A DNA stretch of 64,000 bases from Bacteroidales bacterium. Lineage in GTDB: Bacteria > Bacteroidota > Bacteroidia > Bacteroidales > UBA932. The notes under the pieces are model-generated. The model did no database searches, was not told the DNA's origin, and saw only the letters and a program-made list of their open reading frames with translations. The stretch spans positions 20,643 through 84,642 of the forward strand of contig JAFPVJ010000004.1 of assembly GCA_017400135.1 (NCBI GenBank), written 5' to 3'. A program made the position numbers and the translations under genes. Each line of letters opens with the position of its first letter. Positions within the stretch are counted from its first letter, which is position 1. Below are positions 1-64,000 of this stretch, piece after piece.

Positions 1-1
1 G

Positions 2-1603
2 AAGGTCAAGGCGAGCCGCTTTGTGACCGGCGGCGTATTCCTGGCCCTGATGGCGTTCTTTGCGCTGACCCTGTTGCTGCTTACGCGCCGGCACCGTTCG
101 GCGACCGTTTTCGAGAAGAACTATTTCCGTTCCCGCGTTTCCAGCGTGCTGGTCCTGTCCCTGGTGCTCACCCTGGTCGTCCTGGCCGCCGTGAGTGTGT
201 ATTTCGTCTATGACCGTAGCGCCGAGAACCTCTCTTCGATGATGTCGGACAAGGTCAATTCCATCCAGGCGCTGCTGGAGGCGGCCTGCCGGGATGCGAA
301 GTCGGTCGACGACTTGGGGAGCAAGGAGTTCAAGGATGCTTTCGAGTCCGCGAGCAACACCCTGAAATCCGACATTACCTTATACGGTACGGACGGCAAG
401 GTGTTCGATTCCACGACGCCGGAGATTTTCGACCGCCTGCTGCTGGGCTGCCGCGTAAACCAGGTCGCCTTCCATGCGATCACACACGAGAACAAGCGTT
501 ACTTCATCCAGCGCGAGAAGATCAGCGGCAAGCCCTACAGCGCCCTTTATGCCCCGATCCGGAATGCGGAAGGAAAGATCCTTGCCCTGATGAGTTCCCC
601 TTACACGGGGGAGAACTATGACCTGATGATGGATGCCGTGATGCATTTCGTCACGATCCTCACCGTATTCCTCATCCTGCTGATCATCGCTCGTTTCATG
701 ATCCGCGCGATCGTGGGCAAGATGTTCAAGCCGCTGGAACTGATGGGCAAGAAGATGAGCGCCGCGGATGTCGAGAGCCTGGAGCATATCCGTTACGACA
801 ACGACGACGAGATCACTTCGCTGGTGCGCTCGTACAACCGCATGGTCGACGACCTGACCCGGAGTACCCGGGAGCTGGCACAGGCAGAACGCGACAAGGC
901 CTGGAGTGCGATGGCCCGTCAGGTCGCCCACGAAATCAAGAACCCGCTGACGCCGATGAAGCTCCAGATCCAGCGCCTGATCCGGCTCAAGGAGCGGAAT
1001 GCGCCGGGCTGGGAGGACCGTTTCGATGAAATGTCTGCGATCGTCCTGGACCATATCGACATCCTGACGGAGACGGCCAACGAATTCTCCACCTTCGCCA
1101 AACTGTACAGCGAGGAACCCACGCGCATCGACCTGGACCGCCTGATTCGGGAGGAACTGTCGATGTTCGACAACAAGGAGGGGATCAGCTTCGAGTACCT
1201 GGGCCTCGAGGGCGTGACGGTGATGGGACCGAAACCGCAGCTGACGCGGGTGATCGTCAACCTGGTCGCCAATGCGGTGCAGGCCGTGGAGGGCCGTCAA
1301 CAGGATGAATTGGAACACGGGGAAGAGCCGGCGCCGGGCCGTGTTCTGGTCCAGCTGCGCCAGTCGTCGGAGGACGGATTCTATGACATCGTCGTGGAGG
1401 ATAACGGACGCGGCGTGTCGGAGGAGAACCGTCCCAAGCTGTTTACCCCCAACTTTACGACCAAGACCGGTGGCACGGGCCTGGGTCTGGCGATCAGCCG
1501 CAGCATCCTGGAGAAATGCGGTGCCACGATCGAGTATTCCACTTCTTTCGCCTTGGGCGGGGCCTGTTTCACCGTCCGTTACCCGAAACAATTAAAAGGA
1601 TAA
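2..1603 (+). CDS. NtrY-like sensor histidine kinase (5' end outside window)
   Basis: The frame is open to the window edge, so the N-terminus is cut; a GTG at 23 is the first start-like codon inside. Hydrophobic segments near residues 10-25 and 45-70 and again near 210-235 flank a sensor region, as in a membrane kinase. A HAMP linker follows. The HisKA H-box reads ARQVAHEIKNPLTP, with the phospho-accepting His about residue 303 from the GTG. The ATPase domain has the N-box (NLVANAVQA), DNGRGV and GGTGLGLAIS. The H-box followed by NPLTPMKLQIQRL is typical of NtrY-type kinases. No response regulator gene is in the window; it may lie upstream. It ends 4 bp before the next gene, so the two are probably co-transcribed. 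The signal sensed is unknown. Confidence 0.9.
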   Translation, partial: KVKASRFVTGGVFLALMAFFALTLLLLTRRHRSATVFEKNYFRSRVSSVLVLSLVLTLVVLAAVSVYFVYDRSAENLSSMMSDKVNSIQALLEAACRDAKSVDDLGSKEFKDAFESASNTLKSDITLYGTDGKVFDSTTPEIFDRLLLGCRVNQVAFHAITHENKRYFIQREKISGKPYSALYAPIRNAEGKILALMSSPYTGENYDLMMDAVMHFVTILTVFLILLIIARFMIRAIVGKMFKPLELMGKKMSAADVESLEHIRYDNDDEITSLVRSYNRMVDDLTRSTRELAQAERDKAWSAMARQVAHEIKNPLTPMKLQIQRLIRLKERNAPGWEDRFDEMSAIVLDHIDILTETANEFSTFAKLYSEEPTRIDLDRLIREELSMFDNKEGISFEYLGLEGVTVMGPKPQLTRVIVNLVANAVQAVEGRQQDELEHGEEPAPGRVLVQLRQSSEDGFYDIVVEDNGRGVSEENRPKLFTPNFTTKTGGTGLGLAISRSILEKCGATIEYSTSFALGGACFTVRYPKQLKG

Positions 1604-1607
1604 GTAT

Positions 1608-2690
1608 ATGAAAAAGTTATTTGTTGTGATGATGGCGGTCCTGCTGTTCGCATCCTGTGCGAAACAGGCGCGCATACCGGTTTACGTGTGGGGTTCCCCT
1701 GCCGCGGACGAGAACGCCCTTCGGGAGCAATATGCCTTATTCAGGCAGCACGGGGTCACGGGTGTCTGCTTCAATTGCGGATGGGACCTGGAAATGATGG
1801 CGAAAGCCTCCGCCCTGGCCCACGAATACGGCCTGGAATACCATGCGTGGATTCCGACGATGATCGACGGCGGGCAGGATCCTTCCTGGTACACGGTCAA
1901 CCGCCTGGGCGAGTCGTCTTACGACCGTCCCGCGTATGTGCCGTATTACAAGACCTTGGATCCGCACAATCCGGAGGTCATCGAATACCTGGTCAACCGC
2001 TATTCGGAAGCCGCCGCCATCCCGACGGTGGATTACGTGCAGCTCGACTATATCCGCTATGCCGACGTGATCTTGTCGCGCGGCCTGTGGGACAAGTACG
2101 GCCTCGAGATGAACGAGGAATATCCGGAGGCGGACTATTGCTATTGCGACGACTGCGTGGAGGACTTCAAGTCCAAGACGGGGATCGACATCCGGGCGAT
2201 GGAGGATCCTTCGAAGTGCGAGGAATGGGCCGAGTTCCGCTGCAACGTGGTGACGGCCCTGGTCAACCGGATCGCGGCAGCGGTCCACACGCAGGGCAAG
2301 AAGATCAGCGCGGACGTTTTCCCGGGACCGGACAGCTATGCGCGCTGGATGGTCCGCCAGCAATGGAACGACTGGGCGGTCGACGCCTTCTTCCCGATGA
2401 ATTACAACGACTTCTACCTTGAGCCGGCCTCCTGGGTCGGTGACGTCACGCGGGAGGAAGTCGTCAGTGTCGCCGAGCGGGACATCCCGGTCTACAGCGG
2501 CCTGTTCATCTGCAAGGATTGGCAGAACAAGGACCAGATTGAGGATCCCGAAGGCCACGGCCTCCTCCCCTCCGAACTGGAAGAAGCCGTCCTCGGCGCC
2601 ATGGACGCCGGAGCCGCCGGCATCTGCCTCTTCAGCGCCGGTTCCATGACCCCCGACCACTGGGCCGTCCTCGACCGCCTGATCAGGTAG
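1608..2690 (+). CDS. Lipoprotein with glycoside-hydrolase-like TIM barrel
   Basis: The 360-residue product begins with an SPII signal (MKKLFVVMMAVLLFASC, lipidated Cys17), so it is expected at the cell envelope. The body resembles the loosely defined family-10-like/GHL10-type glycosidases. YVQLDYIRYAD about residues 145-155 matches the pattern in which an Asp follows a beta strand, and DAFFPMNYND near residue 265 matches the late-barrel M-N-Y motif. A Cys-rich stretch (YCYCDDCVEDF) near residue 180 is unusual and could bind metal or form disulfides. The substrate cannot be told from sequence. It follows the kinase gene by 4 bp. Glycosidase-like fold is fairly likely; enzymatic activity is not shown. 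Confidence 0.7.
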   Translation: MKKLFVVMMAVLLFASCAKQARIPVYVWGSPAADENALREQYALFRQHGVTGVCFNCGWDLEMMAKASALAHEYGLEYHAWIPTMIDGGQDPSWYTVNRLGESSYDRPAYVPYYKTLDPHNPEVIEYLVNRYSEAAAIPTVDYVQLDYIRYADVILSRGLWDKYGLEMNEEYPEADYCYCDDCVEDFKSKTGIDIRAMEDPSKCEEWAEFRCNVVTALVNRIAAAVHTQGKKISADVFPGPDSYARWMVRQQWNDWAVDAFFPMNYNDFYLEPASWVGDVTREEVVSVAERDIPVYSGLFICKDWQNKDQIEDPEGHGLLPSELEEAVLGAMDAGAAGICLFSAGSMTPDHWAVLDRLIR

Positions 2691-2702
2691 ACATTCGAGC
2701 CG

Positions 2703-2774
2703 GAGAAGGCAGTGTGCTGCAGGAAGCATTCCCCGAAGGGTTCAATTCTGCTTCCTGCAGCACACTGCCTTCTC
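2703..2774. repeat. Perfect 26-bp inverted repeat between convergent genes
   Basis: Bases 2703-2728 are exactly the reverse complement of 2749-2774, with a 20-base loop (2729-2748). It sits between the stops of the lipoprotein gene (+) and der (-). There is no T-tract after either arm, so it is not a standard intrinsic terminator, although it could still terminate or protect both mRNAs. It could also be a REP-type palindromic element. Confidence 0.85.
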
Positions 2775-2787
2775 TGGCTGGGAAAAT

Positions 2788-4098
2788 CTATTTCTGCCGG
2801 ATAAAGATCTGGATCGGGCAGCCGCAGAAGTTGAAGAACGACCGCAACTGGTTCTCCAGGAAACGCTTGTACGGGTCCTTGACATACTGCGGGAGATTGC
2901 AGAAGAACGCGAAGGACGGGAAACGCGTAGGGAGCTGGGTGATGTACTTGATCTTCACATACTTCCCCTTCCAGGCCGGCGGCGGAGTCTCCTCGATGAC
3001 CGGCAGCAGCGCCTCGTTCAGCCGCGCCGTCGGGATTTTCTGCGCATAATTGGCCGACACGTCGGCGATGGCGTCCAGGACATTCAGGATCCGCTGCTTC
3101 TCCGTCACGGAAGTGAAGATGATCGGCACGTCGTCGAAAGGCGCGATCCGGCGCCGGAGCGCCTCGGTATAATCCCGCATCGTGTTGCTCTCCTTCTCGA
3201 AGAGATCCCACTTGTTGACCACGATCACGCAGCCCTTGCGGTTGCGCACAATCAGGTTGAACACATTCATGTCCTGCGCCTCCATGCCCTGTGTGGCATC
3301 GATCATCAGCACGCACACATTCGCATTCTCGATCGCCCGGATGGACCGCATCACGGAATAGAACTCCAGGTCCTCGTGGACCTTGGACTTGCGCCGCATG
3401 CCGGCCGTATCCACCAGCATGAATTCGTGGCCGAACTTGTTGAAATAAGTCGCGATCGAATCGCGCGTTGTGCCGGCGACGGGCGTGACGATATTCCGCT
3501 CCTCGCCCAGCAGGGCGTTGGTCAGCGACGACTTGCCCACATTCGGCTTGCCCACGATCGCCACGTGCGGCAGGTCGGGCCGGTCCTGTGGATCGGGCCC
3601 CTCATCCGGAGGCAGCACCCGCACGATCTCGTCCAGCAGGTCCCCGGTCCCGCTGCCGTTGGCCGCGGAAATGCTCCAGATCTCACCCAACCCAAGTCCG
3701 TAGAAATCGTACGCGTCGTACATCTTGGCGCCGGAATCCACCTTGTTGACACAAAGGATCACCGGCTTCTTGGACCGCCGCAGCACGTCGGCGATTTCGG
3801 CGTCGTAGTCCGTGATGCCCGTCGCGGCTTCCACCATGAAAAGAACCACATCCGACTCGTCGATCGCAATCTGCACCTGCTGGCGGATCGCCGACTCGAA
3901 GACGTCGTCGGAGTTGGTGGTATAGCCGCCGGTATCGACGACGCTGAACTCCCGGCCGCACCACTCGCAGCGGCCGTAATGGCGGTCGCGGGTCACGCCC
4001 GCGGTGTCGTCGACGATGGCTTTGCGCATGCCGACAAGGCGGTTGAAGAGGGTGGACTTTCCGACATTCGGCCGGCCGACGATGGATACGAGTGACAT
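2788..4098 (-). CDS. der: Ribosome-assembly GTPase Der (EngA)
   Basis: Der has two tandem GTPase domains and acts in late assembly of the 50S ribosomal subunit. Both P-loops are visible: GRPNVGKST near residues 8-16 and GKPNVGKSS near 182-190. Each is followed by its DTGG/DTAG (G3) and NKVD/NKWD (G4) motifs. The C-terminal KH-like domain ends [20 protein letters not shown]. The length of 436 residues is usual. It is the last gene of the minus-strand operon engB-prs-(small membrane protein)-der, 5 bp after the small gene. Confidence 0.97.
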
Positions 4099-4103
4099 AG
4101 ACG

Positions 4104-4358
4104 TTACGCTTTTTTATACAGGCTGCAGCCTTCGCAGGAGGGATCCGTGCTCCCCGTGCAGGCTGCGTGCAGGGGGCGCTCCTTGCGGTCCAGTTCCTCC
4201 ATTTCTTCCTTCATGCAACGGATGCCCAGGCGCCGCATCTCCTTGTTGGAACCGACCTCGTACTCGGGGAAACGCCCGTCTTTCCGGAAGAGTATGTTGA
4301 AACACATTCCGAAGACGCCGAGCCCGACGAGGACCAGTGTGACAAGGAATAGGGTCAT
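4104..4358 (-). CDS. Small membrane-anchored Cys-containing protein
   Basis: An 84-residue product with one N-terminal membrane helix (about residues 3-24). A cytoplasmic tail follows, with the pattern [21 protein letters not shown] and a C-terminal cluster of cysteines ([12 protein letters not shown]). It sits 9 bp after prs and 5 bp before der on the same strand, which supports it being a real, co-transcribed gene. The single helix plus Cys cluster is loosely reminiscent of small maturation factors such as NqrM, but I do not recognise a firm family and assign no function. Confidence 0.75.
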
Positions 4359-4367
4359 GCCTGGGGA

Positions 4368-5345
4368 CTAATGGATGAATTCCGAACTGATCGGCTCGTA
4401 ATTGTAGATCTTGCGGATGATGCGGGCGAAGACGCCGGTCATCGAAATGACCTTGATCTTGCTGGTATCGACCGCGGGATCCGTCGTGAGCGGGATGGTG
4501 TCGGTGATATAGACCGCCTTGAGGGCCGAGTTGTTGATATTCTCGAAAGCCTTGCCGGAAAGGATGCCGTGGGAAGCGCAGGCCATCACGCTGGCGGCTC
4601 CTTTGGACATCAGCACGTCGGCTGCCTTGCTCAGGGTGCCGGCCGTGTCGATCATGTCGTCGACGATGATGATGTTCTTGCCTTCCACTTCGCCGATGGC
4701 CGTGATTGAAGAGACGACGTTGGCCCGCTCGCGGGACTTGTGGCAGATCACCACCGGGCAGCCCAGCTCACGGGCGTAGGTGTTGGCCCGCTTGGCACCG
4801 CCCATGTCCGGCGCGGCGATCGCGAGGTTGTCGATGCCCAGGGACTTGATGAACGGGATGAACACCTTGCTGGCATATATGTGGTCCACGGGGAAGTCGA
4901 AGAACCCCTGGATCTGGTCGGCATGGAGGTCGCAGGTCATCACCCGGTCTGCGCCCGCAGCCTTCAGGAGGTTGGCGACGAGCTTGGCTCCGATCGACAC
5001 GCGGGGGCGGTCCTTACGGTCCTGGCGTGCCCAGCCGAAGTAGGGGATCACGGCGATCACCTTGTCGGCGGAAGCCCGCTTGGCGGCATCGATGGTGAGC
5101 AGAAGCTCCATCAGGTTGTCGGTCGGAGGGAAGGTGGACTGGATGAGGAAGACGGTCGCACCACGCACGCTCTCAGTAAAAGCGGGCTGAAACTCGCCGT
5201 CGCTGAACGGGGTCACAACCAAGTCTCCGAGCCGGTAGGGTCCTTCCCCTTCTTCGCGGGAAGCGTTCAGCTCGTCAACGACTTTGGCAGCAAAATCTTT
5301 GGATGCCCGGCAGGCAAACAATTCGATGCGGTGTTCTTTGATCAT
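4368..5345 (-). CDS. prs: Ribose-phosphate pyrophosphokinase
   Basis: This enzyme makes PRPP from ribose 5-phosphate and ATP, feeding purine, pyrimidine, NAD, His and Trp synthesis. The 325 residues match the class I family. Visible motifs are FSDGEFQ near the N-terminus, PYFGWARQDRKDRPR (ATP/flexible region), DLHADQIQGFFDFPVDH (metal/signature) and the PRPP loop IIIVDDMIDTAGTL. The gene starts 2 bp after the engB stop, within the four-gene minus-strand operon. Confidence 0.97.
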   Translation of the reverse strand: MIKEHRIELFACRASKDFAAKVVDELNASREEGEGPYRLGDLVVTPFSDGEFQPAFTESVRGATVFLIQSTFPPTDNLMELLLTIDAAKRASADKVIAVIPYFGWARQDRKDRPRVSIGAKLVANLLKAAGADRVMTCDLHADQIQGFFDFPVDHIYASKVFIPFIKSLGIDNLAIAAPDMGGAKRANTYARELGCPVVICHKSRERANVVSSITAIGEVEGKNIIIVDDMIDTAGTLSKAADVLMSKGAASVMACASHGILSGKAFENINNSALKAVYITDTIPLTTDPAVDTSKIKVISMTGVFARIIRKIYNYEPISSEFIH

Positions 5346-5347
5346 GA

Positions 5348-5944
5348 CTATGTTGCAGATAAAATGGATTCAATGAAGGAAAGGATCTCTTCCTTGCCCT
5401 TGCCGGTCTCGGCGGAACTGAGGAAACAGGGGGGCAGTTCCTCCCAGGACTCGAGCAGCCGCTCCCGGTCCCGGGCGATCTGGTTCTCCAGGGCGACCGG
5501 GCCCAGTTTGTCACACTTGGTGAAAATAATGGCGAAGGGAATGCCGTTCTCCCCGAGGTCGCAGAGGAAATCCCAGTCGGCGGCCCCGATATCGTGGCGT
5601 GCGTCGATCAGGACGAAAAGGATCTGCATCTCGGCGGAATTGAAAACGTAATCCCGGACGATGGTCCGGAGTTCGTCGCGGCCCTTCTGCGAAAGCTTGG
5701 CGTAGCCGTAGCCCGGCAGGTCCACCAGATACCAGCGGTCGTTGATGAGGAAATGGTTGACCAGTTTGGTCTTTCCGGGGGTGGAAGAGGTCATCGCAAG
5801 CTTGTGGTTGCCTGCGAGCATGTTGATCAGGGAGGATTTGCCCACGTTGGATCGGCCGATGAAGGCGAACTCAGGCAGGGCCGGCGACGGTTTCCTGTCG
5901 GTCCGGGTGCTGCTTCCGGCGAATCGGGCTGAAACAATCTTCAT
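5348..5944 (-). CDS. engB: Ribosome-biogenesis GTPase EngB/YsxC
   Basis: A 198-residue EngB-type GTPase, linked in other bacteria to 50S maturation. It has the P-loop GRSNVGKSSL near residues 30-39, a G3 region DLPGYGYAKLS, and FTKCDK as the G4 motif, all characteristic of EngB. It is the first gene of the operon that also carries prs and der, so two ribosome GTPases share one transcript. A TATCTTTG -7 box lies 22 bp upstream on the minus strand. Confidence 0.96.
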   Translation of the reverse strand: MKIVSARFAGSSTRTDRKPSPALPEFAFIGRSNVGKSSLINMLAGNHKLAMTSSTPGKTKLVNHFLINDRWYLVDLPGYGYAKLSQKGRDELRTIVRDYVFNSAEMQILFVLIDARHDIGAADWDFLCDLGENGIPFAIIFTKCDKLGPVALENQIARDRERLLESWEELPPCFLSSAETGKGKEEILSFIESILSAT

Positions 5945-5965
5945 ATCCTTTCTTCAAATGCAATG

Positions 5966-5973
5966 CAAAGATA
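5966..5973 (-). promoter_or_regulatory. -7 box (TATCTTTG) for the engB operon
   Basis: The plus-strand bases read CAAAGATA, giving TATCTTTG on the minus strand. This matches the Bacteroidota TAnnTTTG -7 element and sits 22 bp upstream of the engB start. It forms a divergent pair with the xseA promoter. Confidence 0.75.
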
Positions 5974-5997
5974 GGAAAAAAAGCCTTTATTTTTTGC

Positions 5998-6005
5998 TAA
6001 ATTTG
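5998..6005 (+). promoter_or_regulatory. -7 box (TAAATTTG) for xseA
   Basis: TAAATTTG matches TAnnTTTG exactly and ends 22 bp before the xseA ATG. It is the last strong promoter-like site before the greA promoter at about 18.88 kb, so it may drive the whole xseA-glycogen-ribF run. Confidence 0.75.
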
Positions 6006-6027
6006 CAACAGTTGCTGATGCTTTGAG

Positions 6028-7134
6028 ATGGAAAATGATTTTGTGGATTTACTGACCCTCCAGAGGGGCTTGCAAGAGGGGATAGAGGACCTGTTCCCGG
6101 ACCGGATCCGGGTGCGGGCGGAGGTCAGCTCGGTGGGTGTGAAGGGGGGGCATTGCTATCTCGAGCTCTGCCAGACTGAAAAGGGCAGGGTGGTGGCCAA
6201 GGTCCGGGCCGTCATCTGGCGCGACCGCTATTTCCTCCTTTCCGCCATGTTCCGGGAAGAAACCGGTTCCGACCTGCAGGCCGGGATGACCATCCTCGCC
6301 GGGGTTCGGGTCTCCTACCATGAAGTTTTCGGCTTGACGCTCGTCGTCGAAGAACTGGATCCGGGGATGACTCTCGGCGAGCAAGAGCGGATCCGGCGCG
6401 AGACCATCGCCAAACTGGAGGAGGAAGGCCTGATCGACCGGCAGAAGTCCCTCACGCTGCCGGACCTGCCCTACCGCCTGGCGGTCATCTCGACCGATAC
6501 CGCCGCCGGCTGGGGCGATTTCCGCCACCACCTGACGGAGAATGAATACGGCTTCCGTTTTCAGGTGGACCTGTTCGAAGCGACGATGCAGGGCGAGTCG
6601 GCGCCGGCCTCCATTTCGGATGCCATCGACGCCGCCGTGGCCTCGAAAGAACCTTACGACGCCATCCTGATCCTGCGCGGCGGCGGGTCCAATTTCGACC
6701 TGGCCTGCTTTGACGATTACGGCCTGTGTTTCAACATCGCGAGCTGCGACATCCCGATCCTGACGGCTATCGGGCACGAGCGGGACCGCCACGTGGCGGA
6801 CCTTGTCGCCTATCAGGATGTCAAGACGCCGACGGCCCTGGCGGACCTGTTCCTGGATCTCTACATCGGGGAGGACGAAACTATTTCGAGCTATGTCACC
6901 CGCCTGCGCCTGGCCTTCGTGAATAAGCTGAACGCGATGTCCTCCCGCATCGAACTACTCGCCTCGCGCATCAAGGCGGCGGACCCCCGCGGCATCCTGT
7001 CCCGGGGCTATGCCCTCGCGACCGACGCGAAGGGGGTGATTCTGAAAAGTGCGGCCGCCGTCCAGCCCGGAGACCGGGTGGACGTGCTGTTCGCCGACGG
7101 CAAACTGAATTGTACGGTAGATGGAAAAGTTTGA
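6028..7134 (+). CDS. xseA: Exodeoxyribonuclease VII large subunit
   Basis: XseA is the catalytic and scaffold subunit of exonuclease VII, which degrades single-stranded DNA to oligonucleotides. The N-terminal OB-fold carries VRAEVSSVGVKGGHCYLEL. The nuclease domain shows LRGGGSNFDLACFDDY and IGHERDRHVADLVAYQDVKTPT, both hallmarks. At 368 residues it is on the short side for the family (often 400-450), mainly because the C-terminal coiled coil is reduced. It overlaps xseB by 14 bp, as expected for the two-subunit enzyme. Confidence 0.95.
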   Translation: MENDFVDLLTLQRGLQEGIEDLFPDRIRVRAEVSSVGVKGGHCYLELCQTEKGRVVAKVRAVIWRDRYFLLSAMFREETGSDLQAGMTILAGVRVSYHEVFGLTLVVEELDPGMTLGEQERIRRETIAKLEEEGLIDRQKSLTLPDLPYRLAVISTDTAAGWGDFRHHLTENEYGFRFQVDLFEATMQGESAPASISDAIDAAVASKEPYDAILILRGGGSNFDLACFDDYGLCFNIASCDIPILTAIGHERDRHVADLVAYQDVKTPTALADLFLDLYIGEDETISSYVTRLRLAFVNKLNAMSSRIELLASRIKAADPRGILSRGYALATDAKGVILKSAAAVQPGDRVDVLFADGKLNCTVDGKV

Positions 7135-7297
7135 TTACAAGGAAGCGGTCGCGACCCTGGAGAAGATCCTTGCCAAGGTGGAGGATCCCGCGACCGGCAT
7201 CGATGACATCGACAAATATGTGCGGCAGGCGGAAGAGTTGACTTCCCGTTGCCGGGAATATCTGCGCAGCGTGCGCGAAAAAGTGGACGCGATATGA
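7121..7297 (+). CDS. xseB: Exodeoxyribonuclease VII small subunit
   Basis: This 58-residue gene starts with the ATG at 7121, inside the end of xseA, and stops at 7295-7297. The product begins MEKFDYKEAVATLEKIL and continues as a helical hairpin, the usual XseB pattern (xYxEaxxxLexIv). XseB binds the XseA coiled coil to form exonuclease VII. Its stop overlaps the ATG of the branching-enzyme gene (ATATGA), so translation is probably coupled to the glycogen genes. Confidence 0.9.
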   Translation: MEKFDYKEAVATLEKILAKVEDPATGIDDIDKYVRQAEELTSRCREYLRSVREKVDAI

Positions 7298-9285
7298 ACA
7301 TTTACGACACAGACCCGTATCTGATGCCCTTCAAGGAGGCCATCGATGCCCGTCACAGCCGTATCCAGGCCTGCCGGGACCGTTTTGCCAAGGATGGTTC
7401 GCTCAGCGCCGGGATCAACAACCATCTGTACTACGGCTTGCACCGGGAAAAGGATGGATCCTGGATCTTCCGCGAATGGGCGCCCAACGCCACGCGGATC
7501 TGGATGGTCGGCGAATTCAACAACTGGCACCGGACCGAAGGCTGGGCGCTCAAGCCCATCGGGGACGGGAGCTGGGAACTGCGCGTTCCCGGGATGCTGC
7601 TGCACCACGGCGCGCTGTACAAGCTTTTCATCGAATGGCCCGGAGGCGGCGCCGAACGTCTGCCTTCCTACGCCACCCGCTGCGTCCAGGACCCGGAGAC
7701 GAAGGTCTTCTGCGCGCAGGTCTGGGATCCGACTCCCTACCGGTGGAAACACGGCCGTGCCGGCAAGCGCCCCCATCCCCTGATCTACGAGTGTCATATC
7801 GGAATGAGCGGCGAGGAGGAGAAGGTGTCTTCCTTTGAAGATTTCCGCCGGAACGTCCTCCCGAAGGTGGCGGACCTGGGCTACAACGTCCTGCAGATCA
7901 TGGCCTTGCAGGAGCATCCCTACTATGGCTCCTTCGGCTATCAGGTGTCCAATTTCTATGCCCTCAGTTCGCGTTTCGGCACGCCCGAGGAATTCAAGGC
8001 GCTGGTGGATGACGCCCACGGGAAAGGGATCGCCGTCGTGATGGACCTGGTCCATTCGCACAGCGTCAGCAACGAGGCGGAAGGCCTGAGCCGCTTCGAC
8101 GGCCGCGAGGACCTGTATTTCTACAATGGTCCGCAGGGACACCATCCCGCCTGGGATTCCCGCTGCTTTGACTATGGCAAGGACGAGACCAAGTACTTCC
8201 TGCTCTCCAACTGCAAGTTCTGGATGGAGGAATACCGCCTGGACGGGTTCCGTTTCGACGGCGTGACCAGCATGCTGTACTGGGACCACGGCCTGGGCAA
8301 GGATTTTGGCGATTACGCCCTCTATTTCGACCAGGGCGTGGACGAGAACGCCGTGACCTACCTCGCCCTTGCGAACATGCTGGTTCATGAGATCGCTCCC
8401 AACGCCTTCACCATCGCGGAGGACGTCAGCGGCATGGCCGGCCTGGCCGCGCCATTCCGCAAGGGAGGCATCGGTTTCGACTTTCGCATGTCGATGGGCG
8501 TGGCGGACCACTGGATCAAGTGGATCAAGGAGCGCCGCGACGAGGACTGGTCGCCCGGAGAAATCTGGTGGGAGCTGACCAACAAGCGAGAGGATGAGAA
8601 GACCATCAGTTACGCCGAGTGCCACGACCAGGCGCTCGTGGGTGACAAGACCCTGATATTCAGGCTGATGGACAAGGAGATGTATTTCTCGATGGCGAAG
8701 GACTCGCAGAGCCTGGTCGTGGACCGGGGGATCGCCCTGCACAAGATGATACGCCTCATTACCGCCGCGACGGCGGGGGACGGCTATCTCAACTTCATGG
8801 GCAACGAGTTCGGGCATCCCGAGTGGATCGACTTCCCCCGGGAGGGGAACGGCTGGTCCTACGCCCACGCTCGCCGGCAGTGGTCGCTCGCGGAGCCGGA
8901 CTACCTGCGCTACAAATACCTGCGCGACTTCGACAAGGCGATGGTGCGCTATATCAAGAAGAATCATATCCTCTCGGCGCGCCCGGTGCTGCTGGTCGCG
9001 GACGAGGAGAAGAAAATATTGATATTCAGCAGAAATAACAGTATCTTTGCATTCAATTTCCATCCGACCGGCTCTTTTGCCGATTATGGATTTTCGGCTC
9101 CGGCCGGCACGTACAGGCTCGTAGGGAGCACGGATGACAAGGCATTCGACGGTTTCGGCCGCCTCAAGGCGGGGGAGACCCACGTGTCCATCCATGAGAA
9201 ATCACCGAACGGAAACCCTTCCTTCGATGATACGCTTTACCTATACCTGCCCGGCCGCTGTGCGGCGGTATATGAAAAACTGTAA
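7294..9285 (+). CDS. glgB: 1,4-alpha-glucan branching enzyme (GH13)
   Basis: The enzyme introduces alpha-1,6 branches into glycogen. I chose the ATG at 7294, overlapping the xseB stop, because homologous sequence begins MNIYDTDPYLMPFKEAI; an in-frame ATG at 7249 lies inside xseB. The 663 residues resemble the eukaryote-like branching enzymes common in Bacteroidota. A CBM48 region (REWAPNATRIWMVGEFNNWH) is followed by the GH13 barrel. The catalytic Asp is in GFRFDGVTSM (about residue 322) and the acid Glu in IAEDVSGM (about 376). The YAECHDQALVGDKT segment completes the active site. First enzyme of the glycogen locus. Confidence 0.95.
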   Translation: MNIYDTDPYLMPFKEAIDARHSRIQACRDRFAKDGSLSAGINNHLYYGLHREKDGSWIFREWAPNATRIWMVGEFNNWHRTEGWALKPIGDGSWELRVPGMLLHHGALYKLFIEWPGGGAERLPSYATRCVQDPETKVFCAQVWDPTPYRWKHGRAGKRPHPLIYECHIGMSGEEEKVSSFEDFRRNVLPKVADLGYNVLQIMALQEHPYYGSFGYQVSNFYALSSRFGTPEEFKALVDDAHGKGIAVVMDLVHSHSVSNEAEGLSRFDGREDLYFYNGPQGHHPAWDSRCFDYGKDETKYFLLSNCKFWMEEYRLDGFRFDGVTSMLYWDHGLGKDFGDYALYFDQGVDENAVTYLALANMLVHEIAPNAFTIAEDVSGMAGLAAPFRKGGIGFDFRMSMGVADHWIKWIKERRDEDWSPGEIWWELTNKREDEKTISYAECHDQALVGDKTLIFRLMDKEMYFSMAKDSQSLVVDRGIALHKMIRLITAATAGDGYLNFMGNEFGHPEWIDFPREGNGWSYAHARRQWSLAEPDYLRYKYLRDFDKAMVRYIKKNHILSARPVLLVADEEKKILIFSRNNSIFAFNFHPTGSFADYGFSAPAGTYRLVGSTDDKAFDGFGRLKAGETHVSIHEKSPNGNPSFDDTLYLYLPGRCAAVYEKL

Positions 9286-9293
9286 GATTTGAT

Positions 9294-11234
9294 ATGGCTT
9301 TTTTGAGATTCAACAAGTCCGAACTGGTCAACCTGTCCTATTCGCTCAAGCGTGAGATCATCTCGGCCAGCAAGACGGGAGCGTATTGCAACACCTCCAT
9401 CCTGACTTGCAACACCCGGCGCTACCACGGCCTGCTCGCCGTGACGCTGGACCGTTTCGGCGGAGACAAGTTCCTGCTGCTGTCCTCCCTGGACGAGAGC
9501 CTGATCGTGAACGGCAAGCAGTTCAACCTGGGCATTCACTGCTACGGAGAATTGTATGAACCCCGCGGTCACAAGTATGTCGTCGATTTCGAGGGCGATC
9601 CCGTGCCGCAGATCACCTACAAGGTGGGGGACATCCTGTTCCGCAAGAGCATCCTGCTCGTCCCCGACCAGGACCAGGTCCTGATCAAGTTCGAGTTGCT
9701 GGAAGCGCCCGCCAAGGCCACGCTGCAGCTGCGGCCTTTCCTGGCCTTCCGCAACATCCACGCGCTGACGAGCCAGAACGCCGAGGCCCGCACGAGCTAC
9801 GAGAGCGTCGCGAACGGCGTGTCGTTCCGGATGTACCCCAACTTCCCGGACCTCAACCTGCAGGTCAGCGACTCGAAGGCGAAGTTCGTGTCCGCGCCCT
9901 ACTGGTACAACGGCATCACCTATTCCGACGAATACCGCCGCGGCTTCGACTGCAAGGAGGACCTGTTTGTCCCGGGTTGGTTCGAAATGACCCTTGCGCC
10001 CGGATCGGAGGTGGTATTCTCCGCCTCGATGAAGGAGGAGGCGCCCGCCGGTTTCAAGCGCAAGTTCAACGACCGCCTGCGCGTCACGCCGCCGGTCACC
10101 GACAGCCGCGACCAGCTGGTGCGCTGCGCCGACACGCTGGTCTGCAACCACAATTACCGCAAGAAGGTCACCGCCGGTTTCTCCTGGCTCTATACCGGCT
10201 TGCTTCGTGAGACTTTGCAGGCGCTCGCGGGCCTGACCCTGTACGCCAAGGGCGATGCCGCCGAGTTCGAGGAGATCCTGGACAACATCGTCGCCGACGA
10301 GCAGGAGCGGCTTTTCTGCCGCACTACCCAGGTCGAGGCGCCCCTTTACATGACCTGCACCCTGCAGGCTTACCTGGACTTCGGCGCCGATCCGGCCCGG
10401 GTCTGGAAGAAATATGGCACCGTGATGCGCGGCATCGTGGAAAGCTATGTGCCGGGCGAACGCAAGGAAGTCGCGATGCAGCCCGACGGCCTGCTCTGGG
10501 CCCAGATGGACGGAGTCGCCCTGTCCTGGATGAACGCCTATATCGACGGCCGCGCGGTGACCGAACGGGCCGGCTACCAGGTCGAGACCAACGCCCTGTG
10601 GTACAACGCCATCTGCTTCGCTCTGGAGATGGAGCGCCGCTACGGTTCCGGCAACGGGGATTTCGTCACCCGCTGGTCCCGCGTCCGCGACCTGATCAAG
10701 GACAACTACCAGAAGACCTTCTGGAACGACTATATCGGCTGCCTGGCCGACTATGTGGACAACGATGGCCAGCATCTGGAGATCCGTCCCAACCAGCTGT
10801 ACGCTGCCTGGGTCAAGTATTCGCCGATCGAGGAGGAGATCATTCCCCAGATCATCCGCGTCGTGGACCGCGAGCTGCTGACCCCGCGCGGCATCCGTAC
10901 CCTCAGCCCCCGCGACGTCCTCTACAAGGGCGTTTACGACGGGTCCCAGATCGAGCGTGACCGCGCTTATCATAACGGCAGCGCCTTCCCCTTCCTGCTC
11001 GAGCCATACGCAGACGTGTGTTTCCGTGTCAAGGGCGAGTCCTTCACGGCGAAGGCCCGTGCCCTTGTGGACGGCTTCTACGAGGACTTGGGCAAGCATG
11101 GCGTCGGCGCCTTCTCCGAGCTGTATGACGGCGATCCGCCCCAGGAGCCGCACGGCGCCATTTCTTCGGCGCTCAGCACCGCGGCCCTGCTTGCGATCGA
11201 ATATAAGTTGAACCAAAACCGCCTTGAGAGATGA
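9294..11234 (+). CDS. Glycogen-debranching-type enzyme (amylo-1,6-glucosidase family)
   Basis: The 646-residue protein has the bacterial GDE N-domain (NTRRYHGLLAVTLD...LLLSSLDESL) and an (alpha/alpha)6 barrel with ETNALWYNAICFALE. The family removes alpha-1,6 branch glucose. Some normally acidic active-site positions differ. The usual GRDT-like motif reads LRET (near residue 305), the D of the D-A-P-L-W-like motif is E (QVEAPLY), and the usual W-M-D-A reads WMNA. The conserved Glu before NALW is kept. Activity may therefore be altered, although the D-to-E changes are conservative. It starts 8 bp after glgB and overlaps the next gene by ATGA. Confidence 0.85.
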   Translation: MAFLRFNKSELVNLSYSLKREIISASKTGAYCNTSILTCNTRRYHGLLAVTLDRFGGDKFLLLSSLDESLIVNGKQFNLGIHCYGELYEPRGHKYVVDFEGDPVPQITYKVGDILFRKSILLVPDQDQVLIKFELLEAPAKATLQLRPFLAFRNIHALTSQNAEARTSYESVANGVSFRMYPNFPDLNLQVSDSKAKFVSAPYWYNGITYSDEYRRGFDCKEDLFVPGWFEMTLAPGSEVVFSASMKEEAPAGFKRKFNDRLRVTPPVTDSRDQLVRCADTLVCNHNYRKKVTAGFSWLYTGLLRETLQALAGLTLYAKGDAAEFEEILDNIVADEQERLFCRTTQVEAPLYMTCTLQAYLDFGADPARVWKKYGTVMRGIVESYVPGERKEVAMQPDGLLWAQMDGVALSWMNAYIDGRAVTERAGYQVETNALWYNAICFALEMERRYGSGNGDFVTRWSRVRDLIKDNYQKTFWNDYIGCLADYVDNDGQHLEIRPNQLYAAWVKYSPIEEEIIPQIIRVVDRELLTPRGIRTLSPRDVLYKGVYDGSQIERDRAYHNGSAFPFLLEPYADVCFRVKGESFTAKARALVDGFYEDLGKHGVGAFSELYDGDPPQEPHGAISSALSTAALLAIEYKLNQNRLER

Positions 11235-12517
11235 GAGTGCTTATGTTCGGCTGGGAGTTTCCTCCCCATATCGCCGGCGGTCTGGGCACCGCCTGCGAAG
11301 GCATTGTGAAGGGTCTCGCCCACAACGGCGTGGAGACGCTCTTCGTGATGCCCTCCGCCTCCGGAGACGAGGACCAGAGCGCGACGACCATCCTCAATGC
11401 GAGCGACGTGGAAGTGCGCAACGTCAGTAGCACGGTCGAGGAGTTCATCAACAAGACCAAATACGTATATGTGGATTCCAGCCTCGTGCCTTACGTGGAT
11501 CCGGAGGAGTATTTCTCCGCCATCGAGGAGATGAAGCGCGAGGGTCGGCTGGAGACGACGGTGGGCTTCGGCCAGAAGTTCAAGTTCTCCGGCAAATACG
11601 GCGCGACCCTGATGGAAGAGGTCGCCCGCTATGCGCAGGTCGGCGGTACGATCGCGATGCAGTATGTCGACCGCTTCGACGTCATCCACGCCCACGACTG
11701 GCTGACCTATCTCGCCGGCATCGCCGCCAAGGAACTGACGGGCAAGCCCCTCGTGGTCCACGTCCACGCCACTTCATACGACCGCGGCGACGAGAAACAT
11801 ATCGACACCCGCGTCCTGGACATCGAGACCCGCGGCATGCAGGCGGCGGACCGCGTGGTCACCGTCAGCGACCTGACGCGCAACATCGTCATCAACCGCT
11901 ACCATATCGATCCCGCCAAGGTCGTCACGGTCCACAACGCCGTGGACTTCAGCGGCCGGGAGAATCTCCAGGTGGAGCGCGGCGTCCGGGACAAGGTCGT
12001 AACCTTCCTGGGCCGCATCACCTTCCAGAAGGGCCCCGAATACTTCATCGAAGCCGCGGCCAAGGTCCTGAAACGGACCAAGGGCGTGCGTTTTGTGATG
12101 GCCGGCAGCGGCGACATGATGAACCGGGCCATCCGCCAGGTAGCGCGCCTGGGCATCTCCGACCGCTTCCATTTCACGGGCTTCCTTCGCGGCGCGGACG
12201 TCCAGAAGATGTTCGCCCTCTCCGACGTCTACATCATGCCGTCGGTCTCCGAGCCCTTCGGCATCTCCCCGCTCGAAGCGATGCGGACCGGGGTGCCTTC
12301 CATCATTTCCCATCAGTCCGGTGCCGCCGAGGTCCTGAAATACGCCTTCAAGGTGGATTTCTGGGACGTGGACGCGATGGCTGACGACATCTATGCGCTG
12401 CTCCAGTACCCCGTCCTTTCGCAGTTCGCCGCCAAGAAGGGTTTCGACGAAGTGAATGAGCTGAAATGGAACAACGCCACCGCCAAGTTGAAAAAAGTTT
12501 ACGAATCGCTGATATGA
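11231..12517 (+). CDS. GT4-family glycosyltransferase of the glycogen locus
   Basis: A 428-residue GT-B transferase. MFGWEFPPHIAGGLGTACEGI at the N-terminus is the glycine-rich acceptor/nucleotide loop seen in starch- and glycogen-synthase-like GT4 and GT5 enzymes. SEPFGISPLEAM about residues 340-350 supplies the E-x7-E motif. IHAHDWLTYLAGIAAKE matches the HDW motif. In Bacteroides a comparable gene sits beside the GH57 and debranching genes. It probably elongates alpha-glucans from an NDP-glucose donor, but donor and exact product are inferred. Both its ends overlap neighbours by ATGA, so it is tightly coupled. Confidence 0.85.
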   Translation: MRVLMFGWEFPPHIAGGLGTACEGIVKGLAHNGVETLFVMPSASGDEDQSATTILNASDVEVRNVSSTVEEFINKTKYVYVDSSLVPYVDPEEYFSAIEEMKREGRLETTVGFGQKFKFSGKYGATLMEEVARYAQVGGTIAMQYVDRFDVIHAHDWLTYLAGIAAKELTGKPLVVHVHATSYDRGDEKHIDTRVLDIETRGMQAADRVVTVSDLTRNIVINRYHIDPAKVVTVHNAVDFSGRENLQVERGVRDKVVTFLGRITFQKGPEYFIEAAAKVLKRTKGVRFVMAGSGDMMNRAIRQVARLGISDRFHFTGFLRGADVQKMFALSDVYIMPSVSEPFGISPLEAMRTGVPSIISHQSGAAEVLKYAFKVDFWDVDAMADDIYALLQYPVLSQFAAKKGFDEVNELKWNNATAKLKKVYESLI

Positions 12518-13719
12518 ACAAGAAGAGCATTTGCCTGTACTTCCAGGTGCACCAGCCTACCCGGCTCCGCCTCTACCGTTTTTTCGATATCGGGAAAGAC
12601 TCCCACTACTATGACGACTTCGGCAACCGGACCAACATCCGGCGGGCCATCCAGGAATGCTATCTTCCGATGAACGCCATCCTGCTCGAGCAGCTGAAGG
12701 CGAAGAAGGGCGCGTACAAGGTGGCGTTCTCCATTGCGGGATCCACGCTCGAGATGTTCGAGCGCTATGCTCCCGAGGTGATCGACAGCTTCCGGGCCCT
12801 CGCTGACACGGGTCAGGTCGAGTTCCTCTGCGAGACGTATTACCATTCCCTGGCCTCCCTGGCTTCCCAGGCCGAGTTCAAGCACCAGGTCGTCAAGCAG
12901 CGGGACAAGATCGAGGAGCTCTTCGGCGTCAAGCCGGTGACCTTCCGCAACACCGAGCTGATCTATTCCGACAGCATCGGCGCCGCCGTGTATGACATGG
13001 GCTTCAAGACGATGCTGACCGAAGGCGCCAAGCACATCCTGGGCTGGAAGAGCCCCGACTACGTGTATTCCTGCGCGGCGCAGCCCAAGCTGAACGTGCT
13101 GATGCGCAACTGGTCGCTCAGCAACGACATCGCCGTGCGTTTCTCCCACACGGACTGGGATGTGTGGCCGCTGACGGCCGAAAAGTATGTGGAGTGGCTC
13201 CGCGGGGCCGAGGGCGACATCGTCAACCTTTTCCTGGATTACGAGGCCTTCGGGATCTTCCATCCGGCGTCGAGCGGCATCTTCGACTTCATGCGGGCTC
13301 TGCCTGACGCGGTGCTCGCTGACGGCACGATGCAGTTCGTGACGCCCGCCGAGGCCGTGAAGAATCACAAGAGCGTCGGCCCCGTCGAGGTGGAGGACGC
13401 GATCTCCTGGTCCAACGTGGAGAGCGACATGACCGTCTATCTGGGCAACGAGCTCCAGCAAGACGCCTTCAACAAGCTCTACGGACTGACCGAGAAACTG
13501 TCCATCCTGGGCGATCCCGTGCTCTGGGCGGACTTCGGGCATCTCCAGGAGAGTGCGAACTTCTACTATATGGGCACGCAGTTCTTCTCGGACGGCATGC
13601 CGCGGAAATTCGCCAATCAGTACGAGACGCCCTACGAAGCCTTCATCAACTACATGAACATCCTGAGCGATTTTATCATCCGGGTGAACGACGCAATGGC
13701 AGTGAGAAATGAGCGATAG
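12514..13719 (+). CDS. GH57 alpha-amylase/4-alpha-glucanotransferase-like
   Basis: The ATG at 12514 overlaps the preceding TGA and gives MNKKSICLYFQVHQPTRLR, the standard GH57 opening with YFQVHQP. The 401 residues carry FLCETYYHSLASL, FRNTELIYSD (the Glu matches the GH57 nucleophile motif) and FLDYEAFGIFH (the Asp matches the acid motif). GH57 enzymes cut or transfer alpha-1,4-glucans inside the cell; no signal peptide is present. The location in the operon implies processing of glycogen or maltodextrin. It overlaps the next gene by 11 bp. Confidence 0.92.
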   Translation: MNKKSICLYFQVHQPTRLRLYRFFDIGKDSHYYDDFGNRTNIRRAIQECYLPMNAILLEQLKAKKGAYKVAFSIAGSTLEMFERYAPEVIDSFRALADTGQVEFLCETYYHSLASLASQAEFKHQVVKQRDKIEELFGVKPVTFRNTELIYSDSIGAAVYDMGFKTMLTEGAKHILGWKSPDYVYSCAAQPKLNVLMRNWSLSNDIAVRFSHTDWDVWPLTAEKYVEWLRGAEGDIVNLFLDYEAFGIFHPASSGIFDFMRALPDAVLADGTMQFVTPAEAVKNHKSVGPVEVEDAISWSNVESDMTVYLGNELQQDAFNKLYGLTEKLSILGDPVLWADFGHLQESANFYYMGTQFFSDGMPRKFANQYETPYEAFINYMNILSDFIIRVNDAMAVRNER

Positions 13720-16700
13720 CGTGAAGATCAACCCCGACTATCTGTTCGAGGTAAGCTGGGAAGTTTGCAACAAGGTCGGCGGCATCTATACCGTGGTTTC
13801 CACCAAGGCTCTTTACCTCAAGGCGCAGCTGAAGCGGCACCACATTCTGATCGGTCCGGACGTTTGGATGGACGTTGAGGCCAATCCCGATTTCATCGAA
13901 GATCCGTCCCTGTACGCCCGCTGGAAGACGCAGGCGGCCAAGGAAGGCTTGCGCGTGCGTATCGGCCGCTGGAACGTGCCGGGCCGTCCGACCGCGATCC
14001 TGATCGATTACAAGAGCCTGCTCGACCGCCAGGACCGGATCCTCGGCCAGCTATGGGAGAGTTTCGGCGTGGATTCGATCACCGGCAACTGGGACTACAA
14101 GGAGTCCGCGCTGTTCGGCTATGCCGCCGGTTGCGCGATCGAGAGTTTCTACAAGCACAACCTCTTTTCCTCCGACAAGGTTGTGGCGCAGTTCCACGAA
14201 TGGCAGACCGGCGCCGGTTTGCTGTACCTGAAAGAGCACTGCCCCGCCGTCGGTACGGTCTTCACGACCCACGCCACCATCGTCGGCCGTTGCATCTGCG
14301 GCAACAATTATCCGCTCTACGGCCGTTTCAACGAGTACAACGCGGACGAGATGGCGTCCCGGCTGGGCGTTAAGGCGCGTTACAGCCTGGAGTCCAAGTC
14401 CGCGCAGAACGCCGACGTCTTCACGACGGTGAGCGACATCACGGCGCGCGAATGCGAGCATTTCGACGGGCGTCCCGTCGATATCGTGACTCCGAACGGT
14501 TTCGAAGACAGCATCACGCCGTCTTCCAAGGAGGCGTTCTTCGAGAAGCGGGCGAAGGCCCGGGCGAAGATGGTCGAGGTCGCTTCCGCGATGTGCGGGA
14601 CCCCGGTCGGCAAGGACGCGCTCCTCGTGGGCATCGGCGGCCGGTACGAGTTCCGCAACAAGGGCATCGACATCTTCATCGACGCCCTGGCGGCGCTGGA
14701 CCGCGAAGGCTGCAAGGACCGCCAGGTCTGCGCCTTCATCATGATTCCCTCCGGCCACAACGGACCGGACCGCAACCTGCTCCGGAAGCTATCCGGCGAG
14801 GGTTGCGCCGACTATACGACCCAGGTCACGCACCAGCTGATGAACCCGGAATGGGATACCGTCACGCGCCGTTTCGCGGAGCAGGGCCTTTACAACCATC
14901 CGGAGAGCGACGTCAAGGTCTTCTTCGTGCCGTCATATCTCAACGGCTCGGACGGCATCTTCGACATGAAGTACTATGACCTGATGTCGGGCCTGGACCT
15001 GACGCTCTTCCCGTCCTATTACGAGCCCTGGGGGTATACCCCGCTGGAGAGCGTGGCCTTCGGCGTCCCGACGCTGACGACCAGCCTGGCCGGCTTCGGT
15101 CTCTGGGTGCGCAACCACTATGGCAAGCCGCATCCGGGCATCACGGTCGTGGACCGGGACGACGACAACTATGACGCGGTCGTCGACGCGGTCAAGTCCC
15201 GCATCCGGGAACTGGCCTCCATCGACCAGGATACCCGCCTGAAATATATGGAAAATGCCAGGGAGCTGTCACGTATCGCACTCTGGCAGAATCAAATAGA
15301 ATATTACAAGCAAGCCTATTCGCTTGCCCTCGAAAAAGTAGTGTCCAGGATGGGAGAGTACCCGTCCCTAAAAGAAGAAAGATTAATGAAAGAGAACGAA
15401 ACACAGATCAGCGCCCCGACCTGGAGAAGCGTGATGGTGACCCGGCATCTGCCCGATGCCCTGGCCGGACTGGAGAAACTGAGCGAGAACCTCTGGTGGT
15501 GCTGGAATGATTCCGCCAAGGCCCTGTTCAAGACCGTGGATCCGGTCATCTGGCACAATTCCGGTCACAATCCCCGCGAGGTGCTGGATACCGTGAGCCT
15601 CAAGCGCTTCAAGCAGCTGGCCCAGGATCCCGAGTTCCTGGCCCGGATGAACGAGGTGCTCGCGGAGTTTGACGCCTACATGGCCGCCAAGGCCGAGAGG
15701 ACCGATCCTTCCATCGCTTATTTCAGCATGGAATACGGTCTGGATACTTCCCTGAAGATTTATTCCGGTGGCCTGGGCATCCTGGCCGGCGACTATCTCA
15801 AGGAGACCAGCGACATGAACGTCAACCTCGTTGCGGTCGGCCTGCTGTATCGCTACGGCTATTTCACCCAGAAGATAACGGCCTACGGCGACCAGGTCGC
15901 CGAATACGACGCCCAGGACTTCCTGCGCATTCCGGCGAAGCCGGTCTTCGACGAGGCGGGCAACTGGCTCACGACGAAGGTCGCTTTCCCGGGTCGGACG
16001 CTCAATGCGCGTGTCTGGAAGGTGGCGGTTGGCCGCACTGACCTCTATCTGCTGGACACCGACTATGAGGCCAACCTGCCCGAGGACCGTCAGGTGACCT
16101 ACCATCTCTACGGCGGCGACTGGGAGAACCGGCTCAAGCAGGAGTTGCTCCTCGGCGTGGGCGGCATCCGCGCCCTGCGCGCCCTGGGTATCGACACACA
16201 GGTCTACCACTGCAACGAGGGCCATGCGGCCTTCATCGGCCTGGAGCGCCTGCGCGAATACATCCAGGACAAGAACCTGGACTTCGCGGAAGCGATGGAA
16301 GTGGTCAAGGCTTCCTCCTTGTTCACGACCCACACGCCCGTGCCCGCCGGCCACGACGCCTTCGACGAAGGTCTGCTGCGCAAGTACATCGGCCATCTCC
16401 CGGAGCAGTTGAAGATCAGCTGGGAGACGATGATGGGCCTCGGCAAGGTGCGCGCCACCGATCCGGGCGAGAAGTTCTCCATGAGCATCCTGGCCGCCAA
16501 CGTGTCCCAGAATGTCAACGGCGTCTCGATGCTGCACGGCAAGGTCAGCCGTGACATCTTCGCGAACATGTATCCCGGCTATCTCCCGGAGGAACTGCAC
16601 ATCAGCTATGTGACCAACGGCGTGCACTATCCGACCTGGGCTTCCAAGGAATGGAAGGCCCTCCACGCCACGGTCTTCGGCGAGGAGTTCAAGACCCATC

Positions 16701-17950
16701 ACTATGACAAGGCCTGCTTCGAGGGGATCTATAATCTGACCGACGCCCAGGTCTGGGACGTCCGCAAGATCCTGAAAAAGGAACTGGTTCGCATCATCAA
16801 TGACCGCCTGGGCAACCAGGCGCTGAGCAGCCACTATTCTCCGAAACAGATCGTCAAGATCAAGGACACGCTCAATCCGGACGTGCTCACGATCGGTTTC
16901 GCCCGCCGTTTCGCGACCTACAAGCGCGCAACCCTGCTCTTCACGGACTTGGACCGGCTCGATGCGATCGTCAACAACCCCGCGCGTCCCGTCCAGTTCA
17001 TCTTTGCCGGCAAGGCCCATCCCGCCGACAAGGCCGGCCAGGACCTGATCCGTCAGATCATCGAGATCTCCAAGCAGGACCGTTTCATCGGCAAGATCGT
17101 CTTCGTGCCCGGTTATGACATTTCGCTGGCCAAGCGCCTGGTCCAGGGCGTCGACGTCTGGATGAACAATCCCACGCGTCCCCAGGAGGCTTCCGGCACA
17201 TCCGGCGAGAAGGCTGCGATGAACGGCGTGATGCATTTCTCCGTCCTCGACGGATGGTGGGTCGAAGGCTACAAGCCGGGCGCCGGCTGGGCCCTCCCGC
17301 AGGAGCGCACCTACGACGACCAGAGCTACCAGAACGAGCTCGACGCCGCGACGATCTACAACATCATCGAGAACGAGATCGCGCCGGCCTATTACGACAA
17401 GGATGCCAAGACCGGGATGTCCGCCGAGTGGATCAGCTACATCAAGAACACCGTCGCGCAGGTGGCGTGCAACTTCACGACCAACCGCATGCTGACGGAT
17501 TACTGCAACCAGTACTACCTCCCGCAGGCGGAGCGTTCCGCCAGCATCTGCGCCGACGATTTCGAGAAGGCACGCCGGATCGCCCTCTGGAAGAAGGAGG
17601 TGCGCCGGGGCTGGGAGAACCTGTCCGTCGTGTCGTACACGCAGCCGGCTGCCTCCTATTCGCTGTCCCCGGACAACGAACTGAAGGCGGAGGTGGTGCT
17701 CAACATCGGCGACCTCAAGCCCGAGGATATCGGCGTGGAGATGCTCTTTACGACCTCCGATCGGAAGGGACGCCTGCACCTGAACAATCTCTTCGAATTC
17801 ACCCTGGTGGAATTCAACGACGGGGTGGCGACCTTCCAGGCTTCCATCCTTCCGGAGGTGACGGGCCTGTACCAGGTGGCGACGCGTGTCTATCCCAAGA
17901 ACGCGGATCTGCCGCATCGGCAGGATTTCCCGCTGGTCAAATGGCTGTAA
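13709..17950 (+). CDS. Glycogen synthase (GT3) fused to glycogen phosphorylase (GT35)
   Basis: One uninterrupted 1413-residue reading frame. Residues 1 to about 550 are a GT3 (eukaryote-type) glycogen synthase: FEVSWEVCNKVGGIYTVVSTKA at the start, and E439-x7-E447 within YYEPWGYTPLESVAFG. From about residue 560 (an internal Met, ATG at 15386) a GT35 alpha-glucan phosphorylase follows, beginning WRSVMVTRHLPDAL with the LSENLWWCWN region. It continues through HCNEGHAAFIGLERL and EASGTSGEKAAMNGV, where K1168 is the expected PLP-binding lysine. The first half builds alpha-1,4-glucan; the second releases glucose 1-phosphate. The linker is charged (PSLKEERLMKENETQ) and the internal ATG has purine-rich upstream bases, so separate translation of the second half is possible. 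Confidence 0.92.
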   Translation: MSDSVKINPDYLFEVSWEVCNKVGGIYTVVSTKALYLKAQLKRHHILIGPDVWMDVEANPDFIEDPSLYARWKTQAAKEGLRVRIGRWNVPGRPTAILIDYKSLLDRQDRILGQLWESFGVDSITGNWDYKESALFGYAAGCAIESFYKHNLFSSDKVVAQFHEWQTGAGLLYLKEHCPAVGTVFTTHATIVGRCICGNNYPLYGRFNEYNADEMASRLGVKARYSLESKSAQNADVFTTVSDITARECEHFDGRPVDIVTPNGFEDSITPSSKEAFFEKRAKARAKMVEVASAMCGTPVGKDALLVGIGGRYEFRNKGIDIFIDALAALDREGCKDRQVCAFIMIPSGHNGPDRNLLRKLSGEGCADYTTQVTHQLMNPEWDTVTRRFAEQGLYNHPESDVKVFFVPSYLNGSDGIFDMKYYDLMSGLDLTLFPSYYEPWGYTPLESVAFGVPTLTTSLAGFGLWVRNHYGKPHPGITVVDRDDDNYDAVVDAVKSRIRELASIDQDTRLKYMENARELSRIALWQNQIEYYKQAYSLALEKVVSRMGEYPSLKEERLMKENETQISAPTWRSVMVTRHLPDALAGLEKLSENLWWCWNDSAKALFKTVDPVIWHNSGHNPREVLDTVSLKRFKQLAQDPEFLARMNEVLAEFDAYMAAKAERTDPSIAYFSMEYGLDTSLKIYSGGLGILAGDYLKETSDMNVNLVAVGLLYRYGYFTQKITAYGDQVAEYDAQDFLRIPAKPVFDEAGNWLTTKVAFPGRTLNARVWKVAVGRTDLYLLDTDYEANLPEDRQVTYHLYGGDWENRLKQELLLGVGGIRALRALGIDTQVYHCNEGHAAFIGLERLREYIQDKNLDFAEAMEVVKASSLFTTHTPVPAGHDAFDEGLLRKYIGHLPEQLKISWETMMGLGKVRATDPGEKFSMSILAANVSQNVNGVSMLHGKVSRDIFANMYPGYLPEELHISYVTNGVHYPTWASKEWKALHATVFGEEFKTHHYDKACFEGIYNLTDAQVWDVRKILKKELVRIINDRLGNQALSSHYSPKQIVKIKDTLNPDVLTIGFARRFATYKRATLLFTDLDRLDAIVNNPARPVQFIFAGKAHPADKAGQDLIRQIIEISKQDRFIGKIVFVPGYDISLAKRLVQGVDVWMNNPTRPQEASGTSGEKAAMNGVMHFSVLDGWWVEGYKPGAGWALPQERTYDDQSYQNELDAATIYNIIENEIAPAYYDKDAKTGMSAEWISYIKNTVAQVACNFTTNRMLTDYCNQYYLPQAERSASICADDFEKARRIALWKKEVRRGWENLSVVSYTQPAASYSLSPDNELKAEVVLNIGDLKPEDIGVEMLFTTSDRKGRLHLNNLFEFTLVEFNDGVATFQASILPEVTGLYQVATRVYPKNADLPHRQDFPLVKWL

Positions 17951-17959
17951 TTCTCTGAG

Positions 17960-18862
17960 ATGGTCGTAGCCACCGGCTTTTTCGACGGCGTCCACCGGGG
18001 TCACCGGATCGTGATCGAGGCGCTGGTCCGTGCCGCGCGGGAGCGGGGCACGGAGAGCGTCGTCGTCACGTTTTGGCCCCATCCCCGCAATGTCCTGCAG
18101 AACGACGCGCGGGGTCTGCGGCTGTTGTCATCCTTCGCCGAGAAGGAGGCGATGCTGCGGGGGCTGGGCGTGGACCGGATGGAGACGATTCCGTTTACCC
18201 GGGAGTTCAGCCGCCTGACGACGGAGGAATATCTGCGCTCGCTGGTGATGGAGCGTTTCGGGGCGGACGCCATCGTGCTGGGCCCCGACAACCGCATCGG
18301 CTACAAGTCCGGGACGACGGACGAGATCGCGGCGATCGCGCAGGGAATGGGCTTGGAAGTGATCCGCACCGAGCCGTTCATCCTGGATGGGGTGACGGTT
18401 AGTTCGACCAAGATTCGGGCTGCGCTGGGTTCCGGGGATGTTTCCCTGGCCCGGGAAATGCTGGGCTATGCCTATCCCTTGTCCGGCATCGTCGTGGAAG
18501 GAGACCGGATTGGACGTACCATCGGTTTCCCGACGGCCAACATGCAGCCGACGGATCCGCTGAAGGTGGTTCCCTCGAACGGCGTGTACCTTTGCCGGGT
18601 GCATACCCTGGGCCGGGACTTCCATGGGATGACCAACATCGGCACGCGGCCCACGGTGACCGGCGTGACGGCGGGGGAGGCCCTGTCCAGCAAGGTCCGT
18701 ACGGTCGAGACGCACATCTTCGACTTCGACGAGGAAATCTACGGCCTCGACATCCGCGTGGAATTCCTGCAGCGCATCCGCTCCGAGCAGCGTTTCGCCT
18801 CCCTGTCCGAGTTGCGGAATCAGCTCGTCCGCGACCGCGCCCTCTGCCAGTCCCTGCTATAG
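17960..18862 (+). CDS. ribF: Bifunctional riboflavin kinase/FAD synthetase
   Basis: RibF converts riboflavin to FMN and then FAD. The 300-residue product opens VVATGFFDGVHRGHRIVI, the nucleotidyltransferase signature (GxFDGxHxGH). ISSTKIRAALGSGDV-like sequence (VSSTKIRAALGSGDV) follows near residue 155. The C-terminal kinase domain has GRTIGFPTANM and GMTNIGTRPTV. The gene starts 9 bp after the fusion gene and is probably the last cistron of the xseA-glycogen transcript. The start is 10-15 residues shorter than many homologues; an alternative start within the preceding gene's end is conceivable. Confidence 0.95.
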   Translation: MVVATGFFDGVHRGHRIVIEALVRAARERGTESVVVTFWPHPRNVLQNDARGLRLLSSFAEKEAMLRGLGVDRMETIPFTREFSRLTTEEYLRSLVMERFGADAIVLGPDNRIGYKSGTTDEIAAIAQGMGLEVIRTEPFILDGVTVSSTKIRAALGSGDVSLAREMLGYAYPLSGIVVEGDRIGRTIGFPTANMQPTDPLKVVPSNGVYLCRVHTLGRDFHGMTNIGTRPTVTGVTAGEALSSKVRTVETHIFDFDEEIYGLDIRVEFLQRIRSEQRFASLSELRNQLVRDRALCQSLL

Positions 18863-18881
18863 GATAATTAAAAATTATTCG

Positions 18882-18889
18882 TATATTTG
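18882..18889 (+). promoter_or_regulatory. -7 box (TATATTTG) for greA
   Basis: TATATTTG matches TAnnTTTG and lies 76 bp upstream of the greA ATG, giving an untranslated leader of about 70 nt. Confidence 0.75.
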
Positions 18890-18903
18890 CAGTCGCAAAA
18901 GGG

Positions 18904-18924
18904 GTTCTGCCGTCCAGGCAGGAC
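18904..18924 (+). other. Hairpin in the greA leader
   Basis: Bases 18904-18911 pair with 18917-18924 (GTTCTGCC with GGCAGGAC, one G-U) around a 5-nt loop. A pyrimidine-rich CTCTCTTTT follows. It could act as an attenuator or an mRNA 5' stabiliser in the greA transcript; the function is an inference. Confidence 0.45.
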
Positions 18925-18965
18925 TCTCTTTTGATTACTTTGTTTGACAGATAACCAACAGTAAT

Positions 18966-19436
18966 ATGCCACAATTCCACTACATGACGGCGGAAGGCCT
19001 GGAGAAAGTCAAGGCCGACCTCGCCGAAGCTCTCGCCCAGCGTCCGGTGATCTCCGCGCAGATCGCGGAGGCCCGCGAGAAGGGCGATTTGTCCGAGAAC
19101 GCCGAGTACGAGGCGGCCCGCGAAGCGCAGGGCCTGCTCGAAGTCAAGATCGCCAAGCTCCAGAACCTGGTTGCCAACGCCAAGATCATCGACGAGAGCC
19201 AGCTGAATACCGACGTCGTCCGGATGATGAACAAGGTCAAGGTCCAGAACCTGGCCAACAAGATGGTGATGGAGTTCACCATCGTCGGCGAGACCGAGGC
19301 CGACTTCGCCCACGGCAAGCTGGCTGCCACCACCCCCATCGGCAAGGCCCTCATCGGCCACGCCAAAGGAGAGGTCGTGGAGGCCCAGGTCCCTTCGGGC
19401 GTGATGAAGTTCCAGATTCTCGACATTTCAATCTAA
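18966..19436 (+). CDS. greA: Transcription elongation factor GreA
   Basis: GreA binds the RNA polymerase secondary channel and stimulates cleavage of backtracked transcripts. The 156 residues show the N-terminal coiled coil with the acidic tip (REKGDLSENAEYEAAREAQ, residues 36-54) and the C-terminal FKBP-like domain (PIGKALIGHAKGEVVEAQVPSG). Length is usual. It has its own promoter and heads a run with a HIT protein 6 bp downstream. Confidence 0.97.
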   Translation: MPQFHYMTAEGLEKVKADLAEALAQRPVISAQIAEAREKGDLSENAEYEAAREAQGLLEVKIAKLQNLVANAKIIDESQLNTDVVRMMNKVKVQNLANKMVMEFTIVGETEADFAHGKLAATTPIGKALIGHAKGEVVEAQVPSGVMKFQILDISI

Positions 19437-19442
19437 AGCAGC

Positions 19443-19847
19443 ATGGCCACGATCTTCACGCGTATCGCCAATGGCGAAATCCCTTCCTGGAAGGTTGCCG
19501 AGAGCGAGGATTTCTACGCTTTCCTCGACATCAGTCCCCTTGCCAAGGGTCACACCCTCGTGATCCCGAAGAAGGTGGAGGACGACTACATTTTCCACCT
19601 CGACGAGGAGACCTACGCCGGCCTCTGGGCTTTCGCCCGCAAGGTCGCCGTTGCCCTCAAGGCCGCCGTCCCGTGCCAGCGGGTCGGTGTCGCCGTGCTG
19701 GGCATGGAAGTGCCTCACACGCATATCCACCTCGTTCCGTTGCAGACGGAAGGGGACCTGGATTTCCGGAAGGAGCGTCCCGTGGTGACGCCCGAAGAAC
19801 AGACGGCCATCGCCGCATCCATTCTGAAAGAGTATGAGAAACTGTAA
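19443..19847 (+). CDS. HIT-family nucleotide hydrolase/transferase
   Basis: A 134-residue histidine-triad protein. It opens IFTRIANGEIPSWKVAE (typical HINT/HIT start), has HTLVIPKK, and ends with the triad HTHIHLVPL near residues 99-107. HIT proteins hydrolyse nucleoside phosphoramidates or dinucleotides; the exact substrate is unknown. It follows greA by 6 bp, an arrangement that suggests co-transcription. Its end overlaps the next gene by 14 bp. Confidence 0.93.
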   Translation: MATIFTRIANGEIPSWKVAESEDFYAFLDISPLAKGHTLVIPKKVEDDYIFHLDEETYAGLWAFARKVAVALKAAVPCQRVGVAVLGMEVPHTHIHLVPLQTEGDLDFRKERPVVTPEEQTAIAASILKEYEKL

Positions 19848-20955
19848 GATGATCGCCCTGGGCCTGCTGGTCCTGGCAGCCGCCTCCTGCGGCAAGAATA
19901 CTTCCATCAAGGGTACGCTCGCCGATGCGCCTGGCCGTCAGGTCGTCGTCAAGTATCTGGATGTCAATGCGCCCAAGGTGCTGGACACGGTCAAGACCGA
20001 TGCTTCCGGCGCATTCAGGTATGGCTTGAATGTCAAGGAAGGGCAGCCTCAATTCGTGTACCTGTATTATGGCGACACCAAGATCGCGTCTCTCCTTCTC
20101 CAGAAGGGTGACAAGGTGACGGTTGCCGCCGACACGCTCGGCCGTTACAGCGTCGAGGGCTCCGAGGAGAGCGTCAAGTTGCAGCAGGTGGAGCAGGATT
20201 TCTCCGCTTTCCTGTCGGATTTGAGCGCTACGATTGAGGGCGCGCAGGAAGGGGATGTCGCGGTGAACCGCGAGATATCCAAGAAATATGTCGCGTATTA
20301 TCGCAATGCCCTGAAGTACATCCTGTCCAACCCCCACTCCCTGACGGTCATTCCGGTCCTGTACCAGAAGATCAACGAGGACTTCCCGGTGTTCAAGGAG
20401 GACAGCGACGCCATCTATTTCCGGAGCGCCAGCGATTCGCTGAAGACGGTTTATCCTGAATCGGCCTACGTGAAGGCGCTGGACAAGGAGGCTGTCCGTC
20501 GGCTGAAACTGATGGATCTCGCACTCAAGTTGAAGGAGGTCCAGCCCATGAGTTATCCCGATCTCGAGATTGCGGACAGCAAGGGCGGGAAGGCGAAGCT
20601 TTCCGAGGTGGATGCCAAGGTCGTTCTCCTGTATTTCTGGGATGCTTCCGATGCGGCGCAGAAGATGTTCAACATCGATCAGCTCCTGCCGCTGTATAAG
20701 GAGTATCATCCGAAGGGTTTCGAGATCTATTCCGTCAACGTGGATCCGGACAAGACGCTCTGGGGCACGACGGTCAAGAACCAGCAACTGCCCTGGATCA
20801 ACGTCTGTGACGGTTTCGGTGCCGCGAGCGTGGCGCTGCAGCGCTACAACGTGACGGCCCTGCCGGCTTTCTACCTGATTGCCGGCGGCGAGCTGGTCAG
20901 CGAGCCCGTGACGGGCATCGACGGCCTGAAGAGCTATCTGAAGAAGATTCTTTAG
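19834..20955 (+). CDS. Thioredoxin-fold lipoprotein without CXXC (DUF4369/TlpA-like)
   Basis: An SPII signal ends LAAASC, so the mature protein is lipidated. A beta-rich N-domain (SIKGTLADAPGRQVVVKYLD...) of the DUF4369 type is followed by a helical linker and a TlpA/AhpC-like thioredoxin fold. That fold includes VVLLYFWDASDAAQKMFNIDQLLPLY and later NVTALPAFYLI with the cis-Pro. The place of the redox CXXC, just after FW, reads DASDAAQ (residues 270-276), with no cysteine. It is therefore probably not a thiol-disulfide oxidoreductase. Translation may start at 19834 (overlapping the HIT gene) or at the ATG at 19849. The stop overlaps that of tsaB by 4 bp. Confidence 0.8.
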   Translation: MRNCKMIALGLLVLAAASCGKNTSIKGTLADAPGRQVVVKYLDVNAPKVLDTVKTDASGAFRYGLNVKEGQPQFVYLYYGDTKIASLLLQKGDKVTVAADTLGRYSVEGSEESVKLQQVEQDFSAFLSDLSATIEGAQEGDVAVNREISKKYVAYYRNALKYILSNPHSLTVIPVLYQKINEDFPVFKEDSDAIYFRSASDSLKTVYPESAYVKALDKEAVRRLKLMDLALKLKEVQPMSYPDLEIADSKGGKAKLSEVDAKVVLLYFWDASDAAQKMFNIDQLLPLYKEYHPKGFEIYSVNVDPDKTLWGTTVKNQQLPWINVCDGFGAASVALQRYNVTALPAFYLIAGGELVSEPVTGIDGLKSYLKKIL

Positions 20956-21806
20956 AAAAGTTTCTTTGCGCTGACGGTGGCGACAAATTGCTTGAGGTAG
21001 AACGGTTCGAAGTACGCTGTGTCTTCGAACCGTTTTTCTTTGTACGCCGCCATTGCTGGCCTTAGCATAACATCGGCTCTGGGGCAGCAACCAATGAAAC
21101 GGGCGTTCGCGGCGGGCGACTGCGGGGCCGGCGACGGGTTGAGGGGAGCCACTGTGAGGGGGCTCTGCCCCCTACTATCCCCCGCGGCTCCCGGGCTACC
21201 GACATCGCCTTCGGCTCCGTCCCGCCCTCCGCCGGGCGCTCTGAGGAGCGCCTTTTTACCATCTGCGAATGCCTGGATGACGTCCTTGCATTTGAGGGCG
21301 CCGTCGCCGATGAAGAGGACGGGGCCTTCGGCGAGGCGGTCGGCAAAGGTGGTCTCGTCGACGATGACGGGGGCGGTCTCGGTCAGTTGGCGGCCGTCGG
21401 GAGTGAAGACTGCGGTATAGACCTCCATCCGGCGGGCGTCGATCATCGGAACGATGTATTTGCAGCCATCCGGGACGAGTCCGTCGTCGATGGCTTGGGC
21501 GACCAGGGTATCCAGCGTCCCGATCGCGATCAGGGGCAGGTCGGCGCCGAAGCATAGGCCCTTCGCCGTGGAGGAACCCACCCGCAGGCCGGTGTAGGAA
21601 CCGGGGCCCTTGCTGACGCAGACGGCGTCGCAGTCGCGTGCGGTCAGCCCCTGCTCCCGCAGCATCTCATCCAGGAAAACGGCGGTCAGCGAAGCCTGGC
21701 TGCGGGGTACCTCGGTAGACTTGTACGCCACGATGCGCCCTTCTTCCGACAGGGCGACGGAAGTCAGGGAAGTGGACGTCTCGATATAGAGTATACGGTC
21801 CCGCAT
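20952..21806 (-). CDS. tsaB: tRNA threonylcarbamoyladenosine biosynthesis protein TsaB, with insertion
   Basis: TsaB is the partner of TsaD in making t6A37 of ANN-decoding tRNAs. The ASKHA-fold N-domain shows ILYIETSTSLTSVALS and the signature SKGPGSYTGLRVGSSTAKGL. The C-terminal FEDTAYFEPFYLKQFVAT is also typical. At 284 residues it is about 50 longer than usual. The excess is a Gly/Pro/Ser-rich stretch at residues about 189-234, encoded by 21105-21242, which looks like an in-frame insertion (see repeat entry). The rest appears intact. It starts 3 bp after the cvpA stop. Confidence 0.92.
   Translation of the reverse strand: MRDRILYIETSTSLTSVALSEEGRIVAYKSTEVPRSQASLTAVFLDEMLREQGLTARDCDAVCVSKGPGSYTGLRVGSSTAKGLCFGADLPLIAIGTLDTLVAQAIDDGLVPDGCKYIVPMIDARRMEVYTAVFTPDGRQLTETAPVIVDETTFADRLAEGPVLFIGDGALKCKDVIQAFADGKKALLRAPGGGRDGAEGDVGSPGAAGDSRGQSPLTVAPLNPSPAPQSPAANARFIGCCPRADVMLRPAMAAYKEKRFEDTAYFEPFYLKQFVATVSAKKLF
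21105..21242. repeat. GC-rich palindrome-bearing insertion inside tsaB
   Basis: The segment encodes low-complexity protein unlike the rest of TsaB and contains an inverted repeat, AGGGGGC-TCT-GCCCCCT (21157-21173). Its GCCTTCGGCTCCGTC stretch resembles GCCTGCGGCGCCGTC in the intergenic element at 33770-34035. The boundaries are inferred from where TsaB-like sequence stops and resumes. Confidence 0.6.
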
Positions 21807-21809
21807 GGA

Positions 21810-22307
21810 TTATTGCTTGAACAGCAGGGCTTTCAGATAAGGGAATACCTTATACGCCGCATCCCGCAGGGGAGCGTACAGGACCGACTGGTCGAGCGTC
21901 TCGGGCTTGACCAGGGAGAATTTCAGGTTGATCGTATCGAAAAGGATCAGGAACAGGCCGATGATCAACGCCCCCTTGAGCAGCGAGAAGATCATTCCCA
22001 GCATCCAGTTGAGCCAACCCAGGTCCACCGCCTTGAACAGCTTCAAGATCAGCTTGCCGACCAGGTGCAGCAGCAGGGATACAACGATCAGGATCAGCAC
22101 GAATCCGGCGATGTTCAGGACCGTCTCCGATACGTTGGGGAAATACTGCCGCAGCCATTCGCAGGCCATTTCGGAGAAATGGAAGGCCAGCCAGATGCCC
22201 AGGATGACGGAAACGAGGGAGACGACTTGGGCGATGAAACCGTGCTGGATGCCGCGCACGATGGCGGGGACGAAACATACCAGCAATATGATGTCCAGGG
22301 TACTCAT
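21810..22307 (-). CDS. CvpA-family membrane protein
   Basis: The 165-residue product (start at the ATG whose complement is 22305-22307) has four hydrophobic helices: residues about 5-25, 30-50, 65-90 and 105-125. It opens STLDIILLVCFVPAIVRGIQHGFIAQ, the CvpA pattern (DixllxxxxxxxxGxxxGf). CvpA proteins affect envelope integrity and colicin V export in other bacteria; the mechanism is unknown. The same reading frame stays open far upstream opposite ileS, but that extension is antisense to ileS. It lies 3 bp before tsaB in the same operon. Confidence 0.88.
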   Translation of the reverse strand: MSTLDIILLVCFVPAIVRGIQHGFIAQVVSLVSVILGIWLAFHFSEMACEWLRQYFPNVSETVLNIAGFVLILIVVSLLLHLVGKLILKLFKAVDLGWLNWMLGMIFSLLKGALIIGLFLILFDTINLKFSLVKPETLDQSVLYAPLRDAAYKVFPYLKALLFKQ

Positions 22308-22336
22308 AATTTGTTGTAAAAAATCCTTGGATTGAC

Positions 22337-22344
22337 TATATTTG
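22337..22344 (+). promoter_or_regulatory. -7 box (TATATTTG) for ileS
   Basis: TATATTTG, ending 26 bp before the ATG at 22371. It rules out the upstream in-frame ATG at 22332, which would precede the promoter element. Confidence 0.8.
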
Positions 22345-22370
22345 TCGGTTACAAAATTAGCCAAAAAATA

Positions 22371-25300
22371 ATGACATTCAAAGAATACAAGGGACTGGAT
22401 CTGGTGGGCGTCGGAAACGACATCCTGGAGCGCTGGAAACGCAATTCCGCGTTCGAGAAGTCGCTCGCCTTGCGGGACGGCGCGCCGGAGTTCATCTTCT
22501 TCGAAGGACCTCCTTCGGCGAACGGCATGCCCGGCATCCACCACGTGATGGCGCGTTCCATCAAGGACGCCGTCTGCCGTTACAAGACCCAGACCGGATA
22601 CCTGGTGCGCCGCCGCGCCGGCTGGGACACCCATGGACTGCCCGTGGAGCTCGGCGTCGAAAAGAAGCTCGGCATCACCAAGGAGGACATTGGCACGAAG
22701 ATCAGTGTCGAGGAATACAACCGGGCCTGCCGCGAGGAGGTGATGAAGTACACCGCCGAGTGGCGCAACCTCACCGAGCGCATCGGCTACTGGGTGGACA
22801 TGGACGACCCGTACATCACCTACGACAACCGCTATATCGAGACCCTCTGGTACCTGCTGAAGGACATCTACGGCAAGGGCTACCTCTACAAGGGCAAGTC
22901 CATCCAGCCCTACAGCCCCGCCGCCGGCACGGGCCTCAGCTCCCACGAGCTCAACCAGCCCGGCTGCTACCGCGACGTCAAGGACACGACGGTCTGCGCG
23001 CAGTTCAAGTCCCTCGACGAGGAAGGCTTGTACTTCCTCGCCTGGACCACGACGCCCTGGACCCTGCCGTCCAACACGGCGCTCTGCGTGGGCCCGAACA
23101 TCGATTATGTCCGGGTGCGCAGCGCCAATCCCTATACCGGCATTCCCGCGACCTACATTCTGGCGAAGGACTTGGTCGGCGCCTGGTTCAATGAAAAGAC
23201 CCCGTACGAGGTGCTTCCGGGCACGGTCAAGGGCACTGAGCTCGCCGGCATGCGCTACGAGCAGCTGATTCCCTGGTTCCGTCCCGACGAGGGTGCATTC
23301 AAAGTCATCCTGGGCGACTATGTCACGACCGAGGATGGTACCGGCATCGTCCACATCGCGCCGACTTTCGGTGCCGATGACGCAAAAGTCGCGAAGCTCG
23401 CCGGCGTCCCCGGCCTGTTCGTGGCCGATAAGGACGGCGCTCCGCAGGCCCAGGTGGACCCCCGCGGCCGTTTCTACCGCGTCGAAGACCTGGATCCGGC
23501 CTATGTGGCCGACCGGGTCGATCCGAACTACACGGAGTGGGCGGGCCGCTATGTCAAGAACGCCTATGACGACAGCCTTCCCGCGGACGCCCCGACCCTC
23601 GACATTGACATCTGCGTGATGCTCAAGGCCGAAAACAAGGCCTTCCGCATCGAAAAGCATACGCACAACTATCCCCACTGCTGGCGCACGGACAAGCCCG
23701 TCCTCTATTATCCGCTGAATTCCTGGTTCATCAAGGCCACGGCGGTACGCGAGGAGATGATGGCCCTCAACGACCAGATCGTCTGGAAACCCGAGGCCAC
23801 CGGCACGGGCCGTTTCGGCAAGTGGCTGGAGAACATCCAGGACTGGAATCTCAGCCGCAGTCGCTACTGGGGCACGCCGCTCCCGATCTGGCGCACCGAC
23901 GACGGCAAGGAAGAGATCTGCATCGGCAGCGCCGCCGAGCTCTATGCCGAGATCGAGAAGGCGGTCGCGGCCGGCATCATGGCCTCCAATCCGCTCAAGG
24001 ACAAGGGCTTCGACCCGGCGGACATGTCCAAGGAGAACTACGACAGGATCGACCTGCACCGGCCGTACGTGGACGAGATTTTCCTCGTGAGCCCTTCCGG
24101 AAAGAAGATGACCCGCGAGACCGACCTGATCGACGTGTGGTTCGATTCCGGCTCGATGCCGTACGCCCAGACGGGCCTGCGCGGCAAGGATACGCCGGAC
24201 TTCGGCTGCACGGCCGATTTCATCGCCGAAGGCGTCGACCAGACGCGCGGCTGGTTCTACACCCTGCACGCCATCCACACGATGGTCAGCGGTACGCCGG
24301 CCTTCAAGCGCGTGATTTCCAACGGGCTGGTCCTGGACAAGAAGGGCGAGAAGATGTCCAAGCGCCTGGGCAATGCGGTGGACCCGTTCCAGGCGATGGA
24401 CACCTACGGCCCCGACCCGCTGCGCTGGTACATGCTGACCAACGCCCAGCCCTGGGACAACCTCAAGTTCGACGAGGCCGGCGTGGACGAGGTGCGCCGC
24501 AAGTTCTTCGGCACCCTCTACAACACCTATTCCTTCTTCGCGCTCTATGCGAACGTGGACGGCTTCGACCCGAAGGCGCCCGCCGTACCGTACGCCGACC
24601 GCCCGGAGATCGACCGCTGGATCATTTCCCTGCTCAACAGCCTCATCCGCGACGTGCGCGCCGCCTACGAGGACTATGATATCACCCTGGCCGGACGCCT
24701 GATCCAGGACTTCGTCTGCGACCACCTGTCCAACTGGTACGTGCGCCTCAACCGCAAGCGTTTCTGGGGTGGTGAACCCGGTACCGACAAGCAGGCCGCC
24801 TACCAGACGCTGTACGAGGTGCTGTGCGATGTCGCCGTCCTGGCGGCCCCGATCGCCCCGTTCTACATGGACCGGCTCTATCTGGACCTCGTTCCGGACG
24901 GGGAGGAGTCCGTGCATTACGTGACGATGCCCGAGCCCGAGACATCTCTGATCGACACCGATCTGGAAGAACGGATGGCCCTGGCCCAGAAGGCGACCTC
25001 GATGGTGCTCGCGCTCCGGCGCAAGGTCAACATCAAGGTGCGCCAGCCCCTGTCCAAGCTCGTGATTCCCGTCATCTCCGACAAGGTCCGCGCCCAGCTG
25101 GAGAAGGTGAAGGACATCCTCCTCGGGGAAGTCAACGTCAAGGAAGCCGAATTCATCGCCGACACCACCGGCATCATCACCAAGAAGATCAAGCCCAATT
25201 TCAAGACCCTGGGCAAGATCTACGGCAAGCAGATGAAGGAGATTGCCGCCGCGTTCTGCGCTTTCGACCAGCAGACCATCTCCGAGATCCAGGCCGCCGA

Positions 25301-26168
25301 GACCGAGGGACGCACCTATACGCTCGCCCTGCCTTCCGGTCCGGTCGAATTGAACCCTGGGGACTATCAGATTTCCTCCGAGGACATGCCGGGCTGGCTG
25401 GTCGGATCCGAGGGGGCGCTCACGATCGCCCTGGATATCGAGGTGACGGACGCCCTGCGCAACGAAGGTATCGCCCGCGAACTGGTCAACCGCATCCAGA
25501 ACATCCGCAAGGACAGCGGATTCGAGGTGACGGACAAGGTCGCCGTGACGATTTATGCCGCCGGCGCCGACTATGACGAGATTTCCTACTCCCTCGCCTC
25601 CTACAAAGACTATCTCGCTTCCCAGACCCTCGCCGTGTCCGTGGATCTCGCGCCGCTCGCCGACGCCCCTGCGACCGCCGTAGAAGTCGAATGGAGCGAA
25701 ACACCCATAAAGATCAACGTCGTAAAAGAAAAGAATATGGCAGAAGTAAAGAAAAAAGCCAAAGACGCGCAGCCGGTCGAGAAGACCCGCTATTCCGACG
25801 AGGAGCTCGCCGAGTTCCGCGTCATCATCGAGGACATGCTGGCCAAGGCCCGCTCGGAGTACAACAAGCTCCGCCAGGTCGTGATGCACAACGGCAGCAA
25901 CGACATCGAGGACACCTCCCCGTCTTTCAAGACGGTCGAGGACGACGGCGCCAACCAGCTTTCCAAGGAAGAGGCGAGTGCGCTCGCCCAGCGTCAGTAC
26001 AAGTTCATCCAGAACCTCGAAGCTGCCATCGCGCGCATCGAGAACAAGACCTACGGCGTCTGCCGCGTCACCGGCAAGCTGATCCCCAAGGAGCGGCTGC
26101 GCCTCGTGCCGCACGCCACGCTGACGGTTGAAGCCAAGGAGATGCTGGCCAAATCCGGAAAGAACTGA
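22371..26168 (+). CDS. ileS: Isoleucyl-tRNA synthetase fused to a TraR/DksA-like domain
   Basis: Residues 1 to about 1120 are a full-length class I IleRS. The HIGH-type motif reads PSANGMPGIHHV, the KMSKS-type loop reads KGEKMSKRLGN, an editing domain lies between them, and the C-terminal part is of the type 2 kind. From Met1123 (ATG at 25737) the frame continues without a stop into about 143 residues of DksA/TraR-like protein. That part has YSDEELAEFRVIIEDMLAKAR coiled coil and YGVCRVTGKLIPKERLRLVPHATL, with one Cys of the usual four. In related Bacteroidota the DksA-like gene is normally separate and directly downstream. Purine-rich bases before 25737 leave room for internal initiation. lspA starts 6 bp later. 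Confidence 0.93.
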   Translation: MTFKEYKGLDLVGVGNDILERWKRNSAFEKSLALRDGAPEFIFFEGPPSANGMPGIHHVMARSIKDAVCRYKTQTGYLVRRRAGWDTHGLPVELGVEKKLGITKEDIGTKISVEEYNRACREEVMKYTAEWRNLTERIGYWVDMDDPYITYDNRYIETLWYLLKDIYGKGYLYKGKSIQPYSPAAGTGLSSHELNQPGCYRDVKDTTVCAQFKSLDEEGLYFLAWTTTPWTLPSNTALCVGPNIDYVRVRSANPYTGIPATYILAKDLVGAWFNEKTPYEVLPGTVKGTELAGMRYEQLIPWFRPDEGAFKVILGDYVTTEDGTGIVHIAPTFGADDAKVAKLAGVPGLFVADKDGAPQAQVDPRGRFYRVEDLDPAYVADRVDPNYTEWAGRYVKNAYDDSLPADAPTLDIDICVMLKAENKAFRIEKHTHNYPHCWRTDKPVLYYPLNSWFIKATAVREEMMALNDQIVWKPEATGTGRFGKWLENIQDWNLSRSRYWGTPLPIWRTDDGKEEICIGSAAELYAEIEKAVAAGIMASNPLKDKGFDPADMSKENYDRIDLHRPYVDEIFLVSPSGKKMTRETDLIDVWFDSGSMPYAQTGLRGKDTPDFGCTADFIAEGVDQTRGWFYTLHAIHTMVSGTPAFKRVISNGLVLDKKGEKMSKRLGNAVDPFQAMDTYGPDPLRWYMLTNAQPWDNLKFDEAGVDEVRRKFFGTLYNTYSFFALYANVDGFDPKAPAVPYADRPEIDRWIISLLNSLIRDVRAAYEDYDITLAGRLIQDFVCDHLSNWYVRLNRKRFWGGEPGTDKQAAYQTLYEVLCDVAVLAAPIAPFYMDRLYLDLVPDGEESVHYVTMPEPETSLIDTDLEERMALAQKATSMVLALRRKVNIKVRQPLSKLVIPVISDKVRAQLEKVKDILLGEVNVKEAEFIADTTGIITKKIKPNFKTLGKIYGKQMKEIAAAFCAFDQQTISEIQAAETEGRTYTLALPSGPVELNPGDYQISSEDMPGWLVGSEGALTIALDIEVTDALRNEGIARELVNRIQNIRKDSGFEVTDKVAVTIYAAGADYDEISYSLASYKDYLASQTLAVSVDLAPLADAPATAVEVEWSETPIKINVVKEKNMAEVKKKAKDAQPVEKTRYSDEELAEFRVIIEDMLAKARSEYNKLRQVVMHNGSNDIEDTSPSFKTVEDDGANQLSKEEASALAQRQYKFIQNLEAAIARIENKTYGVCRVTGKLIPKERLRLVPHATLTVEAKEMLAKSGKN

Positions 26169-26174
26169 TCCGGT

Positions 26175-26762
26175 ATGGCGCTCTCCAAAGGGAAGAAACT
26201 GCTGATCCTGGGAGCCACCCTCGTCATCGTCGATCAGGTCATCAAGGTCCTGGTCAAGACGAATATGTCGATCGGGGAGCATTTCAGCGTCATCGGCAAC
26301 TGGTTCCAGATCCTCTTCATCGAAAACGAGGGGATGGCCTTCGGCATGAAGTTCGGAGGAGCGCTCGGGAAATATCTCCTGACCTTCTTCCGGATCTGCC
26401 TCTTCGCCGCGCTGTCCTGGTGGATTTCGAGCCTGATCAGGAAGGACAAGGCCCCGATGGGCGTGCTGGTCGGCCTGACGCTGATCGCCGCCGGCGCCCT
26501 GGGCAACATTATCGACTGCCTTTTCTACGGGCTGATCTTCGAGCCCCACGTCCCCTTCATGCAGGGCCGGGTGGTCGATATGCTCTATTTCCCGATCATC
26601 GATACGACCTGGCCGAAATGGCTGCCCTGGATCGGAGGCAAACCCTTCACTTTCTTCGACCCGGTCTTCAATTTCGCGGACAGCTGCGTAACGGTCGGCG
26701 CCTTCTACCTGATCCTTTTCCAGTGGAAGTTTTTCTCCAAAGAGGAAAAGAAGGAAGAGTAA
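26175..26762 (+). CDS. lspA: Lipoprotein signal peptidase II
   Basis: LspA removes signal peptides from prolipoproteins in the inner membrane. The 195 residues show four membrane helices. The catalytic aspartates are in GALGNIIDCLFYG (residue about 115) and FNFADSCVTVG (about 174). VVDMLYFPIIDT between them is longer than in proteobacteria, as is usual for Bacteroidota LspA. It follows ileS by 6 bp and ends at an intrinsic terminator. The many SPII lipoproteins in this window are its likely substrates. Confidence 0.95.
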   Translation: MALSKGKKLLILGATLVIVDQVIKVLVKTNMSIGEHFSVIGNWFQILFIENEGMAFGMKFGGALGKYLLTFFRICLFAALSWWISSLIRKDKAPMGVLVGLTLIAAGALGNIIDCLFYGLIFEPHVPFMQGRVVDMLYFPIIDTTWPKWLPWIGGKPFTFFDPVFNFADSCVTVGAFYLILFQWKFFSKEEKKEE

Positions 26763-26790
26763 TCCTTTGTCAATCAGAGATTCTGTCATG

Positions 26791-26819
26791 TACCCTCTTT
26801 TCGGAGAGGGTATTTTTTT
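26791..26819 (+). terminator. Intrinsic terminator after lspA
   Basis: TACCCTC pairs with GAGGGTA around an 8-nt loop (26791-26812), followed by a run of seven T. It ends the ileS-lspA transcript. Confidence 0.85.
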
Positions 26820-26820
26820 G

Positions 26821-26828
26821 TATATTTG
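26821..26828 (+). promoter_or_regulatory. -7 box (TATATTTG) for the SSS-symporter group
   Basis: TATATTTG lies immediately after the lspA terminator and 25 bp before the ATG at 26853. It probably drives the five-gene group to 33757. Confidence 0.75.
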
Positions 26829-26852
26829 GAAACGGACAAGAAGGCTTTCTCC

Positions 26853-28340
26853 ATGGCTCTGAACGGATTCTCCATACTGGACTGGCTGGTCATCGCCGCT
26901 TTCCTGGCGCTGATGGTCGCGATCGGTTTCCACGTCTCGCGCCGCAACAGGAACGAGACCGATTATGCGCTGGGCGGCCGGAACATGAATCCGTCCATGG
27001 TGGGACTATCCCTTTTCGCCACCCTGATGAGCACGCTCAGCTACCTGTCCTATCCCGGCGAAATGATACGCTACGGCCCTGTGCTCTTCTTCGGCATCCT
27101 GGCTTATCCGCTGGCCTATTTCGCCGTGAAGCGTTTCCTGATCCCCCGTTTCATGGAGAGTAACGTGACGAGCGCGTATGAGATCCTGGAGATCAAGCTG
27201 GGGAAGGGGACCCGGCTGCTGGCGACCGTCTTTTTCCTGCTCCTGCGTTTCCTGTGGATGTCCACGGTCATCTATGCGACGGTCTCCGCCGCGCTGATTC
27301 CCATTTTCGGGATCGATCCGTCCTACACGCCGCTGATCACCATCCTGCTGGTCCTCATCACGCTGCTGTATACTACGATGGGCGGCCTGCGGGCCGTGGT
27401 GCTGACGGACGTACTCCAGTCGGGAATCATGTTCCTGGGAGCGATTCTCGTGATCGGAATCATTGCTTTTCGGATCGGGGATGTGCATCGGATCTTCAAT
27501 CCCTCGCTGATTGGCCACTGGGAGCCGATAGACTGGGGTTTCGATGCGACCAAACGGATGACGGTCGGCAATATCCTGATCATGCGTTTCGTCTGGCAGA
27601 TCTGCACCTCCGGCTCCGACCAGATGGCCATCCAGCGTTATCTGGCGACGAAAGACGTCCGGAGCGCTTCGCATTCATACAAGATTTCGCTGATCGCCAA
27701 CGCCGGCATCGAACTGCTGCTGGCCGCTGCGGGATTCATGGTCCTGGCCTACTTCTCCTACCATCCCGGGATGATGGCTCCGGGGACGAATATAATCGAC
27801 GATGCGGACACACTTTTCCCGCGCTTCATCCTGGTGGGGCTGCCGGCCGGGTTGACCGGCCTCATCGCGGCCGCCCTCATGGCGGCGGCGATGTCCAGCC
27901 TCTCATCGGGCCTGAATTCTTCGGCCACGGTGATCTTGGAGGATATCATCAAGCCCTACGCCCGTCGTCGGGTTCCGGATGAGAAAAAGGATCTCAGGAG
28001 CATCAAGCTCGTCTCGCTTCTGCTGGGCCTGGCCGTGACCGTATCCTGCTGGTTCGTCTCGCGTGTGACGGGCAACCTGCTGGATGTCGTGGTCAAGGTG
28101 GTCAACCTGGTCGTGGCGCCGCTCTTCGTCCTGTTCTTCATGGCCCTGTTCGTCAAGGGCGCGACCGACCGGGGAACGATCTTCGGCGGACTGCTATCCT
28201 TCGCCGTCGCCATCGCCATTTCTTTCTTCGAGATTTTTGGGATCAAACCCCTGTGGATCATGCCATTTGCCTTGATTGCGGGCATCCTGGGAGGTTTAAT
28301 CGCCAGCTTTGTCGGGAACCGTATCAAGAGTTTGAAATAA
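26853..28340 (+). CDS. Sodium:solute symporter (SSS family)
   Basis: The 495-residue product has about 13 membrane helices and typical SSS features: LDWLVIAAFLALMVAIGFHVSRRNRNETDYALGGRNMN at the start, then LFATLMSTLSYLSYPGEMIRYG, and ICTSGSDQMAIQRYLATKD in the core. Start 26853 is chosen because the TTG further upstream overlaps the -7 box. SSS members import sugars, inositols, sialic acid, amino acids or vitamins with Na+; the substrate here is unknown. As first gene of the group, it probably imports the compound handled by the downstream enzymes. Confidence 0.9.
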   Translation: MALNGFSILDWLVIAAFLALMVAIGFHVSRRNRNETDYALGGRNMNPSMVGLSLFATLMSTLSYLSYPGEMIRYGPVLFFGILAYPLAYFAVKRFLIPRFMESNVTSAYEILEIKLGKGTRLLATVFFLLLRFLWMSTVIYATVSAALIPIFGIDPSYTPLITILLVLITLLYTTMGGLRAVVLTDVLQSGIMFLGAILVIGIIAFRIGDVHRIFNPSLIGHWEPIDWGFDATKRMTVGNILIMRFVWQICTSGSDQMAIQRYLATKDVRSASHSYKISLIANAGIELLLAAAGFMVLAYFSYHPGMMAPGTNIIDDADTLFPRFILVGLPAGLTGLIAAALMAAAMSSLSSGLNSSATVILEDIIKPYARRRVPDEKKDLRSIKLVSLLLGLAVTVSCWFVSRVTGNLLDVVVKVVNLVVAPLFVLFFMALFVKGATDRGTIFGGLLSFAVAIAISFFEIFGIKPLWIMPFALIAGILGGLIASFVGNRIKSLK

Positions 28341-28373
28341 ATGTCGTATCTTGTATCGGAAATGACTGTTTCG

Positions 28374-29723
28374 ATGAAAAAGATACTCCCTTTTATCTTC
28401 CTTGTATTGGTTTTCTGTTCTTCCTGCGATGTCCGGAAGAAGGTATTGGTGAGCGGTCAGATGACCGCGGAGCGGATCTATTCCGGGTTCGCGGATGCGC
28501 ACGACACCTACAATGCGATTTCGCCGGCGAGCGACGGCCGGATCTATTATGTGTTGTCCTCTCAGCGCTTTGACGTGGGCGGGCAGTTCTACCGCTACGA
28601 TCCCGCGACGGGGGAGAGCGAGTTTGTCGCCGACCTTTCCGAGGCCCTCGGGGAGAAACAGCAGAACTACATCGCCCAGGGCAAGAGCCACGTGGAGTTC
28701 ACGGAGGCCGACGGCAAGCTCTGGTTCGCCACGCACGCCGGCTACTACCAGATCATCGACGGTGCCGAGCAGATGCCCGTGACGGCCCCGGAGGGCTGGA
28801 AACTCTATCCCGGCGGTCATTTCGTCAGCTACGACATGGCGACCGGGCAGATCGAGGACCTGGCCCTGGCGCCGGCGGGCGACGGCATCATCACGATGGC
28901 GATGGACCGCGAGCGCAAACATCTGTACGGTCTGACCTGGCCCCACGGGATTTTCATCGACTATGACATCACGGACAAGAGCCTGCGCGACCTCGGCCCC
29001 GTCACGAAGGCCGGCGAGATGGGTCTCGGCACGCCCGAATTCCGCGTCATCTGCCGCTCGATGTTCGTGGATCCGCGCGACGGCAATGTCTACTGGTCTA
29101 CGGCCGACGGCGACATCTGGACCTACAACCCGTCCTTCGAGGCGCCCCGGATGGTCGAAGGCGTGGACCTGCGCATCGATTATTTCGGCCACTATGACCC
29201 CGCCGACGCCGGCAGCATGGGCTACAACTGGCGCAAGATCTGCTGGTATGCCCCCGAGGGCAAGGCCTACGGCGTCCACGGCAATTCGGGTTATCTTTTC
29301 TCCTTCGATCCCCGGGAGAAAAAGATCGAGATTATCGAGCGCATCACCTCCGAACCGTCCCGTAAATGCGGCATGGGCGACCAGTTCAGCTACGGCTACC
29401 TCGGATTCACCATCGACCCCCGGGGGACCATCTTCTACCTGACGGGCGCCCCCATCTACAAGGATGGCAAGCGCGTGGCGGGCCTGGACAAGATCAACAT
29501 GGGCGCGGCCAAGGGCCTCGAGTACCTCCATGTCGTGACTTACAATATTCCTGAAAGGCGTTACCAGGACCTGGGACCCGTCTTCTATGAGGACGGCAGC
29601 TTCCCGACCTACGTCAATTCCATCGCCCTGGGCGCTGACGGCAACGTCTACACCCTGGCCCGTTTCCTTCACGAGGGCAAGGAAATCGAAGACCTGATCA
29701 AGATCAAACTGAATTACAGATAG
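28374..29723 (+). CDS. Beta-propeller-like lipoprotein
   Basis: Chosen start 28374 gives MKKILPFIFLVLVFCSSCD, an SPII-like signal; an upstream in-frame ATG at 28341 directly abuts the symporter stop. The 449-residue mature body has repeated short motifs of the D-G-x-I-Y-Y / G-K-L-W-F-A / D-G-N-V-Y-W type, spaced 45-60 residues apart. These suggest a six- or seven-bladed propeller like those in SMP-30/gluconolactonase or vgb-type lyases. No catalytic set is recognised. Its placement between a transporter and exported enzymes suggests a substrate-binding or sugar-lactone role; this is inference. Confidence 0.75.
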   Translation: MKKILPFIFLVLVFCSSCDVRKKVLVSGQMTAERIYSGFADAHDTYNAISPASDGRIYYVLSSQRFDVGGQFYRYDPATGESEFVADLSEALGEKQQNYIAQGKSHVEFTEADGKLWFATHAGYYQIIDGAEQMPVTAPEGWKLYPGGHFVSYDMATGQIEDLALAPAGDGIITMAMDRERKHLYGLTWPHGIFIDYDITDKSLRDLGPVTKAGEMGLGTPEFRVICRSMFVDPRDGNVYWSTADGDIWTYNPSFEAPRMVEGVDLRIDYFGHYDPADAGSMGYNWRKICWYAPEGKAYGVHGNSGYLFSFDPREKKIEIIERITSEPSRKCGMGDQFSYGYLGFTIDPRGTIFYLTGAPIYKDGKRVAGLDKINMGAAKGLEYLHVVTYNIPERRYQDLGPVFYEDGSFPTYVNSIALGADGNVYTLARFLHEGKEIEDLIKIKLNYR

Positions 29724-29726
29724 ACT

Positions 29727-31094
29727 ATGAGCAAGAATATGACCCGCCGGGCCTTCATCACGGCCCTTTCCACCGGGGCGGCCGCCGCTGCCACGGCCAA
29801 CGTGGTGCGTCCGATCGAGAGCGTCACGGCGCTCGCCTCCAAGCACAAGAAACTGGCCCTCTTCGGGGGCACCCCCGTGGCGCCTGACAAGCAGTGGCCC
29901 AAATGGCCCTACGTCGACGAGAAGATCGTCGCTAAGGTGGCGGATACGGTAAGGACCGGCAAATGGTGCCGCAAGGATGTCAAGGGCGGCAACGTGGACA
30001 CTTTCGAGCAGGCTTACGCCGAACTGCTCGGCGCCCGCGGTTGCGTCTGCACCGGTTCCGGCACCCAGGCCCTCCACACGGTGGTCGAGGCCCTGGGCAT
30101 CGGTCCCGGTGACGAGGTCATCACCTCGCCCTATACCGACATGGGCACCATTGCGAGCATCCTCAGCGCCCGCGCCCTGCCCGTGCTGGCCGACATCGAC
30201 AAATACTCCTTCCAAATCGACCCTGAGGACGTCGAGCGCAAGATCACCCGCCACACCAAGGCCATCATGCCCATCCACATCATGGGACAGGCCTGCGAAT
30301 TGGACAAGATCCTGGACATCGCCCGTCGCCACAACCTGAAAGTCATCGAGGATGCCTGCCAGGCCCACCTGGCCGAATACCGCGGGCAGAAATGCGGCAC
30401 CATCGGCGATGCCGGCTGCTTCAGTTTCCAGTCCTCCAAGGTCTTGGCCTGCGGAGAAGGCGGCGGCATCGTGAGCAACAATCCCAAGCTCCTGGAAGAC
30501 TGCTACACCGTCCAGAACCACGGCACGGACCGTCTCGGCCGTTCCGTGACCATCGGCCCCAAGTACCGGATGAACGAGCTCGAGGCGGCCATCCTGCTGG
30601 GTCATCTCGAACTCGCCCTGGAGCAGAATGAAAAACGAAACGAGAACGCCCGCTACCTGTATAAGAAGTTCGAGGGTTTCGAGCCCCTCGTGCCTCAGAA
30701 GCTTTATGAGGGCGGCGAACACGGCTCCTTCTACCTTTACACCTGGTCCTTCCGCGACGAGCACTGGGACGGCATTTCCCGTGAGGCCTTCCTGAAGGCG
30801 GTCGCCGCCGAGGGCATCAAGCTCAGTCCCTACATCAAGAACGGCCTGCACAAGGAGCCCTGGACGGACAATATCCTGGGACGTCGCGAGTATCGTGCGA
30901 TGTACACGCCCGCCCGCCTGGAGCAGTTCAAGGACGAACTCTACCTGCCGGGCGTGGACTGGGTCTGCGACCACATGGTGATGCTCTGGGCCGGCGGTCC
31001 GCTGCTGGCTGGCAAGAAGGACATGGACGACCTCGTCAATGCCATCATGAAGGTCTATGAGAACCGGGAGCAGCTCCGCGGCCTTGAAATCTGA
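29727..31094 (+). CDS. DegT/DnrJ/EryC1/StrS-family PLP enzyme with Tat-like signal
   Basis: The N-terminus MTRRAFITALSTGAAAAATA has twin Arg followed by a hydrophobic stretch, so export by Tat is likely. The 455-residue body is a fold-type I aminotransferase of the sugar aminotransferase kind: GSGTQALHTVVEALGIGPGDEVITSPYT, then IEDACQAHLAEYRGQKCG and FSFQSSKVLACGEGG, with the PLP lysine at K238. These enzymes interconvert keto- and amino-sugars or cyclitols, normally in the cytoplasm. An exported member is unusual for the family as described in antibiotic and LPS synthesis. It follows the propeller gene by 3 bp. Confidence 0.88.
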   Translation: MSKNMTRRAFITALSTGAAAAATANVVRPIESVTALASKHKKLALFGGTPVAPDKQWPKWPYVDEKIVAKVADTVRTGKWCRKDVKGGNVDTFEQAYAELLGARGCVCTGSGTQALHTVVEALGIGPGDEVITSPYTDMGTIASILSARALPVLADIDKYSFQIDPEDVERKITRHTKAIMPIHIMGQACELDKILDIARRHNLKVIEDACQAHLAEYRGQKCGTIGDAGCFSFQSSKVLACGEGGGIVSNNPKLLEDCYTVQNHGTDRLGRSVTIGPKYRMNELEAAILLGHLELALEQNEKRNENARYLYKKFEGFEPLVPQKLYEGGEHGSFYLYTWSFRDEHWDGISREAFLKAVAAEGIKLSPYIKNGLHKEPWTDNILGRREYRAMYTPARLEQFKDELYLPGVDWVCDHMVMLWAGGPLLAGKKDMDDLVNAIMKVYENREQLRGLEI

Positions 31095-31100
31095 CGCATT

Positions 31101-32408
31101 ATGCACGGTTTTCTGATTGCAGCCCTGGTGGGGCTCAAGTTGTTGACCTTCGACGTGGATGCGACGCCGCCCGTAGGCAGTGAGCTGACCTACCAGCAGA
31201 TGGAAGCCTCGTGGGACCTGTCACTGCGGGCGCGGGGCATCGTTCTGCTGGGCGCGGGCGATCCCATCGTCCTTTGCGCCGTGGACTGGATCGGCATAGC
31301 CAATGAGAGCCAGGATGCCTTCAAGGAGGCCCTGGCGGCGGCTGCCGGCACGACGCCGGACCGTGTCGAGGTACATACGCTTCACCAACACGACGCACCG
31401 ATCTGCGATTTCACTTCGGAAAAGATTTGCCTCGAGAAGGGGATGGATCCCGGGCCGTTCGAGGGGACCTTTCAGCGGCAGGTGATTGCGACGCTGGCGT
31501 CCCGGATCGCTGCGACGCTGGATCAGGCCCGCCCGGTGACGGCGGTCGGATTCGGCAGCGCCAAGGTGCGCAAGGTCGCGTCGAGCCGCCCGGTTCGCCT
31601 GCGGGACGGGACGATCGGTACGCGCTATTCTTCGGAGAAACGCCCTGAATACCAGGGACTTCCGGAAGGGCTCATCGATCCAGAGCTCTCCATGGTCAGT
31701 TTTTGGGACGGGGATGAACCGCTGGCAGCGCTGAGCTTCTATGCGACGCATCCGCAGAGTTATTACCGGACGAAGACGGCCAATCCGGATTTCCCGGGCG
31801 TGGCCCGGATGATGATGGACCTGGCCGATCCGGATGTGCTGCACGTCCATTTCAACGGGGCTGGCGGCAACGTCGCGGCGGGGAAGTACAACGACGGTAG
31901 CCACAAGATGCGCCGCATCCTGGCCAAACGGCTCGAAAGGGCGATGCGCAAGGCCTGGCGGCGGACAAAGCGGGCGGACATCGAGTCTGTGGCTTGGGAA
32001 ACCGAGCCGCTGCTGCTGCCCGCCAATGAGAAGATTGCCGAGCTGGAGGATTCCCTGGTTACGCTTGCCCGAGCGCCGCTGACCAACTGTGCCGGGACGT
32101 TGGGTTGGTACCGGCGCCGTGCCGAAGGACGCACGATCAATGCCGCCTGCCTGGCGGTCAATGACGTGCGCGTCCTGTTCATGCCGGGCGAACTGTTCGT
32201 CGAATACCAGTTGGCGGCCAAGAAGATGCGGCCTCGGCAACACGTGGCGATGGCGGCGTACGGGGATTACGGCCCGTTCTACATCGGCACGCGCGAGGCG
32301 TACGAGACGGATATCTATGAGGTGCGCTCGAGCCCGGTGACGGCGGAGTCCGAGGCTATCATCCTGGACAAATTGGAAGTTTTATTGAATAAATGTGATC
32401 GGAAATGA
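31101..32408 (+). CDS. Neutral/alkaline ceramidase-like protein
   Basis: The 435 residues resemble the N-terminal catalytic part of neutral ceramidases and their bacterial relatives: GIVLLGAGDPIVLCAVDWIGI, HTLHQHDAP (metal-binding His near residue 96), SFYATHPQSYYRT (second His region) and FNGAGGNVAAGKYND. True ceramidases hydrolyse the amide of ceramide and carry a C-terminal domain missing here. Members of this length occur in carbohydrate-related clusters with unknown amide substrates. The N-terminus is hydrophobic (HGFLIAALVGLKLL) and may serve as signal or anchor. It overlaps the oxidoreductase gene by 4 bp. Confidence 0.75.
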   Translation: MHGFLIAALVGLKLLTFDVDATPPVGSELTYQQMEASWDLSLRARGIVLLGAGDPIVLCAVDWIGIANESQDAFKEALAAAAGTTPDRVEVHTLHQHDAPICDFTSEKICLEKGMDPGPFEGTFQRQVIATLASRIAATLDQARPVTAVGFGSAKVRKVASSRPVRLRDGTIGTRYSSEKRPEYQGLPEGLIDPELSMVSFWDGDEPLAALSFYATHPQSYYRTKTANPDFPGVARMMMDLADPDVLHVHFNGAGGNVAAGKYNDGSHKMRRILAKRLERAMRKAWRRTKRADIESVAWETEPLLLPANEKIAELEDSLVTLARAPLTNCAGTLGWYRRRAEGRTINAACLAVNDVRVLFMPGELFVEYQLAAKKMRPRQHVAMAAYGDYGPFYIGTREAYETDIYEVRSSPVTAESEAIILDKLEVLLNKCDRK

Positions 32409-33757
32409 CGAACCGGAGGGATTTCTTGAAACAGGCGGCGGCCGGAGTCGCTGCGCTTTCGATGGGGGATTTCGCTTTTGCGGCGCTCCCGCGGCAGGCC
32501 CGTGTGATCGGGGCCAACGATACCGTGCGCCTCGGCGTGGTCGGTGTCAATTCGCGCGGTCGCGCGCTGGCGCAGAATTTCGCCAAGATGCCGCTTTGCG
32601 AGGTGACCAGCCTGTGTGACTGTGACCTTAAGGCGCTCGAGAGCTGCCAGGCGGTGGTGGAGGAAGTGACGGGGAAGCGTCCCCGGGGCGTGCAGGACTA
32701 CCGCAAGATGTTGGAGGACAAGGAGCTGGACGGCATCGTGATCGCGATGCCGGACCACTGGCATGCGACGGCGGCCATCATGGCGATGCGCGCCGGCAAG
32801 CACGTGTACCTGGAGAAGCCCACTTCCCACAATCCGGCGGAGAATGAGATGCTGCTGAAGGCGGAGCGCAAGTACAGCAAGTCCGTGGTGACGGTCGGGA
32901 CGCAGCGGCGTTCGTGGCCGAACTGTGTGGCTGCGATAGAGGAGCTCAAGAGCGGCGCGATCGGCGAGGTGCATTATGCCAAGTCTTGGTACAGCGCCGC
33001 GCGCAAGTCCATCGGCGTGGGCAAGGTCGTTCCTGTCCCGGAGCATTTCAACTGGGATTTCTGGCAGGGACCGGCCAAGCGCGGGCCTGTCTATAAGGAC
33101 AATCTGATCCATTACAACTGGCACTGGTTCTGGCACTGGGGCACGGGAGAAGCGCTCAACAACGGCACCCATTTCGTGGACCTGCTGCGTTGGGGCATGG
33201 ACCTGCGTTATCCGACGAAGGTCACTTCCGTGGGCGGGCGTTACCATTACACCGACGATGACTGGGAGACGCCCGACACGCAGCTGATCTCGTTCCAGTT
33301 CGGGGACGAGGCGTACATTTCCTGGGAAGGCCGCAGCTGCAACAACACCATTGTGGACGGCAGTTCTTCCGGCGTGGCTTTCTATGGATCCAACGGGTTG
33401 TCGTTGTATATGGATGGCGGTAACTCCTACCAGATCCGGGACGTCAAGGGAAAGGTGGTGAAGGATGTGCAAAGCCAGCTGACCTTTACTGAGGGCGATC
33501 GCTTCAATCCGTCCGGCAAGCTGGATTCCTTCCACTTCCAGAACTGGCTGGACGTCATCCGCGGCAAGGCCTCCACGCTGAATGCACCCCTCGAGGAGGG
33601 TTGTATCAGTACGCAATTGATGCAGCTGGGCAATATCGCCCAGCGCGTCGGCCGCTCCCTGGACATCGATCCTGAGACCGGCCGCATCGTCGACGATCCG
33701 CTCGCCATGTCCTTCTGGGCCCGCGAATACGAGCCCGGCTGGGCACCGAAGATCTGA
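32405..33757 (+). CDS. Gfo/Idh/MocA oxidoreductase with Tat signal
   Basis: TNRRDFLKQAAAGVAALSM is a clear Tat signal peptide. The Rossmann domain follows (VRLGVVGVNSRGRALAQNF), with the family motif YLEKPTSHN (catalytic-type Lys about residue 138) and MPDHWHATAAIMAMRAGK. The 450-residue length suits exported members that carry a tightly bound NAD(P), as in GH109-type glycosidases. This one lacks the exact GH109 signature, so I call only the superfamily. It is last of the five-gene group and could oxidise or epimerise the sugar or cyclitol that the aminotransferase also handles. Confidence 0.9.
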   Translation: MTNRRDFLKQAAAGVAALSMGDFAFAALPRQARVIGANDTVRLGVVGVNSRGRALAQNFAKMPLCEVTSLCDCDLKALESCQAVVEEVTGKRPRGVQDYRKMLEDKELDGIVIAMPDHWHATAAIMAMRAGKHVYLEKPTSHNPAENEMLLKAERKYSKSVVTVGTQRRSWPNCVAAIEELKSGAIGEVHYAKSWYSAARKSIGVGKVVPVPEHFNWDFWQGPAKRGPVYKDNLIHYNWHWFWHWGTGEALNNGTHFVDLLRWGMDLRYPTKVTSVGGRYHYTDDDWETPDTQLISFQFGDEAYISWEGRSCNNTIVDGSSSGVAFYGSNGLSLYMDGGNSYQIRDVKGKVVKDVQSQLTFTEGDRFNPSGKLDSFHFQNWLDVIRGKASTLNAPLEEGCISTQLMQLGNIAQRVGRSLDIDPETGRIVDDPLAMSFWAREYEPGWAPKI

Positions 33758-33769
33758 GTGCTGCTGATT

Positions 33770-34035
33770 GGGCCGGATGGCGGGGCGGTATGGGGCACAA
33801 CGCTTCGGGCGGGCTCGGCTTTCCTCCTCCGTTGCTCGACGGCTGACATCCTCCCTTTTAGCCATCGCCTGCGGCGCCGTCTAACGGTCGTCGGACAGAC
33901 GCCGTCGTGCTGCGGTCCCACCACCTCCTTACAGCTGCGCTGCAGGAGTCGGCGAGTCCGCGTCACCGCTTCCTCCGTCGGGCCTCGCTTTCCCGCCCTT
34001 GCTAGCGTGCCCCATACCGCCCCGCCATCCGGCCC
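33770..34035. mobile_element. 266-bp element with perfect 29-bp terminal inverted repeats
   Basis: Bases 33770-33798 are exactly the reverse complement of 34007-34035. The interior is GC-rich and holds several shorter palindromes, with no convincing gene (short ORFs on both strands are low-complexity). The layout is that of a MITE or a long structured repeat. I see no clear target-site duplication at the outer edges (CTGATT before, TGCGTA after). It begins 12 bp after the oxidoreductase stop, so it may also act as a terminator. Confidence 0.7.
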
Positions 34036-34306
34036 TGCGTATCCTGGAAATTCCGCTGCAAAGTCACCCCCTGCGTCCGCTCTCATCGTGACCCCCTCGT
34101 CTGAGGTAACCCCAAAAAGTTTGACGGGTTTTTGGGGTCACCTCATTTATATGAATTATAGCTCCCGTTGTATTCTCTAGCATGGATCCAGGAACAATTC
34201 AAGAGGAGAGAATAATAGGGTTAAAACACGTTGAAACTGCGACAAAACTGCGACTAATAGAAAAAGAAAAAGCACTTACGTCTCCGTAAGTGCTTGATTT
34301 AAAGCC
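34036..34306. other. Intergenic stretch with two hairpins
   Basis: No gene is supported here. Bases 34103-34118 pair with 34129-34144 (16 bp, one mismatch) around a 10-nt loop. Bases 34271-34280 pair with 34285-34294 around TCTC (see terminator entry). The rest is AT-richer than the flanking genes. Confidence 0.6.
34269..34297 (-). terminator. Hairpin beside the tRNA-Pro fragment
   Basis: AAGCACTTACG and CGTAAGTGCTT pair around TCTC, with an A/T-rich flank on each side (T-run when read on the minus strand). It lies just past the 3' end of the duplicated tRNA-Pro piece, the same relative place as the terminator of the intact tRNA-Pro gene, but with different sequence. Confidence 0.65.
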
Positions 34307-34341
34307 GTCTGGATGACTGGACTTGAACCAGCGACCTCCTG
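34307..34341 (-). pseudogene. Partial tRNA-Pro (3' 34 nt), probable attachment-site copy
   Basis: These 35 bases are identical to 35390-35424, which cover nucleotides 40-73 of the intact tRNA-Pro plus one base. Identity ends abruptly at the anticodon stem. Such 3' tRNA duplications are the usual trace of site-specific integration at a tRNA gene. Confidence 0.8.
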
Positions 34342-34378
34342 CTGGTTATTGGCCAGAAAGGTTTGGCTGGGGAGTTTA

Positions 34379-35038
34379 CTACACGCGTATACCATATCGG
34401 GTGCATTTTTTCACCCAAGACCGGCGTTCGGTATCGGAAACGCGCTGAAGGACTTCCAAATAGATGATTTCCTCTCCTGTATGATCTACGCCATGCGTGC
34501 AAACGCAGACCATTGTATCCTTCGACAGGGAAATCAAGCGCCCATTTCCGTCCCAGGAGCTAAACCAAGAGGGCAATGTTATGGCATTGTTCGTGGCATC
34601 GTACGTGAAAGGATCCGTCTCGTATAGACCGGGTTCACTCTTCCACCAGTCTTCGTAGAAAGAAACCGATTGGCCGTCTGCAGAAAAAACAAGGCAGTTG
34701 GGATGGGTTTCATTCTTGGCTGATGAAATCGCAGCTCCGTCCACCAGTACAAACTCTTTAATCACATTCTTACCCATATTGATCTGATAGAGGGCTGTGG
34801 TTTTCCAGCCTTCACCGCATACCTTTTTGAGGACATCTTCTCTTGAAATGGTATTATGGACGACGGGGACCAGGTACTGATACTCAGGAAAGACAGACGA
34901 CACCTTATATTCGAAATCAAAAGCCGAAGAATACAAATCCGGCTGACGTTCAGACTCCGGTTGAAGCGCCTTATCGCAGGAAGGCAGAACCATTAACGAC
35001 AAGGAAAGCGCAAAAGAAAGAATAAAACGGGTGTTCAT
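34379..35038 (-). CDS. Hypothetical lipoprotein
   Basis: The 219-residue product starts MNTRFILSFALSLSLMVLPSC, an SPII signal with lipidated Cys about residue 21. The mature part is rich in aromatic and acidic residues (EDWWKSEPGLYETDPFTYDA, LPSWFSSWDGNG) and ends CTRYGIRV. I recognise no family. Its codons are visibly less GC-rich than those of neighbouring genes. It is the only gene between the partial and intact tRNA-Pro sequences, which suggests it arrived with an integrated element. A TATTTTTG -7 box lies 22 bp upstream. Confidence 0.75.
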   Translation of the reverse strand: MNTRFILSFALSLSLMVLPSCDKALQPESERQPDLYSSAFDFEYKVSSVFPEYQYLVPVVHNTISREDVLKKVCGEGWKTTALYQINMGKNVIKEFVLVDGAAISSAKNETHPNCLVFSADGQSVSFYEDWWKSEPGLYETDPFTYDATNNAITLPSWFSSWDGNGRLISLSKDTMVCVCTHGVDHTGEEIIYLEVLQRVSDTERRSWVKKCTRYGIRV

Positions 35039-35060
35039 AACAAATGAGCCTTAGACAACA

Positions 35061-35068
35061 CAAAAATA
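35061..35068 (-). promoter_or_regulatory. -7 box (TATTTTTG) for the hypothetical lipoprotein
   Basis: CAAAAATA on the plus strand gives TATTTTTG on the minus strand, matching TAnnTTTG, 22 bp upstream of the lipoprotein start. Confidence 0.6.
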
Positions 35069-35097
35069 CCAAATAGACCAAACAATCACAAACAATG

Positions 35098-35333
35098 GGC
35101 TGGGGAGTTTTTTTGGGGGGGGCACCACTGCTCGAAGAGCATTTACCTCGCTGTTCACCGCAAATGGCTCGGCGCACACTCAGAAACAATCTCGCCGTGA
35201 ACAACCCCGCCTATTTGCCCCTGCTGTTCAAACCAAACGGCCACACAAGGGGCCAGGAAGACGACGAGCGTGAACAGCGAGTCAGCCCCCGAAAGCCCGG
35301 AGGGCTGGGGAGTTTGAGGGGCATGCCCCTCAA
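35098..35333. repeat. Intergenic stretch with repeated 13-mer and a 20-bp palindrome
   Basis: The 13-mer GGCTGGGGAGTTT occurs at 35098-35110 and 35303-35315, and a third time at 34365-34377. A perfect palindrome, TTGAGGGGCATGCCCCTCAA, spans 35314-35333 and overlaps the third copy. No gene is supported between 35039 and 35390. Confidence 0.75.
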
Positions 35334-35356
35334 TGGATATAATTGGTCACCAGACC

Positions 35357-35387
35357 AAAAAAGCAGGCACCAGATGCCTGCTTTTTT
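35357..35387 (-). terminator. Terminator of tRNA-Pro
   Basis: AAAAAAGCAGGCA and TGCCTGCTTTTTT pair around CCAGA. The hairpin starts 4 bp beyond the tRNA 3' end on the minus strand and has A/T runs on both sides, so it can work in both directions. Confidence 0.85.
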
Positions 35388-35390
35388 GTG

Positions 35391-35463
35391 TCTGGATGAC
35401 TGGACTTGAACCAGCGACCTCCTGGTCCCTAACCAGGTGCGCTACCAACTGCGCTACATCCAG
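35391..35463 (-). tRNA. tRNA-Pro (anticodon AGG)
   Basis: The 73-nt minus-strand sequence folds fully: acceptor CTGGATG/CATCCAG, D-stem GCGC/GCGC, anticodon stem CCTGG/CCAGG with loop TTAGGGA, and T-stem GCTGG/CCAGT. The discriminator is A73 with C1-G72, which are proline identity elements. The anticodon is AGG, reading CCU, and G37 follows. CCA is not encoded. An A at position 34 is uncommon among bacterial proline tRNAs. Confidence 0.9.
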
Positions 35464-35476
35464 AAGATTGGGACTG

Positions 35477-35484
35477 CAAAGATA
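35477..35484 (-). promoter_or_regulatory. -7 box (TATCTTTG) for tRNA-Pro
   Basis: CAAAGATA on the plus strand, 14 bp upstream of tRNA nucleotide 1 on the minus strand, with a TTTGG-like -33 region near 35498-35503. Confidence 0.75.
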
Positions 35485-35540
35485 CTACTTTTTTGACCCA
35501 AAGCAAATTCTTTTTCAAGAAAATGAGTTATCTTAGCTGT

Positions 35541-36206
35541 ATGAAACGAATTGTGCTTTTTGTCACGCTGTGTGCGTGCCTGGCGCTGTCCTGCACCCGT
35601 CAGCGGCAGGACACTTTGCAGACCGGTGACTTGATTTTCGTCGGCATTCCGGCAGATTATACCTTGGATGACACTTCGATGGATGCCGCCATCACGGAAG
35701 CGACCGGCACTTCTGACAGCCTGACCCTGATCCATGTTGCCATCGCAGAGGTGGATTCGGACGGGCAGCCCTGGATCATTGATGCGACGACTAAATATGG
35801 CGTGGACCGTCATCCGATGGAGACCTTCCTGACGCAGTTCACGCTGAAGGATGGATCTCTGCCTATCTTCAAGGTGATGCGGCTGAAAGACGACCATGTC
35901 GCCGCGACAGCGGTCGAGCGGGCCAAGATCTTCCTGGGCACTCCCTACGACATAGAGTTCCTGCCGGACAACGGGGCCTTCTATTGCTCTGAACTGGTCC
36001 AGGTCAGCTACCTCACGGACGACGGGTCCCGCATCTTCCCTTCGGCTCCGATGAACTTCAAGAACGCGGAAGGGGAGTTCCCCGTCTATTGGACGCAACT
36101 GTTCGCCCTGATCGGCCAGGAGATTCCGCAGGACGTTCCCGGCACCAACCCCCAGGGCATGGCTCAGGATCCGAATCTGAAGCCGGTGAATGTTACCATT
36201 CATTGA
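35541..36206 (+). CDS. YiiX/YebB-like NlpC/P60 cysteine hydrolase lipoprotein
   Basis: Start 35541 gives MKRIVLFVTLCACLALSC, an SPII signal with Cys18; starts further upstream would precede the signal peptide. The 221-residue body matches the YiiX/YebB-like permuted papain-like hydrolases. GDLIFVGIP opens it, LIHVAIAE carries the His and FYCSELVQVSY the catalytic-type Cys. Relatives cleave peptide or amide bonds in cell-wall or lipid substrates; the target here is unknown. A near-consensus box (TATCTTAG, 35529-35536) sits just before the start. The next gene follows at 24 bp. Confidence 0.82.
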   Translation: MKRIVLFVTLCACLALSCTRQRQDTLQTGDLIFVGIPADYTLDDTSMDAAITEATGTSDSLTLIHVAIAEVDSDGQPWIIDATTKYGVDRHPMETFLTQFTLKDGSLPIFKVMRLKDDHVAATAVERAKIFLGTPYDIEFLPDNGAFYCSELVQVSYLTDDGSRIFPSAPMNFKNAEGEFPVYWTQLFALIGQEIPQDVPGTNPQGMAQDPNLKPVNVTIH

Positions 36207-36230
36207 ACGAACCATCAACCAAACCGCTGA

Positions 36231-37259
36231 ATGATGAAAAAACTGACTGTCGCCGTACTCGGCATGATCCTTTCCCTGAGCGCCTTCGCCCAGATGATGC
36301 CGGACTCGACCTTCCAGGTCGTTGCCTATTGGGACAAAGGGGACGCGATCTCATACAATTGTAAGTCCCGTAATGTCCGGATTATAACGGACGGCACCGA
36401 AAACGAACAGTTCTCGACTTCCGACGTCCGTACGTTTGAGGTCATCGACCAGACGGATACGTCGTATACGCTGAGGATGAGCTATTCGGATGCGTTTTCT
36501 TCCCAGTTGAGCGAGGGGCTGGATTCCGACATCTTCTCCACGCTCTGGTCAAAGGAAAAGATTGATTTCCAGACCGACCAGCTCGGGACGCTTCAAAGGT
36601 ATCTGGACCTGGACCGGATGCTGGATAGCGTGGCAGAGAGCGTTCCGGGTGTGGTCGATGAGGTCAGCGCCCGCTACAAGAAAAAGGACCTGAAAGAGAT
36701 GGGCTTTGACAGGGAAGCGTGGATCGAGCGTTTCTCCGCCACCTTCAGCAACCGTGAGATGCTGTACACGGCTTGCAACAAGGACATTGCCCCTTTCTTC
36801 TACTACCACGGCGTCCGTCTCGATCCCAAGCAAGAGTATGTGATTGAAAAGGAATACCCGAACGTTATCGGATCACAAAGCTTAAATGCAGACATGCATT
36901 TCTGGGTGGATGAGGAAAAGAGCGATTCCGTCGCCGTCGTCATCTTTTCCCATGCGGAAGCCGACGGGGAGAGCCTGATTCCTACGCTGCGGGATGCCGC
37001 CCTTTCCTTATTGAGAGCCAGCCTGTCACCGGAGGAATATGAGGAATCCGCCCCTGTGATCATGCTCCAGTTTGACAAGAGCCAGATGAGCATCACCTTC
37101 TCGGAGGACACCGGGACGCTCATCGATCTCGGGAGCGGCTGGCCTGTCCAGTATTTCTCTGAGGTCCGCATCACCATCAAAGCGGCGGACGGGACCTCCG
37201 AGGTGGTTACGACGGTCGATATTGAATATAAAGACCCGGAGGAGGAGGCTAGTCAATAG
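36231..37259 (+). CDS. Hypothetical secreted protein
   Basis: A 342-residue protein with a cleavable SPI signal peptide (MMKKLTVAVLGMILSLSAFAQ). The mature part is a mixed alpha/beta sequence of about 320 residues with no Cys pairs beyond two single cysteines and no recognised motif. It reads like the large Bacteroidota-specific families of periplasmic proteins with a beta-barrel-like repeat of about 70 residues (FEVIDQTDTSYTLRMSYSD, and later VAVVIFSHAEAD). The function is unknown. It follows the YiiX-like gene at 24 bp and overlaps the 3' end of the GH92 gene on the other strand by 11 bp. Confidence 0.75.
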   Translation: MMKKLTVAVLGMILSLSAFAQMMPDSTFQVVAYWDKGDAISYNCKSRNVRIITDGTENEQFSTSDVRTFEVIDQTDTSYTLRMSYSDAFSSQLSEGLDSDIFSTLWSKEKIDFQTDQLGTLQRYLDLDRMLDSVAESVPGVVDEVSARYKKKDLKEMGFDREAWIERFSATFSNREMLYTACNKDIAPFFYYHGVRLDPKQEYVIEKEYPNVIGSQSLNADMHFWVDEEKSDSVAVVIFSHAEADGESLIPTLRDAALSLLRASLSPEEYEESAPVIMLQFDKSQMSITFSEDTGTLIDLGSGWPVQYFSEVRITIKAADGTSEVVTTVDIEYKDPEEEASQ

Positions 37260-39459
37260 GTTCCGGGCCCATCGTGAAGACCAGCGAGCCGCCGGATTGG
37301 ATGGCGGAGAGGGGGAGGGAGGTGCCGGTGAAGGGCTCGCCGTTCAGCGTCATACCCAAAATATAAATGTCTTCGGGGCCGATTTGGGCACCGTCGGCGG
37401 TCTGGGTCCGGATGCGGAATTCCCCGCCGCCGGGCAATGAAACCGTGGCGCTGCGCACCGAGGGACTTCCGATGTCCAGGAGGCCGCTGCAGGGCGCGAC
37501 GGGGTAGAGCCCCAGGGCACTCCAGACGTACCAGGCCGACATCTGGCCGCAGTCGTCGTTGCCGCAGAGGCCGTCCAGGGCGTCGCTGTACATTTCCTTT
37601 TTGATCCGCGCAACCATCTCCTGGGTCTTCCAGGGCTGCCCGGCGTCGTTGTACAGATAGGCGACGTGGTGGCAGGGCTCGTTGCCGTGGGCGTACTGGC
37701 CGATCAGGCCGGTGATGTCCGGCACGACGATGTCATCCGCCGTCAGCTCAGTGGCGAACATTTCATCCAGCTTGGCGCCGAAGGCCGCGGGGCCGCCGTA
37801 CAGCTCGACCATCCGCGCCCGGTCGTGAGGCACGTAGAAGGTGTACTGCCAGGCATTGCCTTCGATGAAATCCTGGTCGTGGGCCGCCGTCTGCAGGGGG
37901 TTGAACGGTTCCTTCCAGCTGCCGTCTTCGCGGCGGGCGCGCATGAAGCCCACCGAAGGATCGAAGACGTTGGCATAATTCCCCGCCCGCTTTTCGAAAT
38001 ACGCAGCCTCGTCATCTTTGCCTAGCTTGCGGGCCACCAGGGACAGGCACCAGTCGTCGTAGGCGTATTCCAGGGTCTTGGAAACGGAACTGTGGTCCAG
38101 GCCCGTGGGAATGTAGCCGTAGACCTTGTAGGGCCAGACGCCGCGGTCCGGGTCTTCCGCGATGGACTTCATCGCCGCCCAGGCTTCCTCGTAGTCGAAG
38201 CCGCCGAGGTCCTGCAGGATGGCGTCCGCAATCACCGGGACGCTGTGGTAACCGATCATGCAGAAGGTCTCGCAGGTGCCGTATTCGTTGATGGGCAGCA
38301 TTCCGATCTGGCGGTAGCGCTCCAGCATGGAGCGGATGAACGCCACATTGCGATCCGGGCAGATGAGGTTGTAGAGCGGATGCACGGCGCGGTAGGTGTC
38401 CCACAAGGAATAGTTGGTGTAGAGCGCGCCTGCCGGCGAATGGTGCACTTCCTTGTCCCAGCCGCGGTAGCCGCCGTCCACGTCGGTGATGAGGTTGGGA
38501 ACGACCATCGTGTGGTAGAGGGAGGTGTAAAAGATGCGTGCCTCTTTTTCCGTGGCGAAAGTGGCCTGGATGGGGGAGAGGGCAGCCTCCCATTGGGCGG
38601 CGGCCTCACGCGCGACCTCGCCGAAAGACTTGTCTCCCAGTTCGGCGAACAGATTGGCCCGAGCCGCTTCGCAACTGACGGTCGAGACTCCGATGCGCAC
38701 GAGCAAGGGCTTCTCCGTGGGAACGGCGACGTGCAGCTTGGTCATGCGCTCGGCGGCCACGCCCGGTTCGAGGGCCTGCCCATCCGCATAGCCTGTCCAG
38801 AACGCCACCGGCTCCGACAGTTCGGCGCAGAAATACAGGACGTGGTTGCTGATGAATCCGTACGAGCGCCGGAATCCCTCGATGTGGCGCCCGTCCGTGC
38901 AGCGGACGTCGGCTTCATAGATGCCGCCGTCGTTGCCGTGGAGCATGTCGAAGAGCAGGCCGGGGCGCTGTTCGGGGCCCTGGAAGGTGAAGCGGTAGAA
39001 GGCGCAACGCTGCGTCGCGGTCATCTCGCAGCGGATCACGTTCTCATCGAGCGTGACGGCATAATAGCCGGGGCGCGCCGCTTCCGAATTGTGATCGAAA
39101 TGCGCGCGATAACCCTCTCCCGGTCCGTTTCCGGGCTCGAAGACGGGGTCTCCGGTCACCGGCGTCAGCAGCAGGTCGCACATATCGGGCGCTCCCGTGC
39201 CGCTCATGTGCGTTTGGGAGAAGCCGAGCAGGGTGTTGTCGTCGTGGTGATAGCCCGCGCAGTGCTGCCAGTCGTTCAGTCCCGTGTCCGGGCTGGGAGA
39301 GACCATGCCGAACGGTACGGTGGCCCCGGGGAAGGTGTGCCCGTTGAAAGCCGTGCCGATCAGGGGATTGACGGCATCGACGAGTTTCGGTTTCGGCTGG
39401 CAGGCAGCCAGCAGAAAGAGAACAGGGAGCAGGACGCCCCATCGACGTGCAGCATGCAT
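37249..39459 (-). CDS. GH92 alpha-mannosidase lipoprotein
   Basis: The 736-residue product begins with an SPII signal (LPVLFLLAAC, Cys about 20). GH92 hallmarks are clear: VNPLIGTAFNGHTFPGATVPFGMVSPSPDT at the start, LGFSQTHMSGTGAPDM, and near the end GLCGNDDCGQMSAWYVWSALGLYPVAP. GH92 are Ca2+-dependent exo-alpha-mannosidases acting on N-glycans or mannans. The linkage preference cannot be read from sequence. It has its own promoter, divergent from the MATE gene. Confidence 0.95.
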   Translation of the reverse strand: MHAARRWGVLLPVLFLLAACQPKPKLVDAVNPLIGTAFNGHTFPGATVPFGMVSPSPDTGLNDWQHCAGYHHDDNTLLGFSQTHMSGTGAPDMCDLLLTPVTGDPVFEPGNGPGEGYRAHFDHNSEAARPGYYAVTLDENVIRCEMTATQRCAFYRFTFQGPEQRPGLLFDMLHGNDGGIYEADVRCTDGRHIEGFRRSYGFISNHVLYFCAELSEPVAFWTGYADGQALEPGVAAERMTKLHVAVPTEKPLLVRIGVSTVSCEAARANLFAELGDKSFGEVAREAAAQWEAALSPIQATFATEKEARIFYTSLYHTMVVPNLITDVDGGYRGWDKEVHHSPAGALYTNYSLWDTYRAVHPLYNLICPDRNVAFIRSMLERYRQIGMLPINEYGTCETFCMIGYHSVPVIADAILQDLGGFDYEEAWAAMKSIAEDPDRGVWPYKVYGYIPTGLDHSSVSKTLEYAYDDWCLSLVARKLGKDDEAAYFEKRAGNYANVFDPSVGFMRARREDGSWKEPFNPLQTAAHDQDFIEGNAWQYTFYVPHDRARMVELYGGPAAFGAKLDEMFATELTADDIVVPDITGLIGQYAHGNEPCHHVAYLYNDAGQPWKTQEMVARIKKEMYSDALDGLCGNDDCGQMSAWYVWSALGLYPVAPCSGLLDIGSPSVRSATVSLPGGGEFRIRTQTADGAQIGPEDIYILGMTLNGEPFTGTSLPLSAIQSGGSLVFTMGPEPID

Positions 39460-39480
39460 AGGAAGGCAGTTTAATCAAAC

Positions 39481-39488
39481 CAAAGATA
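39481..39488 (-). promoter_or_regulatory. -7 box (TATCTTTG) for GH92
   Basis: CAAAGATA on the plus strand, 21 bp upstream of the GH92 start on the minus strand. Confidence 0.75.
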
Positions 39489-39539
39489 TCGTTTTTCCGC
39501 CGACTATGCAACGATAGGTGCGGGAACGGCAAAAAATAC

Positions 39540-39547
39540 TACCTTTG
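39540..39547 (+). promoter_or_regulatory. -7 box (TACCTTTG) for the MATE gene
   Basis: TACCTTTG ends 8 bp before the ATG at 39556, so the mRNA would have almost no leader. Confidence 0.7.
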
Positions 39548-39555
39548 TCTCCGCA

Positions 39556-40887
39556 ATGGAAGGCATGGACGGACATTACGGATACAGGCGCATCCTGCGG
39601 GAACTGTGGCCGATGGTGCTGACCATCATCGTGACCTCGGTCTACAGCATCGTGGACGGCTGGTTCATCTCGAACTATGCCGGCAGTACGGCGTTCGCGG
39701 CGATGAACATCATCTGGCCGGCTGTGGCGATCATTTCGGCCTTGGGGCTGATGGTCGGCGCCGGGGGCAGTGCGTTGGTGTCCAAGACCTTCGGCGAAGG
39801 GAACGTCGAGCGGGGCAACCATACTTTCACGATGCTGATCCGCCTGACTTTCGTCGCGGGTCTGGTCATCTCGGCGTTGTTCTTCCTGGTCATGCGTCCC
39901 GCGGCGATTGCCCTGCGGGCGGAAGGGGAGATGGTCCGCTATGCCGTCCTGTACGGGCGTATCCTCACGGCGGCCCTGCCTGTCTATATGCTGCAACTTG
40001 CCCTCCAGCCCTTCTGCATGGTGGCGGGGAAGCCGGGGATCGCGACGATGACCAGCATCGCCTGCGGACTGACCAATATCATCCTGGATGCGCTGTTCGT
40101 GGCGGTCTGCGGCTGGGGCCTCACCGGAGCGGCCATTGCTACGGCCATTTCCTTCGTGGTTGGCGGCGCGATTCCGACCGTGTTCTTCGCTTCGCGGCGC
40201 AATACCACGCCCCTGCGCTTCCTTCCGGACAGCCCGTCGGACTGGCCCGCCATCGGGCAGTCGCTGTCGAACGGCCTGTCCGAGTTCGTCGGGAATATTT
40301 CCTTCAACGTCGTGGGGATCTGCTACAACCTGCAGCTGATGAAATACATCGGTGAAAACGGTGTGTCGGCCTACGGGGTCCTGATGTACATCGGCTTCAT
40401 CTTCGGCTCGGTCTTCATCGGCTACAACATGGGCATCTCGCAGGTCATTTCCTACAAATACGGGGCAGGGGACAAGGCGGAATTGCGCAGCCTGCTGCAC
40501 AAGAGCTGCGTGCTCATCGCGCTGGCCGGCCTGGCGATCACGCTCGTCATCGAACTCTTCGCGCCCCGGCTGTCCGCCTTCTTCGTCGGATACTACCCGG
40601 CCTTGCGCGACCTGACGACCTACGCGATGCGTATCTACATGATTTCCTTCCTGCTCTGCGGCTTCAACATGTTCGCATCGGCCTGGTTCACAGCGCTCAA
40701 CAACGGCCCTGTTTCGGCGCTGATTTCCTTCACCCGCACCCTGGTCTTCGAGCTGGGCTGCGTCTTCCTCCTGCCCGCCCTGCTGGGCATCGACGGCATC
40801 TGGCTGGCGGTGAATGTAGCCGAAGTCCTAGCTCTCGCCCTCTCCGCCGCCCTGGTCCTGGGCCTGCGGAAACGGTACGGCTACTGA
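39556..40887 (+). CDS. MATE-family efflux transporter
   Basis: The 443-residue product has 12 predicted helices in two homologous halves. MATE features include LRELWPMVLTIIVTSVYSIVDGWFISNYAGSTAFAAMNIIWP and GAGGSALVSKTFGEGN in the first half, and a related segment (NGLSEFVGNISFNVVGICYN) in the second. Members export drugs or metabolites using Na+ or H+. No regulator or partner gene is adjacent. It faces away from GH92. Its last 60 bp are antisense to the degenerate gene that follows. Confidence 0.93.
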   Translation: MEGMDGHYGYRRILRELWPMVLTIIVTSVYSIVDGWFISNYAGSTAFAAMNIIWPAVAIISALGLMVGAGGSALVSKTFGEGNVERGNHTFTMLIRLTFVAGLVISALFFLVMRPAAIALRAEGEMVRYAVLYGRILTAALPVYMLQLALQPFCMVAGKPGIATMTSIACGLTNIILDALFVAVCGWGLTGAAIATAISFVVGGAIPTVFFASRRNTTPLRFLPDSPSDWPAIGQSLSNGLSEFVGNISFNVVGICYNLQLMKYIGENGVSAYGVLMYIGFIFGSVFIGYNMGISQVISYKYGAGDKAELRSLLHKSCVLIALAGLAITLVIELFAPRLSAFFVGYYPALRDLTTYAMRIYMISFLLCGFNMFASAWFTALNNGPVSALISFTRTLVFELGCVFLLPALLGIDGIWLAVNVAEVLALALSAALVLGLRKRYGY

Positions 40888-41516
40888 GTGCCCGCCTCGG
40901 CGGCGGAATAATTCCTTCCTGTCAAGTATGGTTTTTCTGGCCTTTCTGAAAGAGGGGCTAGGTACTCTTCTGAATAAACAAACGGCTATCCAGAAACACA
41001 AACTGTAAAGGGCAGCGAGGAGGATGGTGAGCCAAATATAAATACAAGAATCGTCAGCAATAGAATCTGCTGCATGATGGAGGATGTATACATAAGCAAA
41101 CCCGGCTATGGCAGTGAGGAGGAGTATGGGAAACCACCAACTGTGACTCGCGACCATCAATGCCCATCCCTTAGTGCGTACGATCCCATCTTTCAAATAC
41201 CCGTTCAATTCAGGCTTGTTTTTACCCGGTTTCGCCTCCATTTCGAAGATTTTGAATGCCCCGGGCTCCAGATAATCGCCAAATGTAACTTTAGCGAATG
41301 AATCCTCACTTGGGCCGTTCTTCGGTTCTACCGGGAAACTCTGAATGACTTTAGGGGGCGTACCGGCTCGACGAGCTGGCATGACTTCATATCCTTCAAA
41401 TAGATTCTGAAAGGATTATTAGGAGAGACATCGTCCTTCAGGATGATTTTTTTCGACCCATTGAACAAGCCGATCAAGCCTAACGACCAGTCAAGACATT
41501 GACTTAATGTTGTCAC
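40828..41516 (-). pseudogene. Frameshifted membrane-protein gene
   Basis: Two overlapping minus-strand frames read like halves of one protein. The upstream frame (from 41516) gives MTTLSQCLDWSLGLIGLFNG...DDVSPNNPF. The downstream frame joins near 41383-41420 and gives NLFEGYEVMPARRAGTPPK..., then two membrane helices (FPILLLTAIAGFAYVYIL and IYIWLTILLAALYSLCFW). Neither frame alone is a convincing gene: the second has in-frame TAA codons just upstream. Its C-terminus runs antisense into the MATE gene, which also suggests loss of the original stop. I do not recognise the family. Confidence 0.6.
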
Positions 41517-41605
41517 AAAGTCAGTGACGCCAGTAAAAATAGATAAAAGATAGTTATTCAGTAGTTACATAATAAACAAAAATAGTAAAAAATGTGGATT
41601 TTATG

Positions 41606-41613
41606 TAACTTTG
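41606..41613 (+). promoter_or_regulatory. -7 box (TAACTTTG) for tRNA-Ser
   Basis: TAACTTTG matches TAnnTTTG, ending 26 bp before tRNA nucleotide 1. Confidence 0.7.
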
Positions 41614-41639
41614 CCATCCCGCCGGATGTCGGCGGAATT

Positions 41640-41724
41640 GGAGGTGTGGCCGAGTGGTCGATGGCGGCAGTCTTGAAAACTGTTGAACGGCAACGTTCCG
41701 GGGGTTCGAATCCCTCCGCCTCCG
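41640..41724 (+). tRNA. tRNA-Ser (anticodon TGA)
   Basis: The 85-nt sequence has acceptor stem GGAGGTG/CGCCTCC (one G-U pair), discriminator G, an anticodon loop CTTGAAA giving TGA (reads UCN, mainly UCA), and a long variable arm as in serine tRNAs. The T-loop is TTCGAAT. CCA is not encoded. A promoter lies upstream and an intrinsic terminator 13 bp downstream. Confidence 0.95.
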
Positions 41725-41736
41725 CGAAGTGGTAGC

Positions 41737-41773
41737 AAAAAATCGCGTCAAGCTTGCTTGAACGCGATTTTTT
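41737..41773 (+). terminator. Terminator of tRNA-Ser
   Basis: AAAAAATCGCGT and ACGCGATTTTTT pair around the AAGC/TTGC-containing centre, ending in a T-run. The symmetry allows action in both directions. Confidence 0.85.
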
Positions 41774-41795
41774 GATGGCAATTCGCAAGCCCCGC
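41769..41795 (+). repeat. 27-bp direct repeat flanking the array, left copy
   Basis: Matches 42192-42218 at 23 of 27 positions, with the last 13 bases (TCGCAAGCCCCGC) identical. The two copies bracket the 52-bp-periodic array. Confidence 0.7.
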
Positions 41796-41890
41796 CGCCG
41801 GCGGGGAGGGATGTCGGAGGGCGTAAGCCCGACGACATCCCGGAGGCTGAGGGAGGCTAAGGGGGTACGGGGATAACTGCTGCCGAATAG

Positions 41891-42153
41891 TCCGAAACAC
41901 CGCGATTTCGTACGCTTCGGGAACATCACTGTGTTTGAACCGTCCGAAACCCTGGGTTTTCGTTCGGTCCGGGAACGGTACTGCTTTGGCAATAGCTGCG
42001 AGGCCGGGAGATAACCGTTAGTGGGGGCAAGAAAGACCCGTTTTGCACCGCGAACCTGCAAATAATCGCCCTCCCGGTGCAAGGCGGGGCCTGTTTGCAC
42101 CCCGAAGCATCAAAAACATGGTTTGAAGGTGCAAATCGGGGGTATTTTGCACC
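41891..42153. repeat. 52-bp-periodic non-coding array with inverted heptamers
   Basis: Between tRNA-Ser and the heparinase-like gene no gene is supported. Degenerate units recur every 52 bp. TCCGAAAC...CGGGAAC...ACTG occurs at 41891 and 41943 (about 70% identical). Further on, 26-bp units at 42024, 42076 and 42128 each end in TTTGCACC, and the last two start with GGTGCAA. The heptamers TTGCACC (42043, 42095, 42147) and GGTGCAA (42076, 42128) thus alternate with spacings of 33 and 19 bp. Confidence 0.75.
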
Positions 42154-42191
42154 TCTATCGGCTGTTTGAATTAAAAGAAGGAGATTATCCC

Positions 42192-42218
42192 TTTTTGATT
42201 GCTTATCGCAAGCCCCGC
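42192..42218 (+). repeat. 27-bp direct repeat flanking the array, right copy
   Basis: Counterpart of 41769-41795 (23/27). It ends 2 bp before the stop codon of the heparinase-like gene. Confidence 0.7.
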
Positions 42219-42220
42219 GC

Positions 42221-44068
42221 CTACAATCGCTTCAACGTCGTGACCAGCGTCACGGCGCAGCCGGGCTCCAGGCGGGTTTCGTAGCCGCAGATCCAGGTGC
42301 CGGGATTGGGCGAATCGACTTCCTTCAGGGGCGAGTCGTAATCTTTCGGGTCGGATGACCAGATGCGGTATTCTACCGGGCCCCCTTCCGTGTGTAGCAG
42401 CATGCGGACGCCGTTCTTAGACAAGACAATGCCCTCCGAAGTCAGCGCCGGTTCAGCCTCCGACACCAAGGTCCATCGGACGGCAGCCGGGCGCTCCGCC
42501 GGGGCGGCGAGCCGGTCGCTCACTTCCAGATACCTTTCCTCACAAAGCACCACCGTTCGTTCCGCCAGTGCCAGGTCCCCCCAGAAAACGGGCGTCAGAT
42601 CCATCCGCACACCGAGACGCGCCCCTTCGGAATAGAACTCCCGGACCGTCGCCGTCCCCGCGATCCGGTGGTCGCGGCCGTTGACGGTCAAGGTGTTGTG
42701 CTGCCGGTTGTTGTAGCGGAACAACTTCCAGCGCCAGGTCTCCTGGGTCTTGTCCCAGAAGTCCTGGTGGAAAGCTTCGAAGGCCTTCTCGGTCCGGGCA
42801 TACAGTTCCGCTCCGTAATCCATCGCCCAGCGTACACCCCACGCGTCATAGACAAAGGATCCCGCGTCCATGTGCCCGTGGTTGCTGATGGCCTTGCCGC
42901 CCTTGACGGCCAGGTACTGGTCCTCCGGGCCGTCTTCCCAGCCGGTCCGCACCAGCACGACGGGCGTCTCTCCGCGTCCGGTGAACACCTTTTCCTGCGG
43001 CGCCCGGACTTGGGAGAAATCCAGTTTCGAGGCATACAGGACGAGCAGGGGCAGGAAGCGGTCGGGGAAACGGTGGTACGCTCCGTCGTGGAGCAGCCGC
43101 AACTCGTTGTACAGCAGGGAAGGATCATCCTGCCGGGCCGCGAAATACCACATCCCGGAATGCGGCGTCTCCGCCGCGGCGTTGTCATAGAAATTGAACA
43201 TCCGGTGCGTGGTGCCGCAACTGTAAAGGACATAGTAGGGCGTCCGGGCGAATCCTTCCACCTCACTCAGGCCGTAGTCAGTTCCCAGGCAGCTTTCCAT
43301 CAGGGTCAGCATGAAAGCCTCATAGACGGTGCCGTATTCCCAGTAACCCGGGCCTTCGGTGTAGTTGCCGTCCGGGCTGTAGCTGGAGACCATGGCCGGC
43401 AGGTTGGAGGACACGGCCTTCCGTATGAGTTCGCGGGAAGTCTCGGGATTGGACTCGAAGGTGGCGAGCGCCGCACAGACCAGACCGCCGTTGCAGACCT
43501 GGTTCCAGTTGTGCGTGCGCCTGTAGAACCAGGCGTCCGTGGTGTCCTTCGAAGGCTCGAAGGCAAATTCCCGCAAGGTCCGGACGACCGTGCGTCGCGT
43601 AGATGGCTTCAAGCCCCGGTAGAGCCAGTCGTAGCCCAGGCCCACGGCGGCTGCCATTTCGGCCACGTCCAGGAAATGGGACGGATTCCAGTCGGGGAAG
43701 GCGCAGACGTCCAGGATGTCCTGCTCGGCGTGCCGGAGATAGCGCTTGTCCCCCGTGAAGCGCCAGGCATAAGCGCAGCAGAAGATACGGCTCAGCGCCG
43801 AACGGGAAACGCCCAGGATGCGGCGCCCGCTGGCATCTTTCTGATATGTGAGAGGCTGGGCGCTCAAGGCGGCGTCGGCGGACGCCATGCAGGCCTCGTG
43901 CAGGAGGCTCAGCGGCTCGTTATCTCCTTGCAGGACGGCTTTCCGGACTTGGGAGAATTCGCGCCCGTCCATGATCAGCCGGGGATGCGAATGCCGGACC
44001 AGATCCTGGGCAAAGGCAGGAGCAGTCAGGACCAGGCCCAGCGTCAGGGAAAGGATCAATCGTCTCAT
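42221..44068 (-). CDS. Heparinase II/III-family polysaccharide lyase-like protein
   Basis: The 615-residue product has an SPI signal (MRRLILSLTLGLVLTAPAFAQ). An (alpha/alpha) toroid with WNQVCNGGLVCAALATFE and SYSPDGNYTEGPGYWEYGT matches the active-site region of heparinase II/III and related alginate lyases (His/Glu/Tyr set). The C-terminal beta-sheet domain carries ISNHGHMDAGSFVYDAWGVRWAMD. Such enzymes cleave uronic-acid-containing polysaccharides by beta-elimination. Substrate (heparin/heparan, alginate or other) is not determinable here. It overlaps the stop of the GH78-like gene by 4 bp, so the two are translationally coupled. Confidence 0.88.
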   Translation of the reverse strand: MRRLILSLTLGLVLTAPAFAQDLVRHSHPRLIMDGREFSQVRKAVLQGDNEPLSLLHEACMASADAALSAQPLTYQKDASGRRILGVSRSALSRIFCCAYAWRFTGDKRYLRHAEQDILDVCAFPDWNPSHFLDVAEMAAAVGLGYDWLYRGLKPSTRRTVVRTLREFAFEPSKDTTDAWFYRRTHNWNQVCNGGLVCAALATFESNPETSRELIRKAVSSNLPAMVSSYSPDGNYTEGPGYWEYGTVYEAFMLTLMESCLGTDYGLSEVEGFARTPYYVLYSCGTTHRMFNFYDNAAAETPHSGMWYFAARQDDPSLLYNELRLLHDGAYHRFPDRFLPLLVLYASKLDFSQVRAPQEKVFTGRGETPVVLVRTGWEDGPEDQYLAVKGGKAISNHGHMDAGSFVYDAWGVRWAMDYGAELYARTEKAFEAFHQDFWDKTQETWRWKLFRYNNRQHNTLTVNGRDHRIAGTATVREFYSEGARLGVRMDLTPVFWGDLALAERTVVLCEERYLEVSDRLAAPAERPAAVRWTLVSEAEPALTSEGIVLSKNGVRMLLHTEGGPVEYRIWSSDPKDYDSPLKEVDSPNPGTWICGYETRLEPGCAVTLVTTLKRL

Positions 44069-47000
44069 TCGACGGTAATTTGTCTGTCACCGATGAGGAA
44101 GGCGTGCCGGCCGGAAGAGAGTTCGTAGACGGCGGTCAGGATGCCGTTGTGCATCTCCATTCCTCGGAACTGGGCCCACCCGTTGCTGCCATGGCCCCGT
44201 TCGCCTTCCCCGACGGGAAGATAGAGCGTCGCTGAACTGTTGGCCGGCACTTCGGCGGTGTAAGCGGTCATCCGGCCCGCGCCGTCTGCCATCCAGGCGC
44301 TGCAGATCCGGCCGTATTCCGACTCAAAACTGCCCTTGAGGGAGCGGAACTCCCCGCCCGCGACGGGCTGGAGGACGAAATGCTTGTAACCGGCATCCTC
44401 TCCGGGGCTGATGCCGAGCTGATACGCGTACATCCATTCTCCCACGGCTCCGAAGTCGTCACGGTCGACGGCATCCATCGTGGCAAATAGGTCGTACGCT
44501 TCCTTCCAGCGTCCGGCACGGCTCAAGGCCGGGAGGGCGTTAGTGACCAAAGCAGGCTCTTCGGCCGGATACATCCCGGAGAGGCGCTGCCGCAGCATGC
44601 GGGCGTAGTCGCTCCGGCCCACGGCCTCGGCCATCAGGGCGGTGGTTTCCATCCCTTCGATGAAACCGGCGTCGCCGACCGCGTCCGGGGAATGGAAGGA
44701 CATCGCGTTCAGCCAGTTCATCATGGCTTCCAGGTTCTCCTCAACAATCCGGGTGTCGCCGTACTGCCTGTACATCTGCCAGGGCACCGTGCAGATCGCC
44801 CCGCTGCCCGGAAGATCCTCGGCAAGAATCTCAGACTGGCCGTCGCGCAGGGCGGTTACCCATTGGCGGAAGAGACACAGCACGTCGGCGTTGTAGCTGG
44901 CGGTGCGGCAGTAAGCCTGCACGTCGCTGTCCCAGCCTTTCCCAAGCCAGTCCGTCGGGAGAGCGAAAAGATTGCCCAGCTGGCTGCGCCGGATCTCGGC
45001 GAAGAGTTGGTTCGCCCATTCTCCGGTCTCTCCGTCCGCCGTCACGGCTTCGTAACTGCCGGTCGGAAGCGGGCAGGAGGACAGGACCAGGCCCAGGACA
45101 TTCTTCAGGGGAAGCGGCCCTTCGTGCGAGGGCAGGGTAACCTGGATATAGCGGTAGCCGCGGCAGGTCGCCCGGGGGCGGATCACGGTTTCTCCTTCCC
45201 CAGCCGCGATGTATATGTCGGTGTCCAGGGCGTTGTGGGTGGTCTCGAAGGCCAGATGGCCGGCGAGGGCGGGATTCTCTTTTTCGGAACGGAGTTGCCC
45301 GGCATAGCGGATGATCACGACGTCCCCTTTCTTGATCCATCCGGCGGGGATATGGAGCTCCGGAACGCCGACCATGCCGGTGCCCATATCGTAGATGTGC
45401 GTATGATAGTTTTCGCTGTGGGCGGGCATGCGTTCTACGGCAGTGAGGGTCTCCCGGACCCGGGCCAGCTCGTCCGTCCGGGCGGTGAGATAGGGGGAGA
45501 ACCGGCTGTCGGTGCGCACCGTCTCGGCCGGTTTCCAGCGGCTGTCGTCAAAACCGCGGTCGCTCCAGCCTCTGATGGCAGACTCGCGGTTGGCGTCGTA
45601 CCGTTCGCCCTGGCTGAAGCTGGCGGCTCGCACGGGACCTCCGTCGAAACACTTCCAGGCTTCCGGACGGGAGACGATGCTCTCCGTCGTTCCATCTTCG
45701 TAGATGAGGTCGAGACGGCAGAGGAGGCCTTGGGTACGGCCCTCGTACCAGCCATTGAAAAGTTCGGCTCCCATCGCGTTGCGGCCACTGCGGATGAGGG
45801 GCGTGACGTCGTAGGCCTGGTAGGTTACCCGCTCGCGGTACTGGCTGACGCCCGGAGCAAACCAGTCCGCTCCGATTCTCCGTCCGTTGATGTAAAAATT
45901 GTAGACGCCGATGGCGGAAGCATACAGTTTGGCTTTCCGGATCTTCTTGCCGGCCGGCGTGGAGAATTCGCTGCGCAGCAGTTTGGCTCCGCCGTAGCTG
46001 GGATCGATGGTCTCGATGATTTCCTGCTCGCTCTTGTTGATCACGACGATGTCGTTCTCGTATGCATATTGGTTGCGGTAGCGGGGAAGCCGGATGCAGG
46101 ACAGGACTTCAAAACGGCGATAAGACCCCGCGCCGGAAAACAGGGCCCCGCTCCCGCCTTCGATCCGGTAGCCCGTATAGGTCACGTCCGATTCGGCATC
46201 GGCGACGAATCCGATGGAGCAAAGGTGCGGGAAGGAGTTGGCTTCGGGGCCGGATCCGGCGGGAGAAACCGTGAACCGGGTTGGCTTCCCATCTCCTTTC
46301 GTACAAAGCGGCTGACCGTCGATTTCGAAGGCGAAGGTGCCGTCATCGACGATGAGCTTGAGCCGGTGGTCGTCCGCCGGGCCGCCTTTCAGGATGCGGT
46401 TCAGGTTACTGTCTTTGCCGATGGTCAGCAGGGGCGTGGAAGGACTGTCCTTCGGGGCGTAGCCGACCCGGTAGATGCGTATCTCGCAGCCGTCGGCCGT
46501 GCCGTAGCCGCTGAAGTCGAGGACAACCTTGAAATAGTTTTCACCGGCGAGGTTCCAGTTGTTTTGGAAGCTGTCTTTCAGCCGGAAGTCATCGGCACCC
46601 AGGATGAATCCGGCGGTCATGCCCTTGACGATGATGAAATCGGAACTGATGACAAAGCGGTGCAACGATGCCGCGTCCAGGCAGGGGCGACCGTCGCCGA
46701 TCCACTCGGCGCCCTTCCAGGCCGACAGGCGCGGGTCCATCAGTCCGGTCTCGAAACGGGAGGAAGCACTGTGGCTCCGGCCGTCTTTGTCGGTCACGGC
46801 CAGGTCCCAGTCATAGCCCATGCCCGGCTGAAGCGCCACGCCCAGGTAGCGGATGCCCGTGGAAAGGGAATCCCTTACCTCACCGCTGTCCCAGACTTCC
46901 CGCCCGTCGCTTTGGCGCCGGACGCGGATGCGATAGGAAAGCTGTCTCTGCCCTTTCTCCGCGGATTCCATTTTCCAACTGAAGGCAGGGTGTGTCTCTT

Positions 47001-47127
47001 CAATGGCGTGCGGCTCGGCCTGATGGTCCACCCGGAGATCCTTGAGGACCGTGTCGCCGGCGGCCCGGGCGGGCAGGATTCCGGAGAGAAGGATGACCAG
47101 GAGGAAGTATATTCTGCGTCCTTTCAT
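44065..47127 (-). CDS. GH78-like (alpha-L-rhamnosidase-family) protein with altered active site
   Basis: Start 47127 (MKGRRIYFLLVILLSGILPARA, SPI signal) is preferred; the in-frame ATG at 47163 lies upstream of the -7 box. Domains follow the GH78 order: N-terminal fibronectin-like (LKDLRVDHQAEPHAIEETHPAFSW), an inserted lectin-like region, the rhamnosidase N domain (YNFYINGRRIGADWFAPG), IYDMGTGMVGVPELHIP, the helical barrel and the C domain. In the barrel the usual CPQRDERLGW-type motif, which holds the general acid, reads LPTDWLGKGW (residues about 722-731), and a stretch normally following it is missing. Catalysis by the standard GH78 route is doubtful; 1020 residues in all. Confidence 0.82.
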   Translation of the reverse strand: MKGRRIYFLLVILLSGILPARAAGDTVLKDLRVDHQAEPHAIEETHPAFSWKMESAEKGQRQLSYRIRVRRQSDGREVWDSGEVRDSLSTGIRYLGVALQPGMGYDWDLAVTDKDGRSHSASSRFETGLMDPRLSAWKGAEWIGDGRPCLDAASLHRFVISSDFIIVKGMTAGFILGADDFRLKDSFQNNWNLAGENYFKVVLDFSGYGTADGCEIRIYRVGYAPKDSPSTPLLTIGKDSNLNRILKGGPADDHRLKLIVDDGTFAFEIDGQPLCTKGDGKPTRFTVSPAGSGPEANSFPHLCSIGFVADAESDVTYTGYRIEGGSGALFSGAGSYRRFEVLSCIRLPRYRNQYAYENDIVVINKSEQEIIETIDPSYGGAKLLRSEFSTPAGKKIRKAKLYASAIGVYNFYINGRRIGADWFAPGVSQYRERVTYQAYDVTPLIRSGRNAMGAELFNGWYEGRTQGLLCRLDLIYEDGTTESIVSRPEAWKCFDGGPVRAASFSQGERYDANRESAIRGWSDRGFDDSRWKPAETVRTDSRFSPYLTARTDELARVRETLTAVERMPAHSENYHTHIYDMGTGMVGVPELHIPAGWIKKGDVVIIRYAGQLRSEKENPALAGHLAFETTHNALDTDIYIAAGEGETVIRPRATCRGYRYIQVTLPSHEGPLPLKNVLGLVLSSCPLPTGSYEAVTADGETGEWANQLFAEIRRSQLGNLFALPTDWLGKGWDSDVQAYCRTASYNADVLCLFRQWVTALRDGQSEILAEDLPGSGAICTVPWQMYRQYGDTRIVEENLEAMMNWLNAMSFHSPDAVGDAGFIEGMETTALMAEAVGRSDYARMLRQRLSGMYPAEEPALVTNALPALSRAGRWKEAYDLFATMDAVDRDDFGAVGEWMYAYQLGISPGEDAGYKHFVLQPVAGGEFRSLKGSFESEYGRICSAWMADGAGRMTAYTAEVPANSSATLYLPVGEGERGHGSNGWAQFRGMEMHNGILTAVYELSSGRHAFLIGDRQITVE

Positions 47128-47150
47128 GGCGTGTCGGAGTTTGATCTTAC

Positions 47151-47158
47151 CAAAGTTA
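47151..47158 (-). promoter_or_regulatory. -7 box (TAACTTTG) for the GH78-like operon
   Basis: CAAAGTTA on the plus strand gives TAACTTTG on the minus strand, 23 bp upstream of the ATG at 47127. It would drive the GH78-like and heparinase-like genes together. Confidence 0.75.
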
Positions 47159-47222
47159 GGCATTTTTGTATTATTGTTTGAAAAAATGATTATTTTAGAG
47201 GTCGAAAATCAAATTACATGCT

Positions 47223-48086
47223 ATGAAACTTGACGGAAGAAGAGAAAGCACCAACGTGGACGACCGTCGCGGTCGTGCCGTTGCTACGGCTGGCGGAATC
47301 GGCCTGGGAGGCCTGATCCTCGTCGGATTGATTACGATGCTGCTCGGCGGCGACCCCACGGACGTCATCAAGATGGCCGGCAAGATGGGCCAGGGCCAGA
47401 CCACGACCACGCAGGAATATACGCCTTCGGCAGAGGAGGAAGAACTCGCGACCTTCGCGAAGCGTATCCTCGCCGGTACCGAAGATGTCTGGACGAAGAT
47501 TTTCGCCCAGTATGGCAAGACCTACGTTCCTCCGAAGCTGGTCCTTTTCACGGGCTCGGTCCAGTCCGCCTGCGGCGGTGCGACCTCGTCCAGCGGTCCT
47601 TTCTACTGCAGCGGCGACCAGAGCGTCTATCTGGACCTGTCCTTCTTCATGAATATGAAAAAGCAGATCGGGGCGGACGGTGATTTCGCATACGCCTACG
47701 TCATCGCGCACGAAGTGGGCCACCATGTCCAGAACCAGCTCGGCATCCTCGGACAGGCCCATCAGCAGATGTCGCGCATGAGCGAGAAGGAGAGCAATAA
47801 AGTCAGCGTGCGTCTCGAGCTGCAGGCCGACTATTTCGCCGGCGTCTGGGCGCACCACGACAACAAGCTCTTCGGTTCCCTCGAATCGGGTGACATTGAC
47901 GAAGGCCTGGCCGTCGCGGCCAAGATCGGCGATGACTATCTCCAGAAGCAGGCCTACGGCTATACGGTCCCCGAATCCTTCAACCACGGTACTTCCGCCC
48001 AGCGTTCCCGCTGGCTCAAGAAGGGCATCCAGACCGGCGACATCAACCAGGGAGACACCTTCTCCGTCAAATACGAGAACCTATAA
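47223..48086 (+). CDS. YpfJ-family neutral zinc metallopeptidase
   Basis: The 287-residue product opens MKLDGRRESTNVDDRRGRA, followed by one membrane helix (GGIGLGGLILVGLITMLLGG, about residues 22-42) and the zinc site AHEVGHHVQNQLG (HExxH near residue 160). ELQADYFAGVWAH provides the third ligand region. The FYCSGDQSVYLDLSFF segment is also typical of this family (COG2321). The domain likely faces the periplasm. The physiological substrate is unknown. It shares its upstream region with the divergent GH78-like gene. Confidence 0.92.
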   Translation: MKLDGRRESTNVDDRRGRAVATAGGIGLGGLILVGLITMLLGGDPTDVIKMAGKMGQGQTTTTQEYTPSAEEEELATFAKRILAGTEDVWTKIFAQYGKTYVPPKLVLFTGSVQSACGGATSSSGPFYCSGDQSVYLDLSFFMNMKKQIGADGDFAYAYVIAHEVGHHVQNQLGILGQAHQQMSRMSEKESNKVSVRLELQADYFAGVWAHHDNKLFGSLESGDIDEGLAVAAKIGDDYLQKQAYGYTVPESFNHGTSAQRSRWLKKGIQTGDINQGDTFSVKYENL

Positions 48087-48113
48087 ACCAATAACCAAAA
48101 TACACTTACTATT

Positions 48114-48599
48114 ATGGCATCGATTCAGGATCTTATCCTCAACGCAGTCAAGGGATCTATCGGCGGAGTCGAGATTCCTTCCAACATGACCAACCAGGTC
48201 ATCAACGGCCTCTCCGAGTCCATTCTCGGCGGTCTGACCCAGACGGCTGTCAAGCCCGGCGGCCTTGAGATGGTCAAAGCCCTCCTTACCGGCAAGCAGG
48301 CAGCGGCCACGAGCCCTGTCACCGCGCTGATCGGCAAGATTTTCTCCGGCAATGCAGCCAAGAAGCTCGGCCTCGGCTCTGCCCTGACCACGGCGCTCGT
48401 CGGCCTGCTTCCCAAGATTCTCGGCAATCTCTCTGGTATCTTCAAGGACCAGGACGGTGACGGCGACGTGGATCTCAACGACATCCTCATCGCCCTCTCC
48501 GGCAAGAAGACGCAGACTGCCACCGCCACGGCCAGCTCCGGCGGCGGCCTCCTCGGCGCAGCCACCAGCATCCTGGGCGGTATTTTCAAGAAGAAATAA
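48114..48599 (+). CDS. DUF937-like protein with one dockerin/EF-hand-type loop
   Basis: A 161-residue Gly/Ala/Leu-rich protein without signal peptide (MASIQDLILNAVKGSIGG...). Amphipathic helices with LGGLTQTAVKPGG and ALTTALVGLLPKILGNLSGIF resemble DUF937/YidB-like proteins. Residues about 112-125 read DQDGDGDVDLNDIL, a calcium-binding loop of the dockerin/EF-hand kind, present once only. The C-terminus repeats GGGLLGAATSILGGIFKKK. It follows the metallopeptidase gene by 27 bp. The function is unknown. Confidence 0.72.
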   Translation: MASIQDLILNAVKGSIGGVEIPSNMTNQVINGLSESILGGLTQTAVKPGGLEMVKALLTGKQAAATSPVTALIGKIFSGNAAKKLGLGSALTTALVGLLPKILGNLSGIFKDQDGDGDVDLNDILIALSGKKTQTATATASSGGGLLGAATSILGGIFKKK

Positions 48600-48601
48600 G
48601 A

Positions 48602-49765
48602 TTATTTTTCAATCAGTCCCAATCCGGGACGGTCGGGAAGCACCATCCGGCCGTCCCGGATTGTCATTCCCTCGAACCGGTCGTTGCTGATCAGCAGATT
48701 GCCGTCCAAATCGGCGAAATCGACGGCGGGGGAGAGGTGGGCGGCGGCGGTGCAGGCGCACGAGGTCTCCGTCATGCATCCCAGCATCACCCTCATTCCT
48801 TCGGCACGAGCGTAGGTCAGCATCTTGCGGGCCTCCAGCAGGCCGGTGCACTTCATCAACTTGATATTGATCCCGCTGAACGCGCCCTTGATGGCCGGGA
48901 TGTCCCGCAGGCGCTGGATGGACTCGTCGGCGAAGATGGGCACGGGACTGCGTTCCGTGATCCAGGCGATGTCGTCCAGCTGCTCTTTGGGCATGGGCTG
49001 CTCCACCATCACGACCCCTTTCTCTGCGAGCCAGAAGATCTCGTCGAGGGCCTTCTGCCGGTCTTTCCAGCCCTGGTTGGCATCGACGGCGAGGGGCAGG
49101 TCGGTCACGCTGCGGATGGTTTCGATCATTTCCGTGTCATTGTCCAGGCCTACCTTGACCTTCAGGATATTGAACTTCCCGGCGCATTCGAGCGTCTTTT
49201 CGCGCACGACCTCGGGCGTGTCGATGCCGATGGTGAAAGTCGTGGATGGCGCTTTGGCGGCATCCAGACCCCAGATGCGGAAAAGCGGCTGGCCCAGCAG
49301 CTGGCCGACCAGGTCGTGCAGGGCGATGTCCACGGCCGCCTTGGCCGGGGCGTCCCCTTCCGAAAGGGAATCCACGTAGGCGAGGATATCCTCGATCTGG
49401 AAAGGATCGGTGAATTGTCCCAGGTCCACCTTCTGCAGGAAGGCACAGACGCTTTCGACCGTGTGACCCAGGTAAGGCGGCATGGAGGCTTCCCCGTGGG
49501 CGGTAAAGCCGTCGTATTCGAGGCGGACCTGCACGTCCGGCGTAGTCTTGCGGGAATGGGTGGCGACCGTGAAGGTATGCTGCAACTGCAGCTCATACGG
49601 CTCCCAGCTCAACTTCATCCGCGGCGCCAGGCTCCCGGTTTTGAGCAGGTAGGGCCGGGGGGCTTTTTTGTCCGCGGCTGTATCTGTCCCGCAGCCGGTC
49701 AGTCCGGCAGCGGCGATGCCGGCACCCGCCGTCAGGCTTGTCCGGATGAAATCTCGTCTGTCCAT
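48602..49765 (-). CDS. Dipeptide epimerase (enolase superfamily), exported
   Basis: The N-terminus combines a Tat-like MDRRDFIRTSLTAGAG with a lipobox (GLTGC), so an exported lipoprotein is likely. The barrel shows the L-Ala-D/L-Glu epimerase set: LKVKVG (KxK), VDANQGW (metal Asp), VEQPMP (metal Glu), FADES (metal Asp) and NIKLMKCTG (second catalytic Lys). The enzyme would epimerise dipeptides released from peptidoglycan. The 387 residues include the lid domain. It ends 2 bp from the convergent DUF937-like gene. Confidence 0.9.
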   Translation of the reverse strand: MDRRDFIRTSLTAGAGIAAAGLTGCGTDTAADKKAPRPYLLKTGSLAPRMKLSWEPYELQLQHTFTVATHSRKTTPDVQVRLEYDGFTAHGEASMPPYLGHTVESVCAFLQKVDLGQFTDPFQIEDILAYVDSLSEGDAPAKAAVDIALHDLVGQLLGQPLFRIWGLDAAKAPSTTFTIGIDTPEVVREKTLECAGKFNILKVKVGLDNDTEMIETIRSVTDLPLAVDANQGWKDRQKALDEIFWLAEKGVVMVEQPMPKEQLDDIAWITERSPVPIFADESIQRLRDIPAIKGAFSGINIKLMKCTGLLEARKMLTYARAEGMRVMLGCMTETSCACTAAAHLSPAVDFADLDGNLLISNDRFEGMTIRDGRMVLPDRPGLGLIEK

Positions 49766-49781
49766 AGATCCTTGTTTCCTG

Positions 49782-49789
49782 CAAAGATA
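49782..49789 (-). promoter_or_regulatory. -7 box (TATCTTTG) for the dipeptide epimerase
   Basis: CAAAGATA on the plus strand, 16 bp upstream of the epimerase start on the minus strand. Confidence 0.75.
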
Positions 49790-49806
49790 GTAAAGTGTTT
49801 TTTCAT

Positions 49807-49814
49807 TATATTTG
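49807..49814 (+). promoter_or_regulatory. -7 box (TATATTTG) for GH95
   Basis: TATATTTG ends 7 bp before the ATG at 49822. Transcription would start at or next to the start codon, giving a leaderless or nearly leaderless mRNA. Confidence 0.75.
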
Positions 49815-49821
49815 TCTTACT

Positions 49822-52215
49822 ATGAAGATATTCACTTTCCTCCTCAGTCTCCTGATGATTCAGCCCGCTCTTTCCGGGCAGGAACGGCACGATGCGCTTT
49901 GGTACAGGCAGCCTGCCGCGAACTGGAACGAGGCGCTGCCGGTCGGGAACGGCCGCATCGGTGCCATGGTCTATGGCCGGCCCTGGACCGAAACGATCCA
50001 GCTCAATGAAGAAAGTCTCTGGGCCGGGTGCCCGGAAGACGGCAACGCAGCCGCGGCGGACCGGATCCCAGAGATCCGCCGGTTGCTGCTGGACGGCCAG
50101 GTGGCGGCGGCGGATTCCCTGGCGAACGAGTGCCTGGGCGGTCACCCGCTTGTGATCCGTTCCTATCAGTCTTTCGGGGAATTGAAACTGCTTTTCTTCG
50201 AGAAAGAAAAGGACGCCTCCGTGTCGTACCCCGAGGGCGTTGGTGCATACGAGCGGCGGCTGGATCTGAACGACGGCGTCGCTTCTACCTCCTTTACGGC
50301 CGGCGGGATCCGCTTCGCCCGCGAGGTGTTCGCTTCGGCTCCGGACAATCTGCTGGTCGTCAGACTGACCGCGGACCGTCCCGGGGCATTGCGTTTCAAG
50401 ATCGCTTATTCGCGTCCCAAGGATGCGGCTGCCGTGGCGGTCGCTCCGGATCTTCTGGCCGTTACGGGACAGATTGTCGACCTTCCTCATCCCACTGCCG
50501 GCAGGCCGGGGCCGCACATGCGCTTTGCCGGTCTGGTCCGGGCGCTGCCCAAAGGGGGAAACGTGACGGCAGCGGGATCCTCCCTGTACGTCGACGGAGT
50601 GGATGAAGTGGTCTTGCTCGTGGCGATGAATACGGATTATCGTTTCGAGGCGCTGGATTTCGATCCTTCGATCGATCCTGCCGCCCTGTGCCGCGAACAG
50701 ATCCGAAAGGTCGCCGGGATGTCTTACGAGACGCTCAGGGACCGTCACGTGGCGGATCACCGCTCCCTGATGGACCGGGTCTCCCTACGCCTGGGAGATG
50801 CGGCCCGCTCGGAGATCTCGACCGATGAACGTCTGGCCGCGGTGAAGGAAGGCGCCTCCGATCCGGCCCTGGCCGCCCTGTATTTCCAGTACGGACGCTA
50901 TCTGCTGATGGGCTCTTCCCGTCGTCCCGGCGTCCTTCCCGCCAACCTCCAGGGCATCTGGAACCAGGAGCTGCAGGCACCCTGGAATTCGGACTTCCAT
51001 ACGAATATCAACATTCAGATGAATTACTGGCCGGCCGAGGTTTGCAACCTTTCGGAGACCGTTATTCCCTTCTCCGACTGGATCAACGCCATCCGCGTTC
51101 CCGGGCGTGTCACGGCACGGAAAACCTTCGGCGCCGAGGGCTGGACGGTCAACCACGTGGCTGACCCGTTCGGGCACACCTCCATCACCGACGGTGTCGG
51201 CTGGGGGACTTTCCCCATTGCCGGTCCCTGGCTGACGCTTCACCTGTGGGAGCATTACAAGTTCACCGGAGACGAAGTCTACCTCAGGCAGGAAGCCTAT
51301 CCGGCCATGAAGGAGGCCGCGGAGTTCCTCCTGTCCTTCATGGTCCGGGATCGGGAAGGACACCTGGTCACGGCGCCTTCCAATTCACCGGAGAACGCAT
51401 ACAGACTGCCGGATGGACGTCAATTCCAGCTGACATACGCAGCGACGATGGATGTCGAGATTGCGACCGAGCTCTTCCGGGCTTGTCTGAAAGCGGCCTC
51501 GCTGACCGGCGACAGCCCGGCTTTTTCGGCCCGGGTGCGGGAGGCCCTGTCCCAATTGCCGCCCATCCGGATCGGAAAGCGTTACGGCACGATCCAGGAA
51601 TGGATCGAGGATTACGAGGAAGTGGAGCCCGGCCATCGTCACGTTTCCCATCTCTTCGGCCTCCATCCCGGCACGATCCTGACCGACAAGGATCCGGCGC
51701 TGTTCGAAGCCGCCCGGCGTACCATCGAGCGCCGGCGTCGCTACAACGAGGATCCGGAAACCCGTCAGGGCTCCTATACCGGCTGGAGCCGGGCCTGGAT
51801 GATCAATTTCTATGCGCGCCTGATGGATGGGGAAGAGGCTGGCGCCAACGTGCAGGCCTTGCTGGCCAAGTCGACGCAGGACAACCTGTTCGACTCGCAT
51901 CCGCCTTTCCAGATCGACGGCAATTTCGGGGGAACGGCGGGCATCGCGGAAATGCTGCTGCAGTCCCACGCGGGTGAAATCCATCTCCTGCCGGCCTTGC
52001 CCTCCGGCTGGTCCGAGGGAGAAGTGACGGGCTTGCGGGCACGTGGCGGGTATACCGTGTCCGCCCGTTGGTCGGACGGCAAGCTTCAGTTTGCCGTGAT
52101 CACGGCAGACCGGGACGGCCGTTATCCGGTGCGCTACGGCTCCAGGACGCGCAAGGTCCGTTTCAAGGCCGGAGAGCCCGTGATATTGAATCGGTCGTTT
52201 TTCGCAAGTCGTTAA
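49822..52215 (+). CDS. GH95 alpha-L-fucosidase/galactosidase
   Basis: Start 49822 gives an SPI signal (MKIFTFLLSLLMIQPALSGQ); an ATG at 49795 precedes the -7 box. GH95 motifs are strong: LWYRQPAANWNEALPVGNGRIGAMVYG and IQLNEESLWAG at the start, NINIQMNYWPAEVCNLSE in the barrel, and GNFGGTAGIAEMLLQSH near the end. GH95 enzymes are inverting exo-hydrolases removing alpha-1,2-L-fucose or L-galactose from host or plant glycans. The 797 residues are full length. An intrinsic terminator follows. Confidence 0.95.
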   Translation: MKIFTFLLSLLMIQPALSGQERHDALWYRQPAANWNEALPVGNGRIGAMVYGRPWTETIQLNEESLWAGCPEDGNAAAADRIPEIRRLLLDGQVAAADSLANECLGGHPLVIRSYQSFGELKLLFFEKEKDASVSYPEGVGAYERRLDLNDGVASTSFTAGGIRFAREVFASAPDNLLVVRLTADRPGALRFKIAYSRPKDAAAVAVAPDLLAVTGQIVDLPHPTAGRPGPHMRFAGLVRALPKGGNVTAAGSSLYVDGVDEVVLLVAMNTDYRFEALDFDPSIDPAALCREQIRKVAGMSYETLRDRHVADHRSLMDRVSLRLGDAARSEISTDERLAAVKEGASDPALAALYFQYGRYLLMGSSRRPGVLPANLQGIWNQELQAPWNSDFHTNINIQMNYWPAEVCNLSETVIPFSDWINAIRVPGRVTARKTFGAEGWTVNHVADPFGHTSITDGVGWGTFPIAGPWLTLHLWEHYKFTGDEVYLRQEAYPAMKEAAEFLLSFMVRDREGHLVTAPSNSPENAYRLPDGRQFQLTYAATMDVEIATELFRACLKAASLTGDSPAFSARVREALSQLPPIRIGKRYGTIQEWIEDYEEVEPGHRHVSHLFGLHPGTILTDKDPALFEAARRTIERRRRYNEDPETRQGSYTGWSRAWMINFYARLMDGEEAGANVQALLAKSTQDNLFDSHPPFQIDGNFGGTAGIAEMLLQSHAGEIHLLPALPSGWSEGEVTGLRARGGYTVSARWSDGKLQFAVITADRDGRYPVRYGSRTRKVRFKAGEPVILNRSFFASR

Positions 52216-52236
52216 GTAACAGTGGAATAAAACAAT

Positions 52237-52262
52237 CAGCCCTCCCGATTTTGGGAGGGCTG
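52237..52262 (+). terminator. Intrinsic terminator after GH95
   Basis: CAGCCCTCCC pairs with GGGAGGGCTG around GATTTT. The downstream T-run is short (AAGTTT), so strength is uncertain; it may serve both GH95 and pnp. Confidence 0.75.
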
Positions 52263-52308
52263 AAGTTTATAATGTGCTGATGTTAAGCACGTTGTGAATT
52301 ACGGCTGC

Positions 52309-54714
52309 CTAGAAGATTTCTTCCTTGGGTTCGGAGAAATCATCGGCGGCGGGAGCGATCGGCTTGGGGCCGTTGACCTTCTGGCCGAACTGCTTCCGGG
52401 GACCGTCGTGACGCTCACCGCGATCGTTGCCGTGACGTTCGCCACGGTCGTTGCCGCGACGATCACCACGATCGCCACGAGGGCCACGGTCATTGCTGCG
52501 ACGCTCGCCGCGATCACCACGGTCACCACCGCGAGGACCGCGGTCGCCACCGCGACGCTCGGGCTCCTTCCAGCCTTCCGGCTTCTCGGTGAGGGCGCGC
52601 ATCGACAGGCGCATCTTGCCGGTCTTGGCATCGATCTCGAGGAGTTTGACATCCACCTCGTCACCGACCTTCAGGACATCCTCGACCTTCTCGGTCTTGG
52701 TCCAGGCGATCTCGGAGACGTGCAGGAGGCCTTCCTTGCCGGGAAGGATCTCGATGAACGCACCGAACTCGAGGATGCTGACGACCTTGCCGTGATAGAC
52801 CTGTCCGGCCTCGGGAACCGCGCAGATACCCTTGATCCAGTCGAGGGCCTTCTGCATGGCCTCCTTGTCGGCGGAAGCGACGTCCACGACACCTTCGGTG
52901 AGGTTGGTGCCAGGGATGGGCTCTTCGGTGATGGTGATGACGGTGCCGGTCTCCTTCTGGATCTTCTGGATGGTCTCGCCGCCCTTGCCGATGACCGCGC
53001 CGATGAACTCGGCCGCGATGCGGATCTGCTCGATGCGGGGGACGAAGGGCTTGTAGTCCTCACGGGGCTCGCTGATGGTCTTCATCATCTCGCCCATGAT
53101 GTGCATGCGGCCCTGGCGCGCCTGCTCGAGGGCTTTCTCCAGGACGTCGTAGCTGAGGCCGTCCACCTTGATATCCATCTGGGTGGCGGTGATGCCGTCG
53201 GCCGTACCGGTGACCTTGAAGTCCATGTCGCCGAGGTGATCCTCGTCGCCGAGGATGTCGGTCAGGATGGCATAGCGGTCATTGGGACGCTCGGCGTCGG
53301 TGATCAGACCCATCGCGACACCCGCGACCGGCTTCTTGATCTTGACACCCGCATCCATCAGGGCCAGGCAGCCGCCGCAGACGGAAGCCATCGAAGAGGA
53401 ACCGTTGGACTCGAGGATATCGCTCACCACGCGCACGGCGTAGGGATTCTCCGGAGCGACCGGGACGACGGGCTTGAGGGCCCGCATCGCCAGGTTGCCG
53501 TGGCCGATCTCACGACGGCCGGGAGCTCGCATCGGTTTCGCTTCGCCGGTGGCGAAAGGCGGGAAGTTGTAGTGCAGGACGAACTGCTGGTCGCCCTGGA
53601 CCAGGACGGAGTCGATCTCCTTCATATCCATCTTGGTGCCGAGGGTCACGCTCGCGAGAGACTGGGTCTCGCCGCGGGTGAAGATGGCGCTGCCGTGGGC
53701 GCAAGGCAGATAGTCGACCTCACACCAGATCGGGCGCACTTCGTCGCTCTTGCGGCCGTCCAGGCGGATGCCCTCATCCAGGACGAGGTTGCGCATCGCC
53801 TCTTTCTCGACGGCGTGGTAATATCTTTCGACGAGCGGAGTCTTCTCCTCAAGCTCCTCTTCGGGAATCGTGGCGAGGAACTCGTCCTTGATGGCGGTGA
53901 AGCCTTCCTCACGCTCCTGCTTGGGCTTGGCGGCCTTGGCGAGGGCGTAGCACTTGTCATAGCAGAAGGACTCGACGGCCTTCTTGAGCTCCTCGTCCTC
54001 CACGTCGTGGGGGTAGTCGCGCTTGGTCTCCTTGCCGAGCTCGGCGATGAGTTCCTTCTGGACGCGGCAGTGGCGCTTGATCTCCTCGTGGGCGAACTTG
54101 ATGGCCTCGAGCATGTCGTGCTCGCTGACCTCGTTCATCTCACCTTCGACCATCATGATGTTCTCCTCGGTGGCGGCGACCATCAGCTCGAGGTCGCTGT
54201 GCTCCATCTGGGAGAAGCTGGGGTTGATGACGAACTCGCCGTTCACGCGGGCGACGCGCACTTCGGAAACGGGACCGCCGAAGGGCAGGTCGGAAGTGGC
54301 GAGGGCGGCGGAGGCGGCCAGACCGGCGAGGGCGTCGGGCTGGGTGTCCTTGTCCGCGGAAATGAGGGTGAGGTACACAAAGACCTCGAGATGGAAATCA
54401 TCCGGCCACAGGGGACGGATGGGGCGGTCCACCAGACGGGCGACGAGGATCTCGTAGTCCGAAGGCTTGCTTTCGCGCTTCATGAAACCGCCGGGATAGC
54501 GGCCTGCGGCGAAATACTTCTCCCTGTAGTCCACGGTGAGGGGCATGAAGTCGGTCCCCTCCTTGACTTCCTTGGCCGCGCAGATGGTGGCGAGGATCAT
54601 CGTGCCTCCCATCTTGACCACGGCCGCACCGTCCGCCTGCTTGGCGAGTTTTCCGGTCTCGATCTCAATCACGCGGCCATCCGCGAGTTCGATCTTTTTC
54701 GTGATAACGTTCAT
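52309..54714 (-). CDS. pnp: Polyribonucleotide nucleotidyltransferase (PNPase)
   Basis: PNPase degrades RNA 3'-5' by phosphorolysis. The 801 residues contain two RNase PH domains ([16 protein letters not shown]... and [24 protein letters not shown]), a KH domain ([21 protein letters not shown]) and an S1 domain ([21 protein letters not shown]). A C-terminal tail of about 70 residues rich in [14 protein letters not shown] repeats is an addition found in many Bacteroidota; it probably adds RNA binding. The gene follows rpsO, the conserved order, with a terminator between them. Confidence 0.97.
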
Positions 54715-54746
54715 TACTGTTTTCTTTACGTCTTTATAACTGCTCG

Positions 54747-54763
54747 GGTGCGGACCGTCCGCA
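54747..54763 (-). promoter_or_regulatory. Hairpin in the pnp 5' leader
   Basis: GTGCGGAC and GTCCGCAC pair almost without loop, 33 bp upstream of the pnp start. In E. coli an RNase III-cut leader hairpin mediates pnp autoregulation. A similar role here is inferred from position only. When read on the plus strand it is followed by a T-run, so it could instead be a terminator. Confidence 0.5.
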
Positions 54764-54783
54764 CGCCGTTTTTTTCAATCAAA

Positions 54784-54815
54784 AAGGGGAAGGTCCGTCC
54801 TGGACCCTTCCCCTT
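54784..54815 (-). terminator. Terminator between rpsO and pnp
   Basis: On the minus strand AAGGGGAAGGGTCC pairs with GGACCTTCCCCTT (one bulge) and is followed by TTTTTGATTG. It lies 17 bp after the rpsO stop. Partial read-through would supply pnp. Confidence 0.8.
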
Positions 54816-54831
54816 GTCCTCCTTATCGTGA

Positions 54832-55107
54832 TTATCGGCGGAGACCCAGCTCCTTGATAATGCTTCTGTATCTCTCGATGTCGGTCTTCTGGAGATAATC
54901 CAGCATCTGACGTCTTTTACCTACGAGACGGAGAAGACTGCGACGCGTCACCACGTCCTTCTTGTTCTTCTTCACGTGCTCCGTGAGGTGAGCGATACGG
55001 TAGGAGAATAAAGCAACCTGACTCTCAGGAGAACCGGTATCCTTATTGGACTTCCCGTACTTCGCGAAAATCTCTTGCTTCTTTTCAGGCATCAAATATT
55101 CAGCCAT
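54832..55107 (-). CDS. rpsO: 30S ribosomal protein S15
   Basis: S15 binds 16S rRNA early in 30S assembly. The 91 residues read [42 protein letters not shown], then [35 protein letters not shown]. This includes the conserved DTGSPEsQ and H-L-x-H-x-K-x-x-K-D-h motifs. The length is normal. Its leader contains a hairpin that could serve autoregulation. Confidence 0.98.
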
Positions 55108-55139
55108 TGCGCAAAAAATTTTGGGTTAAATAAAACTTA

Positions 55140-55168
55140 CACGCTTCTCCCAATGCGGAAAAAGCGTG
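55140..55168 (-). promoter_or_regulatory. Stem-loop at the start of the rpsO leader
   Basis: CACGCTT (minus-strand reading) pairs with AAGCGTG around a 15-nt loop, directly after the -7 box. S15 represses its own mRNA through leader structures in several bacterial groups. Here only the position and the stem are seen. Confidence 0.5.
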
Positions 55169-55176
55169 CAAATTTA
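55169..55176 (-). promoter_or_regulatory. -7 box (TAAATTTG) for rpsO
   Basis: CAAATTTA on the plus strand, 61 bp upstream of the rpsO start on the minus strand. Confidence 0.75.
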
Positions 55177-55231
55177 GACAAAAAATATTATATAACAAGT
55201 AATTCCGTCGCAAATAGGCGAAAGAATCCGT

Positions 55232-56692
55232 TTATTCGACCACGATCGGCTTGTACTTCGGCACGAGGCTCTTCATGATGACCCAGGCCAGCAGATACGC
55301 GATGCCGCAGAAGCAGAAGATGATGAAGTAGCCCGCGGGCTTGCCCTCGAAACCGAGGAAGTGGAAGGCCGATCCGGCGTTCTCCGCGTAGGTGAACAGG
55401 TTGCCTGCTACCTTCTGGATGATCATAGAACCCACGCCTCCGGCCATCGCGCCGATGCCGGTGATGGTCGCGATGGCGCCCTTCGGGAACATGTCGCCGA
55501 TGGTCGAGAACAGGTTCGCCGACCAGGCCTGGTGTCCCGCGGCGGCCAGACCGATCAGGATCGCCGGCCACCAGGGGCTGTTGAAATGCATGCCCAGGGG
55601 CTGCGCCAGCAGGGAACAGATCGGGAAGAAGGCGAAGATCAGCATGGCACGCATACGGCCGGTGTAAGGGTGCATGCCCTTGTTCTCCACGAAGATCTTG
55701 GGCAGGTAGCCGCCGAAGATGGAAACCACCGTCACGATGGCGTAGAGCGTGAAGATGAGCGCCTGTCCGCGCGGCGAAGAGGCCGGTGCGTGGAACTGGT
55801 CGTGGAAGTAGGCCGGCGCCCAGAAGAGGAAGAACCACCACACGCCGTCGGTGAGGAACTTGCCGATGATGAACTGCCAGGTCTGCTTGTATCCGAAGCA
55901 CTTGAGGAAAGGAATGGACTTCTCTTCCTTGGCGGCGGCCTTTTCGGCTGCTTCCGCCTCGTCATCCTGGTGGATGTAGGTCAGCTCGGCTTCGTTGACG
56001 TGCTTGCTCTTTTCCGGCTTGTCATACATGAAGGCCCAGAAGAACATCCAGATGAAGCCCAGGGCACCGATGATGATGAAGGCCATCTCCCAGCCGAAGT
56101 GCTTGGCGAGCGGCGGGATGCAGAGCGGCGCGGCCAGGGCGCCCACGGAGGCGCCGGCGTTGAAGATGGAGGTCGCGAAAGCGCGGTCCTTCTTCGGGAA
56201 GTATTCGGCCGTGACCTTGACCGCGGCCGGGAAGTTGCCTGCTTCACCGAGGGCCAGGATGCCCCGGCACAGCAGGAAGAGATAGACGGAAGTCGTCGAG
56301 ATCGCCAGGGCGACGTTGCTGCCCGCTTCGACTGCCTTCAGGGCGGCCGCGTTGGAGACGCCGTCCACCAGACCCGCCGTGGCCCAGCCGCAGGCGGCGT
56401 GCAGGCACGCGCCGGCCGACCAGACACCGATGGCGATCAGGTAGCCCTTCTTGGTGCCCATCCAGTCCACGAACTTGCCCGCGAACAGGCAGGCGAGGGC
56501 GTAGAAGATGGAGAAGAAGGAAGTGATGGTGCCGTAGTTGGCATCCGTCCAGTGGAATTCGGGAGCGATGAACTCCTTGTAGGTCAGGGAGAGGACCTGG
56601 CGGTCGAGGTAGTTGACGGTCGTCGCCACGAAAAGCAGCGAGCACAGCCACCAGCGCCAGTTGGTCATCAGTTTTTTCTGGGTGGTACTCAT
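55232..56692 (-). CDS. MFS hexuronate transporter-like (ExuT/ACS family)
   Basis: The 486-residue product has 12 helices and the anion:cation symporter pattern: RWWLCSLLFVATTVNYLDRQVLSLTYKEF at the start and LFAGKFVDWMGTKKGYLIAIGVWS in the loop 2-3 region. ALGEAGNFPAAVKVTAEYFPKKDRAFATSIFNAGASVGAL is a hallmark of ExuT/GudP-type transporters. It likely imports glucuronate or galacturonate with H+. A long hydrophilic loop in the middle (KHVNEAELTYIHQDDEAEAAEKAAAKEEKS) is present. It follows the KDPG/KHG aldolase gene by 16 bp, and uxaC lies 6 kb away, which supports the uronate assignment. Confidence 0.9.
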   Translation of the reverse strand: MSTTQKKLMTNWRWWLCSLLFVATTVNYLDRQVLSLTYKEFIAPEFHWTDANYGTITSFFSIFYALACLFAGKFVDWMGTKKGYLIAIGVWSAGACLHAACGWATAGLVDGVSNAAALKAVEAGSNVALAISTTSVYLFLLCRGILALGEAGNFPAAVKVTAEYFPKKDRAFATSIFNAGASVGALAAPLCIPPLAKHFGWEMAFIIIGALGFIWMFFWAFMYDKPEKSKHVNEAELTYIHQDDEAEAAEKAAAKEEKSIPFLKCFGYKQTWQFIIGKFLTDGVWWFFLFWAPAYFHDQFHAPASSPRGQALIFTLYAIVTVVSIFGGYLPKIFVENKGMHPYTGRMRAMLIFAFFPICSLLAQPLGMHFNSPWWPAILIGLAAAGHQAWSANLFSTIGDMFPKGAIATITGIGAMAGGVGSMIIQKVAGNLFTYAENAGSAFHFLGFEGKPAGYFIIFCFCGIAYLLAWVIMKSLVPKYKPIVVE

Positions 56693-56708
56693 TATTGCAG
56701 GTTATTGA

Positions 56709-57374
56709 TTATCTGACTTCTTTGACAATGGCGAGGGCGTCGCGGCACAGACCTTCGATGCGGGCCCAGTCGCCGGCGGCGATGGCATCCTTCGGGAAAA
56801 GGTTGCTACCCATGCCGACGCAGGTGACGCCGGCCTTGAACCAGGCCTCGAGGTTCTCGCGCTCGGGCTTCACGCCGCCCGTCACCATCAGCTGGCTCCA
56901 GGGCATCGGGGCTTTCAGGCCCTTGATGAACTTGGGCCCCAGCACGTCGCCGGGGAAGACCTTGCACACGTCGCAGCCCGCTTCCTGGGCCATGCCGACC
57001 TCGGTCACGCTGCCGCAGCCAGGGCAGTAGGGGATGAGGCGCCGGTTGCAGACCGGGGCGATGGCGGGGTTGAAAAGGGGACCCACGACGAAGTTGGCGC
57101 CAAGCTGGATGTACATCGAGGCGGTACCCGGATCGACGACGCTGCCGATACCCAGGATCATGCCCGGAAGTTCGGCGTTGGCATATTTGACCAGTTCGCC
57201 GAATACCTCCTGTGCGAAGTCGCCGCGGTTGGCGAACTCGAAGGCGCGGATGCCGCCGTCATAGCAGGCTTTGAGGACGTTTTTGGCGACGGTGAGGTCG
57301 CCGTGGTAAAAGACCGGCACGATGCCGGTTTCCTGCATCGTCCGGAGGGTTTCCAATTTGCTGTATTTTGCCAT
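56709..57374 (-). CDS. KDPG/KHG aldolase
   Basis: Bifunctional 4-hydroxy-2-oxoglutarate/2-dehydro-3-deoxyphosphogluconate aldolase of 221 residues. The Schiff-base lysine is in [47 protein letters not shown] and MVTGGVKPE are also typical. It splits KDPG to pyruvate and glyceraldehyde 3-phosphate, the last step of hexuronate breakdown. It is first in an operon with the ExuT-like transporter. A near-consensus -7 element (TATATTAG) lies about 33 bp upstream. Confidence 0.93.
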
Positions 57375-57435
57375 TTTCGATGGATTTGCGTATGTGCTTG
57401 AACGTGCTAATATAGCATTTTTTGCCGAGAATCGG

Positions 57436-57443
57436 TATATTTG
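57436..57443 (+). promoter_or_regulatory. -7 box (TATATTTG) for the sialidase-like operon
   Basis: TATATTTG ends 15 bp before the ATG at 57459 and excludes the in-frame ATG at 57441, which overlaps the element. Confidence 0.75.
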
Positions 57444-57458
57444 TACAAATCATCCCGT

Positions 57459-59372
57459 ATGAAGAGGATTTCTTTTCTCCTGCCATCCGTCCTGTACCTT
57501 GTCTTTTGCCTGTCCGCCTGTTCCGTACCGATGGTCCGGGACATCCTGGTCTACCGGGAGACCGCTTCGGACAGTCTGCGGAACAGCTTCAACGCCAAAT
57601 ACCTGACGGTGCGCCCCGGGACCTCGCTGGTGGACAAGCCCCATATCCTCTTCCCGGACAGTACTTTCTACGGGGCCAACACGCTGGACGACAATATCTT
57701 GCCCCTGGCCTTCGGGCTGGTGCCCGATTCGGTGCGCGGCGCCGTGGTGTCCAATGTGATTGCGACGATCCGCCGGCAGCATTTCCGCCCGCAGGTGGGG
57801 CCGGAGGCCGAACCCTGGCTTTTGCCGGTCCTGGCGGAGAACGGCTGGAACAGCTGGGCCTATTTCATCTGCGACAAGCATCCCGAGATGGTGACGGACA
57901 CCTGCATTGCGCCGGAGTACGTCAAGGCATGGCGGGAGCGTTATGTCGCCGGGATAGAGGCCCTTCCTGAGGGCGGACGTACGCAAATCCGGCTGCGGCC
58001 GGACTTCCGGATTCAGGAACTGGATTCGCTGGACTGCACCGTGCAGACGCCCTTGGGGCCCGTCCGGAGCCGTTTCACGAAGGATCTGATGCATGCCGAA
58101 TGGTACTTTGAACTCCCTCAGGGCGTGCGGGCGGAGGTATGGACGCCGACCGTCGCCCGTTCGAAAGTGAAGCGCCGCTGCCTGGCGCGCAGGCTGAGGG
58201 TTGAGGACGGTTTCTCGGTTTGGCGCGTGCGTGGCGGCCGCCATCATTTCTCCGTCGATTTCGACCTGCCCGATCACGTGCTGGAGGCACAATTCGTCTA
58301 TGAAAACGCCGATTTCCCGCAGTGCCATTCCGCGACGCTCTGTTTCGCGGAGAATGGTGACTTGCTCTGCGCCTTCAACGGAGGGACGGCCGAGCACGAA
58401 CCGGACACCAAAGTGCGCCTGTGCCGCAAGCCGGCCGGCTCGGATACCTGGACCGCCCCGGAAGCCGTTGCCGTGCCGGACAAGGATCGGTATTGCCTGG
58501 ACAACCCCGTGCTGTTCCGCATCCCGGAGCCGGGAGAGCCCCTGCTGCTCTGGTACAAGATCCGCCCGGGGTACAATATGAAGGAAGGCGAAATTGACCT
58601 TTCGACCATCGCTTTCTGGGAGGCCCGGCTCAAGAAATCCTACGACAACGGCCAGACCTGGAGTGACTTCGAAACCCTTCCCGAAGGTTTCCTGGGCCCG
58701 ATCAAGGACAAGCCGGTCTGGCACGACGGGCGCCTGATCTGCGGCAGCAGCGTGCAGTCCAAATACGCCCACATTCCGCACCGCATCCACTTCGAATGGA
58801 GCGACGACCGCGGCGCGACCTGGCATTGGGCGGAGCCTGACAGCGTGCAGTTGAGCATCCCCTGCAAGCTGCGCAAGCTCGGGCGGGTAGGGGAGAACGT
58901 CGACGTCCCGGCCGATCCCGACCGCTATTACGGCAACTGGCTGCCAATCTCTTCGATCCAACCCACGATTCTGATCCACCAGGACGGATCGCTGCAGGCT
59001 TTGAGCCGTACCGGGAACGGCAAGATGTCCGTGACCTGGAGCCGCGACAACGGCGCGAGCTGGGGCCCCGAAACGCTGACCGACATCCCCCAGAACGGCT
59101 CGGGCATCGACGCCGTCACCCTCCCGGACGGCCGTTTCGCGCTGGTTTACAATGATTTCGAAACCCTGCCCGGCCGCTCCGGCGGTCCCCGCTCCCCGCT
59201 GAAAGTCGCCGTCTCCGAGGACGGATTGCACTGGATGGACGTCGTCACCCTCGAAGACGACGCCATCAAGGAATACTCCTACCCCGCCGTCATCTGCGAC
59301 GCCGAAGGGTGTCTCCACATCGCCTATACCTGGCGCCGCTACCGCATCAAATATGTCAAGGTCAAGCTTTAG
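57459..59372 (+). CDS. Chimeric lipoprotein: GH78 C-terminal-like part plus BNR sialidase-like domain
   Basis: The 637-residue product has an SPII signal (LVFCLSAC). Residues about 25-235 resemble the end of a GH78 helical barrel and its C domain: LDDNILPLAFGLVPDSVRGAVV, then WLLPVLAENG and later TPLGPVRSRF...HAEWYFELPQGVRAEVWTP. The rest is a BNR/sialidase-like propeller with Asp boxes SYDNGQTW, SDDRGATW, SRDNGASW and SEDGLHW. The catalytic sialidase FRIP-like motif is present as LFRIPEPGEPLLLWYKIR. The true substrate is uncertain: sialidase-superfamily members also act on plant sugars. It overlaps the next gene by 20 bp. Confidence 0.78.
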   Translation: MKRISFLLPSVLYLVFCLSACSVPMVRDILVYRETASDSLRNSFNAKYLTVRPGTSLVDKPHILFPDSTFYGANTLDDNILPLAFGLVPDSVRGAVVSNVIATIRRQHFRPQVGPEAEPWLLPVLAENGWNSWAYFICDKHPEMVTDTCIAPEYVKAWRERYVAGIEALPEGGRTQIRLRPDFRIQELDSLDCTVQTPLGPVRSRFTKDLMHAEWYFELPQGVRAEVWTPTVARSKVKRRCLARRLRVEDGFSVWRVRGGRHHFSVDFDLPDHVLEAQFVYENADFPQCHSATLCFAENGDLLCAFNGGTAEHEPDTKVRLCRKPAGSDTWTAPEAVAVPDKDRYCLDNPVLFRIPEPGEPLLLWYKIRPGYNMKEGEIDLSTIAFWEARLKKSYDNGQTWSDFETLPEGFLGPIKDKPVWHDGRLICGSSVQSKYAHIPHRIHFEWSDDRGATWHWAEPDSVQLSIPCKLRKLGRVGENVDVPADPDRYYGNWLPISSIQPTILIHQDGSLQALSRTGNGKMSVTWSRDNGASWGPETLTDIPQNGSGIDAVTLPDGRFALVYNDFETLPGRSGGPRSPLKVAVSEDGLHWMDVVTLEDDAIKEYSYPAVICDAEGCLHIAYTWRRYRIKYVKVKL

Positions 59373-61032
59373 TTTTCTCCTCCTGCTGCTCTCTTGCTGG
59401 ACCGCGGCGGCGGGACCGTCCGTGAAGGGAGTCAATATCCTGTCCGCAGACCGGGAGCAGGCGGAGCAGACGATCCTGCTGGCGGCTGCGAGCGGGTATA
59501 ATCATTTGCAGCTGTCTCACCGGATCGTGATGAATCTCTGCGAGTTGCGGGATTCTTCCAAACGGGCGTTGGTACGGGACTTGGCCGCCCAGGCTCATGA
59601 TTTGCCTGACGCCCACGGATTAGGGATTGCCGAAGTCTGTGTATGGGACCATGCGCTGTACGATACGGACTATTATCCTTCCGAGTTTTATGAGCCCGGG
59701 ACGGGGCTGCTGGATCTGGACAAGCCGGGACTCTGGGACTGGATTGCCGACGACTACCGGCAGATGCTCTCGCTCTGTCCGGAGGTGGACGGGCTAGTGC
59801 TGACTTTTATCGAGTCCGGAGCGCGGGTGGAGAACCAGTTCTCGAAGATGAGCGTGCCCGAGCGCCTGGCAAAAGTGGTCAACACCGTTTCCACCGTGGT
59901 CTGCGGCGAATGTGGCAAAACGCTCTGGCTCAGGACTTTCGCCTACAATGAAGAGGAATACGCCAACCTTCGCGCCTGCCTTGACCTGGTCGACTGGCGC
60001 CCCGGGATGGGCGTGATGGTCAAGGATACGCCGCACGACTTTTTCCTGACGCATCCGGACAATCCGCTCATCGGCACCCTGGGGCATCCGACCCTGGTGG
60101 AGTTTGACGCCTGCGGTGAATACCACGGGCAGTCCGTGATCCTTAATACGATCCCGGAGTACTTTGCAGAGCGGTGGCGCTCTCTCTCTGCGCGTCCGGA
60201 TGTGGTGGGATACGTCGCCCGCACGGACCGCTGTGGGAACAATACGGTTTCCGGCACGCCCGCACACATCAACTTGTATGCCCTGTGGCGGGTCAGTGAG
60301 GAACCTTCCGTATCGGTGGATGCGATTTGGGACGACTTTCTGACCGCCCGCTACGGCACCCCGGCGGTCCGGCACCTGAAACCCGCCTTGCAGCCCTCCC
60401 GCGCCATCCTGGACGGCACCTGCTATATCCTGGGCCTCAATACCACGCACCATTCCGACTTCCGCCTGGACGATCCTTCGACCTATTCCCGGCACGTCGC
60501 CGGGCGCTGGACGGATTCCGACAGCGTGTACTTGGCGCATGGGGTGAACCGCTCGTTCCACTGGTGGACGGAACTGGTCAGCACGCTGGCGCCGGAAAGC
60601 TGCAAGGCCCTGGATCCGGCGCGCGCGTCGGACATTGCCGGGGTGCTGGAGAAGGGCTGGATCCTGCCGGGGGAGCGGATGACGGAGGAATACCTGGACT
60701 GCATCATCGCCTGGGAGCGGGATTGCCTGCGGGAGGCACAGCAGGGATTCCGGCACCTTCGGAAGGCGCGTCGCTTCCTGACGCCGCGGGATTATGGGGA
60801 ACTGTACGACCTGTATGAGCGTTCGCTGATGTGCCTGCGCCTGCGTTCCGCGGCCGCCGTGTGTTACTGGGGTGGCCGGATCGAGGCCCGGGGACCGGAA
60901 TACCGGACACTCAGTCTGTGGCGGAAACTCGCCGTCGCCCGCCGCCGGCTCGCCCGCGAACGGCGTCGTTACGCCGCATACGGCAAGCCCTATCCCGTCG
61001 GCACCTGGGATTGGAAAAAAGATGCCGAATGA
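59353..61032 (+). CDS. Secreted protein distantly like GH67 alpha-glucuronidase
   Basis: The 559-residue product has a signal peptide (SFLLLLLSCWTAAAG). VMVKDTPHDFFLTHPDNPLIGTLGHPTLVEFDACGEYHG (about residues 223-262) follows the GH67 pattern of K-x-x-P-x-D-F, P-L-x-G and E-F-Q...E-Y-x-G. Overall similarity appears low and several GH67 positions differ (Gln after EF is Asp). Arg/Lys-rich C-terminus (RKLAVARRRLARERRRY) is odd. A role in cutting glucuronate from glycans fits the uronate genes nearby, but is inferred. It overlaps the sialidase-like gene by 20 bp. Confidence 0.65.
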   Translation: MSRSSFSFLLLLLSCWTAAAGPSVKGVNILSADREQAEQTILLAAASGYNHLQLSHRIVMNLCELRDSSKRALVRDLAAQAHDLPDAHGLGIAEVCVWDHALYDTDYYPSEFYEPGTGLLDLDKPGLWDWIADDYRQMLSLCPEVDGLVLTFIESGARVENQFSKMSVPERLAKVVNTVSTVVCGECGKTLWLRTFAYNEEEYANLRACLDLVDWRPGMGVMVKDTPHDFFLTHPDNPLIGTLGHPTLVEFDACGEYHGQSVILNTIPEYFAERWRSLSARPDVVGYVARTDRCGNNTVSGTPAHINLYALWRVSEEPSVSVDAIWDDFLTARYGTPAVRHLKPALQPSRAILDGTCYILGLNTTHHSDFRLDDPSTYSRHVAGRWTDSDSVYLAHGVNRSFHWWTELVSTLAPESCKALDPARASDIAGVLEKGWILPGERMTEEYLDCIIAWERDCLREAQQGFRHLRKARRFLTPRDYGELYDLYERSLMCLRLRSAAAVCYWGGRIEARGPEYRTLSLWRKLAVARRRLARERRRYAAYGKPYPVGTWDWKKDAE

Positions 61033-61033
61033 T

Positions 61034-61041
61034 TATATTTG
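61034..61041 (+). promoter_or_regulatory. -7 box (TATATTTG) for the PA14-phosphoesterase/uxaC pair
   Basis: TATATTTG ends 31 bp before the ATG at 61073, directly after the stop of the GH67-like gene. Confidence 0.7.
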
Positions 61042-61072
61042 TTGATTGTAGTCAAAACGTTTGTATTTCGAT

Positions 61073-62548
61073 ATGAATTTCAGATCTTTTTGCGTATGCG
61101 CCGCTGCGGCTTGCCTGCTGGCGGCTTCCTGCGGCCCGAAAGAGCCGGTCGTCAAGTATCAATTGTTTTATGACTGGACGGAGGATCATCTCCCGGATTT
61201 TTCCCAGCTGGGCGAGCCTGATCTGCAGGGCGTGAAGACCAATCTTGACCTCGAAGGCCTCCCTGATACGGTCAACCATTTCGCCGTGCTTTTCGAGACC
61301 ACCCTTCCCGTCAAGACGGAAGAGGAGTATACCTTCAAGATCTCGACCGACGACGGTTCCAAATTCTATGTCGACGGTGAACTCCTGATCGACAACGACG
61401 GCAAGCACGGCCCCATCCTCAAGACGGCCGCCAAGACCTTGTCGAAGGGCAAACACGACCTGCGTCTGGAATTCTTCGACTATGACAAGGGACAGTCGAT
61501 CGATTTTACCTACTCGACGCCCACCATCCCCTGGCAGCAGCTCAACCCCCTCCGGGACGTGAGGGCCTATAAGAAAGCCTGCAACGACAAGTATGTCAAG
61601 CCTCAGGTAAAGGAGGCCCTGGCCCGTTACAAAGCTTGGAAAGGGGAGGAAGAGACGGTCTGTTACGTCATCCTGACCGACGTCCATACCGCCGGCCGCT
61701 ATTCCTACAAGCACATCGGCTATGCCGCACAGGCGGCGGATGCCTTCGGCGCAGACTTCATGATCAACCTGGGCGACATCGGCCTGAACGCCTTTCCGGC
61801 CAACGTGGACGCGGCCTATGCCAAGACGGTCGTGGACAATACCGTCGCCGAGATGAAGAAATACGACGGCATCTGGCTCTATGCGGTCGGCAATCACGAC
61901 TGGGATGCCGGCGAGGGCAATTTCCACAGCGAGCAGTTCCTATCCGACACCTTCCAGAAACCCTGGCAGGAGAAGGCGGGCGAGAACCTGCATCTCACGC
62001 CCGGCAAGGTCTATTGCTATTATGACATTCCGGAAAAGGGCCTGCGCGTGATCCTGCTCAACAGCACCGGCACCGGTACGCAGGGCGGGCAGTACTATGT
62101 CTTCGACGAGCCCCAGATGCAATGGCTGGAGGCTCTGCTCTCCGAGACGCCTTCCGATCTGGACGTCCTCGTGATGTGCCACTATATGCCCCACCCGCTG
62201 GGTCGCTGGACGACTTCCAATCCTCCGGATTATACCAATGAAGGCAATGCGCGCGTCATGGGTGTTCTCGCGGACTATGTCGCCAAGGGTGGACAGCTGG
62301 TCGGCCTCGTGACCGGCGACGCCCACGTCAACATGCACGCTGAGCAGGACGGTGTCAACTATTTCATTTCCCAAGGCTACGGCTGGGTAGTTCCCGACCT
62401 GATGCTGGAGGGCACGCGTCACGCTTTCTTCGATTACACAGAAACCCTCTGCATTGACGTGGTGGCGATCAAGCCCGCCACGAACGAAGTCCATACTTTC
62501 CGCATCGGCGCGGGCGGCGCGGACTATGATTACGTATTCAATTACTAA
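61073..62548 (+). CDS. PA14-domain calcineurin-like phosphoesterase lipoprotein
   Basis: Start 61073 gives an SPII signal (CLLAASC). A PA14 carbohydrate-binding-type domain (about residues 30-145; YTFKISTDDGSKFYVDGELLIDN) is followed by a metallophosphoesterase domain. Its metal-binding motifs are LTDVH (DxH), INLGDIG (GD), AVGNHDWD (GNHD), MCHYMPH and GDAHVNMH (GxH-like). The 491 residues may act on phosphorylated glycans or nucleotides at the cell surface. It precedes uxaC by 12 bp, so both are probably co-transcribed. Confidence 0.87.
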   Translation: MNFRSFCVCAAAACLLAASCGPKEPVVKYQLFYDWTEDHLPDFSQLGEPDLQGVKTNLDLEGLPDTVNHFAVLFETTLPVKTEEEYTFKISTDDGSKFYVDGELLIDNDGKHGPILKTAAKTLSKGKHDLRLEFFDYDKGQSIDFTYSTPTIPWQQLNPLRDVRAYKKACNDKYVKPQVKEALARYKAWKGEEETVCYVILTDVHTAGRYSYKHIGYAAQAADAFGADFMINLGDIGLNAFPANVDAAYAKTVVDNTVAEMKKYDGIWLYAVGNHDWDAGEGNFHSEQFLSDTFQKPWQEKAGENLHLTPGKVYCYYDIPEKGLRVILLNSTGTGTQGGQYYVFDEPQMQWLEALLSETPSDLDVLVMCHYMPHPLGRWTTSNPPDYTNEGNARVMGVLADYVAKGGQLVGLVTGDAHVNMHAEQDGVNYFISQGYGWVVPDLMLEGTRHAFFDYTETLCIDVVAIKPATNEVHTFRIGAGGADYDYVFNY

Positions 62549-62560
62549 AACAGATACCCA

Positions 62561-63961
62561 ATGAGTTTCATCAACGACGATTTCATGCTCTCCACCAAGA
62601 CGGCTCGCGAGCTGTACCACGAGAGCGCCGAGAAGATGCCCATCATCGACTACCACTGCCACCTGGTGCCGCAGATGATTGCGGAGAACTACCAGTTCAA
62701 AGATTTGACCGAGGTGTGGCTGGGCGGTGACCATTACAAATGGCGCGCGATGCGCGGCAACGGCGTGCCGGAGGAATACATCACGGGCAACCGCAGTTCC
62801 TACGAGAAGTTCGAGAAATGGGCGGAGACGATGCCGTACGCGATGCGTAACCCGCTGTACCACTGGACGCATCTCGAACTCGCCCGCGTCTTCGGGGTGG
62901 ACAAGATTCTCAAGCCCGAGACGGCCCGGGAGATCTATGACGAATGCACGGCGAAGCTCCAGACGCCCGAATTCCGCGGTCAGGAACTGATCAAGAAGTT
63001 CAATGTCGAGACCGTCTGCACGACGGACGACCCGGCCGACGACCTGCGCTATCACAAGCAGATCCTGGACATGCCGTTCGGTGTCAAGGTGATTCCCGCC
63101 TGGCGTCCCGACAAGGCGATGGCGATCGAGGCTCCCGAAGTGTATATTTCCTATATCGAGCGCCTCAGCAAGGCCGCCGAAATGGAGATCAGGACCTACG
63201 CCGACCTGCTGGAAGCCCTGCGCCGTCGCCATCTCTTCTTCGAGTCCATGGGCTGCAAGCTTTCCGACCACGGCCTGGAGACCTTCTATGCTGCCGACTA
63301 CACCGACGACGAGATCGAGAAGATCTTCAAGAAGGTGATGAAGGGCAAGACTCCGACCGCCGAGGAACTCCTGAAGTTCCGCAGCGCGACCCTGCACGAT
63401 TTCGCCGTGATGGACGCGGAGAGCGGCTGGGCGCAGCAGTTCCACATCGGCGCCATCCGCAACAACAACACCCGGATGTTCAACATCCTCGGCCCCGACA
63501 CCGGTTACGACGCCATCCACGACCTGCCTTGCGCCGAGGCCGGACACCGTTTCCTCGACCGTCTCGCCCTCGAAGGCAAGCTGCCGAAGACCATCCTCTA
63601 CTGCTTGAATCCCAAGGATAACGAGCTCCTGACCGTGATGGCATATACCTTCAACGACGGTTCCTATCCGGGCAAGATGCAGTTCGGTTCCGGCTGGTGG
63701 TTCCTGGATCAGGAGGACGGCATGCGCAAGCAGATCAACGCCCTAAGCGTCCTGGGCCTGCTGAGCCGTTTCGTCGGCATGCTGACCGACTCCCGCAGCT
63801 TCATCTCCTATCCGCGCCACGAGTATTTCCGTCGCATTCTGTGCGACGTACTGGGCAAGGATGTGGAAGACGGCAAGCTGCCCGCCAGCGAACTCCCGTT
63901 CATCCACCAGATGGTGAAGGACATCTCCTACAACAACGCCAAGAACTACTTCAACTTCTAG
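62561..63961 (+). CDS. uxaC: Glucuronate/galacturonate isomerase
   Basis: UxaC isomerises D-glucuronate to fructuronate and D-galacturonate to tagaturonate, the first cytoplasmic step of hexuronate breakdown. The 466 residues are full length: MPIIDYHCHLVPQMIAEN carries the metal His pair, TDDPADDLRYH and HIGAIRNNNTRMF follow, and the C-terminus has RFVGMLTDSRSFISYPRHEYFRRILCD. It complements the ExuT-like transporter and KDPG aldolase on the other strand. The remaining steps (uxuA/B or uxaA/B, kdgK) are not in the window. The last 39 bases after the stop show nothing. Confidence 0.97.
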   Translation: MSFINDDFMLSTKTARELYHESAEKMPIIDYHCHLVPQMIAENYQFKDLTEVWLGGDHYKWRAMRGNGVPEEYITGNRSSYEKFEKWAETMPYAMRNPLYHWTHLELARVFGVDKILKPETAREIYDECTAKLQTPEFRGQELIKKFNVETVCTTDDPADDLRYHKQILDMPFGVKVIPAWRPDKAMAIEAPEVYISYIERLSKAAEMEIRTYADLLEALRRRHLFFESMGCKLSDHGLETFYAADYTDDEIEKIFKKVMKGKTPTAEELLKFRSATLHDFAVMDAESGWAQQFHIGAIRNNNTRMFNILGPDTGYDAIHDLPCAEAGHRFLDRLALEGKLPKTILYCLNPKDNELLTVMAYTFNDGSYPGKMQFGSGWWFLDQEDGMRKQINALSVLGLLSRFVGMLTDSRSFISYPRHEYFRRILCDVLGKDVEDGKLPASELPFIHQMVKDISYNNAKNYFNF

Positions 63962-64000
63962 CAGAGCAGTCGCAAAGCCAGGATGGAGAGAGGAGTGGTG

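Follow-up and report, generated by a model that had tools for sequence, protein, structure and literature searches.

A conserved Bacteroidota gene cluster with Tat-type DegT and Gfo/Idh/MocA proteins and a possible role in extracytoplasmic amino-sugar salvage

The window, a 64,000-nucleotide stretch of a Bacteroidales bacterium contig, contains five co-directional open reading frames at 26853..33757 on the + strand. These encode, in order, an SSS sodium/solute symporter (26853..28340), a propeller-like lipoprotein of an uncharacterised family (LIPO, 28374..29723), a Tat-signal DegT/DnrJ/EryC1/StrS aminotransferase (DegT1, 29727..31094), a putative zinc amidase that is a divergent, neutral-ceramidase-like member of the PF04734 superfamily (CERA1, 31101..32408) and a Tat-signal Gfo/Idh/MocA oxidoreductase (GFO5, 32405..33757). 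The first four genes are separated by 33, 3 and 6 bp, and CERA1 overlaps GFO5 by a 4-bp ATGA. An earlier note on this DNA had described such an array, with spacings of 33 bp or less and one ATGA overlap, and all five reading frames were located. Upstream, after lspA, an intrinsic-terminator-like hairpin with a 10-bp stem and a 4-nt loop is followed by TTTTTT (26790..26813, +); a search for such hairpins returned 10 sites in 9.6 kb, against 7.6 expected. A TAnnTTTG element, TATATTTG (26821..26828, +), lies 24 bp before the first ATG, that of the symporter. We take this motif, with 24 matches in the window where shuffles predict 8.24, to be the -7 box of the Bacteroidota-type promoter consensus. 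Together, the hairpin and the promoter-like element suggest a candidate single promoter for the five genes. The grouping is not due to chance, since these genes are found side by side in distant genomes as well.

The symporter matches PF00474 (SSF; E 7e-41) and TIGR00813 (200 vs 184 bits), and its nearest solved relative is 5nv9, a 'putative sodium:solute symporter' (E 4e-48), known as the sialic-acid transporter SiaT. A blastp search of called reading frames (E up to 1e-10) found no symporter in other LIPO loci. The earlier note had counted it among the five genes of the system; among the loci examined it is private to the window, and it was rejected as a core member since no other examined locus has a homologue. 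The window LIPO matches no Pfam or NCBIfam family above cut-off. The commonest weak Pfam matches among 41 LIPO relatives (SSL_N in 26, SBBP in 14, Kelch_6 in 9 and Reg_prop in 8) are all propeller-type, and lend weak support to the proposed beta-propeller, although no Pfam family passes for the window protein itself. When LIPO was compared with itself by hhalign in a search for blade repeats, the sub-optimal alignments were no more than marginal (E 2e-4, probability 49%). His106, His121 and His302 are invariant in LIPO; if clustered in a propeller, they would suggest a lyase or lactonase. The LIPO reading frame also has a further in-frame ATG at 28341, upstream of the 28374 start. LIPO is present in 6 of 395 phylum genomes, the window's own included, all with E < 1e-140, and 402 LIPO-encoding stretches occur in genome_contigs, several in some genomes.

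A LIPO-anchored scan covered the 79 closest of these 402 stretches, and counts were taken from the 41 loci flanked by 5 kb or more at both ends. The longest-first reading-frame filter lost some true window genes to longer antisense frames. For this reason the window was left out of the 41-locus counts and its proteins were used directly; locus L020, whose LIPO frame was lost to the same filter, is among the 79 and outside the 41. DegT was encoded at 37 of the 41 loci, any CERA at 37, GFO5 at 22 and at least one of NagP, NagA and NagB at 24. The commonest order, found in Runella, Dyadobacter and Spirosoma, was GFOs-DegT2-CERA2-LIPO-GFO5-NagP-NagA-NagB, while L036 combines DegT1-CERA1 with DegT2-LIPO-CERA2-GFO5-GFOs-NagP-NagA-NagB. 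CERA2 and LIPO form a single reading frame in 8 loci, and in 2 more that are truncated by contig ends. A survey of 86 operon neighbours matched 88 families, and the findings reported here come from the 25 commonest; N-acetylhexosaminidases among the neighbours were of families GH20 (5), GH109 (4) and GH123 (3). Thus, a neighbourhood search for the five families bears out the joint recurrence of DegT, CERA, LIPO and GFO5 but not of the symporter, and what had been taken for a self-contained five-gene system is instead one form of a more extensive conserved cluster that also includes NagP, NagA, NagB and N-acetylhexosaminidases.

The identity and distribution of the linked Nag genes were examined further. 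NagA of L064 exceeds the TIGR00221 cut-off (284.1 vs 225.65 bits), as does NagA of the window genome (273.5 bits). The best NCBIfam model for the L064 transporter is NagP (NF046060), at 379 against a cut-off of 625, and the L064 NagB falls below TIGR00502 (127.1 vs 236.9); the linked NagB passes PF01182. In the window genome, relatives of NagB, NagP, NagA and GFOs, 55-61% identical, lie together on another contig (C10). Among 199 genomes of the family, both of the 2 with this DegT are among the 11 with this NagB (hypergeometric p 0.003), which leaves 9 with this NagB and without this DegT; within the genus the co-occurrence is weak (p 0.088). Six distinct DegT1 records were found (L022/G171, L025, L026, L036, L080 and L086). 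Among these, L036 alone carries Nag genes in the stretch that was fetched, and GFO5 is limited to L026 and L036. The Nag link therefore derives mostly from DegT2-type loci. In the phylum sample, which was drawn blind to similarity, DegT was found in only 2, CERA in 3 and Nag genes in 2 of the 5 other LIPO genomes (about 20 kb each, one stretch being cut just upstream of LIPO). The roughly 20 kb fetched for L018 contained no DegT, CERA or Nag genes.

DegT1 fits the DegT_DnrJ_EryC1 profile well (PF01041, E 4e-86; 289.9 vs 19.8 bits), and no NCBIfam subfamily model passed for it. The PLP lysine, Lys238, and Asp209 are conserved in all 66 aligned DegT proteins. Its best solved relatives are scyllo-inosose aminotransferases (E 4e-55), and WbpE (3nu7) aligns at E 1e-43. 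This resemblance, together with sub-cut-off matches of inositol dehydrogenase models to GFO5, would fit an aminocyclitol or inosose metabolism in which DegT and GFO interconvert aminocyclitol and inosose. However, the likenesses of DegT and of the Gfo protein are at the family or superfamily level, and the 25 commonest neighbour families include none specific for inositol; Nag genes and hexosaminidases were found instead. The cyclitol or inosose substrate suggested earlier is thus not upheld, and we consider this metabolism very improbable.

GFO5 belongs to PF01408 (GFO_IDH_MocA; E 3e-15). Its best NCBIfam model, NF058561 (BT_2158 glycoside 3-dehydrogenase), reaches 140 bits where the cut-off is 750, and by its sequence GFO5 is a distant relative of that enzyme. 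Lys138, Asn252 and His256 are conserved in 28 of 28 GFO5 proteins. A 2024 study reportedly described a 3-keto pathway for glycan breakdown. By analogy with BT2158 on glucosides, GFO might oxidise C3 of a HexNAc glycoside, the 3-keto sugar being cleaved by elimination and the keto-amino products processed by LIPO, CERA and DegT, the last as a PLP deaminase or eliminase. Such oxidative cleavage would accord with the identity of the best model, even below its cut-off, with the description of BT2158 as a periplasmic glycoside 3-dehydrogenase in the excerpted text of PMC11300592, and with operon neighbours that include 3-keto-disaccharide hydrolases (2 of 86) and GH109 (4 of 86). The distance from the model cut-off, the rarity of the 3-keto hydrolases and the asparagine at position 252, where solved relatives have aspartate, in every GFO5 nevertheless make it a doubtful explanation.

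The window CERA1 falls below the PF04734 (Ceramidase_alk) cut-off (17.2 vs 32.1 bits). It is tied to the ceramidase family because one protein of the paralogous CERA2 group passes that profile (52.6 vs 32.1 bits) and because CERA2 and CERA1 members align at E down to 1e-13. Thus, the ceramidase-like assignment stands through CERA2 but not through the Pfam score of CERA1 itself. The similarity of CERA1 to neutral ceramidase 2zws is remote (E 0.66) and is confined to two short aligned pieces. The candidate zinc-site residues His95, His97, His217, Glu364 and Tyr394 are identical in 26 of 26 CERA1 and 43 of 43 CERA2 proteins. CERA1 is fused to an esterase-like domain in 4 loci as judged by length, the domain being identified by Pfam in one (L025). 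Assignment to the ceramidase superfamily, this fusion and the type I phosphodiesterase/pyrophosphatase among operon neighbours (6 of 86) could point to glycolipid N-deacylation, in which CERA would release fatty acids amide-linked to the head groups of lipid A or glycosphingolipids, leaving the head-group amino sugar to be salvaged by the remaining proteins. We regard this as unlikely, given the remoteness of CERA1 from the solved ceramidase and the fact that the sole fatty-acid name in the 25 commonest families belongs to one short-chain-dehydrogenase protein, also matched by PF13561. Sphingolipid metabolism in the literal sense was rejected as a lead, the genetic context being one of sugars and not of lipids.

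Both enzymes said to carry twin-arginine signals do so by the TIGR01409 model, with DegT1 at 19.3 and GFO5 at 22.7 bits against a cut-off of 16.7. By our own rule, Tat-like leaders are present in 63 of 65 DegT and 27 of 27 GFO5 proteins, versus 0 of 51 NagA/NagB. These predicted leaders support the export proposed before, and the system, which would couple PLP and NAD(P) enzymes to an amidase-like step and uptake, is probably exported. Alternatively, the leaders might be unused in the window organism and the enzymes might act in the cytoplasm. TatC was not found in the window genome, the window CERA1 has an unusually short leader and, by our rule, 41 of 73 free-standing LIPO reading frames have none, although at least three of those scored as leaderless (L007, L022 and L025) have a leader behind a too-early start call. 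However, that genome is just 88.6% complete, 179 of 199 genomes of the family and 16 of 18 others of the genus encode TatC, and the leader counts separate DegT and GFO5 from NagA/NagB; a cytoplasmic location is accordingly judged improbable.

What was observed is a gene set with its linkage, fusions, predicted leaders and conserved catalytic residues. The linked NagP, NagA and NagB and the N-acetylhexosaminidases indicate HexNAc-class substrates; with Nag genes at 24 of 41 loci and GH20, GH109 and GH123 nearby, the amino-sugar part of the earlier note gains support. The linkage and leader counts therefore favour 'amino sugar' and 'exported', and not 'cyclitol'. We tentatively propose, with a confidence somewhat short of even, that the operon carries out the first, extracytoplasmic part of a salvage route for N-acyl amino sugars (HexNAc class) whose cytoplasmic back end is NagP, NagA and NagB. 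We infer the substrate, chemistry, reaction order, direction and compartment as follows. Hexosaminidases would release the amino sugar; the putative zinc amidase CERA, with the LIPO propeller, would strip an N-acyl group off an amine in an unusual place, such as C3 of a 2,3-diamido sugar; DegT would convert the freed amine into a ketone by means of PLP; and GFO with bound NAD(P) would reduce (or first oxidise) the ring carbon to yield ordinary GlcNAc or GalNAc. Import by NagP (here the SSS symporter) and breakdown by NagA and NagB would complete the route. GnnA/GnnB and WbpB/WbpE are Gfo/Idh/MocA and DegT pairs that install 3-amino groups in sugars; they are cytoplasmic and biosynthetic and act on UDP-sugars. 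The proposed scheme would be the reverse of such pairs. An ordinary biosynthetic nucleotide-sugar operon was rejected on account of the Tat-like leaders and the Nag and hexosaminidase neighbours.

Several points weigh against this salvage. A periplasmic transaminase would need an amino acceptor, only one of the six DegT1-type records has adjacent Nag genes, the likeness of CERA1 to a solved ceramidase is remote and TatC was not found in the window genome. The weak co-occurrence of DegT and NagB within the genus, the small numbers of DegT, CERA and Nag genes near LIPO in the phylum sample and the many LIPO frames scored as leaderless count against it too. The most novel form of the proposal, which we consider rather unlikely, is that a Tat-exported PLP aminotransferase, an NAD(P)-bound dehydrogenase likewise exported by Tat and a propeller-fused or propeller-coupled amidase of ceramidase fold rewrite unusual N-acylated (e.g. 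2,3-diamido) sugars extracytoplasmically into common HexNAc, for use by one ordinary Nag pathway. If the salvage reading is right, bacteria would use PLP and NAD(P) to transform amino sugars extracytoplasmically, where transamination is unusual; the new family LIPO would gain a role, and so would a branch of sugar amidases within the ceramidase superfamily. The set recurs across Bacteroidota and no published function was found for it; the module offers clear, testable substrates and culturable hosts.

No description of this gene set was found in the open-licence literature searched, in agreement with the earlier note, whose author knew of no such pathway, and the set is conserved yet apparently uncharacterised. 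Relatives of the NagP-NagA-NagB GlcNAc cassette occur in the cluster's most frequent arrangement, and also on the other contig of the window genome. However, Tat-type DegT, CERA, LIPO and GFO are absent from the Nag pathways in the literature searched, and in L064, the one example, the transporter and NagB score under the curated equivalog cut-offs. The BT2158 system of Bacteroides thetaiotaomicron, according to the excerpted text of PMC11300592, likewise includes an exported sugar dehydrogenase of the Gfo/Idh/MocA type that serves in sugar utilisation, but GFO5 is far below its model (140 vs 750) and that text mentions no PLP enzyme or amidase. Neutral ceramidase (2zws) resembles the set in that one CERA2 passes PF04734, and the candidate zinc-site His, Glu and Tyr are invariant among the CERA proteins; in contrast, CERA1 is below that cut-off, at E 0.66 to 2zws, and stands in a sugar context, not a lipid one. 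Finally, GnnA/GnnB and WbpB/WbpE share the pairing of Gfo/Idh/MocA with DegT, and WbpE (3nu7) resembles DegT1, whereas the window set differs from them in having Tat-like leaders, a partner that resembles an amidase, and neighbours of catabolic type.

In the window (C23:20643-84642 of a 2.31-Mb genome in 28 contigs, 88.6% complete), five genes run in one direction at 26853-33757, with spacings of 33, 3 and 6 bp and, lastly, an ATGA overlap of 4 bp. They encode an SSS symporter, a propeller-like lipoprotein of no assigned family (LIPO), a DegT-type aminotransferase, a ceramidase-like protein (CERA1) and a Gfo/Idh/MocA oxidoreductase (GFO5). A terminator-like hairpin (26790-26813) lies downstream of lspA and upstream of the operon, and TATATTTG (26821-26828) is located between this hairpin and the operon start. 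An NCBIfam scan of the five proteins found no equivalog model above cut-off; the only models above cut-off were the sodium/solute symporter superfamily and a Tat-signal domain. An element with perfect inverted repeats of 29 bp as its ends (33770-33798 and 34007-34035) is also present. Its inner part has a second copy, 80% identical, on another contig of the same genome (C14:7662-7843).

A search for lspA in 61 genomes of the genus gave a match in 54, and loci were taken from 11 relatives. The tRNA-Ser gene, at 41640-41725 in the window, lies within about 100 bp of lspA in six relatives (L100, L101, L103, L105, L109 and L110) and within about 1 kb in two (L102 and L108), and was absent from the 1.5 kb fetched at lspA in three (L104, L106 and L107). 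Since the two genes are close in most relatives, the window genome has approximately 14.9 kb extra between them (26763-41639). Besides the operon, this stretch contains a C92 peptidase-like protein, a MATE transporter and, by family scan, a GH92 protein (alpha-mannosidase family; 37252-39459, minus strand) that is a possible link to N-glycans. No integrase family was found among the eight ORFs scanned in the stretch. A tRNA-like fragment recognized by eye at 34310-34345, about 1 kb ahead of a complete tRNA-Pro gene (35390-35463), is possibly an integration scar. Another carbohydrate region, with a heparinase II/III-like protein, an alpha-L-rhamnosidase and a glucuronate isomerase, occupies 42221-47163 and 62561-63958.

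The window-type DegT (E up to 1e-60) was found in two of 199 family genomes, the window genome and G171, both of one genus. LIPO was present in six of 395 phylum-sample genomes, the window genome included, every match having E < 1e-140. A LIPO profile search of genome contigs gave 402 matching stretches, the best 80 of which yielded 79 loci labelled mainly Bacteroidota, the exceptions being a few MAGs labelled Planctomycetaceae and one labelled Eubacteriales; these loci were picked by closeness to the query and include duplicates (L022 is G171, L053 is G388) and several loci from some genomes.

The earlier note had proposed a five-gene system; the genes are real, but their operon is one version of a wider conserved cluster that includes a ceramidase-like paralogue (CERA2), a further Gfo/Idh/MocA group (GFOs) and genes of the GlcNAc transporter, GlcNAc-6-P deacetylase and GlcN-6-P deaminase types (NagP, NagA and NagB). 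Among the 41 loci from the best 80 stretches with at least 5 kb on either side of LIPO, DegT was found in 37 (all except L023, L035, L039 and L048) and a CERA protein in 37 (CERA2 in 32, CERA1 in 12). The same loci contained GFO5 in 22, GFOs in 22, a third group, GFOl, in 13, NagP in 22, NagB in 21 and NagA in 19. In the phylum sample, drawn regardless of similarity, the five other LIPO genomes had DegT nearby in two (L016 and L019), CERA in three (L016, L017 and L019) and Nag genes in two (L015, where the stretch ends immediately upstream of LIPO, and L016); L018 had no DegT, CERA or Nag partner near LIPO.

In Runella, Dyadobacter and Spirosoma, the commonest order is GFOs-DegT2-CERA2-LIPO-(DUF7133-HiPIP)-GFO5-NagP-NagA-NagB-(GFOl). 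L036 bridges this and the window version (DegT1-CERA1-DegT2-LIPO-CERA2-GFO5-GFOs-NagP-NagA-NagB). Of six distinct DegT1 records (L022/G171, L025, L026, L036, L080 and L086), a single one, L036, has Nag genes within the fetched stretch, and GFO5 is present in two, L026 and L036. CERA1 is directly 3' of DegT1 in all seven ORFs (L007 and L022 being one record). For DegT2, the next gene is CERA2 or a CERA2-LIPO fusion in 43 of 63 ORFs, and the two often overlap by 4 bp. In L064 (11384-13859) and relatives, the cluster also contains a DUF7133/HEAT protein, along with a high-potential iron-sulfur protein (HiPIP), as identified by Pfam. The former is in nine and the latter in six of the 79 LIPO loci, and they perhaps provide an exported electron-transfer step.

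CERA2 and LIPO form a single ORF in eight loci, and in two more in which the ORF runs off the contig end. These fusions indicate that LIPO and CERA are functionally tied; for fused ORFs that start with a leader, they also indicate that LIPO lies outside the cytoplasm. CERA1 has an additional C-terminal region in four loci, which in the one scanned (L025) is an esterase-like alpha/beta hydrolase. A single fusion of LIPO with a GH16 domain was seen, in a MAG labelled Planctomycetaceae (L040:3284-5383).

Export, also proposed earlier, is supported by Tat-like leaders in 63 of 65 DegT and all 27 GFO5 proteins, by our own simple rule (twin Arg and then a run of uncharged residues, in ORFs with a complete 5' end, a few records being duplicated). 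The same rule found no Tat-like leader in 25 NagA (one Sec-like stretch) or 26 NagB proteins. Tat- or Sec-like leaders were seen in 22 of 25 CERA1 and 37 of 43 CERA2 proteins; the leader of the window CERA1 is short and its export uncertain. Only 32 of 73 free-standing LIPO proteins had a leader by this rule, and at least three of the 41 others (L007, L022 and L025) have one hidden by a too-early start. TatC was not found in the window genome, 88.6% complete. Since 179 of the 199 genomes of the family have it, as do 16 of 18 others in the genus, its absence may be an assembly gap.

The PLP lysine (238) and Asp209 of DegT are kept in all 66 aligned proteins. All 28 GFO5 proteins keep Lys138 and His256 and carry Asn252, a position occupied by Asp in the solved relatives 8tdf and 7xr9. 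His95, His97, His217, Glu364 and Tyr394 of CERA, candidate zinc-site residues, are kept in 26 of 26 CERA1 and 43 of 43 CERA2 proteins.

The amino-sugar substrate suggested earlier gains support from the Nag genes and from N-acetylhexosaminidase families in the cluster surroundings, unlike the cyclitol reading, which is not supported. NagA of L064 scored above the curated nagA cut-off, with GlcNAc-6-P deacetylases as top solved matches; its NagB resembles GlcN-6-P deaminases, yet falls under the equivalog cut-off, and NagP is the top model for its transporter, below cut-off. GH20, GH109 and GH123 are N-acetylhexosaminidase families. Among 86 scanned of 130 listed operon neighbours (counts among 25 of 88 families), they occurred five, four and three times, respectively, beside phosphodiesterase (six), Gfo (six), DUF4861 (four), 3-keto-disaccharide hydrolase (two) and heparinase-like (two) proteins. 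In the window genome, contig C10 carries NagB-NagP-NagA divergent from GFOs, with 55-61% identity to cluster members. Cluster-type NagB is present in 11 of 199 family genomes, including both DegT carriers (co-occurrence p 0.003 over the 199, kinship ignored; p 0.088 inside the genus). The three Nag genes are side by side in nine of ten fetched loci, the window genome included; the tenth, G171, has NagP-NagB-GFOs.

The gene set, its linkage and the conserved residues are established. An amino-sugar substrate class is probable for DegT2-type clusters and more weakly suggested for the window's DegT1-type operon. The likeliest reading, still tentative, is that the putatively exported enzymes form a front end of N-acyl-amino-sugar salvage, in which an amidase, a transaminase and a dehydrogenase would act in turn before import, followed by NagA and NagB; the 3-position of the sugar is proposed as the reaction site. 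The cluster is a real, conserved variant of amino-sugar utilization, wider than five genes and apparently undescribed. The NAD part of this scheme has precedent, since an exported sugar 3-dehydrogenase of Bacteroides, BT2158, is already described (PMC11300592); its unusual components are an aminotransferase that is exported and a partner that combines amidase and propeller.
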